Assembly: GCA_021825235.1 (NCBI GenBank)
Contig: JAKAIL010000009.1
Location: 1-33,233 of the forward strand
Length of the DNA stretch: 33,233 nt
Reading direction: 5' to 3'
Source: Bacteroidota bacterium
Lineage (GTDB): Bacteria > Bacteroidota > Ignavibacteria > Palsa-1295
Shown here: piece after piece, positions 1 through 33,233 of the stretch
Position numbering within the stretch: the first letter of the stretch is position 1
How the letters are laid out: every line of letters starts with the position of its first letter
The notes under the pieces: generated by a model
What the model saw: the letters and a program-made list of their open reading frames with translations, nothing else
Told to the model about the DNA's origin: nothing
Database searches by the model: none
Position numbers and translations under genes: made by a program

Positions 1-47
1 ATAACGGTTTTCGAGACCGCCGCATTCGACCACTCTGCCACCTCTCC
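1..47 (-). tRNA. tRNA-Ser, anticodon CGA, truncated at window edge (3' part missing)
   Basis: Reverse complement reads GGAGAGGTGGCAGAGTGGTCGAATGCGGCGGTCTCGAAAACCGTTAT: acceptor 5' strand, D-arm typical of tRNA-Ser, anticodon loop CTCGAAA flanked by CGGT/ACCG. Confidence 0.85.
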
Positions 48-51
48 GGAG

Positions 52-99
52 GGATGATCGCTCATCGGATGAGCAATCATCCAGGATGATCACTCATCC
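52..99. repeat. Three adjacent copies of the 16-bp dyad GGATGA-N4-TCATCC (52-67, 67-82, 84-99)
   Basis: Read directly: GGATGATCGCTCATCG, GGATGAGCAATCATCC, GGATGATCACTCATCC. Same motif at 6968-6983 and 8214-8245. Confidence 0.85.
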
Positions 100-152
100 G
101 CGCGTTTCAAATGCGGGCACCACAACTTCGGCGCACTCGCTCACGTTCCGCG

Positions 153-1082
153 TTATGGGTGCCCTTCAGCCAAAAATTCGAGTCCGCGCCGGACGGTTTC
201 GAGCAGCATTTCCTTCCGATAGGTGCGCCGGTAGGTAAGATTATCGATAATCCGGCTCTTTTTGAGGAGTGCCGAAGCTATGGTTTGCGGATCATCGGTC
301 GTCACTGCGCGCAAAATGGCTGGGGCTGGTCCAATGCCGCTTGCAGCGACCGTTACTCCGTCTGCCGTTTGTCGGATTGCAACTGTAAGGTTTGTGAAAT
401 CAATGCTTGCGCGCTCGCGGTGCTTTTGGAAGAACACTCGTGCTTCGCGTTCCTCGGCAGGTTCCGGAATAACAATTCGCGTGAGAATCGTTTGCTTGGA
501 AATAGTGAGAGAGTTTAATCCATCTCCGGAATAGAGCGATTCGATGGGCAGAAGATCGAGCGCGCCATCGCTAAGCACTTCCACCTGCGCATCGAGTGCA
601 AGGAGGACCGGAGCGAGATCGGAAATAAAGACGGAATAGCAATGCTTCGCGCTGCCGGTAGCTACACAAACATTAGAACCGCATTTCAGACAGCCGCCGG
701 CTGCCGCCTGCCAAAATTCCGACTGGTCATAGTAAATGCACCGGTTCTCGCACAACAGATTTCCCGCCACCGTTGCGGAATTGCGAATCGGTGGCGAGGC
801 AATCGATAGTGCCGCTTCCACGAGTACAGGAAACATCCCTTCAACGATTCGATTGGTTGCGAGTTCTGCAAGCGTCGTCGTGGCACCGATGGAAACCACT
901 CCGCCTTCAGCGGTAATGCCGTGAAGTTCCGGGATTTGTGAAAGATCGATGAGATCCGGCGAAGCGTCCAGGCCGAGCGAGCGTCGCACAATGAGGTCTG
1001 TGCCGCCGGAGACGAACTTAACGCCACCGCCGGCAGCAAGGGTCTCGGCTTCCACAAGCGTTTGCGGAATGGAAAAACTCAT
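153..1082 (-). CDS. hcrB: 4-hydroxybenzoyl-CoA reductase, FAD (beta) subunit
   Basis: 309 aa FAD-binding molybdenum-hydroxylase subunit. Contains the Cys-rich insertion LLCENRCIYYDQ...GGCLKCGSNVCVATGSAKHC, which corresponds to the extra [4Fe-4S] loop typical of HcrB. ATGA overlap with upstream gene. Confidence 0.85.
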   Translation of the reverse strand: MSFSIPQTLVEAETLAAGGGVKFVSGGTDLIVRRSLGLDASPDLIDLSQIPELHGITAEGGVVSIGATTTLAELATNRIVEGMFPVLVEAALSIASPPIRNSATVAGNLLCENRCIYYDQSEFWQAAAGGCLKCGSNVCVATGSAKHCYSVFISDLAPVLLALDAQVEVLSDGALDLLPIESLYSGDGLNSLTISKQTILTRIVIPEPAEEREARVFFQKHRERASIDFTNLTVAIRQTADGVTVAASGIGPAPAILRAVTTDDPQTIASALLKKSRIIDNLTYRRTYRKEMLLETVRRGLEFLAEGHP

Positions 1083-3901
1083 GCGGTAACTGATTTCTTT
1101 TTCGTGAGCGATGTAACTTTGCGCGCGCCGTCATCTGGTTGGCTTTCCATAGCCATCAGCAAGTATTCGGAGGTGATGGGAAGCCGTGTCATGCGAATTC
1201 CGACGGCATCATACACCGCGTTTGCAATAGCCGGAATGACCGGGTGCAACGCGCCTTCGCCGCATTCCTTCGCGCCAAACGGGCCTTCCGGATCGATGGA
1301 CTCGATAATGCTGGTGCTGAAGTTCGGAATGTCCACGGCGGTCGGAATCCGATAATCCAGTAAGTTCCCATTGAGGAGCAGGCCATCGTAAAATTCCATA
1401 GCTTCGCTCACGGCTTGTCCCATGCCCATGTGCCAGGAGCCTTCGAGCTGTCCCTCAACGGCAAGGGGATTGAGCGCGCGTCCCGCATCGTGCGCGCCCC
1501 AGAGATCGAGTACACGGAGCGCGCCGGTCCTGGGATTTATCTCGACCTCCGCGACCAAAGCGCCGAAACTATAGGTGGGACTCAGTCCCGCTCCGGCCCC
1601 TTTGAAATCGCCGCCCAGCTTCGGTGAGATATACCATCCGCTGGTTGCCAGCGCGCCACGGTGCGCGGTCGCGATTGCAATGGCTTCGTCCCACGATAAA
1701 TCTACTTTGTTATCGTCGCTCCGGACGCGGTTGTTCTTGATCCGGATGTAGGAACTCGGCACAGCCATCTTTTGCGCAACCGCTTCCGCCATCGTATCGC
1801 GCATTTTGCGAGCGGCATTCCGCGCGGCGTTTCCAGCCATGAAGGTAACGCGGCTCGAATAGCTGCCGAGGTCCACCGGCGTAAACCGAGTATCGGCAGC
1901 GTGGACGAAGGTCTTTTCGAGTGACACCCCGAGTTCTTCCGCCACGACCAGTGCCAGCATCATATCGGAACCCTGGCCGATGTCGCTTGCGCCGGAATAG
2001 ATCACCACCCGGCCATCGAAATCTACTTTGAGATGCACGACCGACTGCGGGAGATCGTTCCAAATAATGGGCAGCGCGCTTCCGCTGATGTAGAAGCTGC
2101 AGGCCACTCCAATGCCCCGGCCAAAGGGAAGTTTCCCGTGCTTATGCTTCCAGCCAGATTTATCACGCACCGTTTCAATCGCTTCGCGAAGCCCGTTACT
2201 GGTGATTCGGAATTGGCCTAACGTGTACGTATTGGACGGCAGTAAATTCCGGAGACGAAGGCCAATGGGATCGATTCCCGCTTGGTGAGCGAGATCGTCT
2301 ATTACGACTTCCATCGCGAAGCGCGGATTCACCCCGCCATGACCACGCATCGCACCGCAGGGCGGCTTGTTCGTGTACACACGGCGGGAACGGAAGCTGT
2401 AGTCGTTCAGATCGTATGGAGCCTGGAGCAATACGCCACTATAATAGGTAGTAACAACACCGAAACTTCCGTAGGCACCACCGTCAATTACAATATCGGC
2501 ATCCGCGCCGGTGAGCTTGCCGGTCGTGTCCATCCGCGCCGTTAGCGAAAGATGAGTTGGATGCCGCCCGTGGTTTGTGAGAAATACTTCTTCGCGTTTA
2601 AGCCGCGTGCGGACCGGCCGGCCAGTCCGCATTGCAAAATACGAGATGATAATTTCGTGTGCAAACGGATCGCCCTTGCCGCCAAATCCGCTTCCAACAA
2701 ACGGCTTAATCACCCGCACTTTTTCGAGCGGTAGGTGCAGGACTTTTGCCAGTGCCCGCTGAACATAATGCGGCACTTGCGTGGCGGAAGTAAGCGTAAG
2801 GCCATCGTGTTCCTCCCATCGAGCAAATGCCGCGTGGGGTTCGAGAAACGCATGATTAATGCCGGGGAAATCGAACTCCATAGTAACTTCCCGCTCCGCC
2901 AGGGAGAGGGCGGCTCGCTGGCCCAAATGCATCTCCGCCTGTTTATGCAGATTGCACCCATGCTTGGCCGAATGCGAGTGAATGAGTGCTTCGGGTTCCG
3001 TCGGGGCCAGCGCTTCTTTCCAGGTAAATGCCGCCTGCAGAGGTCTGTATTTAACGGTAATCTTCTTCAGCGCAGCGCGGGCTTCGTTCTCCGTTTCCGC
3101 GGCGACTGCCGCTACAATCTCGCCCACGAATCGGACTTTCTCGATGGCCATCGCGGTCTGGTCCTGCGAAATGGGCAGGACGCCAAAGGTCTCCGGTAAA
3201 TCTATTCCGGTCGCGATGGCGCGCACTCCCGGCATGTCGAGAGCAGCTTCGTAATCGATCGTTTCAATTACCGCGTGTGGTTCCGTGGAGCGGAGAAATG
3301 CGCAGAAGAGCGCATTCGGAACGAAAATATCGTCCGTAAATTGTGCTTCACCTGTGACTTTCTTGCGTGCGTCCAGCAGTGGCCGTGGTTTTCCGATAAT
3401 CTGGAACTCGGACTCCGGACCCCGGACTTTGGACTCCGGACCCCGGACCCCTGCCACCGCTTCGATAGTGTCGATAATCTTCTGATAGCCGGTGCATCGG
3501 CAGAGATTCCCCGAAATCGCTTCCGCTATCTCAGCGCGTATGGGTTGCGGATTTCGTTCCAAAAGAGCATGGGCGGTCAGCACTAACCCCGGCGTGCAAT
3601 AGCCACATTGCAGCGCACCATGCTCGACGAATGCCTGCTGGATGGGGTGCAACTCATTGCCATTTGCCATGCCTTCTATGGTTAGAATATTGGCTCCCTG
3701 ACATTTGAGCGCCGGTGTGATGCAGCTTAGCGCGGTGTGGCCGTTGACGAGGACCGTACACGCGCCGCAACTGCCTTGCTCGCAACCCAACTTCGTTCCG
3801 GTAAGGTGTGCTTTCTCGCGGAGTACCGTGGCCAGCATGTCATCGTCCTCGACGAGGAACGATTGTTCGTGACCGTTAATCGAAAGGGTAAGCGTTTGCA
3901 T
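1079..3901 (-). CDS. hcrCA: 4-hydroxybenzoyl-CoA reductase, fused [2Fe-2S] (HcrC-like) and molybdopterin (HcrA-like) subunits
   Basis: 940 aa. N-terminal CEQGSCGACTVLVNG and CGYCTPG...GNLCRCTGYQKI (2x[2Fe-2S] domain), then a xanthine-oxidase-type Mo domain (VGSGFGGKGDPFAHE, GAKECGEGALHPVIPAIANAVYDAVG). Confidence 0.87.
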   Translation of the reverse strand: MQTLTLSINGHEQSFLVEDDDMLATVLREKAHLTGTKLGCEQGSCGACTVLVNGHTALSCITPALKCQGANILTIEGMANGNELHPIQQAFVEHGALQCGYCTPGLVLTAHALLERNPQPIRAEIAEAISGNLCRCTGYQKIIDTIEAVAGVRGPESKVRGPESEFQIIGKPRPLLDARKKVTGEAQFTDDIFVPNALFCAFLRSTEPHAVIETIDYEAALDMPGVRAIATGIDLPETFGVLPISQDQTAMAIEKVRFVGEIVAAVAAETENEARAALKKITVKYRPLQAAFTWKEALAPTEPEALIHSHSAKHGCNLHKQAEMHLGQRAALSLAEREVTMEFDFPGINHAFLEPHAAFARWEEHDGLTLTSATQVPHYVQRALAKVLHLPLEKVRVIKPFVGSGFGGKGDPFAHEIIISYFAMRTGRPVRTRLKREEVFLTNHGRHPTHLSLTARMDTTGKLTGADADIVIDGGAYGSFGVVTTYYSGVLLQAPYDLNDYSFRSRRVYTNKPPCGAMRGHGGVNPRFAMEVVIDDLAHQAGIDPIGLRLRNLLPSNTYTLGQFRITSNGLREAIETVRDKSGWKHKHGKLPFGRGIGVACSFYISGSALPIIWNDLPQSVVHLKVDFDGRVVIYSGASDIGQGSDMMLALVVAEELGVSLEKTFVHAADTRFTPVDLGSYSSRVTFMAGNAARNAARKMRDTMAEAVAQKMAVPSSYIRIKNNRVRSDDNKVDLSWDEAIAIATAHRGALATSGWYISPKLGGDFKGAGAGLSPTYSFGALVAEVEINPRTGALRVLDLWGAHDAGRALNPLAVEGQLEGSWHMGMGQAVSEAMEFYDGLLLNGNLLDYRIPTAVDIPNFSTSIIESIDPEGPFGAKECGEGALHPVIPAIANAVYDAVGIRMTRLPITSEYLLMAMESQPDDGARKVTSLTKKKSVTA
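3412..3450 (-). repeat. Two perfect 18-bp direct repeats (GGACTCCGGACCCCGGAC), period 21 bp, encoding the HcrC-HcrA linker VRGPESKVRGPES
   Basis: Read directly at 3412-3429 and 3433-3450. Confidence 0.85.
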
Positions 3902-4644
3902 TATACTCCTGCTCCTATGCTTTTGCCACCATCCACATAGAGGACTTGTCCGGTCATAAACTGGCAGTGATCCGAAGCAAGGAATGCTACAGCTTCGGCA
4001 ACATCTTCCGGTTTACCCATGCTGCGTGTGGGCTGCGCAGCGATAAGCTTGGCTTGCACCTCTGCCGGAAGTGCCTGTGCCAGTGGGGTATCGATGAGTC
4101 CTGGTGCCACGGCATTGACGCGGATATTGGATGGCCCGAGTTCCAACGCGAGGGAGCGCGTAAGGCCAATAATGCCCGCTTTGGAAGCCGAATAGTTCGT
4201 TTGCCCAGGGTTCCCAAGCCATGCCCGGGATGCAATATTGATGATCGCGCCGGATTTCTGCGCGCGCATCTGAACTGCCGCCTCTCGGCACATGAGCCAG
4301 GTACCCCGAAGGTTCACGCGAACCACGGCATCGAACTCTTCCGTCGTCATCTTCCAGATTACGTGATCGCGAATGATGCCTGCGTTATTTACTACAATAT
4401 CGACTCGGCCGTGCGATGCAATTACCTGCCGAAAAAGCGATTGTACTTCGTTCTCCTGCGATATATCGCATTGGACGAATGTTGCTCGGTCGTTGCCGAT
4501 CTGGTTTGCGGATGCCTCGCCCTGTTCTGCCGTCACGTCCGCAATGATTACGTAGCATCCGTTCGATGCAAGCTTCGAGGCAATCGCGTATCCAATGCCT
4601 TGCGCGCTGCCCGTCACAATTGCGATTTTCGAGTTATTTGCCAT
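3901..4644 (-). CDS. Short-chain dehydrogenase/reductase (FabG-like)
   Basis: 247 aa, TGSAQGIG cofactor motif, NNAG, YSASK active site, C-terminal YVDGG. Confidence 0.85.
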   Translation of the reverse strand: MANNSKIAIVTGSAQGIGYAIASKLASNGCYVIIADVTAEQGEASANQIGNDRATFVQCDISQENEVQSLFRQVIASHGRVDIVVNNAGIIRDHVIWKMTTEEFDAVVRVNLRGTWLMCREAAVQMRAQKSGAIINIASRAWLGNPGQTNYSASKAGIIGLTRSLALELGPSNIRVNAVAPGLIDTPLAQALPAEVQAKLIAAQPTRSMGKPEDVAEAVAFLASDHCQFMTGQVLYVDGGKSIGAGV

Positions 4645-5149
4645 TCGTCACAGCCCTTTCAAACTCGTGTTTTCGCTCGGTTCCCAACTCCTCATCGCAG
4701 TCCATGAACTGAAAATAGATGCGCTCCTTCTCACGGTCTTCGATGACATCTTCTGCCGCAACGAACAATTCATCGTTTTCGGCGCTGATATGATCGCCAA
4801 GCTCACCAATGTATTTTTCGAGTACGGAACGGACCGTATTCCAGTCCTTTGCATTCACAGCACTTCGGGCATTCGCAATCGCTTCGCGGAAGAGCGTATG
4901 GTGCTCTATTAAACTTCCCGTCAGCATATCCATGACCGGATTCGTATTGGCGAGCGCCGGAAACAGCACTTCTTCTTCCTTTTTATGGTGATAGGTGTCG
5001 GCATATTCTCCGAAAAACTCGAGGAGATGAAGCAATTCGACGCTTCGCTCCGGTAAATCCGGCGATTCGAGGAGCGACCGGAGCCGGTCGCTCGCGGCGA
5101 GGATTACCTCGTGTTCGTCATAAAGTTGTTGTAGCGCTGGAGAAACCAT
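4634..5149 (-). CDS. Hemerythrin HHE cation-binding domain protein
   Basis: 171 aa; LYDEHEVI, YHHKKEEEVLFPAL, IEHHTLFR and DHISAENDELF match the His/Glu pattern of hemerythrin-like proteins. Confidence 0.8.
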   Translation of the reverse strand: MVSPALQQLYDEHEVILAASDRLRSLLESPDLPERSVELLHLLEFFGEYADTYHHKKEEEVLFPALANTNPVMDMLTGSLIEHHTLFREAIANARSAVNAKDWNTVRSVLEKYIGELGDHISAENDELFVAAEDVIEDREKERIYFQFMDCDEELGTERKHEFERAVTNGK

Positions 5150-5981
5150 GCGTTAGATCGGGAATGAGGGTATGGATATTGGATAGTGATTTTTCTCGGC
5201 GAGGTTGCTCGCGGCCTCTTCGATTTTTGACTTCGATCATCCGCGCGGCAATGCTGACGGCAATTTCGGCCGGGCTTTCTGCGGCGATCGCTACGCCGAT
5301 GGGCATATCGATGTCATCTAAGTCATCATCGTCCGCCCACCCGCGTTCAAGGAAAAGCTTACGAGTGACGAGGACCTTGCGCTTGCTGCCAATCATGCCC
5401 AGATACTGGAATGGTTTCGCAAGCGCCTGATGCAGCAACTCGCGATCGAGGGCATGGCTGTGCGTTGCAATGACCGCGTAGGTATTCCCATCCCACTTCA
5501 AAGACTGAAGTGCAATCTCCGGCGGGGCAGCGATAAATCGAGTTGCGCTTTCTTCCAACAAATTTGGGCGGCCCTCTATGAGGGAGACATCGAATTCCAG
5601 TGTCGCGAGAAGCTGTGCCAGTGCTTTCCCTACATGTCCAGCGCCGAAGATGAAGCATTGCGGCGGCGGTGCGATGACTTCGATAAAAACATGGACGGTC
5701 CCGCCGCAGCACATTTTATGGTCCACTGTCAGGCGGTGCTGGAAAAGTTTGCTCTCGCCAGCCGCAATTGCCTGCGCCGCTTGGCCGAGCACGGAATATT
5801 CCAGTGCCCCACCACCGATGGTACCTGCCACAAGAACGCCTTTTTCATTTTCGACCCGCACCAGCATTTGCGCTCCCGTCTTGAGCGGCGTGGAACCTTC
5901 CGTTTTTACGACTGTACAAAGCGCGGAGATTTCCCGCCGGTTGAGCAGTGACTGAATATCGATAAGAAGCCGGCTCGTCAT
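5118..5981 (-). CDS. XdhC/CoxI-family protein (molybdenum hydroxylase maturation)
   Basis: 287 aa; CTVVKTEGSTPLKTGAQMLV, VDHKMCCGGTVHVFIE, FIFGAGHVGKALA, GMIGSKRK are XdhC-family signatures. Confidence 0.85.
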   Translation of the reverse strand: MTSRLLIDIQSLLNRREISALCTVVKTEGSTPLKTGAQMLVRVENEKGVLVAGTIGGGALEYSVLGQAAQAIAAGESKLFQHRLTVDHKMCCGGTVHVFIEVIAPPPQCFIFGAGHVGKALAQLLATLEFDVSLIEGRPNLLEESATRFIAAPPEIALQSLKWDGNTYAVIATHSHALDRELLHQALAKPFQYLGMIGSKRKVLVTRKLFLERGWADDDDLDDIDMPIGVAIAAESPAEIAVSIAARMIEVKNRRGREQPRREKSLSNIHTLIPDLTHGFSSATTTL

Positions 5982-6652
5982 GCCTCTTGCAACTCCTTCA
6001 CTTTTGTGGAGGACGGAAAATACGCTTCGTAGTCTTCCGGAGTATTGATATTGATCTCGAGCAACGCTCGCTCGATTGCGCTAACGCCTACCAGCGATGC
6101 GGGATGCGGTTCTAAAACGTCGCGCAGCGTAAGATTTTTGGTTTCACGCAGCTTGTTCATTTGCGAAGCAAGATGCGGTGAGAGGAGGATGGGATGGCCC
6201 GCATGACCAGTGACATCCGGTGCGGTATAGCCTTCTTCTTCCGCCGAAGCTATTAGCGCTACAAGTACGGAACCGGTGATAAATGGACGGTCGGTATCCT
6301 GTATAAAGGTACTGGCAGTTTTATCGGAATGCGTGAGTCCCCGAAGCACGGACTCGAGCCGCCCGGCTAACGGATCGTCATGAAATATATGCTGGATCTT
6401 CACGCTGATGAATTTCGGGTGAGCAAGAAACGCAAGAATTCTCTCATCGCGCCGCGCGGCGTGCGGCCACACGACGGTAGCCCGCTGAATGCCCGCATTT
6501 CGATAAACTGCGAGAATTTGGTCTAAGAAAGTCCATGGGGATGTTGCGGCGCTACGTTGTTCCAACGTAAAAGGCAATAGCGCTTTGGGCGAACCCATTC
6601 GCCGAGAAGCTCCTCCTGCGAGGACCACAACCTGAGCCGAACGCAGCACCAT
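5978..6652 (-). CDS. MocA-like molybdenum cofactor nucleotidyltransferase (NTP transferase family)
   Basis: 224 aa; VVLAGGASRRMGSPKALLPF nucleotidyltransferase motif, QDTDRPF, GHAGHPILLSP. Adjacent to xdhC-like gene. Confidence 0.8.
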   Translation of the reverse strand: MVLRSAQVVVLAGGASRRMGSPKALLPFTLEQRSAATSPWTFLDQILAVYRNAGIQRATVVWPHAARRDERILAFLAHPKFISVKIQHIFHDDPLAGRLESVLRGLTHSDKTASTFIQDTDRPFITGSVLVALIASAEEEGYTAPDVTGHAGHPILLSPHLASQMNKLRETKNLTLRDVLEPHPASLVGVSAIERALLEININTPEDYEAYFPSSTKVKELQEA

Positions 6653-6744
6653 TCGTGTAAACGCTCTCTACTATTGTGCCGCTCAAAAAAGCGAAGCAAG
6701 AATTTCATTTCTTCTCAAACTTGGAAGGATATTTATTTGACGCC

Positions 6745-6782
6745 ATTCTTCAGCGTTAAATATTTTTATTCTTCAGCGTTAA
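6745..6782. promoter_or_regulatory. 15-bp direct repeat ATTCTTCAGCGTTAA (6745-6759 and 6768-6782), 23-bp period, in divergent control region
   Basis: Read directly; AT-rich intergenic region between divergent hcr and bzd operons. Confidence 0.6.
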
Positions 6783-6788
6783 TTATCT

Positions 6789-6804
6789 TAACGAACGTTC
6801 GTTA
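6789..6804. promoter_or_regulatory. Perfect 16-bp palindrome TAACGAACGTTCGTTA, candidate TetR-family operator
   Basis: Perfect inverted repeat in the divergent intergenic region; AACG..CGTT core resembles TetR/PaaR-type operators. Confidence 0.6.
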
Positions 6805-6965
6805 GTTTGAAAATATGAAAAATCGTCAAAATCAATCAATATCGGGGATAAAACGCACTCGACCGTCCTGTAATGTACATGGCAGGATGATTGTGCTACG
6901 CTCCATTTTTCGCCCCCGCTGCTTTCAGGACTTTTATCAGCGCGGACCCAGAGAATTGATTACTT

Positions 6966-8219
6966 ATGGATGACCGATCATCCCTCGATGCTTTAATTTC
7001 GGAATGCGAGCGCGTCGCATTCGATCTTCAATTTGCTCGTGCCAAGGACTGGAAACACGATCCGGCAGCCTCTGGCCGCTGGATTGCGGGGTATTTACCG
7101 ATTTACATTCCTCGTGAGATTATCCATGCGATGGGTGGTCTCCCCGTGGGCATTATGGGCACCGGTGACCGGATGCAGATCATCAAAGGAGATGCATATT
7201 ACCAGTCGTACATCTGCCATTTGCCGCGCGGAGTCGTGGAACTTGCATTGGCTGGTGCGTTCGACGAATTCGATGTCTTCCTGTTTCCTTCGATATGCGA
7301 TGTCATTCGCAACCTCTCCGGCATGTTCCAGATTTTCCGACCCAGTGCATACGTAAAGTATCTTGACTTGCCACAAAATTTCTCGCCCGGTGTGGGCGGG
7401 ACATTTTACCGCCACGATCTCGAGAACACCATGGACGGCATTCGCCGGCATTTGGGGGACACACTAAAACACGTGCCACGGGGCGAGTGGGTGGCACGGC
7501 TTAATTACTCCATTCATTTATATAATGAGAACCGCCGGCGTATTGAGCGAATCGTGGAGCTTCGGCAGGAATTTCCGTGGCGCTTGTCAGCAGTCGATTG
7601 GTATCATGTTCTTCGCGCAGGGCTTGCTATGCCAGTCGAGGAGCATAACAATATTCTTTACGAACTTGAAGGACTGCTGCAGGAAGAACGTGGACGGAAG
7701 CTCGATAACATACGCGTCGTCGTAAGCGGCGCGTTTTGCGAGCAACCGCCAGTTGGCCTTATCAAGACCATTGAAATGGCCGGATGCTATATCGTGGATG
7801 ACGATTTCATGCTTGGCTCGCGATGGATCGAGGGCGATATTCCGGACGATACCGATGACCCGCTTGGCGCTATCGTCACCGCGTATCTCGATCATTCTAC
7901 GTTTTCCGCCTCGCTCTACGAAGCTGCACCGGCGAGCGGGACGAAAGTCGAGCGATTGGCCGAACTCGTTCGAAAACGCAAGGCGGACGGGGTCATCTTC
8001 GCCTCAGCAAGCTTCTGCGATCCGGCACTGCTGGACCGCCCGGAACTCCAATTAGGCATCGAGCGCGCCGAAATTCGCACCATTGGCGTCCAATATAGCG
8101 AGCATACCGGCCAGTTTAAGTCCATTAAGGAGGAGGTAGGCGCTTTTTCGGACTCCATTAAGCTGTGGGATTCCGAATCTGGTACGCACACTTGGCTACC
8201 GACCGTCTTGGAAGGATGA
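6966..8219 (+). CDS. bzdN: Benzoyl-CoA reductase, Bzd-type, subunit N (BcrC/HgdB superfamily)
   Basis: 417 aa; YIPREIIHAMGGLPVGIMGTGDR, GDAYYQSYICHLPR, FPSICDVIRNLSGM, FCEQPPVGLIKTIEMAGCYIVDDD, SFCDPALL. Confidence 0.9.
   Translation: MDDRSSLDALISECERVAFDLQFARAKDWKHDPAASGRWIAGYLPIYIPREIIHAMGGLPVGIMGTGDRMQIIKGDAYYQSYICHLPRGVVELALAGAFDEFDVFLFPSICDVIRNLSGMFQIFRPSAYVKYLDLPQNFSPGVGGTFYRHDLENTMDGIRRHLGDTLKHVPRGEWVARLNYSIHLYNENRRRIERIVELRQEFPWRLSAVDWYHVLRAGLAMPVEEHNNILYELEGLLQEERGRKLDNIRVVVSGAFCEQPPVGLIKTIEMAGCYIVDDDFMLGSRWIEGDIPDDTDDPLGAIVTAYLDHSTFSASLYEAAPASGTKVERLAELVRKRKADGVIFASASFCDPALLDRPELQLGIERAEIRTIGVQYSEHTGQFKSIKEEVGAFSDSIKLWDSESGTHTWLPTVLEG
6968..6983. repeat. Copy of GGATGA-N4-TCATCC overlapping the bzdN start codon
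   Basis: GGATGACCGATCATCC; its first G is the third base of the bzdN ATG. Confidence 0.75.
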
Positions 8220-8245
8220 TTGATCATCCGGATGATTGATCATCC
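8214..8245. repeat. Two perfect tandem copies of GGATGATTGATCATCC between bzdN and bzdO
   Basis: Read directly at 8214-8229 and 8230-8245; spans the bzdN stop codon. Confidence 0.9.
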
Positions 8246-8270
8246 AGGGAACACTAACCGCGTAAATTGT

Positions 8271-9653
8271 ATGGCGATTGCACCCCCACCGTTTTTCAAA
8301 GCCAAGCCTCCGGCGAAGCCGGTCGAAGTGGTAAAAGAGCGGAGTATGCTCCTTCAAAAGGAGATGCTCGCGAAGCAGTTTCACGATCTCTCGGCTGCGA
8401 AAGAGACCGGTCGAAAGGTTGTGTACACCTTCGTGCCAGGTAACCTTTCCGAACTGATCCTGGCCTTCGACATGCTGCCGGTCTATCCGGAGATCAATGC
8501 GCTCCAGTGGGGGATGCGGAAAAAATCGGGCTCCATGATCCGCGATGCCGAGAAGTATGGCTATTCCGAAGATGTCTGCACCTATGTAAAGTGCGACATT
8601 GGAATGTTCCTGAATGGGAACATCGGCCCGACCGGAGAAAAGTTACCACCTCCGGACCTGCTGCTCCTGAGCTACACGGGTTGCTTCACCTTCCTTAAAT
8701 GGTTCGAGAATTTACAGAAACTCTATCCTGGGGTTCCCGTGGCGATGCTGCACACGCCCTACGCTGCCGATGGAAAGATCACTGGCGAGATGGTCACCTA
8801 TATGGTGAAACAACTCGAAGAGGAAGTCATCCCGAAAATGGAGATGGTCTCGGGGAAGAAATTCGATCGGGAAAAGCTCTCGCAACATCTGGGATATGCA
8901 CGGGATAGTGAAGACTGGATCAGCAAGATTTTCGCGCTCACGAAGCAAAAACCATCGCCGATAGACGCGTATTTTGCGGGCGTGTATTACATCGGTCCAA
9001 TCAATGCCGGGTTCCGGGGCGCGGAAAGCGCGGTCGAGTATTACCGGCAGTTGTATTTGGAAGTTGCGGAACGGGCAGCCCATGGCAAGACGCCGGTTAC
9101 GCCCGAAGGGGATCTGGAAGAGGAGCGATTCCGCCTCGTAGTAGAAGGTCCGCCGAACTGGACACATTTCCGGGAATTCTGGAAGCTCTTCTACGATATG
9201 GGCGCGGTCGTCGTAGCCTCCTCCTATACCAAAGTAGGCGGCTTGTTCGATGAAGGCTTCCGGCACGATCCGGAGAAGCCGTTCGAAAGCCTGGCGCGCT
9301 ATTGTATGGGCTGCTATACCAATATCAGTCTGCCGGAGCGCATCAATCTGCTCGAACGATTTATCAAAGAGTATAAGGCGGACGGGTTCCTCATCAATTC
9401 GATCAAGAGCTGCAATTCCTTCTCTGCCGGGCAGCTCCTCATCATGAGGGAACTTGAACAGCGGCTTGGCATACCGGTGTCGTTTATCGAGTCCGACTTG
9501 GTGGACCCGCGCTATTTCTCCTACGCTAATATTAAGAATCGGCTCGACAGCTTTTTCCAAATGATGGAGCAGCGCAAGCGAGCAGGTTCCCATCATTCCG
9601 AAGGGAGAGGGAGTCTGTTATTGCCAATCGTAGAAAGCGAGGCCGTAGCATGA
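8271..9653 (+). CDS. bzdO: Benzoyl-CoA reductase, Bzd-type, subunit O (BcrB superfamily)
   Basis: In-frame start at 8271 (MAIAPPPFFKAKPP) preferred over 8220, whose extension is repeat sequence. VPGNLSELILAFDMLPVYPEINALQ, YVKCDIGMF, GVYYIGPINAGFRG, NSIKSCNSFSAGQLL, ESDLVDPRYFS. Confidence 0.9.
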   Translation: MAIAPPPFFKAKPPAKPVEVVKERSMLLQKEMLAKQFHDLSAAKETGRKVVYTFVPGNLSELILAFDMLPVYPEINALQWGMRKKSGSMIRDAEKYGYSEDVCTYVKCDIGMFLNGNIGPTGEKLPPPDLLLLSYTGCFTFLKWFENLQKLYPGVPVAMLHTPYAADGKITGEMVTYMVKQLEEEVIPKMEMVSGKKFDREKLSQHLGYARDSEDWISKIFALTKQKPSPIDAYFAGVYYIGPINAGFRGAESAVEYYRQLYLEVAERAAHGKTPVTPEGDLEEERFRLVVEGPPNWTHFREFWKLFYDMGAVVVASSYTKVGGLFDEGFRHDPEKPFESLARYCMGCYTNISLPERINLLERFIKEYKADGFLINSIKSCNSFSAGQLLIMRELEQRLGIPVSFIESDLVDPRYFSYANIKNRLDSFFQMMEQRKRAGSHHSEGRGSLLLPIVESEAVA

Positions 9654-11104
9654 GCAACTATTATCTCGGCATCGATCTCGGTTCCACGACCTCTAAAGCC
9701 GTTATCATCAATCAGGATGATGAAATCATTGGCCGCGGCATCACGAATACACGCGCGAATTATGAAGTCGCGGCGGAAATTGCGCGCATTGCAGCGATTT
9801 TCAATGCCCGGTTTTCGCTGCTCAAGCGTGCGATGCATTCGGAGCTTGTATCGAATCCGGAGCTTCAGCGATACATTGCCGATCTCGAAGAGGCCTTTCA
9901 GTATGTGGAATTTCGCATACGTGCCGACCGGCTCTACCGGCAAATGGTTACCACTGCCTCGGCCTATTTCCCGCTGGACCGCCAGCCGGCGGTGCTTGCC
10001 GCACTCGGCAAAATCTTTGAAGTGGCGATTCCAGAGATCAAGCACCAATATCTCCACGAGAAGTTGGGGGCCAAGAACCAGTTCTTCCGTGATATATTCT
10101 TCGAACAATACAATCAACGCGTTACTGCGCTCGACCAGACTTCCGCGACGAAGCTCTTCGAGCCGCTCATGACGACATTCGACAAGAGTATCACACCGGT
10201 CGAGAATGAAATGCTCCCGATGGACTTCACCGCGCTCGTGCATGAGGCGATGGACATTCTGCAGGAGAAATATGCGGGTTTCTCCGAGCGCAAGCTTCGA
10301 CCAGGTTTTGCCTTCGATGAAGAACTTCAACTGCTGGCCGGCAACGTGCGCGAAGTCTCGGAGACCATTAAGAAGCATATTGACCGCATCGCTCAACAGG
10401 ACATTGCCATCGCAAATATGGTAGGGACCGGTTATGGCCGCGCACTCTTGCCATTTCCGCAGGAGTGTATTCGCTCTGAGATTCTCTGCCATGCATTCGG
10501 TGCGCACATCGCGTTCCCAAACACCCGAACCGTCCTCGATATTGGAGGGCAGGATACCAAAGCCATCCAAGTGGACGAAGAAGGTTTCGTTACCAGCTTC
10601 CAAATGAATGATCGATGTGCCGCGGGATGTGGCCGCTATTTGGGCTATATTGCGGACGAATTGGGCATTACGCTTAGCGAACTAGGCGAGTCTGCAACCC
10701 ATGCCGAGTGCGACGCGCAGATTAATTCCACCTGTACCGTTTTTGCCGGTGCCGAGCTTCGGGAATTGCAAAATTTAGGCGTTCGACGGGAAGATATTTT
10801 GGGTGGGCTGCACAAAGCCATCGTTTCGCGTGCCATGTCGCTCATTGCACGTTCCGGCGGAGTCCGAAACGAATTTACCTTTACCGGGGGCGTGGCGCGC
10901 AATCCGGCGGTGCTGAAATATCTGCGCGGCTTCATTCGAGAGAATTATGGTGAAGACATCACGATGAATATTCATACCGACTCCATCTTCATGGGAGCGT
11001 TAGGCGGCGCGCGGTTCGCACGGTTAGGGGTGAATGTGGAACTTCCTAAATCGAAACGCTCCAGCACGCCCATCATGCCGGAACTGGAAGGAGAGTTACT
11101 GTGA
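9650..11104 (+). CDS. bzdP: Benzoyl-CoA reductase ATPase/activator subunit (BzdP/BcrA-like)
   Basis: 484 aa; YYLGIDLGSTTSKAVI phosphate-binding motif, DIGGQDTKAIQ, NDRCAAGCGRYL, CTVFAGAEL, FTGGVARN. ATGA overlap with bzdO. Confidence 0.88.
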   Translation: MSNYYLGIDLGSTTSKAVIINQDDEIIGRGITNTRANYEVAAEIARIAAIFNARFSLLKRAMHSELVSNPELQRYIADLEEAFQYVEFRIRADRLYRQMVTTASAYFPLDRQPAVLAALGKIFEVAIPEIKHQYLHEKLGAKNQFFRDIFFEQYNQRVTALDQTSATKLFEPLMTTFDKSITPVENEMLPMDFTALVHEAMDILQEKYAGFSERKLRPGFAFDEELQLLAGNVREVSETIKKHIDRIAQQDIAIANMVGTGYGRALLPFPQECIRSEILCHAFGAHIAFPNTRTVLDIGGQDTKAIQVDEEGFVTSFQMNDRCAAGCGRYLGYIADELGITLSELGESATHAECDAQINSTCTVFAGAELRELQNLGVRREDILGGLHKAIVSRAMSLIARSGGVRNEFTFTGGVARNPAVLKYLRGFIRENYGEDITMNIHTDSIFMGALGGARFARLGVNVELPKSKRSSTPIMPELEGELL

Positions 11105-11967
11105 CGGATTCTATTTACACTCTCGGCATCGATGTGGGCGGCAGCGTCATCAAGGCGGTGCTTACCGAATATGCGGAAGAAAGCGGCTCGGTGAAGAGCC
11201 GTGTCGTGCGGCAGCGAATGGAGAAGATTCGCAAACGCAATCCGGCTACCGTGGCAGACGATCTGTTAAAATCCATTGCCAACGATCATGGTATTGGCTT
11301 GGAAGGTGTAGCCTACGTTGCTTCCACCGGTGAAGGCGAAATGGTGGAACGAAAGACGGGCCATTTCTACGGCATGACGACCCATGCGCGCGGCGCGCAC
11401 AGCTTTTGCCCCGAAGCGCGGACCGTGGTGGATATGGGTGCGCTCTATGCGCGTGCAATCAAGATCGATCCCACGGGGCGCGTGCTCGATCATAAAATGA
11501 CCGGGCAGTGCGCATCGGGTTCCGGGCAGTTTATCGAAAATATCTCGCGCTACCTGGGGCTTTCGATCGAAGAAGTGGGTGATGTTTCACTTGGAGCGAC
11601 GAACCCCGAGCAGCCTTCGGGTATCTGCGCCGTGCTTGCCGAAACGGACGTCATCAATATGGTCTCGCGCGGAATTTCGACGCCGAATATCATCAAGGGT
11701 ATCCATCTTTCCGTCGCGACGCGCATCGTACGGCTGCTGCTTTCGCTGAAGGCCGAGTCGCCGATTGTACTGACGGGTGGGCTTGGTCTCAACAAAGGAA
11801 TGGTACAGGCCGTCGAGGAATTGCTTGGAAAAGATTCCAAACAGAAGCATACGGTGCTTACGCATCCCGCACCAATCTATGCTGGTGCAATCGGCGCATC
11901 GTTGTGGGGTGGTTATCGCTATTTCCGGTTGGGCGGGAAAGCGAGAGTTAACGGACAGAACGCATAA
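11101..11967 (+). CDS. bzdQ: Benzoyl-CoA reductase ATPase/activator subunit (BzdQ/BcrD-like)
   Basis: 288 aa, GTG start overlapping bzdP stop; YTLGIDVGGSVIKAVLTEY, GQCASGSGQFIENISRYLG, CAVLAETDVINMVSRG, LTGGLGLNKG. Confidence 0.88.
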   Translation: MTDSIYTLGIDVGGSVIKAVLTEYAEESGSVKSRVVRQRMEKIRKRNPATVADDLLKSIANDHGIGLEGVAYVASTGEGEMVERKTGHFYGMTTHARGAHSFCPEARTVVDMGALYARAIKIDPTGRVLDHKMTGQCASGSGQFIENISRYLGLSIEEVGDVSLGATNPEQPSGICAVLAETDVINMVSRGISTPNIIKGIHLSVATRIVRLLLSLKAESPIVLTGGLGLNKGMVQAVEELLGKDSKQKHTVLTHPAPIYAGAIGASLWGGYRYFRLGGKARVNGQNA

Positions 11968-11978
11968 ACGGAGGAGTT

Positions 11979-13811
11979 ATGGGCGAGTCGGAGACAATTC
12001 ATGTAACCTACGCGAAGGGACCAGGTTTGGGACCGACGGTTCCCAATGTTGCTACGATGCTGAGGCGCAATGTCGGGCAGTTACCATTGGGAACCGTGTT
12101 CCAACAAACGTACTCCTCGCCCTTTTCGCGGAAATGGGCGGGTGGGTATGGTTTTCAGGGATCGAACTGGATCAATGTTGTGGAGACCATTTGCGTGATT
12201 GCGCGCAGGCTCCAGTCCTTCGGCATGGAAGAGGGCGATTCTGTGGCTATTGTTTCGCAGAATCGGATTGAGATGCTGGAACTCGAACTGGCGATTATGG
12301 CAAGCGGTGGCGTAGCGGTTCCCATCTTTCCATTTTATCCACCGGCCACGCTCGATCATCTCCTCGAGTTTTGCGGAGCGCGATTCGTCGTGGTGCAAGG
12401 CGCGGCGCAATTGGACCGAATGACTCCTACAAAACGAATGAAGCGCCTGTTTTCCTTCGATCCGGTCCACGACGAGCGGTTCCCAGAACTCCTGCCCTTC
12501 GACATTCTGACGGATGGCGTTCGCCGCTCGATGGACACGGTTGTATTTGATCCACTCGATTTCTCGGCGCTTTCGTTCGAAGTCGATCCCGATGCGATCT
12601 GCCTTCGGCAATATACCTCGGGAACCTCGGCCAAGCGGAAGTTAGTCGAACTGTCGCATCGGAATATTTTATCGCAGCAGGCAGCGCTGGATGAAATGTG
12701 GGATTTGAACCCGAGCGACCGCATGCTAAGCTATCTGCCGTGGCACCATAGCTTCGGCGGCATTTTCGAGCTGTTCACCTCGCTCTATCGTATGGTGCCA
12801 ATGAGTTTGGAACCATCCTATGGCAAGGACCCACAGTCCATTCTCGAAAACTGGAAGCAGATCCAACCGACGGCGTTCTTCAGCGTACCACGGGTGTATC
12901 AATCGCTGGTAGATTTAGTACGCGGAGATGAGGAAGCGATGGAAGCATTTTTCCATCCGGAACTGAAATTCGTGTTTACCGCAGCTGCGCCTCTGCCAGA
13001 ATTTGTAGCACGCGAATTCGAAGAACGCGGCGTGCGTATCGTGGAAGGATGGGGACTTACGGAAACGGCTCCCTGCTGCACAATTACCGGCGTAACTTCG
13101 AAGCGTAAATCCGGGATCGTTGGACATCCCATTCCTGGCATCGAACTGCGCATTGCTTCGGATGGCGAAATCCAGGTACACGGCCCGAACGTCATGCGGG
13201 GCTACTATGATAATGACGAGGCCAATGCGGCATCGTTCACCCAAGACGGCTGGTTCCGGACCGGCGATGTAGGTGCCATAACGCCGGAAGGCCTTAGGCT
13301 GATCGGAAGGAACGATCGTATCTTCAAGCTATCGAATGGCGAAAAAATTGTTTCTGCCGATGTGGAGCGCGCGCTCCAGAGTGCCTGCCCATACCTAACC
13401 TTTGTGGTGATCGAAGGGCGTGGCGAGGAGTTCCCTGTTGCTTTGCTATTTCCCAATCGCGGATTGCTCGATGGACATACGCACGAATCCGAGCACCCCG
13501 TGAGCAGGGGCTGTTTGTGTCCAACCTCGCTCGAAGACCTTTCGCAATGTTTGCACGATTGCCTGATCGAAGCGAACGAGACCATCTCGCCCAAGTTCGC
13601 GCGCGTGCCATACGCGATTTTGGTGGACGACGATCTCTCCATCGACCGTGGTACGCTGACGCCTTCCATGAAGGTGATCCCGGACAAAGTAATCTCCGCC
13701 TATCGCTCCGCAATCGATCGCATCTACCAACGGCCAGAAACGAATCCGGGCCTCGACTTAAGCCATTTCATCGTAACGCTTAAAGCGCCGGAAGTGGCGG
13801 CAATCCATTAA
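11979..13811 (+). CDS. AMP-dependent acyl-CoA synthetase/ligase (FadD15/long-chain-like)
   Basis: 610 aa; YTSGTSAKRKLVELSHRN (divergent P-loop), GWGLTETAPC, GWFRTGDVG, LTPSMKV. Confidence 0.85.
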   Translation: MGESETIHVTYAKGPGLGPTVPNVATMLRRNVGQLPLGTVFQQTYSSPFSRKWAGGYGFQGSNWINVVETICVIARRLQSFGMEEGDSVAIVSQNRIEMLELELAIMASGGVAVPIFPFYPPATLDHLLEFCGARFVVVQGAAQLDRMTPTKRMKRLFSFDPVHDERFPELLPFDILTDGVRRSMDTVVFDPLDFSALSFEVDPDAICLRQYTSGTSAKRKLVELSHRNILSQQAALDEMWDLNPSDRMLSYLPWHHSFGGIFELFTSLYRMVPMSLEPSYGKDPQSILENWKQIQPTAFFSVPRVYQSLVDLVRGDEEAMEAFFHPELKFVFTAAAPLPEFVAREFEERGVRIVEGWGLTETAPCCTITGVTSKRKSGIVGHPIPGIELRIASDGEIQVHGPNVMRGYYDNDEANAASFTQDGWFRTGDVGAITPEGLRLIGRNDRIFKLSNGEKIVSADVERALQSACPYLTFVVIEGRGEEFPVALLFPNRGLLDGHTHESEHPVSRGCLCPTSLEDLSQCLHDCLIEANETISPKFARVPYAILVDDDLSIDRGTLTPSMKVIPDKVISAYRSAIDRIYQRPETNPGLDLSHFIVTLKAPEVAAIH

Positions 13812-13815
13812 CCGC

Positions 13816-15054
13816 ATGGCTATGAAAGAACTGCAATCGACACAACTGCTCAAGGAGGTGATGGGCAAGTATTTCACCACCCTTGGGGAGAGTGAAGCCA
13901 CGGGAAGGAAAGTGGCCTGGTGTACGAGCACCGGTCCGGCGGAACTATTACGAGCCTTCGGCTTCGAAGTGTATTTCCCGGAGAACCACGGCGCCCTGCT
14001 CGGTACGACGCGCACGGCTGGCGATTACATTCCCGTTGCCGTAAAACAAGGCTATGCCGGAGATATTTGCTCCTACCTTACAAGCGATATTGGAGCGTAT
14101 CTCGATCGCCGCACGCCGCTCACGCAGCATTACGGACTTTCGCATATTCCAAAGCCGGACGTGCTTGCCTACACCACGAACCAATGCCGTGAAGTGCAGG
14201 ATTGGTTTGCGTTCTATGCTCGGGAGTTTAGCGTTCCGCTCGTTGGCGTAAACCCACCGCGCTTTGTGGACGAAGTTTCCGCAGAGAACGTAGCGGACGT
14301 TCGCCGCCAGTTCGAATCACTCGTCCCGGCGCTGGAAGCCGCGAGCGGTGTGGTGTTCGATATTGACCGCTTTCGAGAAACGGTGCGGCTTAGTTCCGAA
14401 GCGTCTGCGCTATGGCGCTCGGTATTGGAAACTGCGAAAGCAAGCCCGGCGCCGCTCAGCTTTTTCGATGGCACGATCCACATGGGGCCGATTGTGGTCC
14501 TGCGCGGTACGGAAGCAGCCGTTAACTATTATCATGCGTTGCTTCTGGAACTCAATGGCCGCGTAGCCGCCGGCGTCGGGGTCGTGAGTAATGAGATGGC
14601 ACGTCTCTATTGGGATGGAATGCCCATCTGGGGCAAGTTGCGTTCGATGTCCAACCTCTTTCATTCGAATGCAGCGGTGGTGGTGGCATCTACCTATTGC
14701 AATAGCTGGATTTTGGATACGATGGACGAGCGGACTCCCTTCGAATCCACCGCGCTTGCCTATACGCAAATCTTCATCAACCGCAGCGAGCAGGCGAAGG
14801 AGAAGATACTCGCGGAACTGATGGCGGAGTACCGCGTGGACGGCATCATCTTCCACGATGCACGCACGTGCTTTAACAATACAAATGCACGCTTTGGGAT
14901 GCCACAGAGGGTGCAGCAGAAAACAGGAGTTCCCTCACTCGTGATAGAGGGCGATCTCTGCGACCTTCGCTTTTTTTCCGAAGGTCAGACCACCACTAAA
15001 ATTGAAGCCTTTATCGAACAACTGATTGACGCAAAGATGGGGGTGGAGGCATAA
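13816..15054 (+). CDS. Second HgdB/BcrB-like 2-hydroxyacyl-CoA dehydratase/benzoyl-CoA reductase-family subunit
   Basis: 412 aa; TGPAELLRAFGFEVYFPENHGALLG, GYAGDICSYLTSDIGAYL, NQCREVQDWF, VVASTYCNSW, DGIIFHDARTCFNNT, VIEGDLCDLRFF. Confidence 0.85.
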   Translation: MAMKELQSTQLLKEVMGKYFTTLGESEATGRKVAWCTSTGPAELLRAFGFEVYFPENHGALLGTTRTAGDYIPVAVKQGYAGDICSYLTSDIGAYLDRRTPLTQHYGLSHIPKPDVLAYTTNQCREVQDWFAFYAREFSVPLVGVNPPRFVDEVSAENVADVRRQFESLVPALEAASGVVFDIDRFRETVRLSSEASALWRSVLETAKASPAPLSFFDGTIHMGPIVVLRGTEAAVNYYHALLLELNGRVAAGVGVVSNEMARLYWDGMPIWGKLRSMSNLFHSNAAVVVASTYCNSWILDTMDERTPFESTALAYTQIFINRSEQAKEKILAELMAEYRVDGIIFHDARTCFNNTNARFGMPQRVQQKTGVPSLVIEGDLCDLRFFSEGQTTTKIEAFIEQLIDAKMGVEA

Positions 15055-16910
15055 TGGAAGCCGAGAAGAAAAGAATTGCTATCGTTGGACTGGGTCCGGT
15101 CGGGCAAATCCTCGCCGTGCATCTCGCGGAAGCAGGCCAGGAAGTCCTGCTCTGCGATATGGACAAAGGCCGCATGCACTTGATCCAGAAAGAGGGGATC
15201 GAGCTTACCGGCGCAATGCGGAAGAAGGCGCACTGTGCGGAACTGTTTACTTCCGTTGCTGACCTTTTGCCATTTAAGCCCGATGCGATCGTTTTTTGCG
15301 TGAAAGGTTACCACCTGAGTGCGCTCATCCCTGGGATGGTCCATTTCCCGAGGCAGGGGATCCTCTATATCAGCGCGCAGAACGGGATCGATACGGAACT
15401 CGAACTGGCTGAGGCATTCGGAGAAGCGAATACGTTCCGGATGGTGGTAAACTATGCGGGTAACCATCGCGCGCCAAACGTCATCGGTGTGAACTTTTTC
15501 AATCCGCCGAATTACATTGCTTCGATTGATGATTCCCAGTCCGAAGCCGCGCGTTGGTTTGCCGATCTGCTCACCAGTGTGAAGCTGGACACGATGGCGG
15601 TGGATTCCTTCGAAATCCTGCGCCGCGTATGGGAAAAGACGATCCTCAACTCTTCGCTGAGCGCGCTCTGCGGTGTCTCGCAGATGAACATGCGCGAAGT
15701 GATGGCGCTGCCCGATATGGTCGATATTATCGAGCAGGTCATTATGGAATCCATCGCGGTGGCGAAGGCTGAGAACATTCACTTCGAGGTGAACTTTATT
15801 CGGCATTGCATGAGGTATTTGAGGAAGTCCGGTGGGCATTTCCCTTCGCTCGCTGTGGACCTGATGAACAAGCGTCCGACGGAGATCGACTATTTTAACG
15901 GCAAGTTCGTCGAATATGGCAAGAAGCATTACCTGCCGACGCCTATGCACCTGGCCTTCACCAATATGGTGAAAGCAATTACGCAAAAGCATTTATCGGT
16001 ACAGGGTGCCGCCGCGACAAAGTCAACAGCGCCTTCGAGGGAACTCCTGCATTTGCCTCGGCTCATGAACGGGCAGAGCAGCGAGTATTATCTCGGCGTT
16101 GATTTGGGTTCGGCCTACACGAAAATCGTCGTTATTAACGAGCAGCGAGATGTGCTCTATCGCGAAGTGGTGAAAACGCTCACACGCGATAAAAAGCCGC
16201 TCTCGGATACGCTGGACGAAGTCCGCGACCGGTTTCCAATCAAGACGATTTGTGCCACAGGCTATGGTCGCGAGCAATTCCCCGGCGCAGACGTGACCAA
16301 GACCGAGATCCATTGCGCGGCTAAAGCGGTACATCATCTAACTGGGACAGGCTCGAATATTATCGATATCGGTGCTGAGGACATAAAGATTATCACGATC
16401 GGGAATAATGGCGCGGTCCAACACTTTTATATGAATTCGAAGTGCGCGTCGGGAACCGGAGCATTCCTTACCGAGATGGCCGAGAAAGTTGAGATCCCCA
16501 TCGAGGAGATGAGTAAGCTTGCCGCGCTTTCTTCGACGGCGAAGGAGATCAACAGCTTCTGTACCGTCTTCGCAAAAACGGAAGTGATGAAATGGAGCTT
16601 CGATCAAATACCGATCGAGGACATTGCGCGTGGGATCTATCTTTCGCTTACGAATCGGATACACAAACTCAAGATCGATCCGGATTTGCCCATTGTACTC
16701 GCCGGTGGGGTCATTGCATTCCATCCGCTGTTGCGGTCACTCCTGGCGGACCGCTTCCAGAGGCCAGTGAGTATTATTTCAAATCCACAATATTGCGTGG
16801 CTTTCGGCGCTGCACTTTTTGCGCAACGGGCTTCGAAACTTGGTGCGTCCGCAGTTGCGCCAGAGCCGATGCAAGTACTCAGCCCACGCCTCGTTGCGAT
16901 AGAAGTTTAA
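15054..16910 (+). CDS. Fusion: N-terminal ketopantoate-reductase-like (ApbA/PanE) domain (about 15054-16010) and C-terminal HgdC/BadF/BcrA-type activator ATPase (about 16070-16900)
   Basis: 618 aa single ORF. N-term IAIVGLGPVGQILAVHLAEAGQEVLLCDMDKGR...FCVKGYHL...SAQNGID...RPTEIDYFNGKFVEYGKKHYLPTPMH (KPR pattern). C-term YYLGVDLGSAYTKIVV...DIGAEDIKII...SKCASGTGAFLTEMAEKV...NSFCTVFAKTEV...LAGGV. TAATG overlap with upstream gene. Confidence 0.85.
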   Translation: MEAEKKRIAIVGLGPVGQILAVHLAEAGQEVLLCDMDKGRMHLIQKEGIELTGAMRKKAHCAELFTSVADLLPFKPDAIVFCVKGYHLSALIPGMVHFPRQGILYISAQNGIDTELELAEAFGEANTFRMVVNYAGNHRAPNVIGVNFFNPPNYIASIDDSQSEAARWFADLLTSVKLDTMAVDSFEILRRVWEKTILNSSLSALCGVSQMNMREVMALPDMVDIIEQVIMESIAVAKAENIHFEVNFIRHCMRYLRKSGGHFPSLAVDLMNKRPTEIDYFNGKFVEYGKKHYLPTPMHLAFTNMVKAITQKHLSVQGAAATKSTAPSRELLHLPRLMNGQSSEYYLGVDLGSAYTKIVVINEQRDVLYREVVKTLTRDKKPLSDTLDEVRDRFPIKTICATGYGREQFPGADVTKTEIHCAAKAVHHLTGTGSNIIDIGAEDIKIITIGNNGAVQHFYMNSKCASGTGAFLTEMAEKVEIPIEEMSKLAALSSTAKEINSFCTVFAKTEVMKWSFDQIPIEDIARGIYLSLTNRIHKLKIDPDLPIVLAGGVIAFHPLLRSLLADRFQRPVSIISNPQYCVAFGAALFAQRASKLGASAVAPEPMQVLSPRLVAIEV

Positions 16911-16920
16911 ACGAACTCAT

Positions 16921-16947
16921 ACTTAGCACTTTAGCACTCAGCACTTA
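16921..16947. repeat. Short AGCACTT-type repeat tract upstream of thiolase
   Basis: ACTTAGCACTTTAGCACTCAGCACTTA; related tract at 18262-18293. Confidence 0.7.
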
Positions 16948-16959
16948 TATTTCTCCTGC

Positions 16960-18216
16960 ATGAAAAGTTACCATCACACCGAACGCGGCGTTGGCATCGT
17001 CTTCGATGACATTGTACTCGTAGGCGGCGCGCGTACGCCCTTCGGCGATTTGGGCGGCTCGCTCGCCCGCATTTCTCCAACCGATCTCGGCATTATCGCT
17101 TCGCGCGGCGCGCTCGAAAAAACCGGGACCGATCCCAAATCGATAGACCAGGCCATCATTGCGAATATTGGCCAGGCAAGTTACGATGCCTACTTTGTGG
17201 GGCGGCATATCGGGCTGTATTCCGGGCTGCCGGTTGGTGTGCCGGAGTTGCAAGTACAACGAATCTGCGCTTCGGGTTTAGAGACGATTATTACCGGCGC
17301 GGAGCAAATCATGCTGGGAAAAGCGGACCGGGTACTGTGCTGCGGTGCCGAGAGCATGTCGCTCGCGCCGACGGCCAGTTTTGGGAACCGTATGGGCTAT
17401 CATCTCGGCCAGGTGGTATTCAAAGATATGCTTTGGGAAGCCCTGGATGATACCGCTGCGGGTTATTCCATGGGGCAGACCGGCGAAAACGTGGCCGAGA
17501 AATACGGCATTACTCGGGCCGATACCGATCACTTCGGCTGGTGCTCGCAGGACCGCGCCGCGAAAGCACAGGCGCGTGGATATTTTGCACCGGAGATCAC
17601 CGAAGTGCAATCCGCAACCTTCACAGCCGAGGGGCTAAAGCCGCGAACGATTCGAGTCGGGAAGAAGGGAACGTCTGTTTCGAAGGACGAACATATTCGT
17701 CCTACTACGGAGGAAGGACTTTCCGGATTGCCGACTTCGTTCCGCGAAAATGGCGTGCAAACGGCGGGCAATAGCGCCGGTATTGTCGATGGTGCTGCTT
17801 CTGTCATCATCGCTTCGGCGTCCGCCAATCATTCGGCATCCAAGCCCCTCGCAAAGATCGTGGCCGCGGCATCATGTGGGGTCGATCCCAAGTATATGGG
17901 GATTGGCCCGGTGCCGGCGATAAGATTACTGCTGGAACTTACCGGGCTGACGATGGACAAGATCGATCTCGTCGAAATTAACGAGGCATTCGCGGCGCAG
18001 GTTATCGCCTGCGAGCGGCTGCTCGATCTCGACCATTCAAAGGTGAACGTGAATGGTGGGGCGGTAGCGCTGGGCCATCCACTGGCGGCGACGGGTACCC
18101 GGCTTGCACTTACGATTGCGCGCTCGCTCAAGGAACGAGGCCTTCGCTACGGCATTGCCTCGGCCTGCATCGGCGGCGGGCAGGGCACAGCAATGTTAAT
18201 TGAAAACATCAATTAA
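16960..18216 (+). CDS. Thiolase (acetyl-CoA acyltransferase)
   Basis: 418 aa; RICASGLE active-site Cys, NEAFAAQ, NVNGGAVALGHPLAATG, SACIGGGQGTAMLI. Confidence 0.9.
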   Translation: MKSYHHTERGVGIVFDDIVLVGGARTPFGDLGGSLARISPTDLGIIASRGALEKTGTDPKSIDQAIIANIGQASYDAYFVGRHIGLYSGLPVGVPELQVQRICASGLETIITGAEQIMLGKADRVLCCGAESMSLAPTASFGNRMGYHLGQVVFKDMLWEALDDTAAGYSMGQTGENVAEKYGITRADTDHFGWCSQDRAAKAQARGYFAPEITEVQSATFTAEGLKPRTIRVGKKGTSVSKDEHIRPTTEEGLSGLPTSFRENGVQTAGNSAGIVDGAASVIIASASANHSASKPLAKIVAAASCGVDPKYMGIGPVPAIRLLLELTGLTMDKIDLVEINEAFAAQVIACERLLDLDHSKVNVNGGAVALGHPLAATGTRLALTIARSLKERGLRYGIASACIGGGQGTAMLIENIN

Positions 18217-18258
18217 GGAAGAATGGAATTATCCATTAAGGAAGAATGGAATTATCCA
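18213..18258. repeat. Perfect 23-bp tandem duplication TTAAGGAAGAATGGAATTATCCA x2
   Basis: Read directly at 18213-18235 and 18236-18258; begins at the thiolase stop codon. Confidence 0.9.
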
Positions 18259-18261
18259 TCT

Positions 18262-18293
18262 GAGCACTTCAGCACTTTAGCACTTAGCACTTT
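18262..18293. repeat. AGCACTT repeat tract upstream of had
   Basis: GAGCACTTCAGCACTTTAGCACTTAGCACTTT. Confidence 0.75.
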
Positions 18294-18297
18294 TCCA

Positions 18298-19383
18298 ATG
18301 GAACAATTTATTACCTCCTGGCGCATGACCGCACAAGATGCGGACCTGGTGCAGACCTCGGTTCCAATACCGGAACTGAAACCGGGCGAGGCGCTCGTAA
18401 AAATTGCTGGTTGCGGCGTATGCCATACCGATCTTGGATTTTGGCATGATGGAGTGAAGACAAAGCACCCGTTGCCACTGACGCTCGGCCATGAGATCAG
18501 CGGCACGGTCATTGCCCTCACCCCGTCCCTCTCCCCGGGGGAAAGGGGGAATCTCGTTGGCAAAAGCGTAATCATTCCGGCCGTGCTGCCGTGCGGCGAG
18601 TGCGATCTCTGCAAATCGGCCCGCAGCAATATCTGTCGTAATCAGAAGATGCCTGGTAATGATTTCGATGGTGGATTTGCATCGCATATTATCGTTCCAG
18701 CGCGCTTTTTGTGTCCGGTTCCGGAGGAATTGCTACACCATCATGATCTTGCTACGCTGAGTGTGATTGCCGATGCGGTCGCTACGCCGTATCAGGCGGT
18801 GAAAAAGTCGGGCCTCGTTAGAGACGATTTTGTGATTGCAATTGGCGTGGGTGGCGTCGGTATTTATGGCGCGCTTATAGCACAAATCTTCGGCGGCAAA
18901 GTGCTTGCGATCGATATTAACGATGAGCGGCTGAAATCTGCCTCGGAAATGGGAATTCCGGCAACGCTGAATGTCGCAGGATTAGACCTTAAGGCAATCA
19001 AGAATAAAGTGCGCGAGATCGCGGAGCGGTTTGGCACCCGCCCGAACGGGTGGAAAATATTCGAATTCTCCGGAACGAAAGCGGGGCAGGAATTGGCATT
19101 CAATCTTATGTCCTACGCTTCGACCGTTTCCATTGTCGGCTTTACGATGGACAAGATCGAGGTGCGGCTCAGCAATCTTATGGCCTTCGATGCGACGATG
19201 ATCGGCACGTGGGCGTGCAAGCCGGAACTCTATCCGGAAATCCTGGATCTGTTTGCGGAAGGCAAGCTTTCCGTCGAGCCCTTCGTGCAGGTCTTTCCGC
19301 TGGAGTCTATCAATCAAATTTTCCACGACACGCTTGCGCATAAGTACACCAAGCGCACGGTCCTCATACCCAACGATAACTAA
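18298..19383 (+). CDS. had: 6-hydroxycyclohex-1-ene-1-carbonyl-CoA dehydrogenase (zinc alcohol dehydrogenase family)
   Basis: Start 18298 (MEQFITSWRMTAQ) preferred over 18223, whose extension is intergenic repeat. CGVCHTDLGFWHDGV, GHEISG, PAVLPCGECDLCKSARSNIC. Located between bzd genes and oah/dch. Confidence 0.87.
   Translation: MEQFITSWRMTAQDADLVQTSVPIPELKPGEALVKIAGCGVCHTDLGFWHDGVKTKHPLPLTLGHEISGTVIALTPSLSPGERGNLVGKSVIIPAVLPCGECDLCKSARSNICRNQKMPGNDFDGGFASHIIVPARFLCPVPEELLHHHDLATLSVIADAVATPYQAVKKSGLVRDDFVIAIGVGGVGIYGALIAQIFGGKVLAIDINDERLKSASEMGIPATLNVAGLDLKAIKNKVREIAERFGTRPNGWKIFEFSGTKAGQELAFNLMSYASTVSIVGFTMDKIEVRLSNLMAFDATMIGTWACKPELYPEILDLFAEGKLSVEPFVQVFPLESINQIFHDTLAHKYTKRTVLIPNDN
18514..18555. 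repeat. Palindromic repeat-like segment inside had, translated ALTPSLSPGERGNL
   Basis: CCCTCACCCCGTCCCTCTCCCCGGGGGAAAGGGGGAATCTC; core 18526-18550 is an imperfect palindrome and resembles widespread CCCTCTCCC..GGGAGAGGG intergenic repeats. Confidence 0.65.
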
Positions 19384-19393
19384 AGGAACAGCA

Positions 19394-20488
19394 ATGGAAC
19401 ATCTTATCAACCATAACCTGGTACGTGCAGAATACTCGCACATCCTTTTCGAGAAGCGCCCCGCTCGCGATGCAGCCGGCCAGCCCATCGAGGGCTTGTT
19501 CAATGCCTGGATTATTCTGAACAATCCAGAGCAATATAATTCTTATACCACCGAAATGGTGAAGGAAGTCATTCTCGCATTTCGCGAAGCCTCCAACGAC
19601 CGTAGCCTAGTGGCCGTCGTTTTCACCGCCGTTGGCGATAAAGCCTTCTGCACCGGTGGCAACACGAAGGAATATGCCGAGTATTACGCGGGGAACCCGC
19701 CAGAGTACAAACAGTACATGCGGCTCTTTAACGACATGGTCTCCGCGATCCTGATGTGTGATAAGCCGGTCATTAATCGCGTGAACGGTATGCGTATTGG
19801 AGGCGGGCAGGAGATCGGCATGGCCTGCGATTATTCTATCGCATCGGATCTTGCTCGCTTCGGTCAGGCCGGTCCTAAGCATGGCAGCGCGCCGGACGGC
19901 GGTTCGACCGACTTTCTCCATCTCTTTGTTGGGATCGAAAAGGCGATGTATTCCTGCACGGTTTGCGAGCCCTGGACAGCACACGAGGCGTTCCGCAATG
20001 GCCTCATCACCGAGGTAGTTCCGGCGGTGAAGGTAGATGGGAACTGGATTGCAAATCCACTCGTGGTCACCGACCGTTGGGTAGATGAGAGCGGCCAAAT
20101 CGTTTATGGCACGATGAAGACGGGTGCGGCCCTCGCCGAAGCAAAAGCGCTTATGAAGCGAGCCACCACCGACCTTTCCAAGCTCGATGAAGCGGTGGAA
20201 CGGATTTGTTTTAAGCTAATGAATACATTCCCTAATTGCCTAACAAAAACCATTGGTTCGGTACGCAAGAAGAAGTTAGAGCACTGGGACCAGAATAAGG
20301 AGAGCAACCGCGAATGGCTGGGTCTTAATATGATGACCGAAGCCTATGCGGGATTCAAAGCTTTCAACGATGGACCAAAAGACCATCGTGAGGTGGACTT
20401 CATCAAGCTCCGTCAATTGCTGGCGCAAGGCGAGCCCTGGACGGAAGAACTCGTCCGCAAAATTTCACCGCAATATCAGCACGCATAA
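19394..20488 (+). CDS. oah: 6-oxocyclohex-1-ene-1-carbonyl-CoA hydrolase (ring-opening)
   Basis: In-frame start at 19394 (MEHLINHNLVRAEYSHILFEKRPA). Crotonase-like; CTGGNTKEYAEYYAGNPPEYKQYMRLFNDMVSAIL, MRIGGGQEIGMACDYSIASD are typical of Oah. Confidence 0.9.
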   Translation: MEHLINHNLVRAEYSHILFEKRPARDAAGQPIEGLFNAWIILNNPEQYNSYTTEMVKEVILAFREASNDRSLVAVVFTAVGDKAFCTGGNTKEYAEYYAGNPPEYKQYMRLFNDMVSAILMCDKPVINRVNGMRIGGGQEIGMACDYSIASDLARFGQAGPKHGSAPDGGSTDFLHLFVGIEKAMYSCTVCEPWTAHEAFRNGLITEVVPAVKVDGNWIANPLVVTDRWVDESGQIVYGTMKTGAALAEAKALMKRATTDLSKLDEAVERICFKLMNTFPNCLTKTIGSVRKKKLEHWDQNKESNREWLGLNMMTEAYAGFKAFNDGPKDHREVDFIKLRQLLAQGEPWTEELVRKISPQYQHA

Positions 20489-21300
20489 TGGTCGATAGCA
20501 TTGGAGAAATTGTAAATAGCATTCGCGTCGAGCGGGCGCTGGCGGGCGGAGAGACGGAACCCGCTTGCGTAAAAATCACGCTGGGCGGAAGTAAGGGGAA
20601 TATCCTTACCCGCGAGGTGATGTTCGAATTGCGACGTGTCCTCTCCTATGCGGTAAAAGATCCGAATGTTAAAGTAATTATTTTCACAGGCGAAGGAAAG
20701 CATTTCTCCTTTGGCGCAAGTGTGGAAGAACACGAGCGGAAGCATGCGGCGGAAATGATCCATGATTTTCATCATCTAATCCTTCAGGTTGCGGAACTAT
20801 CTATTCCCGTAATTTCTGTGGTTTCCGGCTATTGCCTGGGCGGTGCGCTGGAGTTGGCATTGGCTGGGAGCCTGATCTTTGCCGATAAAACAGCCTTCTT
20901 TGGCCAGCCGGAGATTAACCTCGGAGTCTTCCCGCCCCCGGCCTCCGTGTTGCTTCCGCTCAAGCTCGGGTATGCGCGCGCCGAAGAACCGCTGCTTACC
21001 GGCGAAAATATATCCGCACCGCGAGCGTATGAGATTGGGCTTATAACCCGGCTGTTTGCAACACGGGAAATGCTTCTGGTTGGAACAGACGAGTGGGTCC
21101 AAAAGCATATCCTTGCCAAGAGCGCCAGTTCGCTCCGGCTCGCGGTACGGGCAGAACGTTCCCAACTGATCGAGTTATTGCATACACATCTTCCTCGGCT
21201 CGAACGGCTCTATACGGAAGAACTAATGTCAACGCACGATGCGAATGAGGGCATCGCAGCATTTTTAGAAAAACGACAACCTAAGTGGAATAATCAATGA
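20488..21300 (+). CDS. dch: Cyclohexa-1,5-diene-1-carbonyl-CoA hydratase
   Basis: 270 aa crotonase; FTGEGKHFSFGASVEEHERKHAAEMIHDFH, SGYCLGGALELALAGSLIFAD. TAATG overlap with oah. Confidence 0.88.
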   Translation: MVDSIGEIVNSIRVERALAGGETEPACVKITLGGSKGNILTREVMFELRRVLSYAVKDPNVKVIIFTGEGKHFSFGASVEEHERKHAAEMIHDFHHLILQVAELSIPVISVVSGYCLGGALELALAGSLIFADKTAFFGQPEINLGVFPPPASVLLPLKLGYARAEEPLLTGENISAPRAYEIGLITRLFATREMLLVGTDEWVQKHILAKSASSLRLAVRAERSQLIELLHTHLPRLERLYTEELMSTHDANEGIAAFLEKRQPKWNNQ

Positions 21301-23321
21301 GTGGTTCTATTAAGACGGTAGGAGTAATCGGCGCTGGAACAATGGGCGCGGCCATTGCTCAAAAATGTGCGCAGGAAGGATTCCGCGTCGTGCTCAACGA
21401 CCGCTCCGCGACGTTCGTCGAACGCGGCTTGGCTTCGCTCGAAAAGAGCCTTGCAGAAGGCGTCGAGCGCAAGGTGTTCACCGAGCAGGAGGCGCGCGAT
21501 ATTCGTGGACGAATCCATGGGTCGTTTCAGGGAGCGGACCTCGCACCATGCGATCTCGTCGTCGAAGCGATTTTCGAAGACCTCGAAGTGAAGAAGGCGA
21601 TGTTCGCGCGACTCAGTGCGATCGTTCGCCCGGACACCATCATTGCAACAAATACCTCCTCGTTTTCCGTGACGGAGCTTGCGCGTTCGGTTTCTAATCG
21701 CGAGCGGTTCTGCGGCCTGCATTTCTTTTATCATGCAGCCAAGAACCGGCTGGTCGAAATCATTCCAGGCATGGATACTTCTCGGGAGACGATCCAGGCC
21801 CTCAAACGATTTGCATTTGAAAGTGGTAAGGACGCGATTCTGTGCAGCGATAGGCCTGGGTTTGCGGTAAACCGGTTTTTCGTTCCGTGGCTGAATGAAG
21901 CGGCGCGCTTGCTCGAAGAAGGCATTGTCGGCGAGGATATCGCGGCTGCAACAGCGGCTATCGATGTCATCTGTCAATCCGTCTTTCAGATTGGCATGGG
22001 ACCGTTTGCACTGATGAATGCAACCGGGGTTCCCATTGCCTATCACTCCGAACGGACGCTCGAAGCATTGGGCGAGGCGTATAAGGTTTCGACGCTGTTG
22101 CGTGACCAGGCTTCGAAGAATGAACCGTGGCAGATTTCAACGGCTCCCGCTACCCTTGCGCCCGATGCAGAGCAAACCATTCGCGATCGCATGCTTGGCA
22201 TTGTGTTCTTTGTTTGCGGAGAGATTCTCGCAGAACAGGTCTGCACGGCGGCGGAACTTAACCGTGGCGCGCGCATCGGGCTGGCGTGGCGCAAAGGGCC
22301 AGTCGAGCTCATGCAGAATGCAGGCAAGGTGGAGGTGGACCGGCTGGTTGGTACTATTGCAGATCGATATCACTCGACGGTTCCAAACGGATTACAGCAT
22401 GCCTTCGAACCGATGCAATTCGTGAAACTCGATCAATCCGGTTCGACCGCCGTCATTACATTCGAGCGGCCTGAAGATATGAATGCGCTAAATGAGGTCG
22501 TTATATCGCAGCTTGCGAAATGTTTCGCGACGGCCAATCGAGATTCAGAGATCAATCAGATTATTATTACCGGTAGTGGAAAGGCTTTCGTTGCCGGCGC
22601 GGATATTGGATTTTTTATAAAGAACATTCGCTCCGGAAACATTGATCGGATTCTCTCCTTTACAGAACGCGCCCAATCGGTCTTCGATGAAATTGACCAT
22701 TCGTCTAAGCGGGTGGTGGCGCTCCTCAATGGCCTTACCTTAGGTGGGGGATTGGAGTTGGCGCTCTGCGCGGATGAAATATACGCGTTGCCGGGTACGC
22801 AGCTATCGTTCCCGGAAACCGGTATTGGAATTTATCCGGGACTGGGAGGGACTCAGCGTACTACGCGTCGCACCGGGAAAGGCATCGCCAAGTACCTGAT
22901 TTTTACCGGAGACATGCTCAAAGCTGCCGATGCCGCTAAGATTAGCTTGGTGGACCGAGTCATTCCGAGGGATGAATATTTCGAGATGTTACAAGGAAAC
23001 CTACCGGGAGTTCCAGAACGTCAAGCGGCGAAAGTGACGCATCCATGGAACTCGATTGGGCAATTATTTGCTGAGGTCCCCGTTGCGAAATTAGTCAGCA
23101 ACGAACCGATCGCCGATGGCCTCTTTAGCGACGACGTCGAACGATTGCGGAAGCGGGTCCGCCAAAAAGCGCCACTTGCGCTCCGCACGGCGGAGCGATT
23201 GGTCGAGGAGGAACGCGGTTGCGCGTCGGAATTGGAATTTCTGCCGGAGATTTTCCAGACGCAAGACGCGCTGCTCGGATTGAGCTCCATTGGAAAGAAA
23301 GTTACCTTCACCGGAAGTTAA
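21297..23321 (+). CDS. Bifunctional 3-hydroxyacyl-CoA dehydrogenase (N-term) / enoyl-CoA hydratase (C-term)
   Basis: 674 aa; VGVIGAGTMGAAIAQ NAD motif and 3HCDH domain, then from about 22425 crotonase domain ITGSGKAFVAGADI, GLTLGGGLELALCADEIYA. Confidence 0.9.
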   Translation: MSGSIKTVGVIGAGTMGAAIAQKCAQEGFRVVLNDRSATFVERGLASLEKSLAEGVERKVFTEQEARDIRGRIHGSFQGADLAPCDLVVEAIFEDLEVKKAMFARLSAIVRPDTIIATNTSSFSVTELARSVSNRERFCGLHFFYHAAKNRLVEIIPGMDTSRETIQALKRFAFESGKDAILCSDRPGFAVNRFFVPWLNEAARLLEEGIVGEDIAAATAAIDVICQSVFQIGMGPFALMNATGVPIAYHSERTLEALGEAYKVSTLLRDQASKNEPWQISTAPATLAPDAEQTIRDRMLGIVFFVCGEILAEQVCTAAELNRGARIGLAWRKGPVELMQNAGKVEVDRLVGTIADRYHSTVPNGLQHAFEPMQFVKLDQSGSTAVITFERPEDMNALNEVVISQLAKCFATANRDSEINQIIITGSGKAFVAGADIGFFIKNIRSGNIDRILSFTERAQSVFDEIDHSSKRVVALLNGLTLGGGLELALCADEIYALPGTQLSFPETGIGIYPGLGGTQRTTRRTGKGIAKYLIFTGDMLKAADAAKISLVDRVIPRDEYFEMLQGNLPGVPERQAAKVTHPWNSIGQLFAEVPVAKLVSNEPIADGLFSDDVERLRKRVRQKAPLALRTAERLVEEERGCASELEFLPEIFQTQDALLGLSSIGKKVTFTGS

Positions 23322-23344
23322 CCATCCGTACTTTTATCTTCGAG

Positions 23345-24124
23345 ATGCTGACTTCAGAATTACTGTTTCAACTATTGCCGCTCATCTTTCTTGTTGCGGC
23401 GCTCTATGCCAGTGTGGGGCACGGCGGAGCCTCCGGCTATCTGGCCGTAGTGTCACTCCTGGGGCTCGCGACGAAATCATTCGTGCCGCTCATTCTTACG
23501 CTCAACGTTCTTGTGGCGGGCACGAGCTTTCTTAACTATCGGCGGCCAGGCGCATTTACGTTCCGCGATCTTCTGCCGTTTATCGTAACGTCCATGCCAG
23601 CAGCTTATCTGGGCGGTATGGTGAAGGTTCCTGCTGCTGCGTTCAATGCGATCCTGGCGGTGGCATTGATCCTTGCGGCGGTTCGGCTGCTAATGCCAAA
23701 GCACATTAAAGGGCCGGAAGCATTACGGCGAAAATCCGCCGAAACCTCACTCTGGGCAATTGGGTTGCCAGTGGGTTTGGTGCTCGGTTTTGTTTCAGGT
23801 ATGATCGGCATCGGCGGCGGGATCTTTTTAAGCCCGATTCTCCTCTTCCTCGGTCTCACGGATATGAAAGGCAGCGCGGCAATGGCAAGCTCCTTCATTG
23901 TACTAAATTCGCTCGCCGGGTTGGCGGGTCACGTCGCCCAGATAGCTACACTCTATCGTGCGGAGCCTGCCGTCCCGATTGCATTCCTTGTGGTTGCGTT
24001 CACCGGTGGGTTAGTGGGTTCCCTTTGGGGAGCCACCCGGCGTGGGCCACGCGTGTTACAATGGGCGCTGGCGTGCGTTCTGCTCTTTGCAAGCTTCAAG
24101 TTGGGTTCCAGCCTGTTCCTTTAA
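23345..24124 (+). CDS. TauE/SafE-family (sulfite exporter-like) membrane transporter
   Basis: Start at 23345 (MLTSELLFQLLPLIFLVAALYASVGHGGASGYLAV); GMIGIGGGIFLSPILLFLG; multiple hydrophobic segments. Confidence 0.85.
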   Translation: MLTSELLFQLLPLIFLVAALYASVGHGGASGYLAVVSLLGLATKSFVPLILTLNVLVAGTSFLNYRRPGAFTFRDLLPFIVTSMPAAYLGGMVKVPAAAFNAILAVALILAAVRLLMPKHIKGPEALRRKSAETSLWAIGLPVGLVLGFVSGMIGIGGGIFLSPILLFLGLTDMKGSAAMASSFIVLNSLAGLAGHVAQIATLYRAEPAVPIAFLVVAFTGGLVGSLWGATRRGPRVLQWALACVLLFASFKLGSSLFL

Positions 24125-25341
24125 TAGGACCAGCGGATAGGAATATATTCTACGAAGGTTCCAGCATCCAGAAATGCTTTCTCAGCAGGGAACACAATGA
24201 GCGAATCCGCCTTCGCCATGCCCGTGGTCATGTGTGAATCCCGCGCGTTGAGTGGAAGGAGGCGCGGAGGATCACTTCCCGCCGATGCACGATAGGCACG
24301 CACAAATTCGGTTCTAGGTATAGATTTCTTAAGTGGTGTTGCCAAAATACCCTTCGAACGTTCGAGCAGGATGTTGTGGCCCATCATGTGTAGAATCACT
24401 GGGCGCACGTAAAGCTGAAAGGTTACCATCACGGAAACGGGGTTTCCCGGGAGACCAAAGATATACCTGGGTTTACCCTTTATATGCTTTAAACCAAAAT
24501 AGATTGGCATACCCGGTCTGATGCTTACTTGCCAAAAGATTTCCCGCACGCCGTTGCGAGTGAAAGCTTCTTTTACATAATCGCGATCGCCAACGGAAAC
24601 GCCGCCCGTTACCATTGACACATCAGAATGTTGGAGTGCATTATGAACTGCTTTTGTAGTCTCGCGAACATTATCGGATACATGCGTTCGTTGAAGCTTC
24701 GTGATTCCCAGCATACGACACACTGCTTCAAGGCCAATGGAATTGGAGTCCCAAATTTCTCCCGGCTTTAGCTTCGAGCTGGGGGTGCGAAGCTCATCGC
24801 CCGTAACGATGAGGGAAACGGAAGGGCGCGCGTGGACCTTTACACGAGAATATCCACAAGCTGCTAGGGACTGGGCAACGGCAGGTGTTACAAGCGTGCC
24901 TTGCTCGAATAGCTGCGTGCCCTTAAGGAACTCACCACCTTTTGTTCGTATGTTCGCGCCTGCGTGTGGAATCTGCGAAATAGTTATGCGATTCGCCAGT
25001 GTCGTAACATGTTCCTGCATTACGATCGCATCCGTTCCGTTTGGAACTTGTGCGCCGGTTAAAATGCGTACGGCTGTTCCTGGCTTCATTGGTTTCGTCG
25101 AAGCAGTTCCAGCATGGACCGCATGGCTGAGGGGCAACGTAACGGGAACGACGCCGCTAAAATCAGCCAATGATACAGCGTAACCATCGACCGCAGAAGC
25201 ATTAAAACGAGGATTGTCTGTTCGTGCGGCGACAGGACGCGTAAGTGTTAGTCCAATGGATTCCAATAATGGCAGTTCAACGGTGGAACCCGCTTTCACA
25301 TACTTCTCTATCAATCGTTGGGACTCTTCGAACGAGATCAT
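24121..25341 (-). CDS. moeA: Molybdopterin molybdenumtransferase
   Basis: 406 aa; NPRFNASAVDGYAV, VRILTGAQVPNGTDAIVMQE, TGDEL, DSNSIGL, TGGVSVGDRDYVKE, FGLPGNPVSVMVTF. Confidence 0.92.
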   Translation of the reverse strand: MISFEESQRLIEKYVKAGSTVELPLLESIGLTLTRPVAARTDNPRFNASAVDGYAVSLADFSGVVPVTLPLSHAVHAGTASTKPMKPGTAVRILTGAQVPNGTDAIVMQEHVTTLANRITISQIPHAGANIRTKGGEFLKGTQLFEQGTLVTPAVAQSLAACGYSRVKVHARPSVSLIVTGDELRTPSSKLKPGEIWDSNSIGLEAVCRMLGITKLQRTHVSDNVRETTKAVHNALQHSDVSMVTGGVSVGDRDYVKEAFTRNGVREIFWQVSIRPGMPIYFGLKHIKGKPRYIFGLPGNPVSVMVTFQLYVRPVILHMMGHNILLERSKGILATPLKKSIPRTEFVRAYRASAGSDPPRLLPLNARDSHMTTGMAKADSLIVFPAEKAFLDAGTFVEYIPIRWSY

Positions 25342-26276
25342 GATGTAATAGACCGAGAAAATGTTTCCAGATGTCCCGCGCCGTTCACCATTTGGCAGGC
25401 GTGGAGCAATGCTGGCAGCATGGCATGAAGCGATTCTGTGGCGCCGCGTTCGGAACCGGGAAGATTCACGATAATGGTAGTGCCACGCTGTCCGGCAAGG
25501 GCACGCGAAAGTACGGAATGGGGAGTTCTCGCCGAGCCATAATAGCGGGCGATTTCTGCAAGCCCGGGAATTTCTCGGTCAAGAATGGAGCGGGTGGCTT
25601 CCGGAGTTACATCGCGCGGGCCGAGGCCGGTTCCACCAGTTGTGATGACAAAGTCCAAATGATCCTCGTCCGAAGCACGGCGGAGCCATGAAATGATAAG
25701 CGGTTTGTCATCGGGAAGAACGGCAATTTCATCTACAATTACCCCTGTATCGGTAAGCATTTGAGAAACAGCTTCCCCGGCAGTATCCTTTTTCGATCCT
25801 GAAGCTACCGAATCGGAAAGTACGAGCACGGCCGCGCGTAATCCTCGATCGAACCGATGCCGGAAGTCCGATTTGCCGCCCGTTTTTGCTTCGAGCCGCA
25901 CATCCCTGATTTCCATAGCGGCATCGATCATTTTGAGCATGTCGTACAACGTTAGCGCTGCGACCGTAGCGGCCGTCATCGCTTCCATTTCGACGCCGGT
26001 TTTCCAGACGGCTTTCACTTCCGTGCACACCTCGACTGAATCTTCACCGAGGGCGAAATCAATTCCCACATAGTCCAGAGGAAGCGAATGACAATAGGGA
26101 ATAAGGAGTTGTGTGTTTTTCGCGGCCTGGGTACCGGCCACACGCGCGACCATCAGCGGGTCTCCTTTGGGAACCCGGCCTTCGCGAATTGCTGAAATCG
26201 TTTCTCTCGCTACGGTGAGGCGGGCTCGTGCGCGCGCCGTTCGAAGGGTAGAGGATTTACCGGATACGTCGATCAT
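25338..26276 (-). CDS. moaCB: Bifunctional cyclic pyranopterin monophosphate synthase MoaC / MoaB-MogA-like protein (fusion)
   Basis: 312 aa; N-term MoaC (KNTQLLIPYCHSLPLDYVGIDF, GVEMEAMTAATVAALTLYDM), C-term MoaB/MogA (FVITTGGTGLGPRDVTPEAT, NLPGSERGATESL). ATGA overlap with moeA. Confidence 0.92.
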   Translation of the reverse strand: MIDVSGKSSTLRTARARARLTVARETISAIREGRVPKGDPLMVARVAGTQAAKNTQLLIPYCHSLPLDYVGIDFALGEDSVEVCTEVKAVWKTGVEMEAMTAATVAALTLYDMLKMIDAAMEIRDVRLEAKTGGKSDFRHRFDRGLRAAVLVLSDSVASGSKKDTAGEAVSQMLTDTGVIVDEIAVLPDDKPLIISWLRRASDEDHLDFVITTGGTGLGPRDVTPEATRSILDREIPGLAEIARYYGSARTPHSVLSRALAGQRGTTIIVNLPGSERGATESLHAMLPALLHACQMVNGAGHLETFSRSITS

Positions 26277-26282
26277 TCTTTG

Positions 26283-27311
26283 CTATCCTCCAATGGCGAT
26301 CATTTCACGCGAGTTCATCTGAATGAGCTCTTGTACGCTGGGATGTTGTTCCCATTTCAGCGCGAGCGTTGAACGAATCGCCGCTTCAACTTGGTCTTCG
26401 GAGGCATCGCTTCGCAGGAAATCTCTTAGATTCATTTCGCTGCTGCCGAAGAGGCAGGTCCGTAAGGTACCATCGGCAGTAAGGCGCAGCCGGTTGCAGT
26501 TCCCACAGAACTGGTCGGACATCGTTGTGATGAATCCGACGGAAATATCTTTGTCCTGTACCGTGAAGCGCCGCGCAGGACCTGCAATATGCGAATCGCC
26601 AAAAGCTTCTTCGAGTACATAGTGTGAATGGATCGCGGCCCGCATTTCTTGATACGTCACACAGGCACTCGCGTCCCATCCATTATTGGGAAACGGCATA
26701 AACTCGATAAACCGAACTTCTATCTTAGGACCGTCAGTAGATGCGAGTTGCCTTAGCTGCGCGCCAAACTCGATAAGATCGCCAAGTTCGTCCTCATTTA
26801 CGCCGCGGATGACGACGGTATTGAGTTTGATCCAGTCGAATGCGCCGCCGCGCGTGGAACGAAATTGTACGGCGGCGCGAATAGCTCGGATTATGCGGTC
26901 GAGCGTAGTGCGGCGTGTAAGTTGGCGGAAGCGATCGGCGCGAAGGGAATCGAGGCTGATATTTAAATGGCGCACACCGGCGTGCCACAGCGCCGGGAGC
27001 TTTTCTTCGAGCAGGAGACCATTGGTGGAAAGCGCAAGTTCCTCAAGCCCGGGAATGCGAGCCAGTTCAGCGCAGAGCGGCTCGATCTTTGGCCGGACGA
27101 GCGGCTCGCCGCCCGTGATGCGAATCTTACGAATACCGAGCCGGACAAAAATCCGGGCCAGCCGTAGCAGTTCGGAATCCGTCAGGAGCGACTGCTGTGG
27201 TGCCGGTACGATACCATCGTAAGGCATACAATAGGCGCAGCGCAAGTTACAGTGCTCCGTGACAGAGATGCGGAGATAATCGTGTGTGCGCTGGAAAGAA
27301 TCGACGAGCAT
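26283..27311 (-). CDS. moaA: GTP 3',8-cyclase MoaA (radical SAM)
   Basis: 342 aa; EHCNLRCAYCMPYDG, ITGGEPLVR, CGNCNRLRLTADGTLRTCLF. Confidence 0.94.
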   Translation of the reverse strand: MLVDSFQRTHDYLRISVTEHCNLRCAYCMPYDGIVPAPQQSLLTDSELLRLARIFVRLGIRKIRITGGEPLVRPKIEPLCAELARIPGLEELALSTNGLLLEEKLPALWHAGVRHLNISLDSLRADRFRQLTRRTTLDRIIRAIRAAVQFRSTRGGAFDWIKLNTVVIRGVNEDELGDLIEFGAQLRQLASTDGPKIEVRFIEFMPFPNNGWDASACVTYQEMRAAIHSHYVLEEAFGDSHIAGPARRFTVQDKDISVGFITTMSDQFCGNCNRLRLTADGTLRTCLFGSSEMNLRDFLRSDASEDQVEAAIRSTLALKWEQHPSVQELIQMNSREMIAIGG

Positions 27312-27363
27312 CCGGATGCTAAACCTTCCGGAACCGCCGTTTGTGCCGCCAATACCAAGCGTT

Positions 27364-30183
27364 TTATTTCACCACCTGGGATTCTTCGGTCGTAACCTGG
27401 GACTGCTTCTGTACCGTAAAATTCAGACCCTCGACCACATCTCCATCGTCCACGCTTTTGACGGTGAAGTCAATGAAAGCGGGTTTTGTGGTAGCGTGCA
27501 GGAGTGCGAGTTGGTGCGGGTCCACCTGGATGCGGTATTTCCCGGGCATGATGCCCATGTAGTAATACTCGCCGTTGGAATACGAGAGTAAATCCTGGCT
27601 AAAGGAAAGTTCGCTGGTATCCACGCCGGGTTCCCAATGGCGGACGATCATGCGCGCGCCGCCCAGCGCGTCCGATTTACCGTTCTTCATTTGCATCACG
27701 TACCCTTCGATCTGCCCGGCGCTGGCAAGTGGTATTTCGATCTTTGCAAAGCCGTTGGCGGGCGGAGTCACTTCGAAGCTCGAAAACTTCGGCATGAGTG
27801 AAATGTTGTCGAGATTGGCGGTCGAAGTCTGCACGAAATACGGAGTGTACGGTTCCAGATTGGTAATTCGCAGGATTCCGGAATCGGAGGTGGTTGCCTG
27901 GCCCGGCGCGCGCGCGAAGCCGAATTTTGGCACGAGCGGTTCCCCATCGTCCCACTTACCGTCGCCATTCTTATCGATATACGGAATGACCTCGATGCCG
28001 CCGCGTCGTACTTCCGGACGGTTACTGGTAAAGAATCCGGTTCCCGCATCGAAGCCGATGGAGCCCTGCACCGTGGCGCTGCTGCTGATCGGAGTGGTGC
28101 TGGCCGCACTGGAGGTAAAGCCCACCTGCATCTCCGGCAGCGTGGTGCGCAGGGCAAGCTGAAAGCTCGTGGCGCTCGATAGGCCAAAGGTACGTACCGC
28201 CGTCAGATCGAGATTCGCCCAGTCCCCGAGCATCTTCGTAAGCTGGAACTGTGCGGAGTTCAGCGTGCGCGTCGTGTAGTCCAGGTTCAACTCTGGACGA
28301 AGGATTATTCCACCAAAGAGCATGAGCGAAAGCCCGGCCTGCCCGGTTGCATCGCCCATGGGCACGAGTGAAAATGCATTGCGAAGGAAATATCCGTTGG
28401 CGGAGATATTCACAGAAGTTCCAAAAACGTTCATCATGATTTCCGGCGAAAGAGCCAGGTTGCCGGAGTCGGTGTTCATTGGCAAGTCCGTGGCGGCGAG
28501 CCGCAGGCTTCCAAGCCCGAGTGGAAGCGGCGCGGAAAGTGTCAGCTTCCGCTGGTCCTGCATATAGAACGGATTGGTTACAGGCGAAGTCCCCAGCAGC
28601 GAGGAGGTCGTTCTGCCGGATAGCGGCTTATCGTACTCGGCATCGAGGGAAAGCCCGAGCGGGCCGGTGTAATTCATGGTTCCCCGGTAGCCGCTGCCAT
28701 CATAGTACTCGCCACTCAGCAGAATATTGCCGGGAAGTGCGAGCGAGGCACTTCCATACGGTGTGACGTTCGACTGGCCAAAGGAGATTCCCGTTCCGCT
28801 GCCCAGCACTGGGGAACCCAGGAACCGCACGCCGCCGCCAACCGTCATCCGGGTACTTACACCCATCTTCATATCGAGTTGGCCAAGGCTATTGGAGAGG
28901 CTCGGGTTCGAGAGGGAAGTGCCGCCCGTCAGCGTATATTCCAGTTGACCGGGGTGCAGGAAAGTATACGGAATTCGAAGGTCCTCTACCTGCGTGCGCA
29001 CTTCGCCATAGGGACCATAGAATTTCAGCTTGATATTCGTCGCACCATACGAAAGCGGAAGGGTGAACTTGTAGTAGCCGGTCTGGTCCGCCTTCGTGTA
29101 ATTGACGAGCGCATCGTTCACATAAAGTTCCACTGTCCAGTCCGGCTGGGTATGATCGCTGATCGTGTACGTGGTGAACGAGGTCTTATAGGAATTATCA
29201 ATATTCGAAATCTGGAAGCCGACCATGCTGGCCGGCAACTGCATCGTGGTAAAAAGTGCGTCCTGGCGGCCAATGAGAATTTGCCGGACGAGATCGCTGT
29301 TCTGCACGGAATACCGCCATTGCCAAGGTAACTCCTGCCAATCTATTTTCTGCCGGCTCTCGCCCTGGAGCGTCACGTCCATATCGCCGCCGAAGAGCTG
29401 GCCGCCGCCATAGAGCTGATACTGGGCCGGAGCTGCGCTTGGGCGCACCCCCTGCGTGTACTGGTAGGAACCGGAATAGTCCAGCGTCCCGAGCGAAAAG
29501 AGCGAACGTTGAAGGCCGAAGGTCTCGTCCGGCTTTTCCGTGAAGCTGCCGAAGGCACTGAGATTGTTTTTCCGCGCCGCAGCTTCTTTCATTTCGCTTT
29601 CGGCGGGAAGCGGCTCGCCGGATTTCAGTTCCACGCTAAGCGCACGGAAATCGAAGATGCACTTGAGGTTAAAAATTTTCTCGAATTCGTCCAGCCGCAG
29701 GTAGCCGCCGTCGGAACGAATTACGAACGCATCGGCGCTTAGGTCATAGCGTTCCTGCTGGAACGTAATTGCCCGGGTGGCATTGTCGATCGTATACGGC
29801 CGGGCGGGGTCGATATAAAAGCCCGAGAATGAGTTCCCATCCGCCGAGGCATCGCACTTGATATGCGCAAAATTGAAGACGTCCGAAGGCTGGAGATACA
29901 GGTCCGGCCCAATGAGCAACGCATTGATATTCGTCGAGCCGATGGCCCGGTTCCACAGCTCGACATCGATCTCGTAATCGCTTTGGGCCTCCTGGGCCGG
30001 AGTCGTCACCTCCTGGCCCTTTTCCGGCGTCGGGGAACTGGGAAAGTGGCTTTGCGCCCGGGCGCCCCGCGGCAGCGCGAGGGCCACAGCGAGGGCCAGT
30101 ACGAGCGCCGCTACGCCGCTTAGGAGCGCGGCGGAGCGAAAATGCGCGGCGGAGCGAAGGAAGCGTCGAGTTCCCACGGACAT
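27364..30183 (-). CDS. Outer-membrane usher-like protein of a chaperone-usher-type fimbrial system
   Basis: 939 aa with signal peptide; VELYVNDALVNYTKADQTGYYKFTLPLSYGATNIKLKFYGPYGE, predominantly beta-strand-like; sits with chaperone and pilin-like genes. Confidence 0.7.
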   Translation of the reverse strand: MSVGTRRFLRSAAHFRSAALLSGVAALVLALAVALALPRGARAQSHFPSSPTPEKGQEVTTPAQEAQSDYEIDVELWNRAIGSTNINALLIGPDLYLQPSDVFNFAHIKCDASADGNSFSGFYIDPARPYTIDNATRAITFQQERYDLSADAFVIRSDGGYLRLDEFEKIFNLKCIFDFRALSVELKSGEPLPAESEMKEAAARKNNLSAFGSFTEKPDETFGLQRSLFSLGTLDYSGSYQYTQGVRPSAAPAQYQLYGGGQLFGGDMDVTLQGESRQKIDWQELPWQWRYSVQNSDLVRQILIGRQDALFTTMQLPASMVGFQISNIDNSYKTSFTTYTISDHTQPDWTVELYVNDALVNYTKADQTGYYKFTLPLSYGATNIKLKFYGPYGEVRTQVEDLRIPYTFLHPGQLEYTLTGGTSLSNPSLSNSLGQLDMKMGVSTRMTVGGGVRFLGSPVLGSGTGISFGQSNVTPYGSASLALPGNILLSGEYYDGSGYRGTMNYTGPLGLSLDAEYDKPLSGRTTSSLLGTSPVTNPFYMQDQRKLTLSAPLPLGLGSLRLAATDLPMNTDSGNLALSPEIMMNVFGTSVNISANGYFLRNAFSLVPMGDATGQAGLSLMLFGGIILRPELNLDYTTRTLNSAQFQLTKMLGDWANLDLTAVRTFGLSSATSFQLALRTTLPEMQVGFTSSAASTTPISSSATVQGSIGFDAGTGFFTSNRPEVRRGGIEVIPYIDKNGDGKWDDGEPLVPKFGFARAPGQATTSDSGILRITNLEPYTPYFVQTSTANLDNISLMPKFSSFEVTPPANGFAKIEIPLASAGQIEGYVMQMKNGKSDALGGARMIVRHWEPGVDTSELSFSQDLLSYSNGEYYYMGIMPGKYRIQVDPHQLALLHATTKPAFIDFTVKSVDDGDVVEGLNFTVQKQSQVTTEESQVVK

Positions 30184-30660
30184 AATTTAGTGGGCGTCCC
30201 TGTGAAAAAGTTCTCGCCGGACGGACCGGATGGAGCCGATTGGTTCCCGTCGCGAATGGGAACGAAAAGTGTCGGGCGTGCCGTGCCCGGTTGGTCCCCA
30301 TGCATACGTGCCTGCATATTTCCGCTGTTTCTCCCGATCCATTGGCACCCCTTTTGCATTTCTTCTGAAAAACTACCGCCCCTTAAAAATAGCTCAAATT
30401 CGCCAATTGTTGCGATTTTACCGTTTTCTATCCACACCCCGATGTGGATAACTCGCCGTTTTTGAAAACCCCATTAATACTGGATAAAGTATATAAAAAT
30501 GAGTAAAAGAATATGGTTATCAACATAGCGGGAACAAAATCCAAAAGTTTTTGTTCAAATTCGTAATGAATGCTATTCCCGCAAAATGAATTTTGCCCAT
30601 TCCCCGGACCCCCGGCTTCCGGTCCCCGGCTCCCCGACCCCGGTCCTCGATACCCGCCCC

Positions 30661-31521
30661 TTACTTCGCCGCGAGGTCCGTCGTGGCGAGCACGCTCTCC
30701 TTCGGATTATCGGTCAGCGTCTGGAACTCGAGCAGGAGGCTGCCGGTCTTCGGGTCCACGCCCTTGGGCATTTGATAGGCGACCTGCACTTTGCGCGTCG
30801 CCAGATCGGTATAGACGGCGAGGCCCTTCACAATTCCGACCTGCTGCTCGTGCCCGTCCTTGTCTTTGAACATCACGACGAGGGAACCATAGCACTCTTC
30901 GTCTCCGGTACGGTTCAGGTTGGCCATGACGACGCCCTTGCCGGAATCCGAGGTCGTGTAGAACCCGCTGTCGAGCGAAACGACCGGTGGCTTCGTCTGG
31001 TAATCGACGATGACCGGGATCGAAATGCCGAAAATGGGGCGGAGCGTGAGGCTGATCGTATGGTTGGAGGTATCGCGCACCTGCGTTTCGATGGCCTTCG
31101 CTTTATCGATCGACCGGAAATAGAGGTGGGAACGGTATTCGCCGGGCTGAAGCCCCTGCGGTTTCAGGAATTGCACGCGGACTGCCTGGGATTCGTGCGG
31201 AGCCAGCGTCACCTGCAACGGAAAATAGCGGACCAGCTTATCGCAATAGGTCGCCGCATACGTGGAGACGCTATCCGGGATTTCGGTGAACGATCCGTCC
31301 TCGTTCATCTTGTAATGGACGAGCGAGATCACGAAGTCCGCCGAATCGTTACCGGAGTTAAAGAGCGTTACATTCGCGAAGCGATGCCGGTCATCGAGCA
31401 CGACGCGCTTCGGGTTAATCATGAGCGCGCCCTGCGCGAGCGCGGTGGAAGCGAGGAGCAGCGACGCAAGGAGTGGCAACGCTACGGGTGCGAGCAGGGT
31501 GTGTTTGGTCAGGTTCTTCAT
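30661..31521 (-). CDS. Periplasmic pilus chaperone-like protein
   Basis: 286 aa, signal peptide; ALMINPKRVVLDDRHRFANVTLFNSGNDSADFVISL, Ig-like first strands typical of fimbrial chaperones. Confidence 0.7.
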   Translation of the reverse strand: MKNLTKHTLLAPVALPLLASLLLASTALAQGALMINPKRVVLDDRHRFANVTLFNSGNDSADFVISLVHYKMNEDGSFTEIPDSVSTYAATYCDKLVRYFPLQVTLAPHESQAVRVQFLKPQGLQPGEYRSHLYFRSIDKAKAIETQVRDTSNHTISLTLRPIFGISIPVIVDYQTKPPVVSLDSGFYTTSDSGKGVVMANLNRTGDEECYGSLVVMFKDKDGHEQQVGIVKGLAVYTDLATRKVQVAYQMPKGVDPKTGSLLLEFQTLTDNPKESVLATTDLAAK

Positions 31522-31522
31522 C

Positions 31523-32197
31523 TTAATTGTAATCGAGTGTCACGTAAAAATTCCCGGAGTAACTTCCGCTTTTTTGGTTGGCGTTCACATGGAGCGTGGC
31601 GCCAATGGAAATATCTCCTTTGGTGCGAGTGAAGTTGTAGGTATCGGCGGTCATGGTTTCGGTGCCGCCTACGCGCGTGAGCGTGGAGGAGTTCGAAATC
31701 GAGAGCTGGCACGTCATGCCATGCCGTGTAAAATTGGAATTACAGTCGTTCGTCTGGTTATCGTCGTCTTCGTTACGGTCGTATTCGTTGTTGTCGTTCG
31801 AGCAGTGGTCGTCCTCTTCGCAGTGCGTGGGGTTATCGAGATTGAGTTCGATCTCGGCGGCCTGCGGCGCGTAACCGGGGACCCCGGTATGGCCATAGAC
31901 GCCCCCGGTGTACGTGGCGATGCTGGAGGTGTTGAGCACGATGGTTCCCGGGCTGGCGCTGGTAAACATCGCGCCAAAGTTCAGGCCTTTGATGACCGTG
32001 AACTGGCAGCCCTCGCCATCGTCCTGCGTGGAGTTCGGCACCGAGCGTGGCGCGCGGAGCGAGTCCGTGGGGGTCGCGTGCGCCAGGCGGGGCAGCAAAG
32101 CAAAAGCCAGCGCCATGCACAGTGCGATGCTCCGAATTCCGTTTTTGTCAGTCGTTTCCATTGGTTTCTGATGTTCTCGCCGCCTGGGTTCCCGCAT
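31523..32197 (-). CDS. DUF4402-like secreted pilin/surface protein
   Basis: 224 aa, signal peptide; IKGLNFGAMFTSASPGTIVLNTS, ATLHVNANQKSGSYSGNFYVTLDYN C-terminal pattern. Confidence 0.65.
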   Translation of the reverse strand: MREPRRREHQKPMETTDKNGIRSIALCMALAFALLPRLAHATPTDSLRAPRSVPNSTQDDGEGCQFTVIKGLNFGAMFTSASPGTIVLNTSSIATYTGGVYGHTGVPGYAPQAAEIELNLDNPTHCEEDDHCSNDNNEYDRNEDDDNQTNDCNSNFTRHGMTCQLSISNSSTLTRVGGTETMTADTYNFTRTKGDISIGATLHVNANQKSGSYSGNFYVTLDYN

Positions 32198-32278
32198 TCG
32201 CGGGAATGACCGGTTTGCTGTTGCGCGAAGCGCTGCGCGCGTGACGCCCTGTCATCCCCGCGAATGCGGGGATCCACG
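32186..32278. repeat. Inverted pair of palindromic repeats (TTCCCGCATTCGCGGGAA and ATCCCCGCGAATGCGGGGAT)
   Basis: 32189-32206 and 32254-32273; wider copies GTCATTCCCGCGAATGCGGGAACCCAGG (rev. comp.) and GTCATCCCCGCGAATGCGGGGATCC are in opposite orientation. Confidence 0.8.
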
Positions 32279-32288
32279 TTCTCCACTA

Positions 32289-32858
32289 CTAATTGTAATT
32301 CACCTCGACCTGGAACGTGTGCGTGTAGAGTCCCGGGTTTGCATCGGAGGGTACGTAGAGCACGCCGCCGATGTAGATCGTTGCGTTGCCGTTGCTATCG
32401 AAGGTGGTGTTGCCGTCCACGTCCACATCGTGTACGTGGAGGTCCCAGGAGGGTGTGCCTTCCTTTAAGAGGAACGACCCCGCGGTCGAAGCGTGGAAGC
32501 TGTATCCCGGCTCGCCGGTAACGGCAAATTTTGCCATGTGCGGCGGCTTCTGCGCCGTGAGCGTTACGCCCGGATAGATGGAGCTCGGATCGAATTCCTC
32601 CGGGCCGGGCGTGAAGCTGTTTCCGTCCTCGGTCCCGTCCAGTGTGACCGTGCCGGTGCCCGAGGGCGGCGGCACCACGTATCCGAATTCGAGGTCCTGA
32701 ATTTTTGTGATGCCGATGGGCTGCACGCGCTCGCAATGCGCATCGAAATTGCAGCAGTTCCCGCCGTTGTCCTTTTGGGCGCGCGCGTCATGCGTGGTGC
32801 CCAGGAGCACCAGCAGAGCCGCGGCCGCCATTCCAAAGAGATTCCAGTTCCGACGCAT
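32289..32858 (-). CDS. DUF4402-like secreted pilin/surface protein
   Basis: 189 aa, signal peptide; IGITKIQDLEFGYVVPP, GVLYVPSDANPGLYTHTFQVEVNYN. Confidence 0.65.
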   Translation of the reverse strand: MRRNWNLFGMAAAALLVLLGTTHDARAQKDNGGNCCNFDAHCERVQPIGITKIQDLEFGYVVPPPSGTGTVTLDGTEDGNSFTPGPEEFDPSSIYPGVTLTAQKPPHMAKFAVTGEPGYSFHASTAGSFLLKEGTPSWDLHVHDVDVDGNTTFDSNGNATIYIGGVLYVPSDANPGLYTHTFQVEVNYN

Positions 32859-32859
32859 A

Positions 32860-33233
32860 TTATGGATTTACGATGATAAGATTATAGACATCGCCCTGCG
32901 CCGGGGTATTGTCCAGCGTGATCGCAGCAGTTCCCGCGCCCGTGGCCTTTGCGCTCTTGATGAACGTGGCCACGCCTGCCGCGCTCGAAAGCGTCGCGAT
33001 AATCACCGAGGACGTCCCGGCGATATCGCTGTTCGAAATCGTTACCGTATTGCCCGAAATGGCCCCGGCTTCGGTGGCGCTGACGGTATGAAGCTCCGCG
33101 TAATGGTTCGTGGCCGCGCCGCGCAGTTTCGGAGTCGAAACGCTGGTATTGAAAGTGGCCGCGCCGTTGCTCGTCACGAGCCAGTGGTTGCCGGAGCCTT
33201 GAATGTCGTAGGCATTCGTCCCGCCAATGTTGA
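32860..33233 (-). CDS. C-terminal part of an Ala/Ser/Thr-rich surface or adhesin-like protein, truncated by window end
   Basis: Open frame runs to the window edge (NIGGTNAYDIQGSGNHWLVTSNGAATFNTSV...), so the listed GTG at 33177 is probably not the true start. Confidence 0.55.
   Translation of the reverse strand, partial: NIGGTNAYDIQGSGNHWLVTSNGAATFNTSVSTPKLRGAATNHYAELHTVSATEAGAISGNTVTISNSDIAGTSSVIIATLSSAAGVATFIKSAKATGAGTAAITLDNTPAQGDVYNLIIVNP

Follow-up and report, generated by a model that had tools for sequence, protein, structure and literature searches.

A dehydratase-like gene pair beside a benzoyl-CoA reductase suggests a route from phenylalanine and tyrosine to ring opening

The window analyzed here is a 33,233-nucleotide stretch of contig JAKAIL010000009.1, from a bacterium of the Bacteroidota (Ignavibacteria), in which a complete class I benzoyl-CoA reductase and a ligase are directly followed by two genes of a second ATP-dependent system from the same superfamily. 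Why should an operon with a full reductase carry this further module? The preliminary description of the locus saw in the two genes a self-contained second electron-gun enzyme, and it named substituted benzoyl-CoAs, a dearomatized intermediate and a 2-hydroxyacyl-CoA among the candidate substrates. The genes and their landmarks are as follows:

13816..15054, + strand: HgdB2, unpaired HadB-like alpha subunit (HGD-D family), proposed aryllactyl-CoA dehydratase (412 aa; PF06050, E 3.3e-63)
13921..13923, + strand: Cys36 (W-C-T-S), kept in 35/35 HgdB2 relatives
14068..14070, + strand: Cys85 (DIC), predicted [4Fe-4S] ligand, aligned with HadB Cys84
14185..14187, + strand: Cys124 (NQC), predicted [4Fe-4S] ligand, aligned with HadB Cys117
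14698..14700, + strand: Cys295 (Y-C-N-S-W), invariant, aligned with a double-cubane-type Cys of DCCP and BzdN
14869..14871, + strand: Cys352 (RTC), predicted [4Fe-4S] ligand, aligned with HadB Cys346
15054..16910, + strand: KPR-activase fusion protein (618 aa)
15054..15989, + strand: ketopantoate reductase-like (KPR) / D-2-hydroxyacid dehydrogenase domain (residues 1-312)
15990..16085, + strand: variable linker (residues about 313-344)
16086..16838, + strand: HgdC-type activase domain (residues 345-595)
16443-16445, + strand: activase cluster Cys C464 (KCASGTG)
16560-16562, + strand: activase cluster Cys C503 (CTVFA)

The architecture first read from the sequence was borne out: a 412-aa HgdB/BcrB-family frame with six cysteines (36, 85, 124, 295, 352 and 382) overlaps, through a TAATG at 15052-15056, a 618-aa frame that joins a KPR domain to an HgdC-type ATPase with both cysteine motifs kept. 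A Pfam search of the longer frame recovered ApbA (residues 8-144), ApbA_C (188-309) and BcrAD_BadFG (347-590), each above its gathering score. The fusion is not an assembly or frameshift artifact, because it runs uninterrupted through ten genomes from five families (47-84% identity), including the single-contig genome G059. The preliminary description knew of no account of such a fusion, and it is new: our literature search found nothing pairing ketopantoate reductase with benzoyl-CoA reductase, and a broader search found no pairing of KPR with 2-hydroxyacyl-CoA dehydratase among the matches listed. The plasmid collection contained no fusion either, its best match spanning about half of the query.

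We asked whether HgdB2 resembles the reductases or the dehydratases of its superfamily. As proposed earlier, the cysteines of DIC, NQC and RTC align with cluster ligands, those of both HadB and BzdO, and they are kept in 35/35 HgdB2 relatives together with the W-x-T-S, PEN and Trp294 of HadB. BcrB has Y-x-F-V, PEI and Gly at the same sites, and the position of BzdO His131 (for its role, see PMC11971306) is Val in all 35 relatives. HadB is the best solved relative by single sequence and by profile (236 bits, vs 171 for MbdO and 118 for BzdO), and HgdB2 scores 203 bits with the HadB model vs 176 with that of BcrB; the curated cut-offs for BcrB (176 of 487 bits) and BzdO (86 of 449 bits) are not reached. 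Its nearest non-orthologue, in genome G561, belongs to a canonical ligase-HadC-HadB-activase operon. In the tree, HgdB2 falls outside the Bcr/Mbd clade (97/93) and on the side of HadB, the G561 dehydratase and BzdO (91/86), a grouping that alone does not exclude a reductase, given the long branches and the presence of BzdO on the HadB side.

Could HgdB2 nevertheless be a second class I reductase, acting on a substituted benzoyl-CoA or a dearomatized intermediate with the activase as its electron gun? It shares superfamily, ATP-driven activation and neighborhood with BcrCBAD, BzdNOPQ and MbdONQP, it always lies within aromatic clusters, and both its BcrB score and the placement of BzdO are consistent with such a role. 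However, its active site is of the HadB type and not of the Bcr, Mbd or Bzd type, the genome holds no gamma-type partner other than BcrC or BzdN, and the same operons already have a full reductase. The linked genes (aminotransferase, 2-oxoacid reductase, ligase) point instead to chemistry running from amino acid through 2-oxoacid and 2-hydroxyacid to CoA ester, and five clusters with a third reductase type, from the same class, do without HgdB2 and the rest of the trio (HgdB2, KPR and activase). We therefore regard a second reductase as quite improbable. The absence of the trio from these five clusters also weakened the idea that the benzoyl-CoA pathway requires it.

From its sequence, HgdB2 would work like a dehydratase, although we do not file it as a standard component D member, because apart from the reductase subunits no further HGD-D gene was found in genome G000 or in G059 and G295, both single-contig genomes, and the alpha-beta heterodimer of component D thus lacks its second chain. 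We know of no precedent for a lone alpha subunit, all biochemically studied 2-hydroxyacyl-CoA dehydratases known to us being heterodimers, and a dehydratase alpha subunit with no beta partner and with two extra conserved cysteines is new. In the known enzymes the cluster of the beta subunit stores the recycled electron. Of the two extra cysteines, Cys36 has no counterpart in HadB, BcrB or the G561 dehydratase. The double-cubane cluster protein DCCP (PDB 6eno, 7yyl, together with its reductase) likewise consists of one HGD-D chain served by a dedicated activase, and one of its cysteines is the one aligned with Cys295; of its six cluster cysteines HgdB2 lacks one or more, Cys36 lies one column off, and the profile score is low (39-40 bits). 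A full double-cubane cluster in HgdB2 is not supported by this comparison, with three shared cysteines plus Cys295, one missing and one displaced by a column. The self-contained electron gun of the preliminary description thus stands in part: an HgdC-driven HgdB-type module is present apart from the main reductase, but it has no beta subunit.

Alternatively, HgdB2 might borrow the reductase's gamma subunit and pair with BcrC (or BzdN) in an alternative heterodimer; this is a matter of quaternary structure and does not conflict with dehydratase chemistry. It would fit the heterodimeric component D of known enzymes, and no alternative partner from the HGD-D family is encoded in G000, G059 or G295. 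Depending on the genome, however, HgdB2 orthologues co-occur with BcrC or with BzdN, which is very different, and the two extra cysteines suggest self-sufficiency, so that we consider the pairing plausible and yet rather unlikely.

The fusion partner has the Rossmann and ApbA_C domains and the catalytic Lys and Glu of the KPR family (TIGR00745, 150.6 bits; cut-off 141.35). Its catalytic residues (K84, N110, K195, N199, S265, D269 and E277) have not been lost, and the Lys/Asn/Ser/Asp/Glu set is intact in the fused and nearly all stand-alone forms. D35 ends strand beta2, as in 8wl1 and 3wfi, and recurs in 8/10 fusions (one row incomplete) and 37/37 stand-alone KPR proteins. The best solved relatives are 8wl1, 2ew2 and 3wfi, with Escherichia coli PanE (1ks9) far behind. 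By sequence, the domain is nearest to the D-mandelate dehydrogenase branch, sharing the catalytic set and the beta2 Asp with these D-2-hydroxyacid dehydrogenases (PDB 3wfi; closest, 8wl1), while it differs in its fusion to an activase, in a motif of its own (F-F-N-P-P-N-Y) and in its distance from them (80 bits at best). D-Mandelate dehydrogenases of the family accept benzoylformate and branched 2-ketoacids (PMC4230899). The activase domain scores 169.9 bits with TIGR00241 (cut-off 125.4), and both of its cluster cysteines (KC-A-[SA]-GTG and C-TVF-A) occur in 21/21 sequences.

The covalent union of an NAD-binding domain with an Fe-S activase could suggest that NAD(P)H bound by the KPR domain reduces the activase cluster. 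The evidence does not support this: the hydride-transfer residues of a 2-oxoacid reductase are intact and there is no flavin or Fe-S domain, so the KPR more likely makes the dehydratase's substrate than feeds it electrons. Moreover, many relatives have an unfused KPR whose gene does not adjoin that of the activase, and ferredoxin is what reduces the known activator (PMC8473912). We judge electron input through the KPR to be very improbable.

The surrounding genes of the window are as follows:

153..1082, - strand: 4-hydroxybenzoyl-CoA reductase beta subunit (1rm6_B best; Cys insertion C-x16-C-x7-C-x8-C)
1079..3901, - strand: 4-hydroxybenzoyl-CoA reductase, fusion of the gamma and alpha subunits (TIGR03194, 789 bits)
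3901..4644, - strand: SDR, possible 3-hydroxyacyl-CoA dehydrogenase
6966..8219, + strand: bcrC (TIGR02263, 412.6 bits, best model, just below the 421 cut-off)
8220..9653, + strand: bcrB (TIGR02260, 648.7 bits, over cut-off)
9650..11104, + strand: bcrA (TIGR02259, 413.7 bits)
11101..11967, + strand: bcrD (TIGR02261, 302.9 bits)
11979..13811, + strand: AMP-forming acyl-CoA ligase, putatively acting on aryllactate (or benzoate)
16960..18216, + strand: thiolase
18223..19383, + strand: had, 6-hydroxycyclohex-1-ene-1-carbonyl-CoA dehydrogenase (TIGR03201, 434.9 bits)
19253..20488, + strand: oah, 6-oxocyclohex-1-ene-1-carbonyl-CoA hydratase (TIGR03200, 618.9 bits; start probably further in)
20488..21300, + strand: dch-like enoyl-CoA hydratase, assigned by synteny
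21297..23321, + strand: 3-hydroxyacyl-CoA dehydrogenase / enoyl-CoA hydratase

The reductase had been taken for bzdNOPQ; its scores with the Bcr models (413, 649, 414 and 303 bits for BcrC, BcrB, BcrA and BcrD) against 57 bits for bzdN and 87 for bzdO identify it as bcrCBAD. Across a co-occurrence survey of 393 genomes, the module is tightly associated with benzoyl-CoA reductase in Bacteroidota, and the trio occurs with two different reductase types; the association recurs in one archaeon. CoA ligases accompany it in the relatives, where an ADP-forming ligase adjoins HgdB2 or the KPR instead of or besides an AMP-forming one, and a dedicated HgdC-type activase, fused or separate, lies in or near the cluster. 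The archaeon, a member of the Thermoplasmata, has HgdB2 (53%) beside an ADP-forming ligase (64%), a KPR adjoining two ligases, and a Bzd-type reductase in its genome. In five genomes an aminotransferase stands beside the KPR, flanked in four of these by two KPR genes; its best model, hisC, is not specific, and its third-best solved match is a putative phenylalanine aminotransferase.

The two genes probably constitute an (R)-2-hydroxyacyl-CoA dehydratase system through which phenylalanine and tyrosine enter the benzoyl-CoA pathway; the pattern across 30-odd relatives suggests that both amino acids are turned into ring-opening feedstock, and of the substrates named at the outset it is the 2-hydroxyacyl-CoA that gains support. 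The KPR, as an NAD-type D-2-hydroxyacid dehydrogenase, would reduce the arylpyruvate from transaminated Phe or Tyr to (R)-aryllactate, which the adjoining ligase would convert to aryllactyl-CoA. The expected (R)/D product is the form that HadB-type dehydratases require (PMC11971306). The activase domains would pair as a homodimer, each chain giving two Cys to a common [4Fe-4S] cluster, and, upon ATP hydrolysis, inject one electron into HgdB2. HgdB2, presumably a homodimer and working in the dehydrating direction, would use its three-Cys [4Fe-4S] cluster for ketyl-radical water elimination to (4-hydroxy)cinnamoyl-CoA, recycling the electron. Hydration, oxidation and thiolysis could then give (4-hydroxy)benzoyl-CoA for 4-hydroxybenzoyl-CoA reductase, BcrCBAD and ring opening. 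The window has no aminotransferase, and none of its hydratases was assigned as cinnamoyl-CoA-specific. Activase is needed only substoichiometrically, and the fusion may serve to tie substrate supply to it.

Among the closest known systems are (R)-2-hydroxyisocaproyl-CoA dehydratase HadBC with its activator (PDB 3o3m, 4eht) and FldBC/FldI, which dehydrates phenyllactate in Clostridium sporogenes. The sequence comparison covered HadBC, which is alike in alpha sequence and active-site residues, in having a three-Cys cluster and an ATPase activator of the HgdC type, and in expected substrate class, whereas HgdB2 has no beta subunit, has two extra conserved cysteines, belongs to a family in part of which the activase is fused to a KPR-type dehydrogenase, and lies inside a benzoyl-CoA degradation cluster instead of a fermentation operon. 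That the best characterized relative is a 2-hydroxyisocaproyl enzyme raises the potential that the module dehydrates a non-aromatic substrate, 2-hydroxyisocaproyl- or 2-hydroxyglutaryl-CoA, as in clostridial amino acid fermentation; the latter version would link glutaryl-CoA from ring degradation to 2-oxoglutarate, and a thiolase able to release glutaryl-CoA adjoins the module. Leucine or glutamate, however, gives no obvious reason for the link to benzoyl-CoA reductase in Bacteroidota and an archaeon, and two of the trio-less third-type clusters have instead an indolepyruvate (arylpyruvate) oxidoreductase, its alpha subunit over cut-off. We think a non-aromatic substrate unlikely. Since D-mandelate dehydrogenases also take branched-chain 2-ketoacids, a 2-hydroxyisocaproate-type substrate is conceivable.

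More tentatively, the aromatic reading may amount to an undescribed anaerobic route from Phe and Tyr through aryllactyl-CoA and cinnamoyl-CoA to benzoyl-CoA, in which a beta-less homomeric dehydratase has extra cysteines extending or replacing the second cluster and its activase is joined to a substrate-making dehydrogenase. Such a dehydratase step is so far known from fermenting clostridia, and for a benzene degrader it has been put forward hypothetically (PMC13416013). If the pathway holds, benzoyl-CoA reductases in uncultured Bacteroidota and a Thermoplasmata archaeon would serve aromatic amino acid oxidation and not only pollutants. In genomic terms the fusion speaks strongly for function, tying the activase to the putative maker of the dehydratase's substrate. 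With a lone alpha subunit that has further conserved cysteines, whether a beta subunit is needed would become directly testable.

The 4-hydroxybenzoyl-CoA reductase, which we dropped as trio-specific evidence when it appeared in third-reductase-type genomes too, is a divergent member of its family (alpha model, 789 of the 995 cut-off). Its alpha and beta subunits are closest to HcrA and HcrB, and the fused protein matches PDB 1rm6_A at 562 bits vs 332 for the next. The SDR adjoins reductases in the relatives as well.

Both ORFs of the preliminary description were confirmed, at 13816-15054 and 15054-16910, with the overlap TAATG. A domain search identified the first, HgdB2, as an HGD-D protein and found ApbA, ApbA_C and BcrAD_BadFG in the second, which joins a ketopantoate-reductase-family (KPR) domain to an HgdC-type activase. 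The adjacent reductase had been named bzdNOPQ, but family models make it a Bcr-type enzyme, bcrCBAD. The surrounding features are:

1079-3901, minus strand: 4-hydroxybenzoyl-CoA reductase, alpha and gamma (2Fe-2S) subunits fused, beta separate
5' of the pair: bcrCBAD
5' of the pair: AMP-forming ligase
3' of the pair: thiolase, had, oah, dch-like hydratase and 3-hydroxyacyl-CoA dehydrogenase

The alpha/gamma fusion scored 789 bits as a 4-hydroxybenzoyl-CoA reductase, and 562 bits against PDB 1rm6_A versus 332 for the next structure. Its beta subunit contains a C-x16-C-x7-C-x8-C insertion, the one expected for the extra [4Fe-4S] cluster, as in the Thauera enzyme.

We judge the KPR-activase fusion to be genuine because its uninterrupted architecture recurs in ten genomes, one of them a single contig, from five families of the window's class (f1, f3, f6, f14 and f16). 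These relatives share 47-84% identity with the window's protein, and a variable linker of some 30-40 residues separates the domains. In family f61 each domain has a gene of its own, the two side by side; in family f10 and in Bacteroidales the genes lie apart, in or near one cluster.

The fusion raises the question of whether the KPR domain supplies the activase with electrons or catalyzes a metabolic step of its own. Each activator, a homodimer holding one [4Fe-4S] cluster, spends ATP to deliver a single electron, which the dehydratase reuses for about a thousand turnovers (PMC8473912, PMC11574389). In known activator systems the supplier is reduced ferredoxin. The KPR domain, for which use of NAD(P)H had been suggested, is unlikely to take this role because it has no flavin or Fe-S domain. 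A loss of conserved KPR residues, which would have spoken against the preliminary reading, was not seen: the catalytic set (K84, N110, K195, N199, S265, D269 and E277) is retained in the fused domain and over 47 sequences, with K84, K195, D269 and E277 exceptionless and the few substitutions at N110, S265 and N199 found among stand-alone forms. The domain matches 3wfi, 8wl1 and 2ew2 far better than E. coli PanE, and its beta2 ends in Asp, like 3wfi, the Enterococcus D-mandelate dehydrogenase, and 8wl1. D-Mandelate dehydrogenases belong to the KPR family and accept benzoylformate and branched 2-ketoacids (PMC4230899).

The solved structures closest to HgdB2 are, in order, HadB, MbdO and BzdO. 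Across 35 aligned relatives, the three cysteines ligating the catalytic cluster of HadB and BzdO never vary. W-x-T-S, PEN and one Trp common to HadB are equally constant, and BcrB has different residues at these last three positions. His131, catalytic in BzdO (PMC11971306), is Val in these relatives. In a tree, HgdB2 forms a clade of its own (100/100 support) and falls outside that of Bcr/Mbd (97/93), which argues against a BcrB origin. We use the tree for that point only, because its placement of HgdB2 near HadB, BzdO and the G561 dehydratase comes with 91/86 support and long branches. The G561 protein, the nearest non-orthologue (38% identity), belongs to a dehydratase operon of classic layout (ligase, HadC-like, HadB-like, activase).

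A genome-wide search for HGD-D proteins in the window's genome and two single-contig genomes (G059 and G295) found only the two reductase subunits and HgdB2, with no beta partner. HgdB2 has two further cysteines, Cys36 and Cys295, neither of them present in HadB or in the G561 enzyme; both occur in 35/35 aligned relatives and in an archaeal homologue. With one truncated row added, Cys295 still has no exception and Cys36 almost none. Cys295 occupies the column of a cysteine common to the double-cubane proteins DCCP and BzdN, and Cys36 falls one column off another; a sixth double-cubane cysteine has no counterpart. We regard the two as candidate iron ligands.

The reading that makes best sense is that KPR, ligase and HgdB2 catalyze consecutive steps, in which KPR would reduce a 2-oxoacid to the (R)-2-hydroxyacid, the ligase would form its CoA ester, and HgdB2 would dehydrate the ester to the enoyl-CoA. 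Cinnamoyl-CoA would then yield benzoyl-CoA by beta-oxidation, and 4-coumaroyl-CoA would do so via 4-hydroxybenzoyl-CoA, with the molybdenum enzyme performing the last step. SDR and thiolase genes are found alongside the reductases. For a benzene degrader, a hypothetical path leading from phenylpyruvate via phenyllactyl-CoA to benzoyl-CoA has been discussed (PMC13416013). Our literature search, which covered few subscription papers, found no publication describing either a fused KPR-activase or a dehydratase that lacks the beta subunit.

Should KPR and HgdB2 act in the breakdown of amino acids, an aminotransferase might accompany them, and we looked for one. It adjoins KPR in five genomes and in four is flanked by two KPR genes (L067, L068, L069 and L072, family f10), at loci that also carry the ADP-forming ligase, HgdB2 and 4-hydroxybenzoyl-CoA reductase; L067 additionally has a 2-oxoacid oxidoreductase. 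Its top-scoring model is hisC; among solved structures, a putative phenylalanine aminotransferase ranks third. The paired KPR genes may act on different 2-oxoacids, phenyl versus 4-hydroxyphenyl.

A survey of 393 genomes of the class turned up orthologues of HgdB2 (E below 1e-140) in 24. A reductase of the Bcr or Bzd type is present in 23 of these; in the remaining one, G622, HgdB2 lies at the edge of a contig of 7.2 kb. The fusion, or else KPR together with activase, also sits on short contigs of two further genomes that have a reductase, G407 and G461, and G404 has HgdB2 and activase, with KPR absent at 1e-60. The class also contains a third class I reductase type (L096 and L097, in G631 and G623, and L098-L100), 48% identical to the window's BcrB and accompanied by had-, oah- and dch-like genes. 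HgdB2, KPR and activase are absent from the five clusters examined; a sixth genome, G576, yielded fragments only and is not among them. A Fisher test on co-occurrence, with all six third-type genomes counted, gave 9e-33, a value made far too strong by shared ancestry. Two of the clusters lacking the trio encode indolepyruvate oxidoreductase (alpha subunit above the cut-off), an alternative use of arylpyruvates; L096 also contains a 2-isopropylmalate-synthase-like gene.

As an independent lineage for the context test, we took a MAG labelled Thermoplasmata (G690). Its KPR (40%) adjoins two ligases, and searching the genome after this match found HgdB2 (53%) beside an ADP-forming ligase (64%) and a Bzd-type reductase (O subunit 58%). 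The joint presence of a Bzd-type reductase, KPR, HgdB2 and ligases of both types in one archaeal genome (L107 and L020) suggests inter-domain transfer of the whole module.

Within the window's molybdenum-enzyme operon lies a hemerythrin-like gene (4634-5149, minus strand), perhaps an oxygen guard, that recurs at four loci of relatives (L061, L091, L092 and L094). Molybdenum cofactor genes adjoin the cluster (24121-27311, minus strand: moeA, moaC fused to a MoCF domain, and moaA), fitting its cofactor need. Beyond them on the same strand are a 939-aa ORF with zero Pfam matches (27364-30183) and two side-by-side DUF4402 proteins (31523-32858).
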